From an uncultured bacterium (lineage in GTDB: Bacteria; Verrucomicrobiota; Kiritimatiellia; CAIKKV01; CAIJXV01): a stretch of DNA of 53,350 nt. How positions within the stretch are numbered: the first letter of the stretch is position 1; each line of letters starts with the position of its first letter. Of the stretch, positions 1-53,350 are shown in pieces. Where the stretch lies: NCBI GenBank assembly GCA_903824675.1, contig CAIJXV010000001.1, positions 1 through 53,350 of the forward strand, read 5' to 3'. Under the pieces are notes generated by a model, which searched no databases, was not told the origin of the DNA, and was given only the letters and a program-made list of their open reading frames with translations. The translations under genes and the position numbers were made by a program.

Positions 1-187
1 AGCAGCCGCGCGAGGCACCCGCTGGCCTGGCGGCGGGCTCGTCGCGCGGCGATCAGGACCTCGGCGAACTTTGCGGCTTTGCGTGAGAATAATCGGAGTT
101 CTCACTTCCGCGGTGTTGCCGAAGAAATTTGTCTTACACCCGCCGTCCAAGGGCAGGCGAATACGGTGTTGACGCCGATAAGGGAGC
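1..187. other. Upstream region of the toxin-antitoxin operon, no gene recognised
   Basis: No convincing coding region was found, although the first 100 bases could hold the end of a gene lying outside the window. A perfect inverted repeat GTGAGAA/TTCTCAC with a 9-nt loop occupies 83-105 and could be an operator or the end of an upstream transcript. Confidence 0.4.
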
Positions 188-197
188 GTGCTACGTT
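169..197 (+). promoter_or_regulatory. Weak candidate sigma-70 promoter for the RHH/PIN operon
   Basis: TTGACG (169-174) and TACGTT (192-197) are separated by 17 bp. The -35 is good and the -10 is poor. Transcription would start near 204, leaving room for the AAAGG ribosome binding site at 211-215 before the ATG at 224. Confidence 0.35.
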
Positions 198-223
198 GTC
201 TTACAGATAGAAAGGATGTGCAC

Positions 224-439
224 ATGGCCACGCTAACCATTCGGCTTCCCGAGCAACTGCGCACGGACTTGAGGAAGTTAAGCCGCCAAGAGCACAAGGC
301 CGTCAGCGACATCGTCCGCGATTCGCTCCGCAGGCATGTGGCCGTTCAGCAATTCCGGTCCCTCCGCCGCAAAATCCTGCCGTTTGCTGAGGCCCAAGGA
401 CTTGTGACTGACGAGGAGGTCTTCAAGGCCTTGTCATGA
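224..439 (+). CDS. Ribbon-helix-helix (CopG/Arc-like) antitoxin
   Basis: This 71-residue protein opens with a strand-like segment (TLTIRLPEQ, residues 3-11) followed by helices rich in charged residues. That is the layout of ribbon-helix-helix DNA-binding antitoxins. The ATG at 224 was chosen over an upstream GTG at 188 because AAAGG lies 8 nt before it and the RHH fold begins at once. Its stop codon overlaps the start of the PIN toxin gene (ATGA), so the two are translationally coupled. By family knowledge it would bind and neutralise the PIN RNase and repress the shared promoter. Confidence 0.8.
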   Translation: MATLTIRLPEQLRTDLRKLSRQEHKAVSDIVRDSLRRHVAVQQFRSLRRKILPFAEAQGLVTDEEVFKALS

Positions 440-837
440 GAGTCATTCTTGACGCCAACGTACTGATCGCGGCCGTCGCAAGCCGCGGGTTGTGCGAGTC
501 CTTGCTGGAACTCTGCCTGGAAGAGCACGGTCTGATCGTCTCGGAGGAGTTGCTCGGCGAAGTTCATCGCAACCTGGTGAAGCGGATCAGACTCCCGGAG
601 GCTGTGGCTTCCGATTTCTGTCGCCTATTGCGAAACAATGCGCTTATGACAACGCCGGCGGTCGTTTCCCCAGGCGCCTGCCGCGACCCTAAGGACCTCT
701 ATCTCCTCGGCCTGTCCGAATCAGCCAACGCGGACTTCCTGGTCACAGGCGACAAGGATCTGATCGAGTCTGGATGGCGCGGCCCTACGAAGATCGTGAC
801 CCCGCGCCAATTCTGGGAGAATTGCAGACAGAAATGA
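436..837 (+). CDS. PIN-domain toxin (putative ribonuclease)
   Basis: At 133 residues this is the usual size of a single PIN domain. It starts with MRVILDANVLIAA, where D6 is the first catalytic acid. E42, the D84/D87 region (RDPKDLYLL) and D106 in VTGDKDL supply the other expected Mg2+-binding acids. PIN toxins of VapC-like systems are Mg2+-dependent RNases that cut specific RNAs when freed from antitoxin. The gene overlaps the RHH antitoxin by 4 bp (ATGA), the normal antitoxin-first order. The GH78 gene follows 35 nt downstream on the same strand. Family assignment is firm; the RNA target is unknown. Confidence 0.85.
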   Translation: MRVILDANVLIAAVASRGLCESLLELCLEEHGLIVSEELLGEVHRNLVKRIRLPEAVASDFCRLLRNNALMTTPAVVSPGACRDPKDLYLLGLSESANADFLVTGDKDLIESGWRGPTKIVTPRQFWENCRQK

Positions 838-872
838 GGGCGCCTGCCCCTCCAGCAAAAGGAGATCCGTCT

Positions 873-3545
873 ATGAAAACAAAAAAGAATGTGTCGTTGA
901 AACGTAAACCTTCGGTATTGGATTCGCTGGGGGTGGTCGACCTGACCTGTGAGTACCAGCCCAATCCGTTGGGCATCGATGTGCGGGTTCCCCGTTTGGG
1001 CTGGCACCTGGTTTCAGCCCAACCGAATTGCCTGCAAAAAAGCTATCGCATCCGGGTGGCCACGCATCCCGACCGGTTGCTGGCGGAAACAGGCGACCTG
1101 TGGGATAGCGGGCGCGTGGATTCCGAGGCCTCCACTCAGGTCGAGTACCAGGGCAAATCCCTGCCGTCGGGTGGGCGCGCCTATTGGACGGTCAAGGTAT
1201 GGGATCGCGCGGGAGGCGAAAGCGAATGGGCCCCTGCGGCGTGGTTTGAGATGGGCCTGCTGAATCCGGAGGACTGGACCTCCCGCTGGATTGCGATCGC
1301 GCCGGAAGACCAGTCTTCCGCGCATGCCGCCCCCTTCTTTCGCAAAGCATTTTCGGCCCGAAGTGAAATTCTCTCCGCCCGCGCCTATGTGTGCGGCGTG
1401 GGCTATCACGAATTGTATTTGAACGGACAGCGGGTGGGCGACCATGTGCTGGATCCGGGTTTCACGCGCTATGACAAGCGACTCTTGTATGTGACCCATG
1501 ATGTCACCGCGTTGTTGTCGCAGGGCCAGAATGTGGCGGGCGTCATTTTGGGGAACGGCTTCTATAATAATTTGGAAAAGGATGTCTGGCAGTTCTACAC
1601 GGCCGTCTGGAAAAGCACGCCGGCCCTGCGGATGCAAATCCATATCACCTACCGCGACGGGACGCAGGATGTGTGGAATACGGATGCTTCCTGGCAGGTC
1701 AACGACCGGGGCCCGATTGTGTTCAATTCCGTCCGGTGCGGGGAGAAGTATGATGCCCGCAAGGAGTTTGGCGACTGGACCGGGCGGTCCGGTTCGGTTG
1801 TGGGCTGGAGTCTGGCCCGGGAGATCGAGGGACCCCAGGGGCGATTGACCGCCCAAATGATGCCGCCCATTCGCGTCCTCAAGGCGATCCGGCCCGTCAG
1901 CGTCAAAAAAGTGGCCGCCCAAACGTATCAGTTCGATATGGGCCAGGATATAGCCGGCTGGGCGAAACTCACGGTTAAAGGTGCGGCCGGCACAGAAATC
2001 CGTCTGGAATATGGGGATCGCCGGACGCCGGATGGGCGGATTGACCGTTCCAACTACGAAGTATTGGTGACCGAGTGCGAAGTGCAGGTTGATACCTACA
2101 CCCTCAAGGGCAATGGGGTGGAGTCTTGGGAACCCCGTTTTACCTATCATGGTTTTCAATGGGTGGAGGTGACCGGACTTCCCTCGCGGCCAACTCTCGA
2201 TACGCTCTGCGGGTACGTGGTGGGCACTGATTTTGAACGCGCCGGCTCGTTCCAGTGTTCCCATCCGCTCCTGAATTGGATACAGACGGCATCCGAATGG
2301 TCCTATATCGGAAACTATCACTCGATTCCGACCGACTGCCCGCACCGCGAAAAGAACGGGTGGACGGGGGATGGACATTTGGCGGTTGAGATGGGGCTGT
2401 ATAATTATCGCTCCCTGGCGGCGTATGAAAAGTGGATGGACGACTTTTCGGATGCCCAACGGGAGGATGGCAATCTGCCGGCGATCGTACCGACCTCGGG
2501 TTTCCATTGGGGCTATGACACCTATAACGGCGCCTGTTGGGACAGCGCCTATCCCCTGATTTCATGGGCGTTGTATCTCTACGGCGGGGATCGCCGGGTG
2601 CTGGAAAAACAGTATGCCGGCATGAAACGCTATGTGGATTATCTGGCGGCACTGGCCGGCACCAGCCACCTGGTACGGGAGGGCTTGGGTGAATGGAGCT
2701 CGCCGTATGGATCCTCCGCTGATTATGTGGCGCCCTCCGCCCTGAGTCTGACCGGCTATTATTATCAGATGACCGAAATCGTTTCCCGCGTGGCCGATCT
2801 GCTGGGGCGCCCCGATGACGCCCGAACCTATGGGGACCGGGCCGACCTGATCCGGAAGGCATTTAATGATACCTGGCTGGACCGGCCCAGCGGGATTTAC
2901 CACACGTTGTCCATGACCGCCCAATCTGCGGCCCTGTACCAGGGATTGGCCGAAAAGCGGGATGAAAACAAGGTGCTCGAAAAGTTGGTCAAAGCGGTGG
3001 AACTCTACGACTACCGGATTAATGCCGGGATCCATGGCACCAAACACCTATTCCATGCCTTGACCGATAAGGGCCGCATGGATGTGGCCTACCGGCTGGC
3101 GACTCAGACCCAGTATCCTTCATACGGTTGGTGGAAAAAGCAAGGAGCCAATACGCTATGGGAAGACTGGAAGGGGAGTTTCAGTCATAATCACATCATG
3201 TTCGGGGACATCAGTGCCTGGTTTTACCGCAACCTGGCGGGGATTCAACCCGATATCCAACAGCCGGGATTCAAACACATCATCATCCGTCCGCAACCGG
3301 CCGGGAATCTCCGCTGGGTGCGAGCCGAGCATCTGACGCCCTATGGAGCCGTGAAAGTGGTCTGGCGTATTCGCAAAAAGCAGTTCGTGCTGGAGGTAAC
3401 CGTGCCGGCGAATACAACGGCCCGGGTGACGTTGCCGGTGGCGAGTCGGCGGGCGGTGCTGGCGGCGGATGGCAAGCCGGTGGGAAAGAAGCCGGTGTAT
3501 GCCATCGGGTCCGGCACTTCGCGGTATACCTGTCGCTGGGCTTGA
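873..3545 (+). CDS. GH78 alpha-L-rhamnosidase
   Basis: This 890-residue protein should remove terminal alpha-L-rhamnose from plant or microbial polysaccharides or glycosides by an inverting mechanism. It has N-terminal beta-sandwich domains (about 1-390) and an (alpha/alpha)6 barrel. The signature DCPHREKNGWTGD places D488, E493 and D500 at the spacing of the acidic residues of characterised GH78 enzymes. E764 in LWEDW fits the general base, followed by the usual SHNH segment. The ATG at 873 has AAAAGGAG 8 nt upstream; a longer upstream start would overlap the PIN gene. No signal peptide is evident, so it is probably cytoplasmic. It sits 35 nt behind the toxin-antitoxin pair and may be read from that promoter. 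Confidence 0.92.
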   Translation: MKTKKNVSLKRKPSVLDSLGVVDLTCEYQPNPLGIDVRVPRLGWHLVSAQPNCLQKSYRIRVATHPDRLLAETGDLWDSGRVDSEASTQVEYQGKSLPSGGRAYWTVKVWDRAGGESEWAPAAWFEMGLLNPEDWTSRWIAIAPEDQSSAHAAPFFRKAFSARSEILSARAYVCGVGYHELYLNGQRVGDHVLDPGFTRYDKRLLYVTHDVTALLSQGQNVAGVILGNGFYNNLEKDVWQFYTAVWKSTPALRMQIHITYRDGTQDVWNTDASWQVNDRGPIVFNSVRCGEKYDARKEFGDWTGRSGSVVGWSLAREIEGPQGRLTAQMMPPIRVLKAIRPVSVKKVAAQTYQFDMGQDIAGWAKLTVKGAAGTEIRLEYGDRRTPDGRIDRSNYEVLVTECEVQVDTYTLKGNGVESWEPRFTYHGFQWVEVTGLPSRPTLDTLCGYVVGTDFERAGSFQCSHPLLNWIQTASEWSYIGNYHSIPTDCPHREKNGWTGDGHLAVEMGLYNYRSLAAYEKWMDDFSDAQREDGNLPAIVPTSGFHWGYDTYNGACWDSAYPLISWALYLYGGDRRVLEKQYAGMKRYVDYLAALAGTSHLVREGLGEWSSPYGSSADYVAPSALSLTGYYYQMTEIVSRVADLLGRPDDARTYGDRADLIRKAFNDTWLDRPSGIYHTLSMTAQSAALYQGLAEKRDENKVLEKLVKAVELYDYRINAGIHGTKHLFHALTDKGRMDVAYRLATQTQYPSYGWWKKQGANTLWEDWKGSFSHNHIMFGDISAWFYRNLAGIQPDIQQPGFKHIIIRPQPAGNLRWVRAEHLTPYGAVKVVWRIRKKQFVLEVTVPANTTARVTLPVASRRAVLAADGKPVGKKPVYAIGSGTSRYTCRWA

Positions 3546-3579
3546 TCGGCCGACATTCCTCAGCTCGTCCGTTCTTCAG

Positions 3580-3606
3580 TGGAGGGCGATGGGCCTCCGT
3601 CACCGC
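3580..3606 (+). repeat. GGAGGGC-type hairpin repeat between convergent genes
   Basis: This copy has a GGAGGGC head, then GGCGATGG and CCGTCACC able to pair around a GCCT loop (7 of 8 positions, counting one G-U). It lies between the convergent GH78 and ATPase genes. The same design recurs at 7659-7686 and 7695-7721, so it belongs to a dispersed family. No T-run follows, so it is not a classical terminator. Confidence 0.6.
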
Positions 3607-3644
3607 TTCTCATCCGGTACCCAGAACCCGTCTGAAGGGAACCC

Positions 3645-4844
3645 TTATCCCATCCACTTTCCCGCCGGTTCAGAGAGAAAATCAGCCAGCGGAATGCCTT
3701 GGGCACCTACTAGCAGTTGCCGTTGCACGGGGAATGTTTTTGCGAAGGCCGTCATGCCAGGCAGCGCGGTCTCGCGCCGTCCGCTCTTGACTTCGATTCC
3801 AACAACCGTTTTGCCTGCCGAAAGAACGAAATCCACCTCCCGGTTGCAGTCAAACCAATAGCCTACGGTAATTCCTGTTCCGATTGAACTGTTCAGCAGA
3901 TGCGCGCCGACAGCGGATTCAACGATCCGCCCCCAGTAATCGCGTTCAACTTGAGCGCCGGCAAACGTATGTCCGGCCAAGGCCGTCATCAGCGCGGTAT
4001 TGAGCACCTGAAGTTTCGGGCTGGAGGCCCGCTGTCGCACTTTTTGGCCGGCGTACTTGGAAAGGCCCACCGCGAGCCCTGCGCCATTGAGCAGCTCGAG
4101 ATAGTGCGCCAGAGTGACCGTATTGCCCGCATCATGCAACTGGCCAAGCATTTTCTGATAAGACAGGATTTGCCCGGAATAATCGCAGGCCAGATTAAAC
4201 ATCCGCCGAAGCAAAGCGGGCTTGTCAACCCGGGTCATGAGCAGAATATCCCGCGAGAGGGTGGTCTCGATCAAGGAATCAATGATGTAGCGACGCCAGC
4301 GAGTCTCATCCCCGATCAGGTCTGCTGCACCGGGGTATCCCCCAAAATAGACATACTGTTCGACCGACCAACCAAAGGCGCTCTGCATTTCAGCAAAAGA
4401 CCAATGCGGAACCGGAAGGATTTCAAAACGGCCGGCTAAACTTTCGGTAAGCCCCGTCTGTATCAGAAGTGGGGATGAACCCAATAATAATACACCCAGC
4501 GGCCGTTCAGCGTGGGTATCCTCGTCCCAAAGGCGCTTGACCGCCTCCGACCAACCCGTCACTTTTTGAACCTCGTCAATAATAAGTAATGCGGGAATAA
4601 CGGCTTTCGCATTACGCGTCAGCATTCTGGCAATATCCCACTGTTGTCCCAACCAAGATCGGTCTTGCAGGGTGGGTTCATCTGCGGAGGCATAATGAAC
4701 CGGCATTGAAAGGGCATGGGTGATTTGCCGAGCGAGCGTGGTTTTACCCACTTGGCGTGGTCCCGCAAGAACTTGAATGAACCTTCTGGATTCTTGCATC
4801 CGCGCCAACAGAGGCTGGAATAAGCTACGCTTGAAAGACTTCAA
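3645..4844 (-). CDS. AAA-type ATPase with C-terminal DUF4143 domain
   Basis: The 399-residue protein has Walker A GPRQVGKTT (28-36), Walker B LLIIDEVQ (86-93) and a C-terminal DUF4143 region with REVDFV...GIEVKSG, a PD-(D/E)xK nuclease-like pattern. Proteins of this AAA_14/DUF4143 type are common in bacteria and archaea, often near mobile or toxin genes, and their role is unsettled. The start is TTG at 4844, supported by AGGAGG 5 nt upstream; no ATG fits as well. The gene stands alone between convergent GH78 and the LamG protein. Its promoter is covered by four phased half-sites (see 4857-4906), so transcription is probably repressed, possibly by its own product. Confidence 0.85.
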   Translation of the reverse strand: MKSFKRSLFQPLLARMQESRRFIQVLAGPRQVGKTTLARQITHALSMPVHYASADEPTLQDRSWLGQQWDIARMLTRNAKAVIPALLIIDEVQKVTGWSEAVKRLWDEDTHAERPLGVLLLGSSPLLIQTGLTESLAGRFEILPVPHWSFAEMQSAFGWSVEQYVYFGGYPGAADLIGDETRWRRYIIDSLIETTLSRDILLMTRVDKPALLRRMFNLACDYSGQILSYQKMLGQLHDAGNTVTLAHYLELLNGAGLAVGLSKYAGQKVRQRASSPKLQVLNTALMTALAGHTFAGAQVERDYWGRIVESAVGAHLLNSSIGTGITVGYWFDCNREVDFVLSAGKTVVGIEVKSGRRETALPGMTAFAKTFPVQRQLLVGAQGIPLADFLSEPAGKWMG

Positions 4845-4856
4845 TTTCGCCTCCTG

Positions 4857-4906
4857 ATATTACTCAACGCACTGAGTAATATCACTCAATTGAATGAGCG
4901 TGTCAA
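4857..4906 (-). promoter_or_regulatory. Promoter with four 11-bp-phased operator half-sites
   Basis: On the minus strand TTGACA (4901-4906) and GATATT (4878-4883) are separated by exactly 17 bp. Half-sites ACTCA/TGAGT alternate in orientation at 4862, 4873, 4884 and 4895, all 11 bp apart; only the last differs (TGAGC). The first two form a perfect palindrome with ATATTACTCA and TGAGTAATAT arms (4857-4882, 6-bp spacer). The sites fill the -35/-10 spacer and the likely transcription start, as expected for cooperative repression. Confidence 0.75.
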
Positions 4907-4920
4907 TAAAAAGTAAGGGG

Positions 4921-4948
4921 GGAACATCAGGGACAGGCTATTAGTTTC
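4921..4948 (+). repeat. Solitary REP-like element related to the RAYT flanks
   Basis: The core GGGACAGGCTATTAGTTTC (4930-4948) nearly matches the sequences flanking the transposase at 52003-52021 and, inverted, 53331-53350. The element supplies the last codons and stop of the LamG reading frame on the opposite strand. It looks like a non-autonomous copy mobilised by a RAYT-type HUH transposase. Confidence 0.65.
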
Positions 4949-5667
4949 AGTCTTGCCTGGCGATCCTCCTGGAAGAGGGCGGCCACTTGAACATCCGACA
5001 GCGCCCGCCGGTAGAGGCGCAGATCGCAGATGGCGCCAGCGAAGTACAGGCCGTCGTACAGGCCGGCCCGGCCGATGGCAAACGGCAGGGCCGCTCCCGG
5101 ATCGGCGCTGATGCCTCCGGCCTCGCCACTGCTCCTCCCATCCACATACACCCGGCAGATCCAGTTCCCGCGCATGCCGGAACGGGTGAAGCCGATGTGA
5201 TACCATTGCCCCTCGATCAGCGCGGCCCGGGAAACGCACACCTCAACATCGTTCCAGAGCACGGTGACCTCGCCTACGTCCTTCCCCCGGCCGACGCACA
5301 GCTCGTACTGTCCTCCATGGCCACTGGGTTCCGTTTGCCCGTAAACGCACTGCCCGTACCCACCGGGGCTGGCATTCCGGAAGAGCAGCCAGGCAAAGGC
5401 GGACATCTCCTCCGGCAGATCCGGCCCGGGGCGACTGCCGACCTGGACATGCCCATCCACGCCGTCGAACGCCAGGGCCGCCTTCCCTGCAGGTCCGGCC
5501 ACCCACGCACATCCGCCGCTCAGGACACCGGCGTGGCCGTTTCCTGAGGAGTCGCCCGCCTCGCGGCCGCCAAGCTCGTCGCACCGCCAGTGTGCGGCCA
5601 GGGGTTCGAAAAGCGCTCCCGAACCACCGCTGTTGCAGGCACTGCCTGTAATGTCTTCGGAACTCAT
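4927..5667 (-). CDS. LamG/concanavalin A-like domain protein, probably truncated at its C-terminus
   Basis: The 246-residue product is essentially one LamG-like jelly roll. It has HWRCDE (27-32), SSGNGHAG and ALAFDGVDGHVQVG, then GQWYHIGFTRSG and a closing RLYRRALSDVQVAALF. Such domains bind carbohydrate or act as modules of secreted enzymes, but no signal peptide or catalytic domain is present. A weak GAGGGG precedes the ATG at 5667. The last few codons (LKLIACP and stop) fall inside a REP-like element, so the original C-terminus was probably lost. It may be a fragment of a larger protein and may not be functional. Confidence 0.6.
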   Translation of the reverse strand: MSSEDITGSACNSGGSGALFEPLAAHWRCDELGGREAGDSSGNGHAGVLSGGCAWVAGPAGKAALAFDGVDGHVQVGSRPGPDLPEEMSAFAWLLFRNASPGGYGQCVYGQTEPSGHGGQYELCVGRGKDVGEVTVLWNDVEVCVSRAALIEGQWYHIGFTRSGMRGNWICRVYVDGRSSGEAGGISADPGAALPFAIGRAGLYDGLYFAGAICDLRLYRRALSDVQVAALFQEDRQARLKLIACP

Positions 5668-5910
5668 GGCTACCCCTCGGCCTTTCGGGCGTTTTCAAAA
5701 TGCATCTGGAATTGATAAGAAATCGCTTTTCAGAGGTTACAGGCACCCCGCTTCGCTCAAGGAGCTTCGCAGGGCAGGCACGCCCGTGGAGGCCCGTATG
5801 AAGAAGCGCTTTCATGGAAAAGTGTGCCCGGATAGGGGTGGATAGTCAAGATCCGGGTAAAAACGATGCGTGGTTTGCCTTGATGAAAGACAGTCCTGTG
5901 CCGCAAAGGC
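5668..5910. other. Intergenic stretch with a short dispersed repeat
   Basis: No gene is seen. At 5750-5795 the sequence GCTTCGCTCAAGG followed by AGGGCAGGCACGCC resembles the insert at 12834-12856 with its following bases (AGGGCAGGCGCGCC). It looks like a degenerate small mobile repeat. Confidence 0.4.
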
Positions 5911-6210
5911 TCAGCCATTCGCGTAAACCATTACTGGTTCGACGTCGCTCACCACGGGCGATTCAGTATCGTAGTCGGGAAAGGGATCGTCGAGGCAGGG
6001 CTCGATGACCGGCGGGCCGGACGGATCTGTACCGGAGTGGACCCGGACCCCTTGCGCCCCTACTACGCCAAGGCTTCGAAGGGCAGGCCCTAAACCGAGA
6101 TGACGGAGAATCCGTTCGAGCACCGTGCGGTCGTCAATCAGAGAAACAATCCGCATCTCGTGCGAACACCAGGGACACAGCAGCGGGTCGGCTTCTGCTA
6201 CTCTGCGAAG
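5911..6210 (-). pseudogene. IS91-like (Y2) transposase remnant, C-terminal part only
   Basis: The frame reads ADPLLCPWCSHEMRIVSLID, then DRTVLERILRHLGL. This is the zinc-ribbon-like CPxC and helix typical of IS91-type transposase C-termini, and an acidic DDPFPDYDTES tail follows as in that family. An in-frame stop at 6211-6213 ends the frame upstream, and the catalytic HUH and double-tyrosine region is absent. A dispersed repeat (about 6056-6092) interrupts the region after HLGL. It is therefore a dead fragment that marks earlier insertion activity. Family assignment is by motif recollection and should be confirmed by profile search. Confidence 0.6.
6056..6092 (-). repeat. Dispersed GCCTTGGCGTAGTAGG repeat inside the transposase remnant
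   Basis: On the minus strand CCCTTCGAAGCCTTGGCGT plus AGTAGG is a close relative of the sequence at 9400-9430, which has longer internal arms. Its position inside the dead transposase gene shows the repeat can insert into other elements. Confidence 0.5.
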
Positions 6211-6265
6211 TCAGCCTGTCGCGTTGCTCCCTGATGTTGCAAGGCCATGTCTGTGGGTGGCGCGC

Positions 6266-7450
6266 TCAGCGACTGAGAATGCTGATCGGCGCCCGGCCAT
6301 CGCCGGGGCCGTCCGGCCAGGGCGACCAGTGATCGTTCTCGAACTTCCGCCGGGACGATTCCTTCTTGAAATCCGGCAGGGCGAACGGCCGGCCATTTTC
6401 CAACGCACTTTTCCAAGCGAGGATGCCGACGCTGCTCATCGCGACGCCCCGGTACACATCGAGGTACGGCTGTCGGCGCGCGCGAATGGCCTCGGCGAAA
6501 TAGAAGTTGGTCCAGAAATCCCCTCCCCCATGACCCGCTTGGTTGGCCAGGGCGCCGTGCTCGGGCCAATCCGGATAGTAGGATCGCTCGGCCACTTCCC
6601 CGCGTTTCAGCGCCCATTGTTCGTGCCACACCCGGACGTTACCGGAACCGAAGTAACCCGGGCCACGGCCAATTTCCATCGCGCCGCGCGTCCCGTGGAC
6701 CCGGTACCAGTTGCTATGTCCGGCGACCGTCAATCCGAAAATCCGAAACACCGCGCCGTTGTTCATCTGGCAGAGAATCACCGAGCCGGGATCCCGGCCC
6801 CGCACCGGCGCGCGGCGAGGCTGGGGCGCCGCGATGGAAAGGGCGTTGACGCTGACCGGCATCGTGTCCGTGATATACATCAGCGGCGCCAGCGCGTGCG
6901 TGCAGTAGTAGGTCGAGGGCATGCAATGCCGCCAATAGTTCGGCACCTGGCACGGGGGCTTCTGACCGGGACGGCTGGGTTCGCCGGGGTGGTTGTATTC
7001 GCCCTCGGCATACATCACGCGGCCGATTTCACCGATCCGGTAAACGCGCCGCATCTCCATATTGAACAACGTGAACGGGTAATTCTCCGCCAGCATGTAG
7101 ATCCGCTTGGACCGCTCGACTTCCCGGCAGAGCGCGACGCCTTCAGCGATCGTCGCATTACACGCGGTCTCGCTCATCACGTGCTTGCCGGCCCGCAGCG
7201 CCTTGATTGCAAACGGCGTGTGCTGATGGAAGTAGTTCGCCAACACCACCGCGTCCAAGTCGTGTTCGAGGAACCGGTCGTAATCGGTGTACGTGGCCAC
7301 CCCGAACCGTTTCCCGGCCTGCTTAAGCGGCTCCTTCTGCCGGTCGCATAACGCGACCAGTTTCATTCCGACCAACTCGTTCGCCCCCGTCGCGAAGCTT
7401 TGTCCGCGTCCGAGGCCGATCACGCCCACTCGAATCAGTTTCTGTTTCAT
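6266..7450 (-). CDS. Gfo/Idh/MocA-family oxidoreductase with atypical active-site motif
   Basis: The 394-residue protein has an N-terminal Rossmann fold (VGVIGLGRG, 8-16) for NAD(P), a family-typical middle (AIKALRAGKHVMSE) and a C-terminal alpha/beta domain. The usual EKP motif, whose lysine contacts substrate, reads E94-T95-A96 here, so the chemistry may differ from classical sugar dehydrogenases. GGAGG lies 7 nt before the ATG at 7450. No signal peptide is seen. It stands alone between the IS91 remnant and a URO-D-like gene on the same strand. Such proteins usually oxidise a sugar or cyclitol hydroxyl; the substrate cannot be read from sequence. Confidence 0.85.
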   Translation of the reverse strand: MKQKLIRVGVIGLGRGQSFATGANELVGMKLVALCDRQKEPLKQAGKRFGVATYTDYDRFLEHDLDAVVLANYFHQHTPFAIKALRAGKHVMSETACNATIAEGVALCREVERSKRIYMLAENYPFTLFNMEMRRVYRIGEIGRVMYAEGEYNHPGEPSRPGQKPPCQVPNYWRHCMPSTYYCTHALAPLMYITDTMPVSVNALSIAAPQPRRAPVRGRDPGSVILCQMNNGAVFRIFGLTVAGHSNWYRVHGTRGAMEIGRGPGYFGSGNVRVWHEQWALKRGEVAERSYYPDWPEHGALANQAGHGGGDFWTNFYFAEAIRARRQPYLDVYRGVAMSSVGILAWKSALENGRPFALPDFKKESSRRKFENDHWSPWPDGPGDGRAPISILSR

Positions 7451-7658
7451 TGGTTTCCTCCGATTTTTCCCACTCCCTACCCCAGGCCCTGGAGTCCAAA
7501 CAGATTTCCCGTGAACCCGTATCGATACTTGTGCTTACTTTTACCCAATACCTGTCCAAGGGATACCGGGGAAGAGACGCCCTTCCACGACCACCAGGCT
7601 TTCCTGACACCCGGACAGGGCGCATTGTTGCGGCTGGCGCCCCTCGGATGGGGATTTA

Positions 7659-7721
7659 TGGAGGGCCGCAGGCCCCTGCCGCCGTCTGGTGCAAGCGGCG
7701 ACGGAGGCCCGTCGCCCTCCG
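7659..7721. repeat. Inverted pair of GGAGGGC-headed hairpins
   Basis: The first hairpin (7659-7686, + orientation) has stem GGCCGCAGG/CCTGCCGCC with one mismatch and a CC loop. The second (7695-7721, - orientation) has a perfect GGCGACGG/CCGTCGCC stem with a GCCT loop. Heads GGAGGGC and GCCCTCC face each other. The pair sits just downstream of the URO-D-like gene that ends at 7739 and may mark the 3' end of its transcript. Confidence 0.6.
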
Positions 7722-7738
7722 CAAACCCGCGCATCGTA

Positions 7739-8983
7739 TCAGGAGTAATACTTGTCGATGACCGCCTGAACAGTTGCGGCCCACTGCGTCAGGTTCCCGG
7801 GATTATTGGCGATCGTGCTGATGTCCTTCAGCACGAACTCCACCGGGGTGCCCTGCTCCCGGCACGCCTCGCAGTAACTCGTAATCTCCTGTTCGACCGG
7901 ATGGGGATTGAACTCGGGCAGGGCCACGAAGGCGGGGTTCGGCTTTGCGGCCATCACGTAATCGCGGCCCATATTTCTCGCGGCCCGCTGCGGATCGGCC
8001 CAGGGCGTGATGGATATTTTGCGCAAGTTCTTGAACCGCTTGCGCAGAATATCAATCTTGAGGTCCATCGGCTCGCAGCAGCCGTAGTACAGCAGACCGC
8101 ACTCCTTGAACAGTTCCTGGTTGTAGGCAAGGTCGAACTCGTCGTGCATGTCAGGGGAGACCGAACCGAATATCTGGGCGGCACAACGGCCCCAGACGTC
8201 TTTGGGCCGCACGCGACCCTCGAAATCGGCGGCCGGAAGGTCCCTCGTGCAGGCCGGCGTGCAATGCACAAGGAGCGGACGTGGATCGAGCAGCCCCTGG
8301 TCCTCAAGCTGTCTGAACTCTGACTGGGCAATCTGCATGAACCGCCGGGCGGTCTGGTGCATAAAGTCCGGCCGCATGGCCAGGTCCATGAGCAGGTTCT
8401 CCACGCCGCGGTACATCGCGATCCTATCCCATATGCTGTATCCCAGCCCGCAGCCGACCAGTTCCACGTCCATGAGTCCGGCAAACAAGTCGGCGGCCAC
8501 AGACAGCGCCTGTTCCGATGCGGCCTGGTCATACACAATTTCCGGGGCATGCAGTCTGGCCAGATCGTCCTCCGTTTGGAGTTGATCCTGATAGGCATGG
8601 GCAGAGATGTAGGCGCCGGTGTCCCCCTTGATCTGATGATCCTGCACCTCGATGCCTAGGCCTTGCTGCCAGCGGTGCCGCTTATCAACGCGGAAAACCG
8701 GCGGCACCACCAGATCAACCTGGAAATGGTCCCACTGGTAGAGGGTCTGCCGGAGATGGGTTTCCAGCCAGTCGAGATCGGGTGCGCAGAGATTGGTCAG
8801 GGCCGCGTCCTTGATCTCACCCCAAGGGACTTCGTCGATCAAGACCACCGGCCGGACCGATTCCAACGCGTTCGTCTGGCGGTATCGCTCCATCCGTTGC
8901 TGCTGAATGTTCAAATGGGCGATTTCGCTATAGCGCTCCGCCAATGGTCTCAACGTCTGCTTGTCTTTCGCACTCATCTGCAT
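7739..8983 (-). CDS. URO-D/MtaA-superfamily protein with GCCEP motif
   Basis: This 414-residue TIM-barrel protein belongs to the uroporphyrinogen-decarboxylase superfamily, which also holds corrinoid-dependent methyltransferase subunits (MtaA, CmuA). At the position of the HxC zinc motif it has G301-C302-C303-E-P, and the third zinc cysteine is not evident (KPNPAFVAL). It is a different subfamily from the two URO-D-like proteins at 19454 and 21803. True HemE arginine motifs are absent, so haem synthesis is unlikely. AAGGA lies 8 nt before the ATG. It shares strand with the Gfo/Idh gene but is separated from it by 288 bp. Role is unknown; methyl transfer or demethylation is only a family-based possibility. 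Confidence 0.8.
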   Translation of the reverse strand: MQMSAKDKQTLRPLAERYSEIAHLNIQQQRMERYRQTNALESVRPVVLIDEVPWGEIKDAALTNLCAPDLDWLETHLRQTLYQWDHFQVDLVVPPVFRVDKRHRWQQGLGIEVQDHQIKGDTGAYISAHAYQDQLQTEDDLARLHAPEIVYDQAASEQALSVAADLFAGLMDVELVGCGLGYSIWDRIAMYRGVENLLMDLAMRPDFMHQTARRFMQIAQSEFRQLEDQGLLDPRPLLVHCTPACTRDLPAADFEGRVRPKDVWGRCAAQIFGSVSPDMHDEFDLAYNQELFKECGLLYYGCCEPMDLKIDILRKRFKNLRKISITPWADPQRAARNMGRDYVMAAKPNPAFVALPEFNPHPVEQEITSYCEACREQGTPVEFVLKDISTIANNPGNLTQWAATVQAVIDKYYS

Positions 8984-9037
8984 GTCGATGTTCCTTCTCG
9001 TAAGCCGAACCTGCTGATCTAACCACGGGTCCTTTGG

Positions 9038-9154
9038 GGCTCTTGCAAAACCACTGCCAAGACGGTCGGGGTGTAACCCGACCCTCCCAAATCCTCACAT
9101 TTTCGGGCACGGGAGGGCGCGGTTACACCCGCGCCGAGGGGTTTTGCATGAGCC
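9038..9154. repeat. Nested foldback (MITE-like) element
   Basis: Outer arms 9038-9052 and 9140-9154 match 14 of 15 (GGCTCTTGCAAAACC). Inner arms 9069-9088 and 9111-9130 match 18 of 20 (GGGTGTAACC...). The whole 117-bp unit can fold into one long hairpin and lies 55 bp upstream of the URO-D-like gene start. Confidence 0.75.
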
Positions 9155-9333
9155 TGCTTTGTGGAATATTTTCCAACCGAACAGGGCCGGCAAACATGCC
9201 CACCTCGCCGGGAATAGTGAAACTTTCTCCCCCCCCTCGTCAACACACCATTTCAAGTCCCTAATCATCGCGTAAGCTCCGCGTAGCTGCGCTCCCCGAC
9301 AGTTCGGGCTGTGAGCGGATGGCTCGCGGGGAC

Positions 9334-9391
9334 TCTCGCCCTCCAAAGGTCAATCTATACAAGATGGATAACTCTCCCCTGGAGGGCGAGA
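9334..9391. repeat. 12-bp inverted repeat with GCCCTCC/GGAGGGC boxes
   Basis: TCTCGCCCTCCA (9334-9345) and TGGAGGGCGAGA (9380-9391) are perfect inverted copies around a 34-bp loop. The boxes relate it to the GGAGGGC family elsewhere in the window. Confidence 0.7.
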
Positions 9392-9406
9392 CTTCCAGCC
9401 TTCGTA

Positions 9407-9424
9407 GTCACGCCTTGGCGTGAC
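9407..9424. repeat. Perfect hairpin GTCACGCC-TT-GGCGTGAC
   Basis: Two 8-bp arms surround a TT loop. With flanks (CTTCG before, AGTAGG after) it matches the repeat at 6056-6092, so it is a second copy of that dispersed element. Confidence 0.65.
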
Positions 9425-9606
9425 GGAGTAGGCCTGGCGAGCCGCGAGGGCAAGGAGTGACACATGCGGTCGCCATTCGCCGATGCGCTCTTAGCCGGAA
9501 CGATTCAATTGTGAAGGCGAAACGGCGCGTGCAATCTCTAGGGTGGGCCGGGGGCGCCAACCCCGGTCTCCAGCGCGAACAACAGAAGAGAGCCCGCCGC
9601 AGGGAT

Positions 9607-9632
9607 CCGCCTTCGTCCAAGCACTACGGCGG
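9607..9632. repeat. Small CCGCC/GGCGG hairpin repeat
   Basis: CCGCC at 9607-9611 pairs with GGCGG at 9628-9632 around a CTTCG-containing loop. It fits the size of the other dispersed hairpins here, but only one copy was noticed in this window. Confidence 0.35.
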
Positions 9633-9673
9633 GACACGCGCGTCGGGCCACCTGGGAAACGCACCCCAACTGA

Positions 9674-9897
9674 CCGCGGACAGGTCAATGGCCGCCGCAG
9701 GGACACGGCGGAGACAGCGCGCCGCCCTCCAGAAGACGACATCGAGACCAGCGCGAGGATTCCGCTGGAGGGCGCTGCGCCGTCAGCACCGGGTGGGCGT
9801 TGAATTCAAGGACCGCCAGCGAAATAACGGAACAGCATTAGACGAGGATCAAAAAGCAGTCTTACCTGTTATCTTTTGGTTTGTCCCCGATTCTGCG
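9674..9897. repeat. Direct repeat, left copy (224 bp)
   Basis: This segment is repeated at 12790-13036 with only three base differences and one 23-bp insertion in the other copy. Inside are GCCCTCC and GGAGGGC boxes about 50 bp apart. The two copies bracket the secreted-protein gene at 10054-12588, so recombination between them could delete or amplify it. Confidence 0.9.
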
Positions 9898-9968
9898 CTA
9901 ACAGTTGCGCCGGGTTGTCCGGGGAAAGATGTCGCCGGAATTTATCCAGCAGGGAGGTGTTTTTTTGA

Positions 9969-9998
9969 TTGACTTTTCGCGGTGTTTTTTAAATTAAT
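9969..9998 (+). promoter_or_regulatory. Candidate promoter of the secreted LamG protein
   Basis: TTGACT (9969-9974) and ATTAAT (9993-9998) are 18 bp apart in a notably AT-rich tract. TTTCCAGAAT (9998-10007) follows at once and is also present upstream of the AraC gene and at 25865. The transcript would have a leader of about 50 nt containing GGGAGG. Confidence 0.45.
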
Positions 9999-10053
9999 TT
10001 CCAGAATAGGCATTGTTTTGTCATCAGTTTAACCGTAGGGAGGAAAACGAACA

Positions 10054-12588
10054 ATGAATCAAGGGGATCGACGGTTGCGTCAGAGTCAGAGCCTGCGAAT
10101 GACTTGGCCACGGCTGGGATTATTCCCGTGGAGTGCGGCTATCGGAGGGCTGATGGTCCTCGTTCTGGCGATGCCGACGGATGGCGCGCCTACTCTGACC
10201 TATAAGACCGGCCTGTTGACATGGCTACGAGCGGACGATCTCGACGGTGACGGCGATACCGCGGACAACCCGGCCAACGGAACGGCCGTCTCCCAATGGA
10301 ACGACAGCCATACGAGCGGGAACCATGCGACGAACTACACTGCCGGCTCTCAACCCCTCTACCGGCCGACCGGCGGACCCATCAACATGCCCATGGTGGA
10401 ATTCGACGGTACCAACGATTTCATGTCATTGCCGCAGTTGACCTACACGGCGTGGACCCTGTTCATCGTAGGCCGAATGCCGGCCGGTCCTACAACCACG
10501 GCGATTGCCTTTGGCGACTACGGCACGGCCGTGACTGCTTTTCCAAATCTGCTCATGTACCGTGTGGCGGGGACGCCGTTGACCTTTAGGCCCTCGATGC
10601 GCGACGGGGCTAACAAGACGATCTATGCGCAGGACACGAACGGATGGACCAAGTACGCCATCCGTTCGGCATGGGTGAATGACAAGACCATGACCTACCA
10701 GGTGACCGATGGGTTGAGCACTTACACTGGGGCCGGAACGAGAGATGCGACGTTCTCCGCAACCAGCCTGGGAGGCTACCTTGTTCCGATGATCGGTGCC
10801 CTTCCTCCGTCGCCCGGATCCTCCTTCGCCAATCTTCAGCTTTGCGAGCTATTGCTCTACAACAGCACGTTGACAGACAGCCAGCGCGCAGAGGTAGAGG
10901 GCTATCTCAAAGATAAATACTACCCGTTGCCGACCATCGCGAATCGGCCCGCCACGAACGTGACGGCCACCTCGGCCTGCCTGAACGGCTATCTTTTTAG
11001 TTCCAGCGCGGTGCCGGACACGGTTTCGGTCTATTGGGGCCCGACAGACGGCGGCAACCCGACAAGCGGTTTGTGGAAAGCCACGAACTCCTGGGCGCAG
11101 GGGACCTGGACCTCGGGCACATATCCGACCTATCAGGTCTCGCCGCTGACCGAAAACAAATTCTACTACTACCGGTACTATGCCACGAACGCATCCGGTC
11201 ATGCCTGGGCGTCAACGTCGGAGAAGTTCCTGGCGGGCAACGTGTGGGTGACGGCGCCGGACGCCTCGGCCATGGAGCCGCCTCCAGACGGGGCGGTCAC
11301 AAACGAGGGGATGTTGACGATACAGCGCGATCCCGGGGCGACCAATGACACGATGACGATCTACTATCGCTTGACCGCGACGGGCACGAACGGAGTTGAT
11401 TACACCGCGTCGCCGGCGGGAACGAATGTCGTCCTCCTCGCCGGGGTAGCGGAGACGAATATCACGATCACGCCGCTGTGGGACCCTCGCTGGACCGCGG
11501 ACAAGCCCAGTAAGACGGTCTGGCTCACGCTGTTGTCCGGCGCGTATGGGGTCGGAACGCCGGCAAGCAACGCGGTCACCATTGAGCGCTATCCGGTCAC
11601 CGCGGGCGCGAACGTGACAACAGGCGCGGGTTCCTGGACCAACGGCGCGATCTGGAGCCTGGGCCGGCGGCCGGTGCCGGGCGATGACGTGACCGTAAAA
11701 CACGCCGTGCTGCTGACCAATTCCACCGATTACCTGAGTTCTTTCACGATCACGAACGCGACCTTGACCTTCACCAATTGGGCAACGGCGCTCAACGCGG
11801 CCACGGTGATCGTGCAGACCAACGGAACCCTGACCCTGCCATCGGCCTTTCCCACGAGCCAGATGTCGAACCGGGTGTGGGTGGTGTGCTCGAATCTCAC
11901 GATCAATGCCGGAGGAAAAATTCTTGCCGATGCCCGGGGGTATCTGACAGAGAATGGCCCGGGACGTGGATACCCTCACGGAACCTTCTGGGGTTGCGGG
12001 GGAGGCGGCTACGGCGGGAAGGGCAGTTTTGGACAATGGGGCACCGGAGGGGTGACGAACGGTTCGCTGAATGAGCCGCTCAATCCCGGAAGTGGTGGAG
12101 GTGGTATTGAAGCTGGTTCCAACGCCGGCGGCAACGGCGGGGGGGCCATACGGATCGAAGCCGACGGCGTGGTAACGGTCCATGGGACGGTGACGGCCAA
12201 CGGAGCGAATGCGGTGCGGCCTGGCAACATGGGTGGCGGGGGAGGCTCGGGGGGTGGGATTTACGTAACCTGTGCCACCTTCGGGGGCAGTTCAAGCGGC
12301 ATCCTGCGGGCGAATGGCGGTAACGGTATCATGGGTCTCGGCGCCGGCGGTGGGGGCGGCGGGGGCGGGCGGATTGCGGTCTGGGTGGGTGTCTCCCCCG
12401 ATGTGCGGATGCGCTATCTCAATGGTGAGGATGTCCGGCATCTCGTAAAAATAAACGCTCCTATGTATTTTGACGGGACCGTGTCCATTTCTAGTGGCGC
12501 GTCGAGTTTTTCCGGTGGTGATGAGGGGCCGGGCACCATTTTCTTTCTCTCAATCTGGTCCCGGGGCACCATTTTCACTCTTTTATAA
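10054..12588 (+). CDS. Secreted LamG / FN3-like / glycine-rich surface protein
   Basis: The 844-residue protein begins with a basic stretch and a hydrophobic segment (about 26-41, ending near DGA), fitting a signal peptide. It then has a LamG-like domain (about 50-290, starting GLLTWLRADD), an FN3-like region (about 297-395), a Calx-beta-like region (about 400-510) and a beta-helix-like part with long glycine-rich stretches (about 645-790). Such giant repetitive exported proteins are typical of PVC bacteria and are thought to be surface or matrix proteins. GGGAGG precedes the ATG. The C-terminus ends abruptly in GTIFFL...GTIFTLL encoded by a tandem repeat, and no sorting signal is seen, so it may be truncated. 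The gene lies between two long direct repeats. Confidence 0.75.
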   Translation: MNQGDRRLRQSQSLRMTWPRLGLFPWSAAIGGLMVLVLAMPTDGAPTLTYKTGLLTWLRADDLDGDGDTADNPANGTAVSQWNDSHTSGNHATNYTAGSQPLYRPTGGPINMPMVEFDGTNDFMSLPQLTYTAWTLFIVGRMPAGPTTTAIAFGDYGTAVTAFPNLLMYRVAGTPLTFRPSMRDGANKTIYAQDTNGWTKYAIRSAWVNDKTMTYQVTDGLSTYTGAGTRDATFSATSLGGYLVPMIGALPPSPGSSFANLQLCELLLYNSTLTDSQRAEVEGYLKDKYYPLPTIANRPATNVTATSACLNGYLFSSSAVPDTVSVYWGPTDGGNPTSGLWKATNSWAQGTWTSGTYPTYQVSPLTENKFYYYRYYATNASGHAWASTSEKFLAGNVWVTAPDASAMEPPPDGAVTNEGMLTIQRDPGATNDTMTIYYRLTATGTNGVDYTASPAGTNVVLLAGVAETNITITPLWDPRWTADKPSKTVWLTLLSGAYGVGTPASNAVTIERYPVTAGANVTTGAGSWTNGAIWSLGRRPVPGDDVTVKHAVLLTNSTDYLSSFTITNATLTFTNWATALNAATVIVQTNGTLTLPSAFPTSQMSNRVWVVCSNLTINAGGKILADARGYLTENGPGRGYPHGTFWGCGGGGYGGKGSFGQWGTGGVTNGSLNEPLNPGSGGGGIEAGSNAGGNGGGAIRIEADGVVTVHGTVTANGANAVRPGNMGGGGGSGGGIYVTCATFGGSSSGILRANGGNGIMGLGAGGGGGGGGRIAVWVGVSPDVRMRYLNGEDVRHLVKINAPMYFDGTVSISSGASSFSGGDEGPGTIFFLSIWSRGTIFTLL
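12527..12584. repeat. Tandem GGGCACCATTTTC repeat, possible IS21-like terminus
   Basis: GGGCACCATTTTC occurs at 12531 and 12564, exactly 33 bp (11 codons) apart, encoding GTIFFL and GTIFTL at the end of the secreted protein. Internally repeated GGGxCA-TTTT ends are typical of IS21-like elements. No transposase remains nearby, so this is a tentative reading. Confidence 0.35.
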
Positions 12589-13000
12589 TTCCCTCCAGAA
12601 TGGGGCGCAAGGGCTGGTGTTTGAGGACGTATTGTCGTTGCTTCGCACATTCCTGCTTCCGGTGATAAAAGCCACCCCCGGGGAAGGAAAAGGCGTCGCG
12701 CCACCTGCTGACATTTTGCGGCATTCGGGCAATCTGTCATCTTCCTGTCTCAGGTGCAGCCCAAATCCTCGCCTAAGCCTTCAGACCTTCCGCGGACAGG
12801 TCAATGGCCGCCGCAGGGACACGGCGGAGACAGCCCTTCGGCATGCTCAGGGCAGGCGCGCCGCCCTCCAGAAGACGACATCGAGACCAGCGAGAGAATT
12901 CCGCTGGAGGGCGCTGCGCCGTCAGCGCCGGGTGGGCGTTGAATTCAAGGACCGCCAGCGAAATAACGGAACAGCATTAGACGAGGATCAAAAAGCAGTC
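12589..13000. other. Gene-free stretch holding the right direct repeat
   Basis: No recognisable gene is seen. 12589-12789 is of unknown origin and could be debris of an insertion. From 12790 it is the right copy of the 224-bp repeat. Confidence 0.5.
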
Positions 13001-13036
13001 TTACCTGTTATCTTTTGGTTTGTCCCCGATTCTGCG
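12790..13036. repeat. Direct repeat, right copy (247 bp) overlapping a gene end
   Basis: It matches 9674-9897 apart from three substitutions and a 23-bp insertion at 12834-12856. Its last 36 bp encode the final 11 residues and stop of the beta-propeller gene on the minus strand, so either the repeat originated here or it replaced the gene's 3' end. Confidence 0.9.
12834..12856. repeat. 23-bp palindromic insertion within the right direct repeat
   Basis: The inserted sequence starts CCCTTCGGCATGC and continues TCAGGGCAGG; CCCT and AGGG arms enclose a GCATGC palindrome. It is absent from the left copy. A related sequence lies at about 5750-5795. Confidence 0.7.
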
Positions 13037-15034
13037 ATACAGATACACGGTGCCCAACCGATCGGCGGCGCCAATGGCCAGACAGGTGCCATCCGGCGAC
13101 AAGGCGATTGCGTTCAAGACGCTACTGCACGCCAGACCGCAAGGCAAGGTTGACCCGGCAAGCGCGCGGCCCAACTCGCGGACCCCCTGCACCTCATCGT
13201 AATAAAAACACAGTCCCAGATCCGACTCATCTCCCGCCACGCCATAGGCCTTGCTGCGGGTGGGGTCCGTTGTGAAGGCCCGTACCGGCCCATGAATACC
13301 CACGGCGCCCAGGGAATACACGGTTCCAGATGTCGCGTTGACGATGCCCAGCAAACCGTCAAGAGTCCCAACCAGGTATCGCCCACCATTCCAGTCGGCC
13401 CAACAGGATAAGATTGCACGATGCTGACGTCCCGGCCGGTGTGGTAAAGTCAGGCCTTTGAGCACAGAAGGAATCGGCTCGGTCGCAACTCCGGCGGGGG
13501 CACTCCGATCCATGATCTCGACTTGGCCCTCGCGGATGCTGAACGAATGGGGGCCTATGCAGTCACCGGCAAGCGTGGCGTCATCCAGCCATCTGAGGGC
13601 CGTGACCCCGGATTTCTCGGATTCCAGAAGGCGCCACAATCGAATCACCTGTATGTTCTCAGCTTGAATCGCCGCTTGATTCCCCGCCATGAAATGGTTG
13701 GTTTCATCTGTTTTCTCGATATCCTCAATATACGGTTTCAAGCGTTCAGCGGCCTGGGGCAGAGGGGTACAGGTCAGGCGGTCATCCAGATAGACGTAAG
13801 CGTGCGGGTCGTGACTGATTTCCCGAACCAATCCTCTGTTGGCTTTCACAAGGGCCAGATCAATCGCCAGCATGCCCGGCGCATCAGGCCCGTGATTCGT
13901 GTCAGAAAGGTAGAGCGTATGGCCGGCCTGGAGCATATCGCCGCTGTAATAGACGGTCCGCTCGGCGGTGCCTAACAAGCCGTGAACCTGTGGCCGCCCC
14001 CCGCTCCTCAGATCCCACTCGGCCAGGTGAACCCACGTCCCCTGGATCCCGTTAACCGCGCTCGCCAGGCCGTACCAGAGCCGGCCCTCGTCATCGAAGG
14101 CCATTCCCGCCACGTTACGCGGAAAGGTCTTGGGGCCGGGCGGACAGGGATCCACGCTCCCCAGGTCCTCGAATTTCCCGGTTTTCGTATCCAACGCAAC
14201 CAACCGGTCAGAAATATTGTGCGCCATGTAGAACCGGCCATCTGGTCCGGTGGCGGCAAAGGTGAATTGTTTGCGCGCCAACAGATTTGGCGGACCGGGG
14301 AACTGGTAATTGAGGTCGATGATGCGGCGCTGATCCACGTCAATTTTCAGCACCCACCCGCTTGAGGTTGAAGTGTAGATGTGGCCATCCGGCCCGCGCG
14401 CCAGACGAAAGGTCCCGCATTCCGACATCTGGCCCCAATCGGCGACTTCCTGTGTCCGGCAATCATAGCGATAGAGGTGGCCGCGCAGGTAACCGCTCAT
14501 ATAATAGGCGTGGTGACGAGGATCGTAACAGCCGCCGTAAATGCTTTCCCTGGGCACCGGGATTCCCAGGTTCGTAACCTGTCCATTTCCCGGGTCATAA
14601 ACCAACAGATGTGACCCGGCATAACCCTCCCATTGATGGGTATAGTACCCCTCAATCATCCAGGCCGGATGCCCAGGGGCGGGTGCGGTCGTGTGCGTGG
14701 TCATGATCAGCCGTCCATCGTTCATCACATCCATGGAGGTGTGAATTTTACTCGGAGGGATGGCGCGCCCCCCCACCCTGCACACCTCGGCCGCCCGAAA
14801 GCAGCGCGAATAACGGCCTTCGCCCGGGAAGTACTCGTACAGTTCGGCGCTGGCGGAAACAAGGCCTTCGGCGCATAAACTGACAAAGAAACGACCTTCC
14901 GGCGTTCGGTGCATATCCCAGATGGAGTTATGGGGGATCCCCTGGGGAAAATAGACAGCCCGCACCGCCTCCCGGGGCATCATTTCAAAAAAACCAGCGG
15001 GCAGGTCATCGGATCGGATATGGGTTGTATTCAT
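13001..15034 (-). CDS. Beta-propeller (NHL/kelch-like) protein of unknown function
   Basis: The 677-residue protein carries repeated blade-like segments such as GHLYRYDCRTQEVADWG, RLVALDTKTGKFEDLG and GGRYLVGTLDGLLGIVNATSG, spaced by about 50 residues. They indicate one or two beta-propellers that may bind or lyse polysaccharide. No signal peptide or catalytic residues were identified. The ATG at 15034 was chosen over a longer frame because AAGGA lies 8 nt upstream and the upstream gene ends 22 nt before. It is the last gene of the large minus-strand cluster, directly behind the GH67/GH20-like gene. Its last 11 residues are encoded inside the long direct repeat. Confidence 0.7.
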   Translation of the reverse strand: MNTTHIRSDDLPAGFFEMMPREAVRAVYFPQGIPHNSIWDMHRTPEGRFFVSLCAEGLVSASAELYEYFPGEGRYSRCFRAAEVCRVGGRAIPPSKIHTSMDVMNDGRLIMTTHTTAPAPGHPAWMIEGYYTHQWEGYAGSHLLVYDPGNGQVTNLGIPVPRESIYGGCYDPRHHAYYMSGYLRGHLYRYDCRTQEVADWGQMSECGTFRLARGPDGHIYTSTSSGWVLKIDVDQRRIIDLNYQFPGPPNLLARKQFTFAATGPDGRFYMAHNISDRLVALDTKTGKFEDLGSVDPCPPGPKTFPRNVAGMAFDDEGRLWYGLASAVNGIQGTWVHLAEWDLRSGGRPQVHGLLGTAERTVYYSGDMLQAGHTLYLSDTNHGPDAPGMLAIDLALVKANRGLVREISHDPHAYVYLDDRLTCTPLPQAAERLKPYIEDIEKTDETNHFMAGNQAAIQAENIQVIRLWRLLESEKSGVTALRWLDDATLAGDCIGPHSFSIREGQVEIMDRSAPAGVATEPIPSVLKGLTLPHRPGRQHRAILSCWADWNGGRYLVGTLDGLLGIVNATSGTVYSLGAVGIHGPVRAFTTDPTRSKAYGVAGDESDLGLCFYYDEVQGVRELGRALAGSTLPCGLACSSVLNAIALSPDGTCLAIGAADRLGTVYLYRRIGDKPKDNR

Positions 15035-15056
15035 GATTTTTCCTTGGCAGCCGCAC

Positions 15057-16709
15057 TCACAAGGCGGCATTTGAACGCCGCCGGGTTTCCCGGGTGGGCG
15101 GGGCGACCACAATATCGGCATGCTGGGCATGATAGATCCGCATCAGTTCGTGAAACCAGGGTTCGCAGGTGTCCGGCGGAACCCCGTTGCTCTGAAACAT
15201 TTCGGCATCGATCAGGGCGCGCAGATAGAGGATCCGCCAGCGCCATTGCGTACGGGCCCAGGTGGGTAGGTCGGCATCGGCTCTCTGCATCAGCTCCACC
15301 GCGCGACGTGAACCTTTATCCTCCGGCATGAGACATTTCGTATACGGGGGCGAATAATCCCCGTTTTCCCAAGATCGGAGTTGATTGGCTTCATAGATGG
15401 CGATGGCCTGCAGAATGAGTTCGGGGACCTCGGCACCGCATTCATAGGTCATATATTCGTGGGCGGTTTCAAGGGCGGGTCGGCCACTCCAATAAAACTG
15501 GGCCATGATGACCTTGTTGAAATCCTCAAAAATCCCTTCGGAATAGGGAAATCCACCGGCGACTCGCGCGCCTTCATTATTCCACAGGAGCTGCAGGTTG
15601 GCTGGCCTGGGATTGGCGCCAAACCCGCCCCAGGGGACCATTCCATACATGCTGATTTCAGGGAAATCAAGGAGCGGCAAGTTTCCAGGCGACCCATGTT
15701 TAAGCACGTATTCAGGAAACTGCATCTCGTGGCAACCGGCCAGGATATAATCGATCCAGGCGCGCTCTTCGCCCATCCGCGCCGCCAGCCCTTCCCATTC
15801 GCCCTGCGGGGTCCCGTAATCAAAACACCAGGTGGAGAGAATCACTTTCCCGTGGGGAAAATGACGCTTGAACAATTCGCCCACCTTGCGGCCGATCCGG
15901 AGGAATCCATTGGCGCCCCACGGCTTGCAGTTCTCGCAGGCGCAGCCGCCCTGATCATAGGGCCAGACCCAGAGGAAATCCGGGGCGATGGAGGCGAACG
16001 CACGGAATTCCTCGTCGAACCAGCTCAGGGTCTGCTCGATGGCCCCGGGCAGGCTGGGACACAGCTCGACTTTGTAGTGCGCCCGCTGGGTGTTGGAGTC
16101 CGCCCGAAGATTGACGGGGCTCGTCGCATAGGCCTCATTGGCCAGGACCCCGATTCCCGTCTTGAGTCCGATGCGCTTGGCGGCGGCCAGAACATTCCGC
16201 AACCGCTCGAGCATCGCCTGGGCCGCTGGATCATGGATCCCGGTGTAGTGATGCATATCGAACCAGACCTGCAGGACATTGTATCCCCACAGGGCGAGAT
16301 CTTCCACATAGCGGTTCACTTCGGCCAGGGGCGCATCGTGGAAATAATTATGAAAATGGGTGGCAAAATAGATGCCGCGAATCGGTTTGAGCGCGTGCGA
16401 CACTCCGCGCCACGTCGAGGGGACAAAGACGCCCCCCCGATATTGACTGGTCCGGAGAAAATGCCCCATGCCCGCCAGGAGCGTGGCGCAGTCAGTTCCC
16501 CGCAGGCAAATGGCACCCTCCCGATTTTCGATGGCAAAACCCTCCGGCTGGAGGGTGTCGTCCAGCGCGAGGCGGAGATGAATCGCCTGCTCCAGAGGGG
16601 TCGTACAACGAAGGACAATGCGCTCCCGGAGGATGTCCGCAAAAAGATCGGGCACGGTCGCTTCGCTGGAAATATCAGGAAATGGATTCAATGCCAAGGT
16701 TCGACTCAT
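15057..16709 (-). CDS. GH67/GH20-like TIM-barrel protein (putative glycosidase)
   Basis: The 550-residue protein has an N-terminal alpha/beta domain (about 1-95, with REGAICLRGTD) and a TIM barrel, as in GH20 and GH67 families. The segment WVWPYDQGGCACENC contains D252 and cysteines C256, C258 and C261. That cysteine cluster is frequent in alpha-glucuronidase-like and hexosaminidase-like proteins. The GH20 catalytic D-E pair was not found, so the substrate is open. AAGGA precedes the ATG by 8 nt. The propeller gene follows 22 nt downstream. It may be a new or poorly described family; the TIM-barrel assignment is moderately sure. Confidence 0.65.
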   Translation of the reverse strand: MSRTLALNPFPDISSEATVPDLFADILRERIVLRCTTPLEQAIHLRLALDDTLQPEGFAIENREGAICLRGTDCATLLAGMGHFLRTSQYRGGVFVPSTWRGVSHALKPIRGIYFATHFHNYFHDAPLAEVNRYVEDLALWGYNVLQVWFDMHHYTGIHDPAAQAMLERLRNVLAAAKRIGLKTGIGVLANEAYATSPVNLRADSNTQRAHYKVELCPSLPGAIEQTLSWFDEEFRAFASIAPDFLWVWPYDQGGCACENCKPWGANGFLRIGRKVGELFKRHFPHGKVILSTWCFDYGTPQGEWEGLAARMGEERAWIDYILAGCHEMQFPEYVLKHGSPGNLPLLDFPEISMYGMVPWGGFGANPRPANLQLLWNNEGARVAGGFPYSEGIFEDFNKVIMAQFYWSGRPALETAHEYMTYECGAEVPELILQAIAIYEANQLRSWENGDYSPPYTKCLMPEDKGSRRAVELMQRADADLPTWARTQWRWRILYLRALIDAEMFQSNGVPPDTCEPWFHELMRIYHAQHADIVVAPPTRETRRRSNAAL

Positions 16710-16783
16710 AATGGTTCCTTCTGAAATTCGCCACAGCTTTCAGCCGCCCGTTGACTTTGGCCCAGCCAAAGTCCGACCGGCAG

Positions 16784-19429
16784 CTAGAAGACCAATCTTA
16801 CATTCGCTTTGCCACGGAACAGAGTGACGGTGACGGTTTCTGTCTGGGGATCGTAGCGGCCCCCTTCCACGCAGACCGCCTTGCGTCCATCCGGATGGGG
16901 TAAGCGAAGGGTAACAGATGCCGGCAGGCGCCGTTTGTCGCTCAACGTGATGGAAGCGTTGATGACTCCCTTGTTCACCTGGGATACCACTTGGAGATCA
17001 AGCGGGCCAAAGTAACTGGCCACGCGGCGAAGGGTGATCGACTTGCCGTCCTCCATCCAGCGGCGCGGGATTCCGGCCAGCAGCTTCAGCGTGCGGTCGT
17101 GTTCCAGCCAGAGCATCCAGCGGGTCTGCATAAGGAACCAACCCTCCTCATGGGTTTTGTGCTGGCTGGCGTGGCAGTAATGCTCCCAAAAGGTGTAGGT
17201 CTCGCGGTCCTGCAGGGCGCTCATCTGGTTGAAGTAAACTTTTAGAAACGCCTTGACCTCACCCCGAATCAGGTGCGTGAAGTCATGCCGCACATAGTAG
17301 GGCTGGGTCAACGCTGCATTGCGCACGGTGAAGAGGTGCTGATTGCTCTTCAACGCGATCTCCGCACCGATCTCATCGGCCTCCAGCACCTCGCTGAAGA
17401 CCAGCCAAAGCGCGCCGATCACTGAATCGCGTGCGCCGAAGGCGCCGTGGGTGAACCAATTGCCCCCTTCCGCATACAGCGACACGGCCCCGGCGTATTC
17501 CGCCCAGGGCGGAGTGGTGGGAATCCAGGTGCCATCGCCGAGGGAGATCACCGGCGACCGGGCAACCGCTTCGTAATAGGCGGTGCGGATGTCTTCGCGA
17601 TATCCCCGCGCCTCACGCGCCAACCGCTGGGATTGCACGGGATCGATCTCTTTGAGCATTTCGACCACGCGCTTGATCCCCAGATAGGAGACCGCGTTAA
17701 GCATGAAGGAATGGAAAAAATCTTCCGGGTCGCCGACCTTACCGTCGAGCAGTCCATATCCTTTTCCGCGCAACTCGGGTTTCTGGTTGCGCTTGCGCCA
17801 TGCCAGCAGGTAGTCGCAGGCTTTGAGCAGCTTGGGTTTGATCCGGCGCACCCATTTCGTGTCCCGGGTATAGCGGAAATGTTCACCCATCGTCCAGAGG
17901 GCCGGGCCGGTTTCGAGTTGGTATCCCGCGAAATTCTGGATGAATCCGTCCTCCCGCTGCCGCTTGAGAAAGAATTCGATGCTGCGCTCCGCGAGCGAGT
18001 GCCAGCCCATGGTATCGAAGAACTGGATGATCGGGGAGCTTTCCGAACCAATGGGCGCATACCAGCCAATGGTGGCGAGGACGGGGCCCGCGGGTTCCCG
18101 GCCGAGGGCCGCGATGTCGCAGTGGAGCAAGCCGGCCTTGATGCGTTCGTCGATGGCGGCTTCCGGTACGCTGATGGACGCACCGGCCCGCAGTTTGGAA
18201 CGCCAGAACTCACGGCACTCCTCGAGCCGGGCATCGAAGGTCAACTTCGCCATCCGGATGGCGCGATCCTTGGACAGGGGTTGGTGCGGGATGAGAATCT
18301 CAAAAGTGGCAGTGGCGCCGGGTTGAAGCAGAACAGCCATTTCCTCTGCAGGAGCGGGTCGGCCGTTCAGACGGGAAATGGCGTAAACGCGCCCGGACTT
18401 GAAGCGGCCGAAGCCCAGGCGGGCGTCATACGTGTTACCCAGAGCCGGCAGAAAGTGGCCGACTGCCTGGCAGACAGGCGTTTTGAACCAGGCGTAATAG
18501 GGTGTGGCGCTGGTGTTGATGGCTGTGACCCGGATGCGCAGCACGGTTTCCTCGTCGCGATTCACCGTCTCCGCTTGAATCAGATCCTTGAGTTTCTCCA
18601 GTTCCTCCGGCTTCAGCATGTGCCCATTGGTGTTGGGGTAGCAGGCCTGCCATTCCGTACCGCGTAACTTTTGCGCCGTCAAAGGTGACTTCTCGAGCGT
18701 GGCGAAGGCCGTCAGGTTGTAGGTAACCTCCTCCTCCCGTTGGGTTGCGTGCAGGATCGGCAGGCAGCCGTCGTCGAGCCGCCGGGTCATGTCATGTCGG
18801 CAGGCGTCGCCCTTGCCGACCACGAAATTCAGGTAATGCGGTTTGTTGTCGAGTTCGGGGAGGGCGGGACAGACCGAATGGTAGCGCGGCTGAACGTAGC
18901 CCCAGTAGCCCGAGTGGGCATGGTGTCCCATTTCGAAAAAGCGCAGGTCACGGCTCAACCCGAGCCAAGTCGGACATTTTTCGTTCCGGTTGCCGTTGCA
19001 GGAGTTTTCGTAGCTCTCCTCCGGTTCCTGATCGATGCGCTGCTGGACGCTGGACGTGCCCCGGGCCTGGAGGGCGGCAGCCACTTCCGCGTAGGAGCGG
19101 AGCTCGGTGGCCGGCACGACCATCACACCGTAGAGCGCGAGGAGTATGGGATGGTCCGGGTTGACGTCACGGAGAAAGAAGGTAAAGGAGTGCGCGCCGT
19201 TGTGAACCGTGACCCGGGTCGGGTTGGGACCGGGAGCCAGCTTCGCGTTCGTGACCGTGAGCTGAATCCGGCAGGCCTCTTTGCGGGAGAATTGAAACCT
19301 GTCTTTATTGAATGTGCCCTGACCGGAAACGAGTTTACCCCCGCCGAATTCACCGTTGATGACTTCAATGCGTCCCTTGGGTTTGTCGTTCTGCCATTCG
19401 ATCGCTACGGTTACAGAGGTCTTGCTCAT
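16784..19429 (-). CDS. Large six-hairpin-type (alpha/alpha)6 putative glycosidase
   Basis: At 881 residues it has beta-rich N-terminal parts (about 1-390) and a helical C-terminal region with an (alpha/alpha)6-like pattern, including DTMGWHSLAERSIEFFLKRQ and TGPALWTMGEHFRYT. A small beta domain closes it (about 810-881). This is the layout of GH63/GH95/GH78-like enzymes, but I do not recognise a specific family and cannot name catalytic residues. No signal peptide is present. AAGGA lies 8 nt upstream of the ATG. It is preceded by a URO-D-like gene (24-nt gap) and followed by the GH67/GH20-like gene (74-nt gap), which suggests one transcript. Confidence 0.65.
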   Translation of the reverse strand: MSKTSVTVAIEWQNDKPKGRIEVINGEFGGGKLVSGQGTFNKDRFQFSRKEACRIQLTVTNAKLAPGPNPTRVTVHNGAHSFTFFLRDVNPDHPILLALYGVMVVPATELRSYAEVAAALQARGTSSVQQRIDQEPEESYENSCNGNRNEKCPTWLGLSRDLRFFEMGHHAHSGYWGYVQPRYHSVCPALPELDNKPHYLNFVVGKGDACRHDMTRRLDDGCLPILHATQREEEVTYNLTAFATLEKSPLTAQKLRGTEWQACYPNTNGHMLKPEELEKLKDLIQAETVNRDEETVLRIRVTAINTSATPYYAWFKTPVCQAVGHFLPALGNTYDARLGFGRFKSGRVYAISRLNGRPAPAEEMAVLLQPGATATFEILIPHQPLSKDRAIRMAKLTFDARLEECREFWRSKLRAGASISVPEAAIDERIKAGLLHCDIAALGREPAGPVLATIGWYAPIGSESSPIIQFFDTMGWHSLAERSIEFFLKRQREDGFIQNFAGYQLETGPALWTMGEHFRYTRDTKWVRRIKPKLLKACDYLLAWRKRNQKPELRGKGYGLLDGKVGDPEDFFHSFMLNAVSYLGIKRVVEMLKEIDPVQSQRLAREARGYREDIRTAYYEAVARSPVISLGDGTWIPTTPPWAEYAGAVSLYAEGGNWFTHGAFGARDSVIGALWLVFSEVLEADEIGAEIALKSNQHLFTVRNAALTQPYYVRHDFTHLIRGEVKAFLKVYFNQMSALQDRETYTFWEHYCHASQHKTHEEGWFLMQTRWMLWLEHDRTLKLLAGIPRRWMEDGKSITLRRVASYFGPLDLQVVSQVNKGVINASITLSDKRRLPASVTLRLPHPDGRKAVCVEGGRYDPQTETVTVTLFRGKANVRLVF

Positions 19430-19453
19430 CTTCGCGTTCCTTCGTGCTGGGGG

Positions 19454-20602
19454 TTAGGGATACCGTCCGTGATCGCAGGCGGCTTTCGCGGCGGCGAGCA
19501 GATTGGCAGGGGGCGTATGCCGGGCGACGGCACACGCGCTACCCAGGACATAGCGTCCGCCCGGTTTGCCTTCTTTGACGCATCGACTGGCTTCCTCGTA
19601 GACCTGTTCCGGCGTCCCGTTGAGCAGCGTCAGGCAACTGATCCCGCCCATGACGGTGACTTGGTTGCCGACTTTCTCTTTCGTATGCCCGACGCTCATG
19701 CCGCAGGTGGGATCGATGCCATCCATGCCGTCGATGCCGGTTGACGGCACCAGGTCCAGGAAGGGGTTGTAGTTGCCGCAGCAGTGTTTGTAGCAGAGGA
19801 CACCGTGGCGATGGATCTCCTGGGCCAGTTCCCGATACGCGGGTGCGCAGAAATCTTCGTACATCTGCGGCGAAATCACACTGCCGGATGCATAGGAATC
19901 GCCAAAGAGCACAGCGTCGACCCCGAGTTTGATGAAGGCCCTTGAGATTTCGACGGAAATTGCGACGGCCTTGTTGATCAGGGCACGAGCCAGATTCGGT
20001 TCGTCATAGAAGCTGAGCAGCGCCGCCTCGGGGGTGCCCATTTTCTGCACCATGAAGTTCAGCGTCTGTCCAGCACATACGCCCACCGCGAAGAGGTTAT
20101 GCGCGTGAGCCTTCTGAATGCCGACGGCGACATCCTTTAAAAAACCGCGCTGAAGATATTCCTCGGTGGTCAGCACGGGAAGGGCACGGACGTCGTCCAG
20201 GGTCCGGACAGGCGCGGGCTTTTCCAGGCGTTGCAACGTGCCGCCGCCCGCGAGATCGTACTCGCCTTCCCGATGTCCGGTTCGCCGGTCGTATTGAAAT
20301 AGGCAGCCGTCTTCTTCGCGCACGACCTTCTGTTCGTACCAGCTTGACTCCGGGCCGGGGAAATTCCGGACGTGATCGGAGCCGTAGCGGAGGGCGGCGT
20401 CGAGCATGAATTCCGGTGCCCGCGCCGGGTTGATCAGCACCTCTTCAAACCGCTGGCCGCAGGCGAAACAAGCATGGTCGAGATAGAGGGTCGGCGCAAA
20501 GGGCACCCGGTCGGGCGTGCGCCCGGACAAGGCGGCCCGCATGCGGTCGGCCGAAGTCATGGGCTTTGTTTTTTGTGAATCGACTTGTTTCGGCGTATTC
20601 AC
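19454..20602 (-). CDS. URO-D/MtaA-like protein with intact HxC...C zinc motif
   Basis: This 382-residue TIM-barrel protein carries the zinc site of MtaA/CmuA-type methylcobamide methyltransferases: H273-C-C275 in KHCCGN and C357 in GSACAVARHTPPAN. In that family the zinc activates a thiol for methyl transfer to or from a corrinoid protein. I see no corrinoid protein in the window, so the partner is unknown. The GTG at 20602 was chosen because it overlaps the upstream TGA (GTGA), has AAGGG 7 nt upstream and precedes the conserved MTSADRMRAALSGRTPDRVPF region. A longer start would run deep into the GH172 gene. Translational coupling with GH172 implies related jobs. Confidence 0.8.
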   Translation of the reverse strand: MNTPKQVDSQKTKPMTSADRMRAALSGRTPDRVPFAPTLYLDHACFACGQRFEEVLINPARAPEFMLDAALRYGSDHVRNFPGPESSWYEQKVVREEDGCLFQYDRRTGHREGEYDLAGGGTLQRLEKPAPVRTLDDVRALPVLTTEEYLQRGFLKDVAVGIQKAHAHNLFAVGVCAGQTLNFMVQKMGTPEAALLSFYDEPNLARALINKAVAISVEISRAFIKLGVDAVLFGDSYASGSVISPQMYEDFCAPAYRELAQEIHRHGVLCYKHCCGNYNPFLDLVPSTGIDGMDGIDPTCGMSVGHTKEKVGNQVTVMGGISCLTLLNGTPEQVYEEASRCVKEGKPGGRYVLGSACAVARHTPPANLLAAAKAACDHGRYP

Positions 20603-21783
20603 TGAGATCCCTTGCCATGAATTTTTTTCCAGTCGGCTTTCATCTTTTTCATTTCCGGGTTCAGCTTGATCGGCTTGCCGGGGCATTGGTTCGTTTTGTC
20701 AAAGAGCCAATGGCCGAGATTGTCCCGCAAGACTGGCATTCGCTTTTTCACGGAAGGGGGCTTAATGGCTCGCGTGGGCTTGTCCGCAAACCAGTAGGCC
20801 ACGGATGACATCTCGTTGGCCATGTGATTCCCATGCCCATGCTCGATCGTGACCTTGATCTCTTTCTGGAATCTGACGGGATTCTCAACATGAAAGACGT
20901 AACTGGTTTGGTAGGCGCCCTCGCCGGACTCCCAGGTAACCCGTGAAGGAACAACCATTGTCCGCCCCTCAAAAATGGAGCTTCCATTCCGAAGGAAGGC
21001 GTTATCCTGCATACCCCAAGCTTGGTTCAGGTAGTCCTCTGCTCCCGTTCCGTGAAGATCCGGAGGCCACTTGTAGCCATCCACCCAAATCATGTCATCC
21101 CCTTCACCCCACCAGTCTCGCCGGAAGTTGGTTACGCTTAGATTACATCCGAGGTAATGACCACGTCCCTGGGTTTCCAGGATAACGTAGTTGTTCTCCC
21201 AAGCCATTCGTTCTTTATTTACGATATTGGCGAGTGCCATGTTGGAGGTAATCTCGGGGCCCCAGCCACCGAATGGATTGGCTCGGCGGAACTCCGCGTG
21301 AAAATAGCCCACATCCTCCGGCAGGTCGTTCATCGTTTCGTAATCGATATAGAAGTATTGACAGTGGTTCTCTTCGCTCTCGTTGATCAGTTCGATCACG
21401 GCCCGTTCCTTGAAGGGCATCGGTATATACGAATTCAACGCACAGCCCTTATTGAACTGATAGTCGAATCGCGTAGAAGCGGTGAAGAATTGCGATTGAT
21501 ACGACGTGACCATCCCATGGCCCAGGCCGAAAAAATCGCCCAACGGGCATAGCACGCTGGGGAAGGCCGCATTGTCCCAGGTAATGCGGATCAGGCATTC
21601 ACGATAGTGCTTTTCCTGGGTCATCCAGATATGCGTTATCTGACCCGGGCCTTTGATGTCAGCCAGAACGCGGGTCTCCCCCGGGCCGATCATCCACGCA
21701 TCCGCATTGCGCCCGGTCAGGTCCCATGAAGAAGCCCGACCTGTCTTCCGGTTTCGAATCCGTGTGATCTCTTGCATAGACAT
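20599..21783 (-). CDS. GH172-type (DUF2961) glycoside hydrolase
   Basis: The 394-residue protein matches the DUF2961 fold, now family GH172, whose members act on fructofuranose or arabinofuranose compounds. It shows the family opening TGRNADAWMIGPGETRVLAD, then GPGQITHIWMT, and the conserved HGTGAEDYLNQAWG with E249. No signal peptide is present. Start at 21783 (or the ATG two codons later) follows the end of the URO-D-like gene by 19 nt; the ribosome binding site is weak, so coupling to the upstream gene is likely. Its stop overlaps the next URO-D-like start by 4 bp. Family call is firm; substrate is not determined. Confidence 0.85.
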   Translation of the reverse strand: MSMQEITRIRNRKTGRASSWDLTGRNADAWMIGPGETRVLADIKGPGQITHIWMTQEKHYRECLIRITWDNAAFPSVLCPLGDFFGLGHGMVTSYQSQFFTASTRFDYQFNKGCALNSYIPMPFKERAVIELINESEENHCQYFYIDYETMNDLPEDVGYFHAEFRRANPFGGWGPEITSNMALANIVNKERMAWENNYVILETQGRGHYLGCNLSVTNFRRDWWGEGDDMIWVDGYKWPPDLHGTGAEDYLNQAWGMQDNAFLRNGSSIFEGRTMVVPSRVTWESGEGAYQTSYVFHVENPVRFQKEIKVTIEHGHGNHMANEMSSVAYWFADKPTRAIKPPSVKKRMPVLRDNLGHWLFDKTNQCPGKPIKLNPEMKKMKADWKKIHGKGSQ

Positions 21784-21802
21784 AAGGGGTCCATTTTTAC
21801 AT

Positions 21803-22876
21803 TCAGCGGCGAGGTGTTTCCAGTGCCAGGGGAGTTGTAGGCCGCACATTCCGGAATTCCAGAAAGGCCTCGTACAGGGCGATGACATTGTCCAGCGGCG
21901 TTTCGGGCATGATGGAATGGCTGGTGCCGCCGATGTAGCCGCCGTTGAATCGGCCGAACAATTCCACAAGATCATGCACTTCTTTTTTGATGGTATCCGG
22001 CGTACCGTGAATCAAGGTGCCTTGAACGTCGACGCCGCCGTTGAAGCAGACCTTGCCGCCGAATTCCCGCGATAGTTGCCGCACGTCCATGGCCTGCGGC
22101 TGGACTGGATTCAGGACATTCAGCCCGATATCTATCAAGTCGGGAAGGATGGACGTGATGTTCCCACACAGATGCATCCACACATGCGCCCCACCCGAAC
22201 GAACTCGGTCGAACAGACGTTGGTAGGACGGCTTGTAAAATCGGCGCCAGTCATCGGGGTTCATGATCAGGCCTCTCTGGCACCCCCAGTCATCAGAGAA
22301 GAAGACGGCGTGTACTCTGCGCTTCACCCATTGGTCGATGATAGCCAGTTGGTATTCAACGATACGGTCCCGCAATCGGCAGAACTCATTTTCGCTGGCA
22401 TAGGGATCCATCAACATGTTTTCGAACCCCCGCACCATCCAGAGTCGCTCGAAGAGCGTGAACCATACCGACGACAGGAGGTACCGGCTTTCCGGCCCCT
22501 GTAGTTGTGCGTCGGCACGATCGAAACGTCCCGACAGATGAGGATCTGGAAAAACATAATCGGACAACCCTTCATAACCCTGGAGTAACGGATAGGACTC
22601 CGTTTTGCCCCCATGTCCGTCGTCTTCCCATCCGGTCTGCCATTCGTCCGTCCATCGCGTTACCCCATTCAGGGAGGCCGGTTCAACAGCGTTGCGCAGG
22701 GTGTCCGGCAGGCCGAGCAGGTCATTGGGGAATTGCGCGGCGAGTTCCTGTATGCGCGCTCTTTTTGCGGAATTCTTTTCATGGAGCCAATCGAAATTCA
22801 CGCCGAGGGTGCAAGGGAGATATTCTGGCCCCTTGAATTCAATGGCGCGCCTATAGTTGTCGCATCCTGACAGCAT
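21803..22876 (-). CDS. URO-D/MtaA-like protein with HxC and a histidine in place of the third ligand
   Basis: The 357-residue protein shares the URO-D TIM barrel. It has H235-L-C237 in MHLCGN, the first half of the zinc motif, but H320 (GGTSHSIMPETP) where methyltransferases have cysteine. Two ATGs are close: at 22882 AGGAG touches the codon, whereas at 22876 the spacing is 6 nt, so 22876 is preferred. The beta-propeller gene ends 9 nt upstream and GH172 begins 19 nt downstream. Function is unknown; methyl-group metabolism of sugars or aromatics is only a family-based guess. Confidence 0.8.
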   Translation of the reverse strand: MLSGCDNYRRAIEFKGPEYLPCTLGVNFDWLHEKNSAKRARIQELAAQFPNDLLGLPDTLRNAVEPASLNGVTRWTDEWQTGWEDDGHGGKTESYPLLQGYEGLSDYVFPDPHLSGRFDRADAQLQGPESRYLLSSVWFTLFERLWMVRGFENMLMDPYASENEFCRLRDRIVEYQLAIIDQWVKRRVHAVFFSDDWGCQRGLIMNPDDWRRFYKPSYQRLFDRVRSGGAHVWMHLCGNITSILPDLIDIGLNVLNPVQPQAMDVRQLSREFGGKVCFNGGVDVQGTLIHGTPDTIKKEVHDLVELFGRFNGGYIGGTSHSIMPETPLDNVIALYEAFLEFRNVRPTTPLALETPRR

Positions 22877-22885
22877 GGTCATCTC

Positions 22886-24298
22886 CTATCGAAACCGTAA
22901 CGCAAACAGATCCGCATCCTGCATGACCAATCGCAGTCGCACCGTCTGCCCCGTGAGCGGGTTCAGATCGGTGCCATGTTTCCATGCCACGGCATGCTCG
23001 ATTTCGTCGCCGATGATATCCGGGCAATCATCCAGCGCATATCCCGGGATGGGAGTGCCGTTGGCATCCTGAATTTCGACGCGAATGCGACCGGCGGCGC
23101 TGGTGCTGTAGTTGATAACCAGTGCCGTTCCTGTGAACTGCAACGGGTAGGTGCTCATTTCACCGCCCGCGAGCGGGGCGTTGACCGCCGCAAAACCGTC
23201 CGTGCGCAGGACATACCGGTCACCGCTGTGATCGTGGTAGATGGACATTTCCGTCGGGGAGGTGGGGACAACGTTCAGAGCAACGTAGTTCGCCCGGTTA
23301 CCCCAGCGGTCGGGATCGGGGCCCGGACGTATGAATGCCTCCTTGAAGATGCGGGAATAGGGGGTATTGCCGCGGGCCGTCATAAACATGATGTCGGTGC
23401 TCTCGCCACGATTCGCCATGAAGCGCGTGGGGGTGGCGATGTAAATATGCGGCGCGCGAAAATAGGGATGCGTCTGGCTGGTGTAGAGGTGTTCGTCCGG
23501 TTCGTTGGGACACAATATCTGGGTTGGCCCCCAGTTGCGGTAATCCGTCGAGGTGACGCGGGAGATCGACCGTTTGAGCGCCGGCGTCCAGGCGAACGAG
23601 GCGCCATCGGACATGAACCACGTGCGGAAATAGCAGGCGTAGCATTGTTCGTGCTCCGACCAGAACGAGACATTCTGCGAATCGAAGCCGAACTCGCCCG
23701 CGGCGGAGGAGGGAATCACCGGTTCCGGGGAAATCTTGCGCCAGTGAATGGCATCGGGTGAGGCATAGGCATAGAGCCCGCCCTTGATGCCTGGCGGGAT
23801 GGCGGCGGGGTCCGTTTTGCGTGTGACCGTAACGGACTCCTCGTGAAGACCGGCCAGGGCTTTGAAACGCTCATCGGACGGTACGCCGGGGCGGGTGTCG
23901 AGGAAGGGTGAAAAGGTGTGGCAGGCCGGCGATTCGCGGAGGACGGTGTTGTTGGCGGTGCTGCCATTGATGTCGATCACGCCAAGTTGCGGGGAGGTCC
24001 ATTCATGACCGTCGGCGCTTTCGACACAGCATGTCATCACCCCGGGATCGCCATCGTAGTGTTTCCCTTGATACGCCGGAACGGGGGCGCGATATAGTGC
24101 TCGAAATACGGCGCCATCCTTGATCACGGTGGCATACGCGCCAACCAGCGGGCTTTTCGCGCGCGGCATCTTCTGCGGCCTCTGCAGTTGCAGGCGAGTG
24201 CCGTCCATGCGCTCGATCAGATAGTCATCCACCATCAGTTCCAGACGGGAGCCGATATCGCGCGGTGTTTTTGAATCAGAACACGGTTTGTTGCTCAT
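22886..24298 (-). CDS. GH32/GH43-like five-bladed beta-propeller protein with C-terminal beta-sandwich
   Basis: The 470-residue protein opens with RLELMVDDYLIERM and has propeller-like motifs (YASPDAIHWRKISPEP, STDYRNWGPT). It ends in a beta-sandwich module (LVINYSTSAAGRIRVEIQD, then GQTVRLRLVMQDADLFALRF) shared with the products at 24313 and 37182. Such proteins resemble GH32/43/62-clan furanosidases, but the acidic triad could not be placed. The ATG at 24298 is preferred to the GTG at 24310 because AGGAG, overlapping the upstream stop, would otherwise abut the start. It follows its paralogue after 14 nt. Confidence 0.7.
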   Translation of the reverse strand: MSNKPCSDSKTPRDIGSRLELMVDDYLIERMDGTRLQLQRPQKMPRAKSPLVGAYATVIKDGAVFRALYRAPVPAYQGKHYDGDPGVMTCCVESADGHEWTSPQLGVIDINGSTANNTVLRESPACHTFSPFLDTRPGVPSDERFKALAGLHEESVTVTRKTDPAAIPPGIKGGLYAYASPDAIHWRKISPEPVIPSSAAGEFGFDSQNVSFWSEHEQCYACYFRTWFMSDGASFAWTPALKRSISRVTSTDYRNWGPTQILCPNEPDEHLYTSQTHPYFRAPHIYIATPTRFMANRGESTDIMFMTARGNTPYSRIFKEAFIRPGPDPDRWGNRANYVALNVVPTSPTEMSIYHDHSGDRYVLRTDGFAAVNAPLAGGEMSTYPLQFTGTALVINYSTSAAGRIRVEIQDANGTPIPGYALDDCPDIIGDEIEHAVAWKHGTDLNPLTGQTVRLRLVMQDADLFALRFR

Positions 24299-24312
24299 GG
24301 CTTGTCTCACTC

Positions 24313-25854
24313 CTATTTAAGATTCATCGCATACAAACGAGGGCTGACGTCGCCCAATCGGCGGATCCGCACCTGGATTCGCACGGTACGCCCCTTTAAC
24401 TCGGCCAACCCAGGTCCCGGCCAGACGATGGGACAATCGAGCCCGTCGGGGCCCGTGCCCTGCCCCGCACCAAAGCCCGGGATGGGCTGGAATTGTTCAT
24501 CCAGCAACTCGACGGCAAGTCCTGTGACGCCATCGGCATTGAGAGTCAGCGCCCCTCCCCCCGCCGGAATCACCATCGGGGCCGAGCAGACCGCACCCTC
24601 GTTCGCCCCGGGATTCAGCCCCAACGCGCCCCAGCGATCACGGGGCAGTGTGGCCAAGGCGACTTCCCCGGAATAGTGCCTGAAGTTCTGGCCGGTCGCT
24701 GCCCCAAATCCAGCGTTCCGCCAACGTCCATGATAGATACACGTCTCATCGCCGACATTCAGGATGCCGTTGGCCTGACAGAGAATCGTGTTGAAGTTGT
24801 GGCCGGGCACCGGCGTAACCAGCGAGTCCTCCCGCCGTAGAAAGCGATATCCTTTCACCGGCTCGCGGAAATGAATGCCATCATTGGAAACCAACAGCCC
24901 AAAATCGCAGGAGATCTCGTTGAACGATTTCTCGTCCCGCGAGTTGTGCCAAAGCCCATAGAGTCCGACGCAGACGTTGCCGAAGCTGGAGGCGCCGACG
25001 CCCAGGTGGACCTGATCATAATCCCCGTACATGTCGCGCTTGCTCCGGTCTTCCGGTTCGGCCAGGGCAAAGGCTTCGGCCATCAGGTCCGGCCAGTTCG
25101 CAAAATCGGTCGCGGCATGTGCCACCCCGGTCCGGCCACAAGGCGTACCGCCCTCGGCACAATAGCCGGCCCAATTGCCCATGACATGATGATGGATGAT
25201 GTACTGATCGTTGTGCTTGATGAACGAGGAAGGTTCGACAAACTGATTGAGGAAAGGAATGCCGATCACCGTCCAACGCAGGCCGTCCGGCGAGACCGCC
25301 AGCGCGGTCGTCGTCACCTTCCCATATTCTTCAATGAGCGGCTCGGCGTAGGCGGGGGAAAATTGGTAGGTCATTTTGTAGCGGCGCGCGGGATCAGGAT
25401 CCTCCTCGTCCTTGATGACGATCGCGGTGCAGACATTGGCGTGCGGCAACGCCAAGGCGTTATTGTTCCGACTCCCCTTGAAGAGCACCTGCCCGAGAGC
25501 AGGCTTGGTCCACGTAATACCGTCGTTGCTCTCCGCGTAACAGAGAGGCCCTCCGAAAAGAGGCGCCGCGTTGGCGCCGACCCCGTGATATTTCGCCAAC
25601 TGTTGCATCATCTGCGGCGGCCAGTCCGGATTCTTGCCCCAATGACAGGCGTAATACCACATCCGGAACTTGCCCGCATCGTGCAGGACGGTTCCATAAA
25701 AATGCGCCGCCAGATTATCCGGTGCCGGACTATCGAAGGGGCTGGGCTTCAGTACCGCCTCGGGCCGCACGGTGGGTTTGTTGAGATAGAGCCCGACATT
25801 CTTACGGAAGGGCAAAGACACATCATCAATCGCCAGATAGACCGCATTATTCAT
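24313..25854 (-). CDS. GH32/GH43-like beta-propeller protein, larger paralogue
   Basis: This 513-residue protein has a five-blade-like core (AESNDGITWTKPALG, LAVSPDGLRWTVIG, LLVSNDGIHFREPVKG) and the same C-terminal module as its neighbour (LNADGVTGLAVELLD, then LKGRTVRIQVRI). No signal peptide and no obvious ribosome binding site precede the ATG; the upstream aldo/keto reductase gene ends 30 bp before, so translation may depend on that transcript. TTTCCAGAATGAT (25865-25877) lies in that gap. It would be the first gene of the GH172/URO-D block. Likely role is furanoside cleavage or glycan binding, inferred from fold only. Confidence 0.7.
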   Translation of the reverse strand: MNNAVYLAIDDVSLPFRKNVGLYLNKPTVRPEAVLKPSPFDSPAPDNLAAHFYGTVLHDAGKFRMWYYACHWGKNPDWPPQMMQQLAKYHGVGANAAPLFGGPLCYAESNDGITWTKPALGQVLFKGSRNNNALALPHANVCTAIVIKDEEDPDPARRYKMTYQFSPAYAEPLIEEYGKVTTTALAVSPDGLRWTVIGIPFLNQFVEPSSFIKHNDQYIIHHHVMGNWAGYCAEGGTPCGRTGVAHAATDFANWPDLMAEAFALAEPEDRSKRDMYGDYDQVHLGVGASSFGNVCVGLYGLWHNSRDEKSFNEISCDFGLLVSNDGIHFREPVKGYRFLRREDSLVTPVPGHNFNTILCQANGILNVGDETCIYHGRWRNAGFGAATGQNFRHYSGEVALATLPRDRWGALGLNPGANEGAVCSAPMVIPAGGGALTLNADGVTGLAVELLDEQFQPIPGFGAGQGTGPDGLDCPIVWPGPGLAELKGRTVRIQVRIRRLGDVSPRLYAMNLK

Positions 25855-25864
25855 TTATAACATC

Positions 25865-25877
25865 TTTCCAGAATGAT
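25865..25877. promoter_or_regulatory. TTTCCAGAATGAT motif, candidate AraC-type site
   Basis: The ten bases TTTCCAGAAT recur at 38663-38672 in the araC-type promoter and at 9998-10007 before the secreted protein. All three are in short AT-rich intergenic stretches, which suggests a shared regulator. It could mark an internal promoter for the GH172/URO-D block. Confidence 0.35.
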
Positions 25878-25884
25878 ATGTGTT

Positions 25885-26799
25885 TCATGACTTATTCCAG
25901 ACATCATCCGCGTTTTTCTTCCAGAAAAACGGACGAATGATATTTTCCGCGAGCCGGGGGACGGCCTCTTTCACTTCCTGAAACAGGGTTTCAGGCAGAG
26001 GGCCTTTTTCGAGCAACTGTCTGTTCTGCCAGAGCTGGTTGGCATTGTCGACCCCGGTCAAAATACTGCTCACCGCGGGGTTGCTCAGGACAAACCGAAT
26101 GCAGAGTTCCGTCATGCTCAGGCCGGCATCGGCCGCCAGTTTCTCCAATCGCCGACGCACCGGAATAACCTCGCTCAGATCCGGCATGATTTTGTCTTCC
26201 GGCATAATCAGAAGCCCCTGCAAATAGACGCTCCGGGTGAAAACGGAAACCCCGTTCGCCTGGGCTTTGGGAAAAAAGGCGTCAAACCGCTGATCCAGAA
26301 TATTGTAAGGAAGCTGGACATATTTGATCCCGCGGGCAATGATGTCGTCACAGTATTGATTCGTATCCAGGGAAATACCGGCTCCGCCGATCAGCCCTTG
26401 CGTCTCGAGTTTTTTCAGGATTCCAACATATTGGATATCGGTTTCAACGTGGATCAGGCAGGCTCCGAGCCGCTCGATTTTCAAGCGTTTCAGTGAAGTT
26501 TCCACGCTTTCGACAATATGCTTTTCCGCTTCGCGATCGGACAGATTCAGTCCGCCCATATTCTCGATTTTGCTGATGACCTGCATTTTATCCTTCAACC
26601 CCAGTTCACTCAGGGCGCGCCCCAGCACCTCTTCGCTGTCGCCGTAATTCGGCGAAGTGTCCAGGCAGTTAACCCCGCATTCGAAGGCCGCCTTGATGAT
26701 GTCCCTGGCGGTCTCGTAGGAAGGCTTCCCGGCACTGTTGGCTATTCCATAGTTCAATCCGAACTGGACGGTACCTAACATTAATTTAGAAAAAAACAT
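25885..26799 (-). CDS. Aldo/keto reductase
   Basis: The 304-residue protein shows the AKR barrel with the catalytic tetrad D47, Y52 (DTSPNYG), K77 (ISKIEN) and H117 (LIHVETD), so an NAD(P)H-linked carbonyl reduction or alcohol oxidation is expected. C-terminal LSNPAVSSILTGVDNANQL is the usual cofactor-binding segment. AAGGA precedes the ATG by 5 nt and overlaps the end of the ceramidase-like gene, 7 nt upstream. It closes the operon that begins at 31744. Together with the Gfo/Idh and DegT enzymes it may work on a keto- or amino-sugar; the exact substrate is unknown. Confidence 0.88.
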   Translation of the reverse strand: MFFSKLMLGTVQFGLNYGIANSAGKPSYETARDIIKAAFECGVNCLDTSPNYGDSEEVLGRALSELGLKDKMQVISKIENMGGLNLSDREAEKHIVESVETSLKRLKIERLGACLIHVETDIQYVGILKKLETQGLIGGAGISLDTNQYCDDIIARGIKYVQLPYNILDQRFDAFFPKAQANGVSVFTRSVYLQGLLIMPEDKIMPDLSEVIPVRRRLEKLAADAGLSMTELCIRFVLSNPAVSSILTGVDNANQLWQNRQLLEKGPLPETLFQEVKEAVPRLAENIIRPFFWKKNADDVWNKS

Positions 26800-26806
26800 G
26801 TTATCC

Positions 26807-28252
26807 TTACTCCTCAGGGAAGGAGCAGATACTCAATCTGTCCCTCACGGGGTCGGGCCTGGAGGTTGCAGTCTGGCGTATCAATGTTTCGAGAATGCCT
26901 CGCGTCCTCTCTTCTGCTTCGGCAACGAAAGGCCCGGGATGGTCGTAGAACCGCCAGGCCCAGTCCGTCTCGTAGCCGCCATCAGCCTGGCATTGCGCAG
27001 TTGGAAGGTAGCCGACGAGGGGACTTGCGTAACCCAGTACAATGACAAGGTCATCGGGATTCGCAGCCTGCAATGAGCGGGCGGTCTCCTGAAAAACCTC
27101 TGCGGCGATGGCGACAAAAACCAGATGCCCCATCCTGAAGATAGAAAGCGCAAGCTCACAGGAAACCGGGAGCGTTGCTTGAGTCAGGACTTTCCCGCTC
27201 CACATCCTCATGCAGTCCGCTATATAGCGCATCATCTTTGGGTCGGCGGTCTTTCCTGCTTCCACATTCAAGATGTTGGTGAGAACGGCTATGGACGCCT
27301 CGGGGCCCGAGCCGGTCCTGGCTATTTCCGCCATTCCATCATGGAAGCGACGAATGGAATTCGTATCGGTCCCCAGCATGTAGGGGAGCTGGATTGAAGT
27401 CCGCATAAAGCCGAATGGCCATTCATTGAGGCCGTGACTGAAGCGGAGATGGCTCAGTCTTGAAATGATGGCGTCACAATTGGCCGTCATTTCCTCGCGG
27501 TTCATTTTCGAGAAGGGAGGATTCAGGTCACCGCAGGCGCCCTGAAGGAACACGACCGGTATTCTCCATGTGTCCTCCAGCCTCGAGCAGAGCAGGCCCG
27601 GAAAATCCCCGGAAATTTCAAGACCGCCCAGAGTACAGGGATGTGCGGCCCAGGAAAGCATGGCAACCAGAGCTGTGCCGCCTGCATCTTCGAAGCGAAG
27701 GATATGCATGGATTCCTGGTCAGGACCGCGGCGAACCACTTTCCCCTGGGGGAACTGGCCCATCACGACCCGTCCGTCATCCAGTACCGAGTGGCGGTTG
27801 TAGTTCGACCCTGGCAGGTCCACCTGAGCGAGCCTCAGGCTTGCGTCGACCCTTCTCCGTGAAGCCTCAACTGCGGCTTCAACCGACTTTTCCACCAGGC
27901 TGCTCCAATAGGCAGGCTCGGAGACTCCGCATCCGAGCAGGGTAATGGTTGCAGGGGCGCTGTGGGTGTGGGTACAGACGAATATCCGGTTGTCTCGTGT
28001 AGGAAGCGCCTGGCCGGTACTGCCAAGCGCGTTGTCCAGCGCCGCTTGCAGCCTCTCATCCAGTTCGGGGCCCAGGGCGAGAAGATCGAAGGAAAGCATC
28101 AACACGGATGCGCCGTCATTTTCAAACAGGATTGCCTTTACATAGATTGGATCGGCTATTCCCGTTGATGGAGCGTTGCACCTTGAGGCGAATCCTGAAA
28201 GCGTGATGCCCGGTTTCGGCGTAATGTTTCGACGGGCATATCCTAACTTCAT
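26807..28252 (-). CDS. Neutral/alkaline ceramidase-like amidase (catalytic domain only)
   Basis: The 481-residue protein matches the N-terminal catalytic domain of neutral ceramidases: GYARRNITPKPGITLSGF at the start, zinc ligands H95 and H97 in CTHTHSAP and H204 in WAAHPCTLGG, and QGACGDLNP for the active-site loop. Classical enzymes are about 640 residues and secreted; this one lacks a signal peptide and the C-terminal Ig-like domain. Zinc-dependent hydrolysis of an amide bond is likely, but ceramide is not an obvious substrate here. Its ATG overlaps the Gfo/Idh stop (ATGA). Position among aminotransferase and dehydrogenase genes suggests an N-acyl amino-sugar or aminocyclitol substrate. 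Confidence 0.82.
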   Translation of the reverse strand: MKLGYARRNITPKPGITLSGFASRCNAPSTGIADPIYVKAILFENDGASVLMLSFDLLALGPELDERLQAALDNALGSTGQALPTRDNRIFVCTHTHSAPATITLLGCGVSEPAYWSSLVEKSVEAAVEASRRRVDASLRLAQVDLPGSNYNRHSVLDDGRVVMGQFPQGKVVRRGPDQESMHILRFEDAGGTALVAMLSWAAHPCTLGGLEISGDFPGLLCSRLEDTWRIPVVFLQGACGDLNPPFSKMNREEMTANCDAIISRLSHLRFSHGLNEWPFGFMRTSIQLPYMLGTDTNSIRRFHDGMAEIARTGSGPEASIAVLTNILNVEAGKTADPKMMRYIADCMRMWSGKVLTQATLPVSCELALSIFRMGHLVFVAIAAEVFQETARSLQAANPDDLVIVLGYASPLVGYLPTAQCQADGGYETDWAWRFYDHPGPFVAEAEERTRGILETLIRQTATSRPDPVRDRLSICSFPEE

Positions 28253-29241
28253 GCAAGGCCCTCTCCCAATGCCTTTTCTATCCCAATAGCGATAGCCAGT
28301 GCGTCGCGGGCATCCTGGCTTCTTCCAAGTTCAGGCCGTTTGCCCGAGCGTACGCAGTCAAGGAAATACGCTATCTCGTAAAAATAACCATCCCGTTCTT
28401 CGGCACTCTCGTTCTGGTTGAAAGTCCTCGATCCGCTGACTGCGACCGTTTCCCGAACGCCCTTCTTGACGATGGAAAGGCTGCCGCCCGAACCGTCAAA
28501 TTCGATGCTTCCGGTCTCGCCGACGATCATGAAGGCCATGCGAAAAGGAAAGCCTTTGGGCATGGAATAGGAGGCTTCGACGGTTGCTGTCACATCATTC
28601 CTGAGAGTCATGCAGGCGGAAAAATCCATGGGGTTGCCAGCGGCGGAAACCTTTACAGGCATACCGGCCAGCTGGTTGATGATGTCAAAGTCGTGGATCG
28701 CGAGGTCGCGTACCGCGCCGCCTGAAAGTCTGGAATCGAGAAGCCAGTTGCCTGCGGACCATGCCGGCGGGGTAGAAAGCCTCTGGCATGATATCCGCCT
28801 GAGCTTTCCGATGCCGCCCTCATTGACCATCCTTGCCGCCTCGACATATTCCGGCCAAAAACGAAGGACATGGGCAACCATGAAGCATTTGCCGGAAGCA
28901 TTTCCAGCGGCGACCATTTCATCCGCCTCCGCGAGACTGTTGGCGATGGGCTTTTCGCAGAGCACGTTCTTTCCGGCCTGGAGGGCGCGCAGGCAGAGTT
29001 CATGGTGGAATCCGGTAGGCAGGCAAATGTCTATGACATCGACGGAAGGGTCATCCAGGACGGTTTGAATATCAGCCAGGCCCCTGGCAGCCGGCTTGAG
29101 CGATGCAGCGAGGCTTTCGGCGCGGCTAAGGTTGGAGTCGACGACAAAGGCAATCTCGGCCTCAAGGCACCCTTTCAGGTATGAGGTGGCGTGTGTCTTG
29201 CCCATGAATCCGGCACCGATGACAGCGACCCTTGTCTTCAT
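28249..29241 (-). CDS. Gfo/Idh/MocA-family NAD(P)-dependent dehydrogenase
   Basis: A canonical 330-residue member: Rossmann motif VAVIGAGFMG (5-14), substrate motif E96-K97-P98 and a C-terminal alpha/beta domain containing RDLAIHDFDII. It would oxidise or reduce a hydroxyl/keto group on a sugar or cyclitol in the cytoplasm. It overlaps the aminotransferase gene upstream and the ceramidase-like gene downstream by 4 bp each, so all three are tightly coupled. In aminosugar pathways such as kanosamine synthesis a Gfo/Idh enzyme makes the keto-sugar that a DegT/StrS enzyme aminates, or the reverse. Confidence 0.9.
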   Translation of the reverse strand: MKTRVAVIGAGFMGKTHATSYLKGCLEAEIAFVVDSNLSRAESLAASLKPAARGLADIQTVLDDPSVDVIDICLPTGFHHELCLRALQAGKNVLCEKPIANSLAEADEMVAAGNASGKCFMVAHVLRFWPEYVEAARMVNEGGIGKLRRISCQRLSTPPAWSAGNWLLDSRLSGGAVRDLAIHDFDIINQLAGMPVKVSAAGNPMDFSACMTLRNDVTATVEASYSMPKGFPFRMAFMIVGETGSIEFDGSGGSLSIVKKGVRETVAVSGSRTFNQNESAEERDGYFYEIAYFLDCVRSGKRPELGRSQDARDALAIAIGIEKALGEGLA

Positions 29242-30524
29242 GCGCGGCTCTGCTGAATCTTGGCAATGGCCTCGACGACATCATCCATATCCGTTTTCGT
29301 GCCCAGGAACAGATTCTGCGTAAGCCAGACAGACTCGCGGCAGAATTTCTCGCTTATGGGGCACGTGTCGATGAAGTCATGGTAGTTTATCTCACGGGCA
29401 TATCCGGGCGTGCAGGGGAAGCCGTCCTTCCAAAAATCCTTGTTCAGGAACATGGGGTTGCGGTACAGGGGATGGTTGTAACCGCCGGAGCAGGGAATGC
29501 CTTCCGCCGTCAATGCATCCATGAACTCCTTCCGGGTCATGTTGCCAAAGGCAGCCGCCTCATAACTCATGAGGAAGATATGGTAGGAAATGAGGTTTGC
29601 CCTCTCATCGTTCGTCTGGGGAATGATTCCCTTCACGTTTTCACGCAGGGCCCTGGACAGGTAACGACCGTTCGCATCGCGCAGCCGGGTCTGCTCCTGG
29701 AGCCTCTCCAACTGGATGCGCAGGATGGCCGATTGGAATTCCGTGATGCGGTAGTTCCAGCCAAGCCTGTGGTGCTCGTACCAGGGTCTTCCTTTCTCGC
29801 GTCCGGCCCAAAGGTAGGATCTGCACATCTCCGCAAGCCCGGCATTGTTCGTGGTAATGATCCCGCCTTCACCCGCTGTCATGTTTTTGGAGTTCTGGAA
29901 GCTGAATGAGCCGGCATCGGAAAGCGAGCCGCACTTCTTGCCCTTCCATTCGGACCCATGGGCATGGGCGGCATCCTCGACCACGAAGAGCTTGTGTTTC
30001 TTCGCGATGGCGTTGATCGCATCCATGTCCGTGCATTGTCCGCCGAAGTGGACCGGCATGATCGCCCGGGTCCTGTCTGTTATTGCCGCCTCGACCCGTT
30101 GGGGGGACAGATTTAGCGTGAGGGGGTCGATGTCAACGAAGATGGGCAGGGCTCCGATCTGGAGTATGCTGGAAGCCGATGCGATGAAGGTATACGGTGG
30201 AACAATGACTTCATCGCCGGGACCCAGGTTCAGGGCACGCAAAATGATCTCGAGTGTCGCTGTTCCATTGGCCGCAGCGATCCCGTGTTCGCAGTCATGG
30301 TAGCGGGCAAAATCACGCTGGAACCAGGACGTCTGGGAGATATCCTGGCTTTCGCCCTCGATGAGCTCGAGGCCCTGCCCATAGGCGAACTGCCACCATT
30401 TCCCGGAGCGAAGGACCTTGAGCACCGCATCCTCTTCGCGTTTGTCGAAGCAGGGCCATGCGGGAAAGGGATCGGTACGGACGGGCTTTCCCCCGTTGAT
30501 CGCAAGTGCGGAATGTCCCGTCAT
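29238..30524 (-). CDS. DegT/DnrJ/EryC1/StrS-family PLP aminotransferase
   Basis: The 428-residue protein has the fold-type I layout: AAANGTATLEIILRAL near 83-98, VPPYTFIASAS, VEDAAHAHGS for cofactor contact, and the PLP lysine K213 in FQNSKNMTAGEGG. Members transfer an amino group to or from keto-sugars and cyclitols. GGAGG lies 6 nt before the ATG, inside the last codons of the preceding gene (2-nt gap). Overlap with the Gfo/Idh start is 4 bp. Family call is secure. Whether it builds or degrades an aminosugar is not decided by sequence; the catabolic setting favours breakdown or interconversion. Confidence 0.9.
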   Translation of the reverse strand: MTGHSALAINGGKPVRTDPFPAWPCFDKREEDAVLKVLRSGKWWQFAYGQGLELIEGESQDISQTSWFQRDFARYHDCEHGIAAANGTATLEIILRALNLGPGDEVIVPPYTFIASASSILQIGALPIFVDIDPLTLNLSPQRVEAAITDRTRAIMPVHFGGQCTDMDAINAIAKKHKLFVVEDAAHAHGSEWKGKKCGSLSDAGSFSFQNSKNMTAGEGGIITTNNAGLAEMCRSYLWAGREKGRPWYEHHRLGWNYRITEFQSAILRIQLERLQEQTRLRDANGRYLSRALRENVKGIIPQTNDERANLISYHIFLMSYEAAAFGNMTRKEFMDALTAEGIPCSGGYNHPLYRNPMFLNKDFWKDGFPCTPGYAREINYHDFIDTCPISEKFCRESVWLTQNLFLGTKTDMDDVVEAIAKIQQSRA

Positions 30525-30526
30525 GA

Positions 30527-31744
30527 TTACCTCCCCGCCTTTGCAATGGCGTCCATTATTTCATTCGTCATGAGGTCGTAACAGAAATAGGCAATGCCAT
30601 CGGCTCCAGCCCTTTTCACGGCGGCGCTGAGACCCGCAATATCGGCCGGCCTGGTTGTGCCGTAGGCCTTTACGTGGGTGACTACTTTCAGGCTGGAACC
30701 TTCAACCGCATTCATGGCACGCATCGTGTTGTACTCCACGGAATCCGCATCCCAGTGGACGACCGAGTGGATCATCTCCGCCGCGCTGTCGCGGTAGCAT
30801 TCGTAGCTCTGGGCGGCAAGCCACGCCCTGGGGCTTGAGGAGTCATGCCCGATCTTCGCGATCGGCACAAAGCACAGGGTGATGGGAACCTCTTTTCTTG
30901 GAAGCCGCGCCTTGAGCTGGCCCAGGAAACTCCTGATGGAATCGATGCGGAATTTGAGCACCTGGAGTATCCAGGGATTGTCCAGCAGGAGAAGAGGAAT
31001 TTCGGCATCACCGGTCAGTTCCGCAGCCTGGCTCATCGTCACATAGGGCGGGATCTTGAGTGCCGCATTGGATAACTTGAGCGCCTGTGCCTTGAGGGCC
31101 AAAAGGTCGATGCCTTCCTTTTTTGCGGCTGCAACGCAATGCGGGCAGAAGCAGAAGGAACCGAGTGTGCGCATGACCGGATCGATCCTGCCGGCAAAGG
31201 CATTGAGTTCCAGGCAGGTCTGCGGAATCTTGTCCAGCATCACTTCGTCCACGTCGTAATTGCCTACCACTTCCTCGCCAAGGCGAATGGAATATTCACG
31301 GACTTCCGGATTATTAAAACAGAGGAAGAGGCGGTCGCGGGAATCGTAGAGATTCATGACGGCCCACTCAGGGTGTTGTTTGGCGATGGAGCCGTTGGCG
31401 AAAAGGGTGAGCCAGATTCCGGGAGAAATGCCGGCCTTTTTGGCGCCGGCGACGGATTCGGCCAGGAGATCGCGGCCGTCGAAATCCTGTGAAGGAGTTG
31501 GCGATAGGGGAAGCCCCGAGTATTTCGCGGGGATTGGCTTGTGGTAATACCGGCCTTCTTCGAGACTGTAGATTGCCTTTTGCGGGTGCCGGGGCAGCAC
31601 AAGACGGTACGGCGAATAGATTCCATTGCAGAACAGCGAGCGCTGAATGCCCATGTCGGCCATGTGTTTAAAACAATCCTCTCCTTCCAGTGCGAGGGAT
31701 ATCGGGAATTGGAGCGTCCATTTCTTTACGGTGTCTGTTTTCAT
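30527..31744 (-). CDS. TIM-barrel protein of unknown function (glycosidase-like)
   Basis: The 405-residue protein has alternating strands and helices of a TIM barrel (GISPGIWLTLFANGS, YDVDEVMLDKIPQTC, EVPITLCFVPIA, GADGIAYFCYD). Cysteines C198, C200 and C203 (CFCPHC) resemble a cluster seen in several glycosidase-like families. No specific family was recognised. AGGAGG sits 7 nt before the ATG. As the first gene behind a promoter with a 22-bp palindromic operator, it heads the operon continuing through DegT, Gfo/Idh, ceramidase-like and aldo/keto reductase. It may release the monomer that the other four enzymes process; this is inference from position. Confidence 0.6.
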   Translation of the reverse strand: MKTDTVKKWTLQFPISLALEGEDCFKHMADMGIQRSLFCNGIYSPYRLVLPRHPQKAIYSLEEGRYYHKPIPAKYSGLPLSPTPSQDFDGRDLLAESVAGAKKAGISPGIWLTLFANGSIAKQHPEWAVMNLYDSRDRLFLCFNNPEVREYSIRLGEEVVGNYDVDEVMLDKIPQTCLELNAFAGRIDPVMRTLGSFCFCPHCVAAAKKEGIDLLALKAQALKLSNAALKIPPYVTMSQAAELTGDAEIPLLLLDNPWILQVLKFRIDSIRSFLGQLKARLPRKEVPITLCFVPIAKIGHDSSSPRAWLAAQSYECYRDSAAEMIHSVVHWDADSVEYNTMRAMNAVEGSSLKVVTHVKAYGTTRPADIAGLSAAVKRAGADGIAYFCYDLMTNEIMDAIAKAGR

Positions 31745-31806
31745 GAATTACCTCCTAAACTCGTTTCCTATGCGGCACTCTGCCGCTTCTCAAAATCGAT
31801 CGCATA

Positions 31807-31835
31807 AGTATGACACATTTCAGGAAACGTGTCTA
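31807..31835 (-). promoter_or_regulatory. Promoter with palindromic operator in the spacer
   Basis: On the minus strand TAGACA (31830-31835) and CATACT (31807-31812) are 17 bp apart. GACACATTTC-AG-GAAACGTGTC (31812-31833) is a 22-bp imperfect palindrome (9 of 11 pairs) that fills the spacer and touches both hexamers. This is a classic repressor position for LacI- or GntR-type proteins, none of which is encoded in the window. The leader to the ATG at 31744 is about 55 nt. Confidence 0.65.
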
Positions 31836-31947
31836 CCCACCCCCGTTTTTTTGAAATAAGCATATCTTGCAACCGCGCAATATCTTACAAATGATCAAGC
31901 GCGCAAAACAAGGACGCTCATCGCCGTCGACGTCTGGCTCGGAGCCA

Positions 31948-31966
31948 AGTGCGCGATGCGCGCACT
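31948..31966. repeat. Hairpin AGTGCGCG-ATG-CGCGCACT
   Basis: Perfect 8-bp arms around a 3-nt loop lie 39 bp beyond the end of the GH20 gene, beside a second small hairpin GGCTC-G-GAGCC (31937-31947). No T-run follows on either strand. It may be a dispersed repeat or the end of the GH20 transcript. Confidence 0.5.
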
Positions 31967-32004
31967 CTGGCGCTAAGGCCCGAACGCCTGCGCACAAATT
32001 CGGC

Positions 32005-33792
32005 TCAGAGGCTGGTCGAGCCGCTCGCGAGAAAGCGCCAACCGACCCCCGTGCCCTTGACTTCACTCGGGCGATCATCCAGTTCGGGAATGGAGGCGAC
32101 CGCGCCCCTGAGCAGTTCCTCGATGCGCAGCGCCAGTTCCCGGTGGCGCACGGCCTGTTGCGCCAGACGAAGTTGGATGACCTCAAAGCCCTGCGGCTTG
32201 TTGCGGCGCATCCACCCCTCGCGCCAGGAGGCCGCCAGCAAGTCAAAATCGGGGGCCAGCGTCAGGGCAGCCTCGCGCACCCCCGCGAGCGCCGCGCGAT
32301 CGCGGGCGTCGTAAGCCGCCACGAGTTGTGCCCGTAACGTCATCTTGCGGGCCAGCGTTTCGGCCAGCAGCCGGGCGTGGTTAAGATCGCCGGCCGACAC
32401 CTCGCCGCCCAGGCCGGTCAGTTCGACGGCCAGGCGGGCGAAGTGATCGCGCATCTCCGCCCACGGCGGATTCGTCGCTGGCGGCAGGCCCTCGTTCGCA
32501 AAAATCCCCAGAATCGGATCGTCCCAGAGCAGCCAGGCGGAGCCGTAGTCCGTGATCGCTCCGGCGCGGTGGACGCTGGCGTAGTCGCCTCCACAGATCG
32601 CTCTGAAGCGCGCGGCCAGGCGGGCGGTGTCAGGCAGCCCCTCCGTGTACGCCCGCTCCGCCGCCCATGCCAGTCCGGCCAGCGCCGAGTCGAAGTCGCA
32701 GTAGGCTCCATCATCACCCCACATGCAGAAGAAAAGTTCTTTCACGCCTTCGCGGCGGCAGGCCTCCAGGCAGGCGCCGGCTTTCGGTTCGGTTTCTCCG
32801 TGGTTGTACCAGAGTTGACCCCACGTCCAGATTGCGGAAGCCATGACGGGTTCGAACCCCATGGCCCGGTGGCGCCCGATCCAATCACGGTAGAACGCCA
32901 CGTCCGTCTTGTAATAATCCCAGTAGACCAACTGCACGTCCTTGGGAATGGCGGCCACCACGTCGGGCGGGATCACGCCGGCGGGGTCGTAGTAGTCGTG
33001 CTTCGGGCTGCCCATGGCGAAGTACATGTCCGACCAGATCATGGGCTGCAGGCCACGCTCGCGGCACAGGTTCATCACGGCCGCGAGGTGCTCATTGAAG
33101 ACATCGAAACGGCGGCGTCCGCCGTGGCGGTCCAGATAGGCGCCCCGGCCCATGTGCCAGGCTTCATCCATGCCGATGTGAATCCGCCGGGTGCGCAGGG
33201 CGCCGCCGATGGCATCCAGCATCTTGCCGATGAGCTGGTAGGTCTTGGGCTCCCCCACCAGCAGGCTTCCTCCGAAATCCACGATATCCCGATACTCGCT
33301 CCAACGCAGGATTTGCTCCAAGTGCCCGAGCGTCTGGATGCAGCCGACCAGTTCAATCCCGAGGCCCGCCGCGGTGCCGTCGAGTTCGCGCAGTTCCGCC
33401 TGGGTGTAACCCCCGCGCTGAAATCCGAACCGTGGCTCGCCGGGGATTTCATAGGTGTCCTCCGTGTACAACATGACCTGGTTGTAACCGAGCAACGCCA
33501 GGCGGCGCAGCCACTGCTTCAGATGATCCACCCGCATGACCGCATTGCGGCTGCAGTCCAGCATGATGCCCAGCGTGGTAAACGAACTCGCCTCCTCCCT
33601 CGTCGCGCCCGGGGGCGGCAGTCCGGCCAGGGCCGCACCCACCGCACGCAGTTGGGAAGGCAGCGTCGCGCCGGCACGGAAGGACAGGTTCGCGTCTCCG
33701 GTGACTTCCCGGATGGGATACTCCTCCGCCAACGTCCGCAGCGCTGCATGCAACTCAACCGGTGTGGTCTTTGTGTTCCAATCCAGATTCAT
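32005..33792 (-). CDS. GH20 beta-N-acetylhexosaminidase
   Basis: The 595-residue protein has the GH20b-like N-terminal domain (about 1-65), then a TIM barrel with the diagnostic D209-E210 pair in IHIGMDEAWHMG; in GH20 the aspartate orients the substrate N-acetyl group and the glutamate is the acid/base. LWYNHGETEP and FCMWGDDGAY lie in the second half of the barrel. No signal peptide is visible. GGAGC precedes the ATG by 8 nt. It lies downstream of an unassigned TIM-barrel gene and, with GH2, GH38 and GH42 enzymes, would fit breakdown of N-acetylglucosamine-containing glycans. The last residues (ASGSTSL) look atypical and may derive from repeat DNA. Confidence 0.85.
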   Translation of the reverse strand: MNLDWNTKTTPVELHAALRTLAEEYPIREVTGDANLSFRAGATLPSQLRAVGAALAGLPPPGATREEASSFTTLGIMLDCSRNAVMRVDHLKQWLRRLALLGYNQVMLYTEDTYEIPGEPRFGFQRGGYTQAELRELDGTAAGLGIELVGCIQTLGHLEQILRWSEYRDIVDFGGSLLVGEPKTYQLIGKMLDAIGGALRTRRIHIGMDEAWHMGRGAYLDRHGGRRRFDVFNEHLAAVMNLCRERGLQPMIWSDMYFAMGSPKHDYYDPAGVIPPDVVAAIPKDVQLVYWDYYKTDVAFYRDWIGRHRAMGFEPVMASAIWTWGQLWYNHGETEPKAGACLEACRREGVKELFFCMWGDDGAYCDFDSALAGLAWAAERAYTEGLPDTARLAARFRAICGGDYASVHRAGAITDYGSAWLLWDDPILGIFANEGLPPATNPPWAEMRDHFARLAVELTGLGGEVSAGDLNHARLLAETLARKMTLRAQLVAAYDARDRAALAGVREAALTLAPDFDLLAASWREGWMRRNKPQGFEVIQLRLAQQAVRHRELALRIEELLRGAVASIPELDDRPSEVKGTGVGWRFLASGSTSL

Positions 33793-33862
33793 AATGCCAG
33801 CTCCACACCTGCCCGAAGGCCGCGGGCGGGGGATGATTGTTGTAGTGTCGTCATAGATGACC

Positions 33863-35314
33863 TCATACGGGAAGGGACAGGTTCATACACCGGGACTCGG
33901 GATTTTTAACGACGGCCTCGAGCCATTCCCAGAACCGCCACCGTTGATAGCCCTCGGCGTCGACACAGTTCGAGGCACACGGCACCGTACTGAAGCCGTG
34001 GCTTCCCGGCGAGGCCAGCTGGCGCAGGTCATCAGTCAATGTGCCCGCATCCCAGTGCGCCAGAACAACGGCGTAGTCTTCACCATCCTGTGCGGAACCG
34101 AGCACTTGTCCGAGGGTGTGCCGGCCGAAGTCGCGCAGGGTGTCCTGCGGTCGGTGGGTGAAGTGCGCGAAGGCCAGGTAATTCAGGGCGTAGGGGATAT
34201 GCCGGCTGGTAACTTCGCCGTGGATACTGACGCCTTCCAGCCCCGATTCGTGGGCGCGCAGGCAGGCCTCCTTGATGGTGCTGACCACGCAGGTATACCG
34301 GCCGACGCTCGACCATTGGCTTCCCTGGTGGACGAATCCCACGCTGCGGGTACTCGGCGGACGCAGGCCGCGGGGCCAGTCTGGATTATCATAGACCGCC
34401 TCGGGGCAGCCGTCGTCGAGATACGCGGTGAGCGGCACCGGCGTTTTGCGGAGCATTCCGGTAAGGGTCCATTGGGCTATCCCCTGCGGAGGGAGGCGGG
34501 TGAACATCGCAGGCGCTTTTTTTCCCATTCCGGCATCCTGTTTCAGGCTATCGGTATACTGGAACCCGCTGTAGGTGGCATACGCACAGAGTTTACGATC
34601 CAAATGGGACTTCATCCGATCGAGCGCCTGCTGGTACGACATCCCCTGGTTGAAAAACACATCGGGATCGTCTGCCGGCCACTGCTTGCGGAGCGCCTGC
34701 ACCAGCGGATGATGGTCCACCATAAAATCGCCGTTTTCGATATTGACCCCGCCGATGTTGAATTCGCGGTACAGCCAGTCGATCGATTCCTTGAGCCATT
34801 CTTGAAAAGCGGGATGGGCGAAACAGGCGCCCGTATTGCCGGCATAGCCCACGGGAACCCCCTTTGCATCCAGCATCTGGGCCTCGGGATGCTTGGCCAG
34901 AAAATTGGCCATCGAGTACTTGCTGGTACCCTCGTAGTAGACACCGCCGTACCAGGTGGTGCCCACGCCGGGAAGGATGGCCACGTTCTTTGATGCGGCG
35001 TAGTCGGCGACCTTGCGGGCATACTCCACGCCACCATGGGAATCCCGCAAAAAACCCCAGATCACGATGCCCTTGATACCGAGCCCCTGCGCGAAGTCGG
35101 TCAGGCGCCGATAGTCCTCGATAAAGGTTTCCGGCTGCTTGTAATAGCGGCTGTAGCAGCCGCTCGTCTGAATGCCCGGATCGTCCAGGCACCAGTTGCA
35201 ACTATGGTCCCAGGTCCAGAAATAGGAATTGGGCAGCGCGGACGGGCCGTCATAATCCAGGTGCCACGTGTAGTTATTGCGAGGCCTGGCGTTTTGTTCG
35301 CTTATGTGAATCAC
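33863..35314 (-). CDS. TIM-barrel putative glycoside hydrolase, family not recognised
   Basis: The 483-residue protein shows a glycosidase-like barrel: GIKGIVIWGFLRDSHGG, VAILPGVGTTWYGG, a potential active-site segment GGVNIENGDF and EGVSIHGEVTS near the C-terminus. Tryptophans and tyrosines are frequent, as in sugar-binding clefts. I cannot name the family or prove catalytic residues. The start is GTG at 35314, with AGGAG 9 nt upstream. It sits 58 nt after the GH2 gene and 70 nt before GH20, so probably in one transcript. The N-terminus lacks a signal peptide. Confidence 0.6.
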   Translation of the reverse strand: MIHISEQNARPRNNYTWHLDYDGPSALPNSYFWTWDHSCNWCLDDPGIQTSGCYSRYYKQPETFIEDYRRLTDFAQGLGIKGIVIWGFLRDSHGGVEYARKVADYAASKNVAILPGVGTTWYGGVYYEGTSKYSMANFLAKHPEAQMLDAKGVPVGYAGNTGACFAHPAFQEWLKESIDWLYREFNIGGVNIENGDFMVDHHPLVQALRKQWPADDPDVFFNQGMSYQQALDRMKSHLDRKLCAYATYSGFQYTDSLKQDAGMGKKAPAMFTRLPPQGIAQWTLTGMLRKTPVPLTAYLDDGCPEAVYDNPDWPRGLRPPSTRSVGFVHQGSQWSSVGRYTCVVSTIKEACLRAHESGLEGVSIHGEVTSRHIPYALNYLAFAHFTHRPQDTLRDFGRHTLGQVLGSAQDGEDYAVVLAHWDAGTLTDDLRQLASPGSHGFSTVPCASNCVDAEGYQRWRFWEWLEAVVKNPESRCMNLSLPV

Positions 35315-35372
35315 CCTGTTGTCTCCTCTCGGAATCGGGCATCCGCGTCCCGATTGTGTCTTATTGTTAAAA

Positions 35373-37127
35373 TCACTTCGGTTTCTTTGAAAAAATGGCG
35401 TTGATGCGTTTCATGTCAAACTTTTCAGTCCGGTTGTAATGATAGATTCCGTTCTGCTCTTGTTCCACATCCGTCAGCTGTGTGTAGCAGTACCCGTTTA
35501 TATGATCTTTTCCAAGAATGACATCGACCAGTCCTTCCAAACGCGTATAAAATTCCTCCATTGACTTCGGCGCCTCGCCGTAGCCCCAGGATACTTCCGT
35601 ATGATGTTTTTCCATCAAGGCCGCGTTCCACTTAATGCCGCCGAACTCATCAATAATATAGGGCTGTCCTTCATACGGCGGCTCATACTCCGGGTGATTG
35701 CGAAAAACGCCGCCTTCCCGATCCGGTTTAAGCAACTCGTTAAGCTGGGCCGGCTCCTGGAGATAATCATGAACGGTCCAGACATCCGTGAGGTGATGCA
35801 CATACCCGCTGGCATCGTTGACCGGACGCGTCGGGTCAACCGCTTTGGCGATTTTATAAGCATCCGTCGTTATCCGGTGATGAATGTTGTGATCCCGCAC
35901 ATGACGGCTTTCATTGAGTCCGGTCCAGACGATGAGGGATGGATGATTGCGATCCCGTTCAATTATTTCGCGCCATTCGGAAAGAAAGTTCCGGGCCGCC
36001 AGCCCGTCATTGCATACATCAAGCCCCCAGCTCGGGGTTTCGCCCCAACACAGATATCCGAGCTTATCGGCCCAGTAGTAGAAGCGTTCTTCAAACACTT
36101 TCTGATGCAGTCTCGCCCCGTTAAAGCCGGCAGCCAGCGCGAGCTCAATATCTTTTTTTAAAGCGGCATCGTTCGGCGCGGTCCAGATTCCATCCGGATA
36201 AAACCCCTGATCCAAGACCAGCCTTTGATAGAGCGGTTTATTATTGAGGAAGAATCGGTTTCCCTCGATATGCACCTTGCGCAGGCCGGCGTAACTCTTT
36301 ACAAAATCAATTCGAGTGCCATCAATCAAGGTCTCAAGGCTGATATCATACAGATGAGGACTTTCAGGCGACCAGGGCCTGGCGTCGGGTAGTGGAATTG
36401 AAATCGGAATACCGTTCGCGGCCGGACGTTCTGCCCTCACCACTTCTTTTCCGCTATCTGATATCTTAATCAGCAATCTTTCATGGGCCGCAATTCGGTG
36501 AAATTCGGGAATGAAGATGAAGGCCGCGCCATCAAAGTCCGGAATAATTTGTACTCTTGCCAGCGCGTTCGGATGCACGGCTTCCAGCCACACGGTCTGC
36601 CATATGCCGGTCGTGCGGGTATAGAAACAGCCGTAGGAATTGTACCGGGTGGACTGTTTGCCGCTGGGTTCAACGCCGCTTTGCAGATCGTTTTCGACGG
36701 CGACAACCAGATCATGCGATGCCCCGCATCTCACATGGCGGGTTATATCTATTGAAAACGAAGTGCTTCCGCCGACATGATACCCGGCCCACTCCCCATT
36801 AATAAAAACCGTTGCCCGGTAGAATACCGCGCCGAAGTTGAGCAGGATCTTCTTAGCGGCATACGACTCCGGGATATCCAGTTTTCGGTGATACCACAGA
36901 TTGTTGAGAAAATCCTTCTCTCCCACGCCGGATAGCGCACTCTCAGGCGCGAAGGGTACGGTGATGCGCTGTTGGAACCCTTTTGCCTGTTCATGATGGC
37001 GAAACGCATTTGGAACTTTTTGATAGAGTGGACTTCGTTCGAAATGGAAAGTCCATTCGCCATTGAGATTAATCCAGTCCCCACGCTCAAACTGGGGTCG
37101 TGGGTATTCAGGCCGCACAATTGTCAT
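35373..37127 (-). CDS. GH2 beta-galactosidase/beta-glucuronidase-like enzyme
   Basis: The 584-residue protein has the GH2 domain order: jelly-roll sugar-binding domain (about 1-170), Ig-like domain (about 180-270) and TIM barrel. E406 in WTGLNES is the acid/base and E494 in IIDEFGG the nucleophile. The C-terminal extension of LacZ is absent, as in short GH2 enzymes. The ATG at 37127 is supported by AAAGGAG 7 nt upstream; a start 7 codons earlier is less likely. No signal peptide. It follows the beta-propeller gene by 54 nt. Substrate within GH2 (galactoside, glucuronide, mannoside) is not resolved. Confidence 0.9.
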   Translation of the reverse strand: MTIVRPEYPRPQFERGDWINLNGEWTFHFERSPLYQKVPNAFRHHEQAKGFQQRITVPFAPESALSGVGEKDFLNNLWYHRKLDIPESYAAKKILLNFGAVFYRATVFINGEWAGYHVGGSTSFSIDITRHVRCGASHDLVVAVENDLQSGVEPSGKQSTRYNSYGCFYTRTTGIWQTVWLEAVHPNALARVQIIPDFDGAAFIFIPEFHRIAAHERLLIKISDSGKEVVRAERPAANGIPISIPLPDARPWSPESPHLYDISLETLIDGTRIDFVKSYAGLRKVHIEGNRFFLNNKPLYQRLVLDQGFYPDGIWTAPNDAALKKDIELALAAGFNGARLHQKVFEERFYYWADKLGYLCWGETPSWGLDVCNDGLAARNFLSEWREIIERDRNHPSLIVWTGLNESRHVRDHNIHHRITTDAYKIAKAVDPTRPVNDASGYVHHLTDVWTVHDYLQEPAQLNELLKPDREGGVFRNHPEYEPPYEGQPYIIDEFGGIKWNAALMEKHHTEVSWGYGEAPKSMEEFYTRLEGLVDVILGKDHINGYCYTQLTDVEQEQNGIYHYNRTEKFDMKRINAIFSKKPK

Positions 37128-37181
37128 GATAATCTCCTTTTCACCCAACCAGACGACCCGAAGACACCACCGGTTATTGCG

Positions 37182-38573
37182 TTAGATTGTTCGCATCGCA
37201 AAAATATCCGCGTCTTTTAAGATGAACCGAAACCGAACCGGTTTCCCCTTCAACGCCGACAAATCGGATCCTCGTTTCCAGTTTATTTTAGCATCGAGCT
37301 GATCGCCCAGCAGCGGGAGCATATCCGTGGCAGCGAATCCTTCGATCGGTTTCCCGGCAGGATCCTGAATTTCAACCTGAATGCAACCGGCCACCGAGGT
37401 GGAGTAATTCAGGTGGAGCTCATTTCCTCCGAAGATCAGAGGTTTCGTCAGCACTTCGCCCCCGTTATACCCGGAGCGGATCGAAGCAAACCCCCAAGGC
37501 CGAATCGACAACCGGCGGAATTGGCATGGAACTCCGTCTTTCTGCATGTAGTGCTCACTGATCAACATGCTCCATTCGGTATCCGATGTTTGAAGAATGC
37601 CCCAGGACGGATAATTATTGCGGTGCGTCCAATTGCGCTGATCCAACCCGGGCCGAACCCAGGCTTCGCGATACCGCGTCCAGTGAACCCCGTCCCGACT
37701 GCACATGAACAAGGCGTCATTGCAACCATCCCCACTGGGGCCCTGGACATTTTCGCGAATTTGCCTAAACCGATTCGGAAACCCGATGTAAATATGTTCG
37801 GCCCCCGGACAAGGGGTCACGGCGTTGGTATACATTTGTGTTTCCAGATCGCCATCCTGGTATTGCAACGGCTGAACCGGCGACCAGTTGACAAAGTCCG
37901 GGGAGGTGGAGGTCTGAATGGCCCGCACCGCAATGCCCCAGTGAATGGCGTTTTTCGGATAGGGATGCCCCGTGGCGGGGTCGGCAAACATGCGGGTATA
38001 GGAGCGATAACACCCGGCCACCGAATCCCAGAAAGCGGTATTGATGGTGTCAAAAGTACCGTCCATGCGCAGTTCGTCCGGTCCGAGTCGTCGCCAGCTT
38101 AACCCGTCGCCTGAGCCAGACGCGCATATTTTTTCCCAGCCGAGAAGCGCCAACCCTTTATACCGGGCATCTGGCGTGCAGGCCGGGTTGGTGTCCAGAA
38201 ACGCGGGGGGAATGATCACGTCGGCGCCATGCCAGAGAATATTATTGTGCTTGGATCCCTGGAATTCGATGAGGCCCAGATCGGGACGGTGAAAGGATTT
38301 CCCCCCATCCGTGCTTTCCGCCATGGCCATGATGCAGGCGGCTTCGTTTGTTAAATCGGGAATCGCCGCCCGGTAGTAGAGTCGAATAGCGGATTCGGTC
38401 TGAACCAGACTCCAGGCGCCCACCGTGTAGTCCTCCCACGCGGCTCCACCTGTAAAAACAACTTCGCGCCGTTCCGGGTGCGAGAGGCGCAGTTCGGCGT
38501 CCATCATCCGTTCAATCAGGATGTCATCGACAAATAATTCACGGCGGGTTCCAATGGAGAGCGGAGAGATCAT
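37182..38573 (-). CDS. GH32/GH43-like beta-propeller protein with C-terminal beta-sandwich, third paralogue
   Basis: The 463-residue protein begins RRELFVDDILIERM (residues 10-23), nearly as in the product at 22886. It ends with the same module (LHLNYSTSVAGCIQVEIQD, then LKGKPVRFRFILKDADIFAM). Propeller-like segments include AMAESTDGGKSFHRPDLG and CSRDGVHWTRYREAW. AAAGGA precedes the ATG by 7 nt. It is the first gene of the minus-strand cluster, divergent from the AraC-type regulator, so it is probably controlled by it. Catalytic acids could not be assigned; a furanosidase-like or glycan-binding role is inferred from fold. Confidence 0.7.
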   Translation of the reverse strand: MISPLSIGTRRELFVDDILIERMMDAELRLSHPERREVVFTGGAAWEDYTVGAWSLVQTESAIRLYYRAAIPDLTNEAACIMAMAESTDGGKSFHRPDLGLIEFQGSKHNNILWHGADVIIPPAFLDTNPACTPDARYKGLALLGWEKICASGSGDGLSWRRLGPDELRMDGTFDTINTAFWDSVAGCYRSYTRMFADPATGHPYPKNAIHWGIAVRAIQTSTSPDFVNWSPVQPLQYQDGDLETQMYTNAVTPCPGAEHIYIGFPNRFRQIRENVQGPSGDGCNDALFMCSRDGVHWTRYREAWVRPGLDQRNWTHRNNYPSWGILQTSDTEWSMLISEHYMQKDGVPCQFRRLSIRPWGFASIRSGYNGGEVLTKPLIFGGNELHLNYSTSVAGCIQVEIQDPAGKPIEGFAATDMLPLLGDQLDAKINWKRGSDLSALKGKPVRFRFILKDADIFAMRTI

Positions 38574-38606
38574 GCGGGTGTCCTTTCACTATGTCATATC
38601 CCGTCC

Positions 38607-38636
38607 AAGATAAGCAGATTCCATGAACGCGGTCAA
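38607..38636 (-). promoter_or_regulatory. Promoter of the minus-strand glycan cluster
   Basis: TTGACC (38631-38636) and TATCTT (38607-38612) are 18 bp apart on the minus strand. Transcription would begin near 38600, leaving a leader with AAAGGA before the ATG at 38573. It lies back-to-back with the araC-type promoter, 120 bp from start codon to start codon. Confidence 0.5.
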
Positions 38637-38655
38637 TCACAGGCACCTCAAATAC

Positions 38656-38690
38656 TTGCATTTTTCCAGAATAATTTATATATTTCCAGA
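38656..38690 (+). promoter_or_regulatory. Leaderless promoter of the AraC regulator with direct-repeat operator
   Basis: TTGCAT (38656-38661) and TATATT (38679-38684) are 17 bp apart. TTTCCAGA occurs at 38663-38670 and 38683-38690, a 20-bp direct repeat, the arrangement AraC-type dimers use. The -10 ends only 9 nt before the ATG at 38694, so the transcript should be leaderless or nearly so. Confidence 0.6.
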
Positions 38691-38693
38691 GTT

Positions 38694-39491
38694 ATGCGCT
38701 GCCATTTATCCATTTACCGGATCCAGTTCTTCACGGAACCCGCCCGGTCCGACAAGTTGCGACCCGATCACCACTTTTTAATCCTGAATTTCGGAGGCTT
38801 GCAGCGGGGTCATTTTGCCGGGCAAGACTTCTGCATGCCGGACCCGTTCATGGCCGTGACGCTCGCCCATGAAACGCTCTCCTATTCATTCAATGCTGAA
38901 CGCCGTAACTGGATTATCAGCTTCCGGTCGCCGGATTTCCGGGCGGGCCGGCTCCCCGGCTTGATGGATATCCGGCACGACAAAGGCTGGTTTTCCCTTC
39001 CCCGCCTGGCCTTCCTGTCGCCGGCTGACGTGCTGCGGTTCGATGAAGATTTCCGAAGGCTTGAACTGGCTTTTTCCCAGCCCACCCCGGCGAATCTCTT
39101 CCGCGTCGAAGCCGGCATGCTCAACCTGTTTCGCTATTTCGCGGAACGGGACTCGACCACGCCCGCAACCGGCCTGGCCGCCGTTTTGAAAACCAAACTT
39201 GAAGACCGGCAGTCCCTGGGGAAACGAATCTCGGACCTGGGAGCGGCGTCCGGTTATTCACAGGACTATCCCAGCTTGCTCTTCAAACGCGAATTCGGGA
39301 CTTCGCCGCTGACCTATCGTAATCGATACCGGATGCAACTGTCCCTCGAAATGCTGGCCGAAGGGAAAAAATCCATCCACGAGATCGCCCGTGAACTGGG
39401 TTTTAAACACCTCTCTCATTTCTCCGGCCTGTTTCGCCGCACGTTCGGTCTCTCGCCCAGGGAAGCCCGACATCGGGAAGTGTCCCCCTAA
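38694..39491 (+). CDS. AraC/XylS-family transcriptional regulator
   Basis: The 265-residue protein has an N-terminal sensing region (about 1-150, with no recognised cupin motif) and a C-terminal AraC domain with two helix-turn-helix units: about 179-201 (RISDLGAASGYSQDYPSLLF) and about 227-250 (SIHEIARELGFKHLSHFSGL), ending FGLSPREAR. Such regulators usually activate sugar-use genes on binding a ligand. It is divergent from the minus-strand cluster and 58 bp upstream of the acetylesterase, so both are likely targets. No ribosome binding site is seen; start and promoter geometry suggest a leaderless mRNA with self-control through TTTCCAGA repeats. Confidence 0.9.
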   Translation: MRCHLSIYRIQFFTEPARSDKLRPDHHFLILNFGGLQRGHFAGQDFCMPDPFMAVTLAHETLSYSFNAERRNWIISFRSPDFRAGRLPGLMDIRHDKGWFSLPRLAFLSPADVLRFDEDFRRLELAFSQPTPANLFRVEAGMLNLFRYFAERDSTTPATGLAAVLKTKLEDRQSLGKRISDLGAASGYSQDYPSLLFKREFGTSPLTYRNRYRMQLSLEMLAEGKKSIHEIARELGFKHLSHFSGLFRRTFGLSPREARHREVSP

Positions 39492-39512
39492 AATCGGGAG
39501 GCATCTATCCGA

Positions 39513-39542
39513 TTGAAATCCTCCCTTTGTCTATGCCATAGT
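39513..39542 (+). promoter_or_regulatory. Weak candidate promoter of the acetylesterase gene
   Basis: TTGAAA (39513-39518) and CATAGT (39537-39542) are 18 bp apart, and the ATG at 39550 follows after 7 nt. No ribosome binding site precedes the start, which fits a leaderless transcript, although readthrough from the regulator gene is also possible. Confidence 0.35.
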
Positions 39543-39549
39543 TTTAGCA

Positions 39550-41049
39550 ATGAACCCTTTACTTCTTACCGACCACGCCGTTCTGCAACGAGATGCGCGC
39601 CTCCCGTTCCGGGGGACCTCCCGGCCCGGCGCAATTATCGAAATCCATTTCCGCGGCCAAAAAGCCCGCTCGTGTGCGGATCAACACGGGGCTTGGTCTC
39701 TCGACTTGGGCCCCTTTCCGGCAGGGGGTCCGGATTCCTTCACACTCACCACTCCCGATGGGGTTCAGGAATTTAAAGACATCCTGGTGGGCGATGTGTG
39801 GGTCTGTTCCGGCCAATCGAACATGGAGATGCATCTTCAGAAAGCCGAAAACGGGACCGCTGATGCCGCCCAAGCAGCCGACCCAGGTCTGCGTTTTCTG
39901 ACCATTCCCCACCGGGTCGAACTCACCCCCGTCACTGACATCGGTGGCGCGACCTGGGTTGAAAGTTCTCCGCAAACAGCCGCGCCTTTTTCCGCCCTGG
40001 CCTATTATTGTGCACGCGCCCTTCGTAAAGCGCATCCTGAAATTCCTTTGGGCCTGATTTCCGCCTCCGTCGGCGCCACTCCCGGCGAAGCCTGGATACC
40101 CCGGTCCGTGCTGGACAGCGACCCGATTTTCGCACCCTACTTGAAACGCTGGAAACAGAGTTTATCCGACCATCCAGACTCTCAAGGATTATATGCACAA
40201 GCCTTCTCCCAGTGGGACCGCGAAGCGGATCTGGCGGAGCGCGAAGGCCGTCCCATCCCCGGCGCCTTTCCCAAATTGATCGGCCCCGGCCATCCGTGGA
40301 CCCCGGCCGGACTCTTCAACGCCATGATCGCGCCCCTGACCTCCACCCCCATCCGGGGTATCTGGTGGTATCAAGGCGCTGCCTCTCCCGAACGAGCTTT
40401 TCAATATCGTCGGCTTTTTCGGCTCCTGATCCGCGCCTGGCGCGAGGCTTGGGGTCTGGGCAACATTCCCTTTCTCTATGCCCAGGAAGCCAATTTCGGC
40501 CCCCGCCGGTCAGAGCCCGGCGAACACTCCTGGGCTGAATTACGCGAAGCCCAGTCGATGGGTTTGGCTGAACCCCGCACGGCTATGGCGGTTGCCATCG
40601 ATCTCGGTGACGAAAAAAACATTCATCCCGTGCGCAAAGCGCCCTTGGGTGAACGCCTCGCCCTCACGGTTCGCGCCGTGGCTCTGGGAGAAAAGAGCCC
40701 CTATTCGGGACCGGTCTATCGCGATCACACGGTGGAAGGATCTCGAATCCGGATCCGTTTCGACCACACCCATGGGGGCCTGGCAACGGCAGACGGACGT
40801 GCACCTGTCGGATTCGCCCTGTCGGGTGGAGCAACCGATTTTTCAAAGGGAAACCGTGGATTCGTCTGGGCCAACGCCGAAATTCAAGGGGACGAAATTG
40901 TGGTGGAAGCGCCGCAAATCCCCCACCCGGTTGCCGTCCGCTATGCCTGGGCACAGAATCCCGACTGTAATTTGATCAACCGCTCCGGCTTATGGGCCAC
41001 CCCCTTCCGCACTGACGACTGGCCGGGCGTAACGGTCAATAATTTCTAA
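39550..41049 (+). CDS. Sialate O-acetylesterase family (SASA) carbohydrate acetylesterase
   Basis: The 499-residue SGNH-type hydrolase has the nucleophile S90 in SGQSNMEM and the catalytic H359 in NIHPV, preceded by DLGDE. IWWYQGAAS carries the expected middle block, with alanine-alanine replacing the usual GE-rich sequence. It would remove O-acetyl groups from sialic acid or from pectin-type sugars. N-terminal LLTDHAVLQRD is a family hallmark. No signal peptide is seen, unlike many secreted relatives. It follows the AraC gene on the same strand. Acetyl removal would expose glycans for GH20, GH2 and GH42 enzymes encoded nearby. Confidence 0.88.
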   Translation: MNPLLLTDHAVLQRDARLPFRGTSRPGAIIEIHFRGQKARSCADQHGAWSLDLGPFPAGGPDSFTLTTPDGVQEFKDILVGDVWVCSGQSNMEMHLQKAENGTADAAQAADPGLRFLTIPHRVELTPVTDIGGATWVESSPQTAAPFSALAYYCARALRKAHPEIPLGLISASVGATPGEAWIPRSVLDSDPIFAPYLKRWKQSLSDHPDSQGLYAQAFSQWDREADLAEREGRPIPGAFPKLIGPGHPWTPAGLFNAMIAPLTSTPIRGIWWYQGAASPERAFQYRRLFRLLIRAWREAWGLGNIPFLYAQEANFGPRRSEPGEHSWAELREAQSMGLAEPRTAMAVAIDLGDEKNIHPVRKAPLGERLALTVRAVALGEKSPYSGPVYRDHTVEGSRIRIRFDHTHGGLATADGRAPVGFALSGGATDFSKGNRGFVWANAEIQGDEIVVEAPQIPHPVAVRYAWAQNPDCNLINRSGLWATPFRTDDWPGVTVNNF

Positions 41050-41074
41050 TCCCCATCATAATCCAATGTGCGCG

Positions 41075-41371
41075 CTACTCTTCAAGGATTTGACGTTCTA
41101 GCATCCGGGTGAACACGGCGTAAACGGTATCGCGCCGTTCGGCAAACAGACATCTAATGCATGTTGTCGAATCCGATTGCTTGGCGTAAACAAAAATGAC
41201 CCGAAAAGAACCAACTCGCAATCGGTGATATCCCTGCAGGGGGCCCTCCAGCACCCTGATGTCGCCGGACTCGGATGCCAGTTTGCGCAGCGCAAAACGC
41301 AACTTCCGCCTGGGATCCGGTGCTTGGGATCGGAAAAATGTCACGACTTGCTCTGACAACTCAACCCTCAT
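41075..41371 (-). CDS. RelE/ParE-family toxin
   Basis: The 98-residue protein (MRVELSEQVVTFFRS...) shows the small RelE/ParE fold: helical N-terminus, then VLEGPLQGYHRLRVGSFRVI and a closing CLFAERRDTVYAVF strand. Family members cut ribosome-bound mRNA or poison gyrase. The ATG at 41371 was chosen because the core fold starts there; a longer frame would extend far into the antitoxin. It overlaps the antitoxin gene by 11 bp, the usual antitoxin-first arrangement. It is convergent with the acetylesterase gene, 25 bp apart. Confidence 0.85.
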   Translation of the reverse strand: MRVELSEQVVTFFRSQAPDPRRKLRFALRKLASESGDIRVLEGPLQGYHRLRVGSFRVIFVYAKQSDSTTCIRCLFAERRDTVYAVFTRMLERQILEE

Positions 41372-41615
41372 CGTCCAGAGCCTCAAGCGGAAGGAATTTC
41401 GACTTCCCTTTTTTGTAGTCGCGCAACGCATGCATAGCGCTCGGGTTCGCAAGAATCTCCATCGTTTCTACGATGGCTTCCATTCGTTCCCTCGACACTA
41501 CGTAAGCCACGGTTTCGTCGTGCCGCGTGATGGCCACAGCGCCATCAGCGGCAGACTCTCGTACCAGTCGTGGCAGATGGCTTTGTGCCCGCGAGATAGA
41601 ATACGTATTTTTCAT
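41361..41615 (-). CDS. Phd/YefM-family antitoxin
   Basis: The 84-residue protein has the Phd/YefM N-terminal DNA-binding fold (YSISRAQSHLPRLVRESAA, then VAITRHDETVAYVVS) and an acidic, less ordered C-terminus to wrap the toxin. It would neutralise the RelE-like toxin and repress the shared promoter. A promoter with -10 ending 6 nt before the ATG and no ribosome binding site suggests a leaderless mRNA. The pair sits between GH38 and the acetylesterase gene and may stabilise this accessory region. Confidence 0.85.
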   Translation of the reverse strand: MKNTYSISRAQSHLPRLVRESAADGAVAITRHDETVAYVVSRERMEAIVETMEILANPSAMHALRDYKKGKSKFLPLEALDDEG

Positions 41616-41621
41616 GACTTA

Positions 41622-41650
41622 AGTATGTAGAATTCGGCCAACCGCGTCAA
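41622..41650 (-). promoter_or_regulatory. Leaderless promoter of the Phd/RelE operon
   Basis: On the minus strand TTGACG (41645-41650) and CATACT (41622-41627) are 17 bp apart; only 6 nt separate the -10 from the ATG at 41615. The same CATACT hexamer is used at 31807. Confidence 0.55.
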
Positions 41651-41787
41651 GTCAACTTGCGGAATTTTGAGGATTTGGCGAGGGTGCCCCCTTCACCCGG
41701 ATCCGATTCGCCGCAACAGCAATCAGGTCCGACCTCTTCCTCGACAGGGAGAGGCAACGATCGCGCGCGCTATGCTCGCTCCCTAAA

Positions 41788-41817
41788 AGCCTATCCCCCT
41801 ACAGCCTATGCCCCTAC
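41788..41817. repeat. Tandem 15-bp repeat at the GH38 stop codon
   Basis: AGCCTATCCCCCTAC (41788-41802) and AGCCTATGCCCCTAC (41803-41817) differ at one base. The second unit includes the stop codon of the GH38 gene (41814-41816, minus strand). Confidence 0.7.
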
Positions 41818-44800
41818 CCTCTCGGCCCTTTGCCCACCACCAGCCGCACCGTCTTGATTTCGAAAGGTTTGAATTCCAATTCCAGCGCACCGTTCTTGCT
41901 GGCCAGGGGCTGGGGTTCTTCTTCCACTAGATTCACGGCAACCGCCTTTTGGAACGGCAATTCGGTCAGCACGGTGCATTTCACCGTGGTCCGCAGACTT
42001 TCATACATCCGCAGGATCAGATCGCCGGAACCATCCTCCGCCAGTTTGACCGTCTCCAAAATCACGCTCGGCGAACCGATCGCAAACAGGGACGCCGACC
42101 CGGCGGCTCCCTGGCGAACCCGTACCGGCACATTCAGATCATAGCCTTCGCGGACGATCCCGCTCTCCACGAACGGCCCGGTCCAGGCATAGACGGCGTA
42201 AGTGAAATCCTGCCGCCCCTGATCGGCCGTCATGTCCGGGGCCAATGGCGCTCGCAACAAAGTCAACTGCAGGTTGCCGCCTTCCACATTGATCCCGTAT
42301 TTGCAATCGTTCAAAACAGCCATCCCGGAGTTCTCCTCGGCCACCGCACTCCATTTCTGGTTGCTCACCTCGAAGCGATCCGCGTCATAGGGCCGCGAGG
42401 CATGGGTCGGCCGTCGCAAATGCCCAAACTGGATCTCATGAATCGCCTCATCGCACCGGAGTGGAGTCGGGAACGCCACTTTCAACAGCTTGTGCTTTTC
42501 GCGCCAGTCCACGCGGGTCCTGAATTCCACCCGCCGGCTGTTCCGGCGAAGCCAGACTTCCTGCTCCACCTCCGACTGGTTAATCTTCCGCCGAATCCGC
42601 AGAACCGCCGCCAAGGGTCCGGCGGATACAACCTCGATCTGTGCCGCCGAAGTCAACGCCACGGGGTTTAATTTGTAGGTGGAATCAATATCCCAGGCAT
42701 CGTATTGGGTCGGCACATCCTTGAACAACTTAAAGCGGTTCATCGGTTCGGAGGCTAATTCACGTCCTGCCGTTTTGTCCCACATGGATAGGATCTCGCC
42801 GGTCCGGTTGAACTCCAGTCTAAGCACTTCGTTTTCCATCCGGGTCGGGGTGGCCTGTAGCGGTTTCGCCGTGGTCGGCCAGGCGTCGCCTTCGATCAGG
42901 GTCGTCCATCCGCAACCGGGCACCGACACCTCGACATAACGGGTGCCGCCGATATCCTGGGTGACCAGTGGATCTCCCTCGTGTTCCGCACCGGCCCATC
43001 CGGCGGGTAACGGGACCAGAACCGGCCGATCCCAGGACAGCGAATTGAAAACGGTGATCGACCCGGCATCGGCCTTCATCAATGCGCCCATCGCCCGATC
43101 GGCTTCCGTCCAGGCCGCCGTCAGGGACTGACCGTACAAGGCCTCCGCCTCTTCGTAAACCCGATGAATCGAAGATCCGGGAATGATGTCGTGGAATTGA
43201 TTGAGCAACACATCCCGCCAGGTTTCTTCCATCTGTTGCGCCGGATACCGGTACCGTCGATTTCGCGCCGTGGCCACCGCTCCCCACAGTTCCGCCTCGC
43301 GCAGGGCGAATTCGCATTTTCGGTTGCCCCGCTTGATGCGCGACTGGGTGGTATACGTTCCCCGATGCGCCTGAAAATACAATTCCCCCAGATAGGTTGG
43401 CAGGTTGCCCTCGCGCTGTTCCTCGCGCTTGAAAAATTCGTTCGGTGACGCGATCTTCGTGCGGGGCACCCCTTCCAGGTCTTTCTGCCGGCGCAGGAAT
43501 TCAAGATGATTCCGAGTCGGTCCACCGCCGCCATCCCCCCAGCCAAAGGGAAACATTCGCGCATCCAGCCCATCCTTCTGAACCCGTTCATTCCACCGTT
43601 TGATCAGTGCCGCCGGATTGGTGGGTGAGTTGTAATCATAGTGGAAATGGCTCAGGATTTGGCTCCCATCGATGCCTTCCCACCAAAAGGTATTATAGGG
43701 GAACGGATCGCCACCATTGTAATTCCAGAAAATCTTCTGGGTTGAAAAATACTTCATCCCGCAACCCACCAGGATTTGCGGCAGGGCCCCGGAATAACCG
43801 AACACGTCCGGCAGCCAGAGCAGTTCACAATTCACCCCGAACTCTTCGCGGAAAAACCGTTTGCCGTGCAGGATCTGCCGGATCAGGCTTTCGCCGCCGG
43901 TGATATTGGTGTCGGGTTCCACCCACATTCCCCCTTCGACCAGCCATTGGCCCTTACGGACGGCCTGCTTGATCCGGGCGTATAAATCAGGATACAAGCG
44001 CCGGGTCATCCAATAGAGATGCGCCTGGCTCTGCAGGAATTTATATTCGGAATAACGGTCCATCAAGCTCAACTGCGACGCGAAGGTTCGGGCACATTTC
44101 CGTTCCGTCTCGGCCAGTGGCCACAACCAGGCCACATCGATGTGGGAGTGGCCGAAACAATACATCCAGGGCGCGGTCGATCCGTTCCGGCAATCCAGAA
44201 CCCCTTTCAAACAGCGCCGGGCCCGGCGGACACTCTCAACCATTTCGGCCCGCGGCAATTCCACATCGGCTTCCAAACTGAAGGCCTTGAGGGCTGCATC
44301 GATTTCCGCCACGCGCAAACTGTTGGGATCCTGGGCATCGCGAACCTCCAACAACACCACAAGGTCGCACCACGCCTGGTATAAATCCTCCTCCCAGATT
44401 CCGAAGGACATTTCCTTAACCCGTTGCTGCTCGGCTGGCGGTTCGGGAACCGAGGGATGACCCTCGGGCCAGGGACCGGATTCACACACCAGGGGCCCAT
44501 GCCCCGCATAGGATTCGATCAGGATTTTAAAGGTCTGCCCCGTCTTGCCGCTGGCGGTCAGCAACACTTCCGGATGCGCCCAATCACTGCCGCCGACCTC
44601 GCGACCATTAACCCGGACCCGCGAATCACCGCCGGCATTCAAGGAAAACGACCCCGCTTTCCCCCACCGCAAAACGATTTGACGGCCGACCGCTTCTTTC
44701 GGCAATTTGATCTCACTCCGGAACCAGGCATATTCCCATTTCGCGCCCCAGGACCTCCCGGTCTTCATGGGCGTGAAGCGGCCTTGGGCGGCTTCGGTCG

Positions 44801-44924
44801 GAGTCAGTTGGTCCCGGGTTAAAAAACCTTCGACCGGTACTTCACCCAGCTTGTGATAAATCGTTTTTTCGATCGCCGTCTTCCAATTTTCAATCCTGAT
44901 CCGCCATTCTGGATTCAATGTCAT
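41814..44924 (-). CDS. GH38 alpha-mannosidase
   Basis: The 1036-residue protein is full length for GH38. It has an N-terminal extension (about 1-250), the zinc-binding motif GHSHIDVAW (H261, D263), the nucleophile D373 in LWLPDVFGYSG and the further zinc ligand H578 in LLNQFHDIIPG, then the large beta-sandwich C-terminus. It would cleave alpha-mannosides from N-glycan or mannan fragments in the cytoplasm, since no signal peptide is seen. AAAGG precedes the ATG by 9 nt. It follows the isomerase gene by 49 nt and is the last enzyme gene before the toxin-antitoxin pair. Confidence 0.93.
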   Translation of the reverse strand: MTLNPEWRIRIENWKTAIEKTIYHKLGEVPVEGFLTRDQLTPTEAAQGRFTPMKTGRSWGAKWEYAWFRSEIKLPKEAVGRQIVLRWGKAGSFSLNAGGDSRVRVNGREVGGSDWAHPEVLLTASGKTGQTFKILIESYAGHGPLVCESGPWPEGHPSVPEPPAEQQRVKEMSFGIWEEDLYQAWCDLVVLLEVRDAQDPNSLRVAEIDAALKAFSLEADVELPRAEMVESVRRARRCLKGVLDCRNGSTAPWMYCFGHSHIDVAWLWPLAETERKCARTFASQLSLMDRYSEYKFLQSQAHLYWMTRRLYPDLYARIKQAVRKGQWLVEGGMWVEPDTNITGGESLIRQILHGKRFFREEFGVNCELLWLPDVFGYSGALPQILVGCGMKYFSTQKIFWNYNGGDPFPYNTFWWEGIDGSQILSHFHYDYNSPTNPAALIKRWNERVQKDGLDARMFPFGWGDGGGGPTRNHLEFLRRQKDLEGVPRTKIASPNEFFKREEQREGNLPTYLGELYFQAHRGTYTTQSRIKRGNRKCEFALREAELWGAVATARNRRYRYPAQQMEETWRDVLLNQFHDIIPGSSIHRVYEEAEALYGQSLTAAWTEADRAMGALMKADAGSITVFNSLSWDRPVLVPLPAGWAGAEHEGDPLVTQDIGGTRYVEVSVPGCGWTTLIEGDAWPTTAKPLQATPTRMENEVLRLEFNRTGEILSMWDKTAGRELASEPMNRFKLFKDVPTQYDAWDIDSTYKLNPVALTSAAQIEVVSAGPLAAVLRIRRKINQSEVEQEVWLRRNSRRVEFRTRVDWREKHKLLKVAFPTPLRCDEAIHEIQFGHLRRPTHASRPYDADRFEVSNQKWSAVAEENSGMAVLNDCKYGINVEGGNLQLTLLRAPLAPDMTADQGRQDFTYAVYAWTGPFVESGIVREGYDLNVPVRVRQGAAGSASLFAIGSPSVILETVKLAEDGSGDLILRMYESLRTTVKCTVLTELPFQKAVAVNLVEEEPQPLASKNGALELEFKPFEIKTVRLVVGKGPRG

Positions 44925-44973
44925 AAATAGATACCTTTTCTCGTTGCGTTCCGCTCTACGAGAACGGGGCCTG

Positions 44974-45819
44974 TTAGATGGACTTTAAAATGCTTTCCAC
45001 AAAGTCAGCGTCCTTTCGGGCGCTGGCCAGCACGCGGTCCACATCGAAAGGAGAATCCTTCGCGATGCAATCGCGCACGAATTCCAGGGTCATCGTGGCG
45101 GTTGGATTCCGCCGCAGAATATGCGGCAACAAACGGCGATAATCGAGGGTGCTGTCCTCCAATAAAGAATAGAGCCCCCCTTGGTCTTGAGGCTGTGGCG
45201 CCTGCAGATGAAGATGGGAAATCCGGCCGGAAAACCGATCGGCCAACGCCATGGCCTTGGCGGTATCCTGGAAATCGTAGGGTTGATAGCAGATGGTGAA
45301 GTCGAGCTCCGGATGCGCTTGCATGAACCGCTCCCCAGCCTCGACGGGATCAAAAACCGTACCGCCATGGAGTTCGACCGCCATCTGGATTCCGCGGGAT
45401 TTCGCCTCGCGATACCAATTCCCAAACCGTTCCGCCACCTGCCGCAGTTGGTCCGGCGTGGCCTCGCCGCCCCGAAGGCCGCAAGCCAGCATGATTTTCA
45501 GTCGGTGGGTTCCCAATATTTCAGCCTTGTCCAGAATATCCGCCTGGATCCGTTCCTGTTCACGGGCTTCCAGGCCGCCCGCCGTGAAAATCGGATAGAC
45601 CCCGATATAGGGGAACGTCATCCCGACTTCATCGCCTTTTGCCCGGAGCGCCCGAATCGCCGCCAGGGAGCGCAAGGACACATGGTTCTGCCAGATTTCA
45701 AGCTGATTAAACCCCGCCCGCCGGATGGCCGGCAATAATTCAATCAAATCCATCCGGGGTTCCTTGAACGCCGTCCACCGATTGGGTTCCAAGGCAATCG
45801 TTCCCAGTATTGCGCGCAT
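44974..45819 (-). CDS. Sugar phosphate isomerase/epimerase (xylose-isomerase-like TIM barrel)
   Basis: The 281-residue protein matches the AP-endonuclease-2/xylose isomerase-like barrel: FNQLEIWQNHVS, KIMLACGLRGG, MAVELHGGTVFD and HLHLQAPQ supply the expected acidic and histidine metal ligands. It would interconvert keto- and aldo- or epimeric sugars released by neighbouring hydrolases. AAAAGGAG lies 5 nt before the ATG. It sits between GH42 (58-nt gap) and GH38 on the same strand. Substrate is not predictable from sequence. Confidence 0.8.
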   Translation of the reverse strand: MRAILGTIALEPNRWTAFKEPRMDLIELLPAIRRAGFNQLEIWQNHVSLRSLAAIRALRAKGDEVGMTFPYIGVYPIFTAGGLEAREQERIQADILDKAEILGTHRLKIMLACGLRGGEATPDQLRQVAERFGNWYREAKSRGIQMAVELHGGTVFDPVEAGERFMQAHPELDFTICYQPYDFQDTAKAMALADRFSGRISHLHLQAPQPQDQGGLYSLLEDSTLDYRRLLPHILRRNPTATMTLEFVRDCIAKDSPFDVDRVLASARKDADFVESILKSI

Positions 45820-45877
45820 GTTCGCTCCTTTTCATCGGCGCGATGGGGCGCGCCTCCCTCTTTCCGAAATTCCAAAT

Positions 45878-47959
45878 TCAGCGGGCCATTAACGCCACGC
45901 CAAATCCCGGTAATTCACTCATCTTACAACCCGTGATTTCATCGCGTCCACCCGGGGTCAGGGGCACGGGATACGGCTGGCGGTTGATCAGGAATGCATA
46001 CCGCCCCCGCGGGGTATCCCAGGTCACCCGCTGATAGTGGATCCGTTCCCCAGTCAGACCGGGCAGGAGGATCCGATACAACTGGGTGGCGGCGTCTTCG
46101 TCGGCCGGAACCGCGCCCAGGTAAATCGCGCGACCCCGCCCAATCGACCGGCACGCCAAGGCCGGTTGCCCGGCCGAGATGCCCTCCCCATAAATTCCCA
46201 GCGCCTGGGCTCCGGTCAATTCCAGCACCTCGGCATGGCGCGCATCGAACGAAATCGTTTCCGTTCCCACCCGGATCGGAATCCGGGGATTGTCAGGCCG
46301 GACCCCTTCCAGTTTTTGCGCTTGTCCCGCCTGGTGGTCGAACGCCGAACCACAATCCGCCTCCAGGGGGAAATAATCCCGGAGTTCGACCCCAAACAAG
46401 GAGGCCAGTAAACCTGGTGGGGGCGCGTCCCGATGGGCGCCAAACTCATCGCGTTCACCGGCGCCCGGAAAACAAATCAGGGTCCCGCCTGCCTCGCAGA
46501 AGGCCTGGAGCTTATCGCGCAGGGCGGGCGTACAGATATCCAGATCGGTCGCCACCAACGGCTTGGCTGGATCCCACGTCGCATCTTCAGCCACAAAATC
46601 CAGATTTAATCCAAAGCCGGTCAGGGGATTATAGGCCGCGCGCAACGTCTCCTTGATCCACATCGGAAACCGCTGGGCATACCCGTCCGGCAATTGGATT
46701 TCCATCCAGAACAGCGGCTCGCTGGACCGGTCCCGTCCGAAGGCGTTGTCGAAGCTGAATAATAATTGCACATCGACCGCCAGTCGGCCGCCCCGCAGAA
46801 TTTCATCGGCCCGGCGCATGTCCCGAACAATGCCTTGCAAACTCCGGAAGTTTTCCCGGGGCTTACGGTCCCGCTCGACCACCGGGGTCAACCGCCATTC
46901 ACAGCCGGTCCGGAACCGGCGCCAGTGGAACCAGAGAATCGCGCGGGATCCATACGCCAGGGTTTCAAACGACCAACAGCGCCGGGTGGCGGAATTGAAC
47001 CCCCCGGTGGTCGTATACCCGGACCCGATCTGGTGTTCGAGCGTCAGAAATTCGCGGGATGCCGACAGGGATCGGAATAAATCCAACTGCAGGGCCGCCT
47101 GCCCCTTGCGATTCCAAAGCTCGGGATAACTGTGATAGGTGACAGCATCCACGGGCGCCCAATCCCGGTCGGCCTGGATTTGAAAAAGCCGGTGTAACAC
47201 CGGGAATATCGCACTGGCCACCACAAACTGCCGGGGGTCAACCTGTGGGCGAAGGGCCTCGGCCTGGATGAGCAGGAATTCGGCGAATCCGTCCGCGCAA
47301 AACCGGTTGTAGTCCAGCAGGTAGGACGGGTTCCGGGTACTCATCATTTCAATCGGTGCCGGGAGTTGGTCAAAGCGCTCGATTTCCTGGTTCCAGAAAA
47401 TCAGCCCCCAGCGCCGGTTGAGTTCGTCCACCGATCCATACTTCCGCGCGACCCACTGGTGAAAGGCATGCCGTGCGGGGGGAGAACAGTCAATCAGGCT
47501 GTAACTCCCGGCCTCGTTATCGATCTGCCACCCGACCACATGGGGATTGCGGCCAAACCGCTCGCCGAGTCCGGTGGCGATACGGCGACAGCACTCGCGA
47601 TAGCCTTCATGAAAGGGGCTGTAATGCCGCCGCCCCCCAAACAATCCCGGCGTGCCATCGGGCTTGAGAAAAGGCAGATCGGGATAGCGCTCACAAAGCC
47701 AGATCGGCGGAGTGGCCGTCGGCGTACAGAGAATGGTCCGGATCCCATACCGCCCAAACAGCGCGATGCACCGTTCGAGCCAATCCAGCGTGAACGATCC
47801 ATCAGCCCGTTGCATCCGGTTCCAGCAAAATTCACCGATCCGGATGGTGTCGATGCCCAGATCCCGCATCAAGCGGGCATCGAGTTCCCAATCGGATTCA
47901 GGATCGTGCTCGGGATAATAGGCGACGCCCAACCTCAGTTCGGATTGGTTTGAACTCAT
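45878..47959 (-). CDS. GH42 beta-galactosidase
   Basis: The 693-residue protein has the GH42 order: TIM barrel with VAYYPEHDPESDW at the start, acid/base E149 in GWQIDNEAG and nucleophile E308 in LTLEHQIGSG, then a trimerisation-type alpha/beta domain (about 390-610) and a small C-terminal beta domain. Length is typical. It would release beta-linked galactose, probably inside the cell because no signal peptide is present. GGGAG lies about 9 nt before the ATG. It starts 14 nt after the unknown membrane protein gene of the pyrKD cluster. Confidence 0.93.
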   Translation of the reverse strand: MSSNQSELRLGVAYYPEHDPESDWELDARLMRDLGIDTIRIGEFCWNRMQRADGSFTLDWLERCIALFGRYGIRTILCTPTATPPIWLCERYPDLPFLKPDGTPGLFGGRRHYSPFHEGYRECCRRIATGLGERFGRNPHVVGWQIDNEAGSYSLIDCSPPARHAFHQWVARKYGSVDELNRRWGLIFWNQEIERFDQLPAPIEMMSTRNPSYLLDYNRFCADGFAEFLLIQAEALRPQVDPRQFVVASAIFPVLHRLFQIQADRDWAPVDAVTYHSYPELWNRKGQAALQLDLFRSLSASREFLTLEHQIGSGYTTTGGFNSATRRCWSFETLAYGSRAILWFHWRRFRTGCEWRLTPVVERDRKPRENFRSLQGIVRDMRRADEILRGGRLAVDVQLLFSFDNAFGRDRSSEPLFWMEIQLPDGYAQRFPMWIKETLRAAYNPLTGFGLNLDFVAEDATWDPAKPLVATDLDICTPALRDKLQAFCEAGGTLICFPGAGERDEFGAHRDAPPPGLLASLFGVELRDYFPLEADCGSAFDHQAGQAQKLEGVRPDNPRIPIRVGTETISFDARHAEVLELTGAQALGIYGEGISAGQPALACRSIGRGRAIYLGAVPADEDAATQLYRILLPGLTGERIHYQRVTWDTPRGRYAFLINRQPYPVPLTPGGRDEITGCKMSELPGFGVALMAR

Positions 47960-47973
47960 CGATTTTTTCTCCC

Positions 47974-49605
47974 TTAGTCACGCGAACGGAACAAAATGGA
48001 AAAATCGGCCCCGGCCGGCCCCCCGGCAGAATCCGCGCGAACCACCACCGAGGCCTGATCCAACGTCCGACAGCCATCCCACCACCGGACCCACGCTCCC
48101 ATCGCCCGACGGGATTCGGCGTTGGAAGACGATCCGGACACCGATTGCATCAACATCGCGGCCCCCAGGACATTTCGGATGACGGGCCAGGCCGTCGAAC
48201 CTTGCACCCAGATTCCGCCCACCACCTCGGTCCCGGCCAAAACCTGCCAGGTGTTGGTTTCAGCCGACGCCGGTGTCCGATTCAACAAGCGCCGCAAACT
48301 CCCGGCATGTGAACTGATCAGCAGGTTCCGATTCAACGGCGTAACGGCCACCCGTTCATCCAACTCGAACTGGCCGTAAAGGTTGGGCCGACTTTCCTCG
48401 ATCAGCGTCAGAGTGCGCCCCTGCACGGACACCGGGTGTGGAATCAAACCCCAGCCCTGCCGCGCGTTCAACCGATCAAGCAGGCCCATCATCTGACCCA
48501 TGGCCACCCCTTCCCCATCCGGTATCGGCAGGGCCAGCAAAAGGGTCGGTACTTTAAGCCCGCTCCCCGCCAAAAAGGGAATCGCCCGAAACGGCCCCTT
48601 GATGCGGACCTCGTAATCCGCATCGAGCAAGCCTCCATACACCGGTTGAAGCGTATTCGTCGAGGCCGGCAACAGCGCATCCCCCGCCATCCGCAAAGGA
48701 CCCGCCCAGGCGAAGGTCCGCACCAACACCGGCCAAAAGGTATGTGGCATTTTAAACCAGATGGCCGGCGGGTCCGGCAAAAAGGCGTTCATTTCCGCAT
48801 CGGATTCGGCACCACCCTCGGCATCCAACCGGGAGATCGGGGGAAGGAAACAACTTCCGGTCAATCCGCCGGCATCCAGACGGTCAATCCGCACCGGACA
48901 ATAGCGGTCGGATGCCGTCATCGGCGCGCCCGGCTTCAAAATCCAAGCCCGATCGGCGATCCGCGATCGGGCGGCGGTTGATTCGCCGGGAAGAGTGAAC
49001 CGCGAGGCCTGGCGCCCGGGGTAACGCCGATCCATCAAAATCAGGAGGGATCGGACGGCGGAGGGATCGGACGAAAGACAAGCGACCGTCATGCCCTCTT
49101 GAAAGGCAAAGGAGAGATACGGACCCTGTGCCGCCCCTCCTAAATGGACCACCCAGAACCGATGCCCCATATCCTGTCGATCTTCACGGGCCGCCTGGAA
49201 AAAACCCAACCGCATCATCCAATGGAGATAACGGGTCCGCCCGCCGGTCCAGGCTGCCCCAATCCAGGCCGGTCGATCTTGAATTCCAAATCGGGGGGTA
49301 TAGGAGATCAAGACTTGGTCCGAGGCCAGGCGCTTCAGCCAATCGACGACTTCCGGCGGCGTGGTCCACTCATTCGTCCCCTGATGGACCAGGAGACCCT
49401 GAGCCACCAACCACGGGCGCAAGGGAGGAAAGGCGCTGATCTGATTCCAACGCTGGGCCGGCCGATCGTGGAGACTGACGAAAAGCGCATTGGAAGGAAC
49501 GGCATCAAAAAGCTGGGCCGGTCGGCGCGGCACATAAACCAGCCAGAAGCCCAGAACTGAAACCACCGTCAGGATCCAGATCCAACGCAAACCGGGTCGT
49601 TTCAT
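47974..49605 (-). CDS. Membrane-anchored protein of unknown function
   Basis: The 543-residue protein has one N-terminal membrane segment (about 8-25, WIWILTVVSVLGFWLVYV) after a basic start and then a long, mostly soluble region expected outside the cytoplasmic membrane. No domain is recognised; FVSLHDRPAQRWNQ, VACLSSDPSAVRSLL and SSHAGSLRRLLN recall DUF3352-like proteins, but this is a weak impression. The ATG at 49605 overlaps the pyrD stop (ATGA), and a longer frame would lie within pyrD. Coupling to pyrD and to GH42 (14-nt gap) suggests co-transcription, not shared function. Confidence 0.65.
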   Translation of the reverse strand: MKRPGLRWIWILTVVSVLGFWLVYVPRRPAQLFDAVPSNALFVSLHDRPAQRWNQISAFPPLRPWLVAQGLLVHQGTNEWTTPPEVVDWLKRLASDQVLISYTPRFGIQDRPAWIGAAWTGGRTRYLHWMMRLGFFQAAREDRQDMGHRFWVVHLGGAAQGPYLSFAFQEGMTVACLSSDPSAVRSLLILMDRRYPGRQASRFTLPGESTAARSRIADRAWILKPGAPMTASDRYCPVRIDRLDAGGLTGSCFLPPISRLDAEGGAESDAEMNAFLPDPPAIWFKMPHTFWPVLVRTFAWAGPLRMAGDALLPASTNTLQPVYGGLLDADYEVRIKGPFRAIPFLAGSGLKVPTLLLALPIPDGEGVAMGQMMGLLDRLNARQGWGLIPHPVSVQGRTLTLIEESRPNLYGQFELDERVAVTPLNRNLLISSHAGSLRRLLNRTPASAETNTWQVLAGTEVVGGIWVQGSTAWPVIRNVLGAAMLMQSVSGSSSNAESRRAMGAWVRWWDGCRTLDQASVVVRADSAGGPAGADFSILFRSRD

Positions 49606-50540
49606 AAACGGACCGTCCGAATTAATTCGCGGACGGAGGCGATCCGGTGCCGGACCAGATAGGCTTCCAATCCTTCGATCACGCGCAGGCAAGCCTGGGG
49701 ATCGGCAAAGGTCGCGGTTCCCACAGCCACTGCGGAAGCGCCCGCGATGAGGAATTCAACGGCCTCCTGCGCCGAACGAATTCCCCCCATGGCAATGATC
49801 GGAATCGATACGGCCTGGGCGGCCTCATAGACCAGTTTAACGGCAATCGGATGAATGGCTGCACCGCTCAAACCGCCCGTGACATTGGCCAGAACCGGTC
49901 GCCGGGTCTCGATGTCAATGGCCATGGCGGGAAAGGAGTTGATCAGTGAAATCGCATCCGCGCCCTCATCGGCCGCGGCGCGCGCAAAGGGACGAATGTC
50001 CGACACATTCGGGGAAAGCTTGATAATCAACGGCAACCGCGTGACTTTGCGAACGGCGCCGATCACCTGGGACGCCAGGTCCACCCGGGTTCCAAAGGAA
50101 ATACCGCCCTCCTTGATATTGGGGCAGGAAATATTCACCTCCAGCGCGTGGATGCCCGGTTCGGACGAGAGCCGTTCCGCAACCCGCACATAATCCTCAA
50201 CGGCCCGCCCCCAGATATTGACCACCACGGGCACGTCATATTTCCGCAAAAAAGGGAGATACGTGGCGATGAATCCTTCCGCCCCCGGATTCTGCAGGCC
50301 GATGGCATTCAATAACCCGCCGGTCACTTCATGAAGACGCGGCGTGCGATTCCCCGTCCAGGGTTCCAGGCTGATCCCCTTGACGACGATCGCACCGAGC
50401 CGGTTCAGGTCCACCACATCGGCATACTCCGGCCCATAGCCAAAGGTCCCCGATGCCACCATCACCGGATTCCGCAGACGCAACCCGGCCAATTCAAGAC
50501 TGAGATCGGTTTTAAAAGGAAGGGCGGTGGGTGAGGTCAT
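49602..50540 (-). CDS. pyrD: Dihydroorotate dehydrogenase, class 1B catalytic subunit
   Basis: The 312-residue protein has the FMN barrel of class 1 enzymes: VVKGISLEPW, NAIGLQNPG, NISCPN with the class 1B cysteine C139, and GGIRSAQEAVEFL plus ASAVAVGTATF for phosphate binding. It oxidises dihydroorotate to orotate in pyrimidine synthesis, passing electrons to NAD+ through PyrK. The gene overlaps pyrK by 4 bp upstream and the membrane-protein gene by 4 bp downstream. The 1B type, which does not need a quinone, suits an anaerobe. Confidence 0.93.
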   Translation of the reverse strand: MTSPTALPFKTDLSLELAGLRLRNPVMVASGTFGYGPEYADVVDLNRLGAIVVKGISLEPWTGNRTPRLHEVTGGLLNAIGLQNPGAEGFIATYLPFLRKYDVPVVVNIWGRAVEDYVRVAERLSSEPGIHALEVNISCPNIKEGGISFGTRVDLASQVIGAVRKVTRLPLIIKLSPNVSDIRPFARAAADEGADAISLINSFPAMAIDIETRRPVLANVTGGLSGAAIHPIAVKLVYEAAQAVSIPIIAMGGIRSAQEAVEFLIAGASAVAVGTATFADPQACLRVIEGLEAYLVRHRIASVRELIRTVRL

Positions 50541-51346
50541 GGTTTATTCTCCCCAAGCCCCGGTTCATCCCAAACGACGTCACGCGCTTCGAAAATCGGG
50601 CCATCTTTGCAAACCCGGGCCCAGGTTTCCGCTCCGCTTTTGCGGACTTTCTGAACACAGGCCAAACAGGCACCCGCGCCACACCCCATATGCCGGTCCA
50701 AGGAAAGCCAGCCTTTGTCCCCCCGGTCGATCGCCCGGCCGCCCACGGCTTTCAGCATCCCATTGGGACCGCAGGCAAAGAATTCCAGAGACCGCCCCTT
50801 CCCCTCGGCCGCCAGCCAGGCATCCAGGGCCGCCGTAACCAAACCGGCCACACCGACCGATCCGTCCTGGGTGGCAATCGTCACCGGCCAACCCAGTTCC
50901 CGGAAATCGTCCAGACACAACAAATCCGCGGACGTCGCGGCACCGACAAATAAACGCCCCTTGCTCGCCAGGCGTTGGGCCAGGAAATAGAGCGGCGCCA
51001 CACCATACCCGCCAGCCACCAAAACCGGAAATGCGCCCGCCGCTGCCGCCGGAAAACCATTTCCCAACGGACCCATTAGACTGACCGAATCGCCTTCCCG
51101 CAGGGCTTGCATCGCCGCAGTCCCCACCCCGACCAGTTTATAAAGAACACTCAGCCGCCCGCTTTCGCTCCGGAAAACACTGAATGGACGGCGCAAGGTC
51201 AACCCCGCCGACTGCGGCACCAGGAGATGAATAAATTGGCCCGGCCGAACGGCATCGCTAATCCGGGGCGTTTCCATCTCCAGCAGACGATAATCGGCAC
51301 CCATCGGCAAATGCCGGCGAATGACCGCTGTTTCAAGTTGGATCAT
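50537..51346 (-). CDS. pyrK: Dihydroorotate dehydrogenase electron-transfer subunit
   Basis: The 269-residue protein has a flavin-binding barrel (LRRPFSVFR), an NAD-binding part (VAGGYGVAPLYFL, FACGPNGML) and a [2Fe-2S] cluster motif CGAGACLAC followed by a fourth cysteine in ARVCKDGP. It shuttles electrons from PyrD to NAD+. The ATG at 51346 is chosen because conserved sequence begins there and a candidate promoter (51394-51423) would place the transcript start downstream of the next in-frame ATG at 51418. It overlaps pyrD by 4 bp (ATGA). Confidence 0.9.
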   Translation of the reverse strand: MIQLETAVIRRHLPMGADYRLLEMETPRISDAVRPGQFIHLLVPQSAGLTLRRPFSVFRSESGRLSVLYKLVGVGTAAMQALREGDSVSLMGPLGNGFPAAAAGAFPVLVAGGYGVAPLYFLAQRLASKGRLFVGAATSADLLCLDDFRELGWPVTIATQDGSVGVAGLVTAALDAWLAAEGKGRSLEFFACGPNGMLKAVGGRAIDRGDKGWLSLDRHMGCGAGACLACVQKVRKSGAETWARVCKDGPIFEARDVVWDEPGLGENKP

Positions 51347-51393
51347 GCCCTGCCACCTCTCCGCCGACCCTCTGGGGCGGCTTAAAATCAGGT

Positions 51394-51423
51394 GAGAATA
51401 TAAACCGAATAAGCCCAAAACGT
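51394..51423 (-). promoter_or_regulatory. Candidate promoter of the pyrK-pyrD operon
   Basis: On the minus strand TCGACG (51418-51423) and TATATT (51394-51399) are 18 bp apart. Transcription would start near 51388 and give a leader of about 40 nt. It is divergent from the ArsR-type promoter. Confidence 0.45.
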
Positions 51424-51476
51424 CGAGGACGGATTCACAATCGATAACAGCGCCTTTTCAGACCTGCTTAGAAATG

Positions 51477-51505
51477 TTGACAAATCTCTTGTATTTCGCT
51501 ATATT
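51477..51505 (+). promoter_or_regulatory. Near-consensus leaderless promoter of the ArsR-type gene
   Basis: TTGACA (51477-51482), 17 bp, then TATATT (51500-51505). The ATG at 51515 begins 9 nt after the -10, at or next to the expected transcription start, and no ribosome binding site is present. The -10 and the distance are the same as in the AraC promoter at 38656. Confidence 0.75.
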
Positions 51506-51514
51506 CTTAAAACA

Positions 51515-51892
51515 ATGAATATTAAGAAACCCACCAGGAAATCGTGTCGGTCTTGCGCCCCCAAATCCAAAAAAGGCAAGACTATCCGTCTCCCCATGGA
51601 CTTCATGTCGCGGATGGCGATTGCCCTCAAAATTTTGGCCCACCCTCAGCGCCTGAAAATCGTAGAGTCCCTTCAACTCGGGGGAGTTCAGCCGGTTTAT
51701 TCTTTGATCGACATTCTCAAGGTACCCCAGCCGGTCGTTTCCATTCACCTGAATGTGTTGAAACGGGCCGGAATTGTCTCCTGCCAGCGCCGGGGTCGTG
51801 AACGGTGGTATCGCTTGGAAGATCCCAGCGCACTGACGATTCTCGATTGCTTGCGCTTGAAGCACAAGGGCCTGCTCAAAAATCGCAGCTAA
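51515..51892 (+). CDS. ArsR-family winged-helix transcriptional regulator
   Basis: The 125-residue protein has a basic N-terminal tail with CRSC (11-14), then the ArsR fold: LAHPQRLKIVESL (41-53), the recognition-helix region QPVVSIHLNVLKRAGIV (72-88) and a wing RGRERWYRL (93-101). The metal-binding ELCVCDL-type box is missing, so it is probably not a metal sensor unless the CRSC tail serves. It diverges from pyrK with 168 bp between, and could control itself or the pyr operon. Its mRNA is predicted to be leaderless. Confidence 0.82.
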   Translation: MNIKKPTRKSCRSCAPKSKKGKTIRLPMDFMSRMAIALKILAHPQRLKIVESLQLGGVQPVYSLIDILKVPQPVVSIHLNVLKRAGIVSCQRRGRERWYRLEDPSALTILDCLRLKHKGLLKNRS

Positions 51893-52249
51893 GCGATCGC
51901 TGGGTTTTCCCAATTATTTATTTTCAGTATCGCTGTCGATATTGACGGTTTCAACTTGTTACCAGATAGATCCCGTTGGGTCCTGATTCTTTATTATTCC
52001 TAGGGACAGGTTAATAGTTTCTTTTTCTTAAGCAAGCCGCTGTTCATTAAGAATCAAATATCCAGTTCCGTGAAATCAGGTTATACTAAAGAAAATATCT
52101 GCATCACCCTCGACCACAAAAATAAGTCCGCGTAAAAAGGCCTAGGAATGGGGCGCTGTCTCTCGCGATTACGCACTATTTGTGCGATACGTAGGCAGAA
52201 TCCGGCCGACGCTTGCCCATTCAGAACAGATTAAGAGCCCCAAAGCCGG
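51893..52249. other. Intergenic stretch containing the left flank of the RAYT unit
   Basis: No gene is seen. AGCGATCGCT (51892-51901) is a perfect palindrome at the ArsR stop, followed by a T-rich stretch that may end transcription weakly. The rest is AT-rich DNA with a REP-like sequence at 52003-52021. Confidence 0.5.
52003..52021 (+). repeat. REP-like flank, left of the RAYT gene
   Basis: GGGACAGGTTAATAGTTTC is an inverted partner of CTAATAACCTGTCCC at 53331-53345 and a sibling of the solitary copy at 4921-4948. The pair brackets the transposase gene. Confidence 0.7.
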
Positions 52250-53245
52250 CTATCCGCCGGCTGGCGTCGGCGCGGTAATCACATCCAACCGCAAATCGCG
52301 CAGAGTGAACAGCCCTTCCCAAGCCCCATACCGCATCGGTCGCGCTCCATCCTGACGCTTGGCCCCAAACGACTCCCGATATCTTTGAAACGTGGCTTCA
52401 ACAAAGGCCCGACTCCCCAACACCACCCCATCACTGAAATACCGGACCCGACAGCGTAACAGGGCCGCCGTGGATAATACCCCATCCCGATCCAACTCCG
52501 TCCGGACCGTTTCCGAATCAAATCCCGGACGAGCCCCCGTTCCTTCGACTTCGCCCTGCACATACAATACACATCGATATTTCGAGGCCGCCTGCTCCCA
52601 GTCTTTTTCCGACCCCATCAGGTCGCACAAGCCTTTGCGCGCGATGTCTTTCCCCGCCACCGCCTCGCCATACCCACTGTGCCGGTAATCCTTGGGATCC
52701 TTCACCAATCCCGCCCGGACCGGATTCAAATCGATATACGTCGCCACTCGGATTAACGCCCCCTCGGTTCCCTCCACCAGCAGGCTCTTGAACCGATCCT
52801 CCCACAACGGCCCCAACCGGTTCTGGTGCCGGTTATACCAAATCGAAAAGCGTTGTTTCACCAGTTTCATAAACGCCGACACATCATACATCCGGCGAAG
52901 ATAGGGCTGTCGCAGTCCGTCCGCCTCCGTGCCGGATCGGGTTCGGGCTTCGGCCAGCAGGATGGCAAATGTTTTGACAAATTCCCCGCTGTAAAACAGG
53001 CGCAGTCGGCGAAGCAGTTCTGAGTCCGTAATCTCCTGCGGTTCAGGAACTTGTAATAACACATGAAAGTGGTTCGACAATACCGCATACGTCAGGATTT
53101 GCACGCCGCAGAAGTCTTCGGCTTTGCGCAGGATCGAACAAAAAACTTCCTTTTGTTCATCCTGGAAAATGTACCGCCGTTCGATGACTCGCGAGATGCA
53201 ATGATAAAACCCCTGCCCCTCTGCCTTCACCCGTGGCATACGCAT
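52250..53245 (-). CDS. REP-associated tyrosine transposase (RAYT, Y1/HUH family)
   Basis: The 331-residue protein carries the Y1-transposase core: HFH (H59-H61, in AVLSNHFHVLLQ) is the HUH metal site and Y137 in FSIWYNRH the likely nucleophile; GPLWEDRFKS and YIDLNPVRAGLV are RAYT hallmarks. RAYTs cut and join single-stranded DNA and are thought to spread small palindromic REP sequences instead of whole insertion sequences. The C-terminal 120 residues are a less conserved extension. Two inverted REP-like sequences flank the gene, and a third copy lies at 4921-4948. The gene appears intact. Confidence 0.88.
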   Translation of the reverse strand: MRMPRVKAEGQGFYHCISRVIERRYIFQDEQKEVFCSILRKAEDFCGVQILTYAVLSNHFHVLLQVPEPQEITDSELLRRLRLFYSGEFVKTFAILLAEARTRSGTEADGLRQPYLRRMYDVSAFMKLVKQRFSIWYNRHQNRLGPLWEDRFKSLLVEGTEGALIRVATYIDLNPVRAGLVKDPKDYRHSGYGEAVAGKDIARKGLCDLMGSEKDWEQAASKYRCVLYVQGEVEGTGARPGFDSETVRTELDRDGVLSTAALLRCRVRYFSDGVVLGSRAFVEATFQRYRESFGAKRQDGARPMRYGAWEGLFTLRDLRLDVITAPTPAGG

Positions 53246-53330
53246 AAAAACCCCTCCCTGTTAAACCCCATTCCCGGTTCCCACCCATCCCTTTACGCCC
53301 TAACTCGCCCCTCGTCAACTCCTATCCCGA

Positions 53331-53350
53331 CTAATAACCTGTCCCTGTTC
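53331..53350 (-). repeat. REP-like flank, right of the RAYT gene (cut by window end)
   Basis: CTAATAACCTGTCCCTGTTC is the inverse complement of the left flank core. The element probably continues beyond the window. Confidence 0.65.

Follow-up and report, generated by a model that had tools for sequence, protein, structure and literature searches.

Two URO-D-fold proteins with different metal sites flank a GH172 enzyme in a carbohydrate-type gene run of an uncultured Kiritimatiellia bacterium

Organization of the locus

The window, which is the whole stretch of 53,350 nucleotides that was analysed, features a co-directional run of 13 carbohydrate-type genes on the minus strand, reading from position 31744 down to ~13001. 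Most of the gaps between the genes span from a few bases to 74 bp, and the run is therefore likely an operon. The first gene (30527..31744) has a ribosome site and encodes a GHL6/GHL10 glycosyl hydrolase-like protein that scores below the Pfam cut-offs. It is followed by genes for a DegT/DnrJ/EryC1 aminotransferase (29238..30524, PF01041), a Gfo/Idh/MocA sugar oxidoreductase (28249..29241, PF01408, PF22725, and PF02894), a neutral ceramidase-like protein (26807..28252, PF04734, E=1.5e-8), and an aldo/keto reductase (25885..26799, PF00248). The next two genes (24313..25854 and 22886..24310) encode putative beta-propeller glycosidase-like proteins that have no Pfam match, and for the former no PDB match was found either; their propeller fold is predicted from motifs. 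After these come the three genes that are central here, encoding the URO-D-fold protein B (21803..22882), a GH172 (DUF2961) alpha-furanosidase family enzyme (20599..21783), and the URO-D-fold protein A (19454..20602 from a GTG start or 19454..20560 from an ATG start). Directly downstream of URO-D A, after 24 bp, lies the gene for an 881-aa protein (16784..19429) with no family match in Pfam and no PDB match. It is followed by a glycoside-hydrolase-like protein (15057..16709) whose weak NAGLU_N similarity does not reach the Pfam cut-off. The last co-directional gene (13001..15130) shows weak strictosidine-synthase-like similarity, and neither its start nor its membership of the operon is certain. 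The profile search and the alignments agree with the original prediction that two URO-D-fold proteins with differing metal sites flank a GH172 enzyme, and a chance origin of this observation is not plausible.

The GH172 enzyme is, judged by its sequence, a genuine member of its family. It scores 239 bits against DUF2961, matches alphaFFase1 (7v1v) with E=1.8e-90, and both catalytic glutamates, the equivalents of E270 and E291 in alphaFFase1, are conserved. Other solved relatives include a D-arabinofuranosidase. A list of open reading frames placed the GH172 start at 21975, inside the gene for URO-D B, which is probably false; ATG 21783 agrees with the homologues, whose sequences begin there. 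At the other end of the gene, GTG 20602 of URO-D A shares the letters GTGA with the GH172 stop, giving a 4-bp overlap, and is preceded by AAGGGA. The orthologs of URO-D A, however, start at the position matching ATG 20560. The overlap that had been described between GH172 and one of the starts therefore exists if translation of URO-D A begins at GTG 20602 but is lost with the ATG start, which the orthologs favour.

Metal sites of the URO-D proteins

Both proteins belong to PF01208, with scores of 135 bits for URO-D A and 90 bits for URO-D B against a cut-off of 23.9. The H273, C275, and C357 site proposed for URO-D A is exactly as claimed when numbered from GTG 20602, and becomes H259, C261, and C343 when counted from ATG 20560. 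In a phmmer alignment the three residues match those of HICG and APGC in MtaA (4ay7), and the H-x-C...C triad is invariant across 7 A orthologs from three PVC groups. URO-D A thus carries the MtaA/CmuA-type triad, and its predicted site may hold zinc. The residues claimed for URO-D B, H235, C237, and H320, are correct from the second Met and are H237, C239, and H322 in the full ORF. URO-D B lacks the H-x-C...C triad; its third ligand is His322, which aligns with the third ligand Cys of MtaA and sits in 'GTSHSIMPETP', a context resembling HemE. The two proteins are not recent duplicates; they share 23% identity and belong to separate, supported clades in the tree of the genome's URO-D proteins.

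The nearest solved sequence to each protein is MtaA, and for both AF2 models (pLDDT 82.6 for URO-D A and 71.8 for URO-D B) the best Foldseek PDB match is 4ay8, also MtaA. For URO-D A, VIA-align ties MtaA and UroD structures at Z ~30, and the fold alone therefore cannot choose between them. The likeness to MtaA, MtbA, and CmuA extends to the URO-D fold and, for URO-D A, the H-x-C...C motif. Both proteins nevertheless score far below the cut-off of 235.4 bits for the MtaA/CmuA family (TIGR01463), at 101.5 bits for URO-D A and 52.1 bits for URO-D B, and they differ further in the third ligand of URO-D B and in the sugar operon that surrounds them.

A profile search found 40 URO-D matches in the genome, of which 39 were aligned over the site. 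The H-x-C...H pattern occurs in 9, including URO-D B, D-x-D...H in 8, and H-x-C...C in 2, the rest being mixed. The H-x-C...C pattern is carried only by URO-D A and by a separate, full-length MtaA-like protein on contig C105, while the D-x-D...H paralogs form a clade of eight in the tree. The contrast between the two metal sites is thus real but less special than first proposed, with the type of URO-D B being the commonest in the genome and that of URO-D A being rare. Among URO-D B and 29 B-like proteins from relatives, H-x-C...H is found in 15/30 and H-x-D...H in 5/30, and the first site His is kept in all 30. Because the H-x-C...H site is the commonest type among the genome's URO-D proteins and recurs in relatives, it is a recurrent variant and not a product of decay. 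Simple operon statistics over all URO-D genes found no dominant partner family around them; their neighbours are varied and include GH29, Radical SAM, and lactate racemase N domain proteins, among others.

The suggestion that the URO-D genes encode ordinary HemE tetrapyrrole enzymes misread as methyltransferases, which has the shared Pfam family in its favour, is highly improbable. The hemE profile TIGR01464 scores URO-D A at 33.4 and URO-D B at 29.8 bits against a cut-off of 302.95, and no canonical HemE was found among the genome's 40 URO-D matches, the best of which reaches 191 bits and is MtaA-like. The top URO-D matches in relatives reach 380–450 bits, which we take to be the range of canonical HemE. 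A different possibility is that URO-D B, and perhaps URO-D A, do not transfer methyl groups and instead use the URO-D barrel for metal-dependent chemistry on sugar acids, as decarboxylases, lyases, or isomerases. The metal site that varies widely over the 39 paralogs with its D-x-D...H clade of eight, the HemE-like surroundings of His322, and the Gfo/Idh/MocA and aldo/keto reductase genes of the operon would fit such a role; it is nonetheless unlikely, as URO-D B is nearest to MtaA in both fold and sequence, and the relatives described below also argue against it.

The zinc of the H-x-C...C site in MtaA activates a thiol acceptor, and thioethers and thiol acceptors are therefore the main alternative to a sugar substrate for URO-D A. 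URO-D A would then resemble MtaA and the Mlp proteins in handling the acceptor or methyl-sulfur compounds. Its zinc would activate a thiol, the methyl group would move from or to a corrinoid protein with a thiol or homocysteine as partner, and the enzyme would have no direct role in sugar metabolism. This role is rather improbable: the site of URO-D A is of the thiol-activating type, but the protein is distant from MtaA by its TIGR01463 score, and the genome encodes the separate MtaA-like protein on contig C105.

Corrinoid carrier, activase, and tetrahydrofolate genes

The genome contains 15 matches to the B12-binding family PF02310, of which one is a stand-alone protein. This protein of 221 aa on contig C20 features the DLHDIG form of the DxHxxG motif, and its closest match among solved proteins is the cobalamin-binding 1y80 (E=5e-63). 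The other 14 matches carry the radical-SAM CxxxCxxC motif in 12 cases and neither motif in 2, and DxHxxG is found in none of them. No URO-D gene was found in the 20 kb examined near the corrinoid protein gene, and no corrinoid gene was found near the window or beside URO-D A or B; both results count against the methyltransferase reading preferred below. Nothing in the analysis contradicts the earlier statement that the window holds no corrinoid protein. A single RACo/AcsV-like corrinoid activase is encoded on contig C5. Four adjacent genes on contig C32 encode a methyl-THF:corrinoid-type pterin methyltransferase, a formate-THF ligase, an MTHFR-family protein, and FolD. A CdhC/ACS match was not found in the genome, so that CODH/ACS does not account for the activase. 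MetH was likewise rejected as the enzyme served by the corrinoid protein, given that no MetH-type B12 domain is present among the 15 PF02310 matches; the genome has an HcyMT/MTHFR fusion in place of MetH.

All four components of an O-demethylase, MT1, corrinoid protein, activase, and MT2, are therefore encoded in the genome, with the corrinoid protein on contig C20 and not beside MT1. In acetogens, three-component O-demethylases and CdmBCA comprise a URO-D MT1, a corrinoid protein, an activase, and an MT2 that delivers to THF, together with MTHFR, FolD, and formate-THF ligase (PMC13222342). Those systems act on aryl ethers or haloalkanes and feature an MT1-CP-MT2 cluster, whereas here the same parts occur with no cluster, with no ACS match, and in a carbohydrate context. 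The same study describes URO-D O-demethylases closer to CdmB that can be without the H-x-C...C zinc, which counts against a zinc-dependent role in demethylation for URO-D A.

Type 1 mlp clusters of non-methanogens, reported by Kountz and Balskus (PMC10418091), pair several URO-D methyltransferases with a single corrinoid protein and a single activase. They are defined by at least two Mlps, a corrinoid protein, and an activase that are co-directional within 2 kb, with no THF methylase near. The genome falls outside this definition, with the corrinoid protein on contig C20, the activase on contig C5, and URO-D A and B on contig C1. The Mlp clusters are compact and without a THF methyltransferase, in contrast to the dispersed genes here with ~40 URO-D matches, a THF operon, and sugar genes. 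Mlp clusters have been proposed for methyl-sulfur and selenide roles (PMC10418091), which lends some support to an acceptor-side or methyl-sulfur role for URO-D A. Membership of PF01208 is clear from the scores above its cut-off and from models that match 4ay8 and UroD structures. Since both proteins score below the MtaA/CmuA and HemE cut-offs and lie outside the definition of the compact cluster, they are assigned to the URO-D superfamily only.

Conservation in relatives

The comparison set consisted of 155 relatives, in which a URO-D count near 12 per genome is a lower bound; all of the genomes concerned are MAGs or appear to be. At least 3 URO-D proteins are encoded in 78 of the 89 genomes with RACo versus 4 of the 66 without. 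The association holds under permutation within taxonomic families (p about 5e-5), although it may come in part from an anaerobic lifestyle and is no proof that each URO-D protein uses the carrier. A homologue of the stand-alone corrinoid protein is present in all four RACo-less genomes with at least 3 URO-D proteins, and the missing RACo may therefore reflect assembly loss. An expansion that tracks a corrinoid activase argues against sugar-acid chemistry for these proteins. URO-D A and its orthologs, from Verrucomicrobiota, Lentisphaerota, and Planctomycetota MAGs, form one clade with 100/100 support, and a homologue of the C20 corrinoid protein is present in 6/6 of the other genomes with an A ortholog. 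The original prediction had proposed looking for corrinoid protein genes in relatives, and such co-occurrence was found in the genomes with A orthologs.

In L096, an Opitutaceae MAG, the A ortholog starts a same-strand operon that continues with a homocysteine S-methyltransferase family gene (S-methyl_trans), an MTHFR with DUF5981, a Pterin_bind methyltransferase, and FTHFS. This methyl-THF operon speaks against sugar-acid chemistry for URO-D A. Its bearing on an acceptor-side role is divided: a homocysteine S-methyltransferase family protein adjoins the A ortholog, but the formate-THF ligase and MTHFR genes are also there, and A lies in sugar operons in two further genomes. The second of these, after the window itself, is L095, a Sedimentisphaerales MAG of the Planctomycetes, where the gene that directly precedes the A ortholog encodes a relative of the window's propeller-like proteins (E=1e-10 for the product of 22886..24310 and E=6e-10 for that of 24313..25854). 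A coupling to sugar breakdown is supported by the gene context in these two genomes. A GH172 gene was found beside the A ortholog in 0/6 relatives in the DNA around the ortholog, which is weak negative evidence because several of the contigs are short. A coupling specific to furanosides is therefore unsupported, and the missing conservation of GH172 beside A also counts against the reading preferred below. The earlier proposal of methyl or C1 chemistry linked to a furanoside is well supported in its first part for URO-D A, through the corrinoid, activase, and THF genes of the genome, the L096 operon, and the co-occurrence in relatives, and not in its link through GH172.

Proposed function

The preferred reading is that URO-D A is a zinc-dependent methyl-donor:corrinoid-protein methyltransferase of the MT1 type. 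URO-D B would probably be another such enzyme, acting on a different substrate through its H-x-C...H site. A probability of roughly 0.55 is given to this reading. Methyl transfer by URO-D A is likely, while URO-D B is less certain, as it shares the fold and family but differs in the third ligand and lacks a gene context that speaks for it separately. Neither URO-D B nor the D-x-D...H paralogs need be corrinoid enzymes. The presumed substrate of URO-D A is an O-methyl sugar, and the most economical guess for the methyl donor is the methyl ether of a sugar that the operon's glycosidases set free.

The GH172 enzyme, the propeller-like proteins, and the other glycoside hydrolase-like proteins would release a methylated sugar, and the metal of URO-D A would polarise its methyl ether (or a thioether) so that the methyl group passes to Co(I) of the corrinoid protein. 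The 221-aa protein on contig C20 would be the carrier common to many URO-D enzymes, to which URO-D A presumably docks, and the activase on contig C5 would keep it reduced. The pterin methyltransferase on contig C32 would unload the methyl-corrinoid to THF, if the methyl group flows in this direction, and the MTHFR-like protein and FolD would oxidise methyl-THF to formyl-THF. Formate-THF ligase would then release formate and ATP, a final step that is drawn from pathway knowledge. Given that no ACS match was found, the fate of the methyl group is likely formyl-THF and formate and not acetate. A broader and more tentative proposal, which we consider possible though doubtful, is a hub-and-spoke arrangement in anaerobic PVC bacteria. 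In this scheme, dozens of URO-D enzymes from separate catabolic operons would demethylate O-methylated sugars, and all would load the same corrinoid protein, from which a THF pathway would produce formate.

URO-D corrinoid methyltransferases, three-component O-demethylases, and multi-Mlp clusters are already known. Two features appear to be new, namely the dispersed arrangement, in which a single carrier stands against ~40 URO-D matches, and the setting in a sugar operon. In the part of the literature that was searched, no account of the URO-D expansion in PVC bacteria was found, nor was a description of oxygen-free sugar demethylation by URO-D and corrinoid proteins. As the expansion tracks the activase and the carrier, and one orthologous group lies in a methyl-THF operon, large unexplained gene sets labelled uroporphyrinogen decarboxylase in relatives gain a testable function. 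The characterised case of sugar O-demethylation that the search did find is in porphyran degraders, where a P450 mono-oxygenase demethylates 6-O-methyl-D-galactose and gives formaldehyde (PMC10033563). The proposed outcome is the same, demethylation of a methoxy sugar in a polysaccharide locus, but the route proposed here would be corrinoid-based and would need no oxygen. If the substrate is a methyl sugar, the system would stand beside the P450 route as its oxygen-independent counterpart, and it would bear on how carbon from methylated polysaccharides is turned over in anoxic sediment and groundwater. The use of one carrier by many methyltransferases also poses a question of protein docking.

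URO-D paralogs and their genomic neighbourhoods

The source genome contains URO-D paralogs whose metal-site patterns depart from that of MtaA. Eight of these paralogs (C14, C51, C83, C116:93115, C32:16217, C39, C13:33457, and C102, numbered by contig) form one supported clade, in which the zinc triad is replaced by a D-x-D...H pattern. A 744-aa open frame (L022:10433-12667) features two tandem URO-D matches, and a H-x-C-G motif was not found in any part of this frame. A near full-length MtaA-like protein with the motifs HICG...GPEC is encoded on contig C105 (C105:111644-112627, L020:3630-4634), and its profile score is slightly below the MtaA/CmuA family cut-off. The gene is solitary. Relatives that lack the corrinoid activase often have a canonical HemE, but none was seen in the source genome. 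A homocysteine S-methyltransferase/MTHFR fusion is encoded at C13:48118-49977 (L102:4119-5978), and a MetH-type B12 domain was not found in this genome.

In a Lentisphaeria MAG (L093:2347-4446), an A ortholog is followed by two more URO-D genes in the same direction. The source genome encodes a paralog of B at C48:22503, which is 39% identical to B (L103:5242-13100). This neighbourhood echoes the window operon, in that an alpha-L-fucosidase gene directly precedes the paralog and that a gene whose start resembles the ceramidase-like protein of the window and a Gfo/Idh-like gene are located nearby.

Radical SAM genes adjoin the URO-D genes C50:16356 and C93:118409 (L021:14770-16011 and L036:5283-6347), and a LarA-like (lactate racemase N-domain) gene is located immediately ahead of the URO-D gene C13:40996 (L026:11143-12708).
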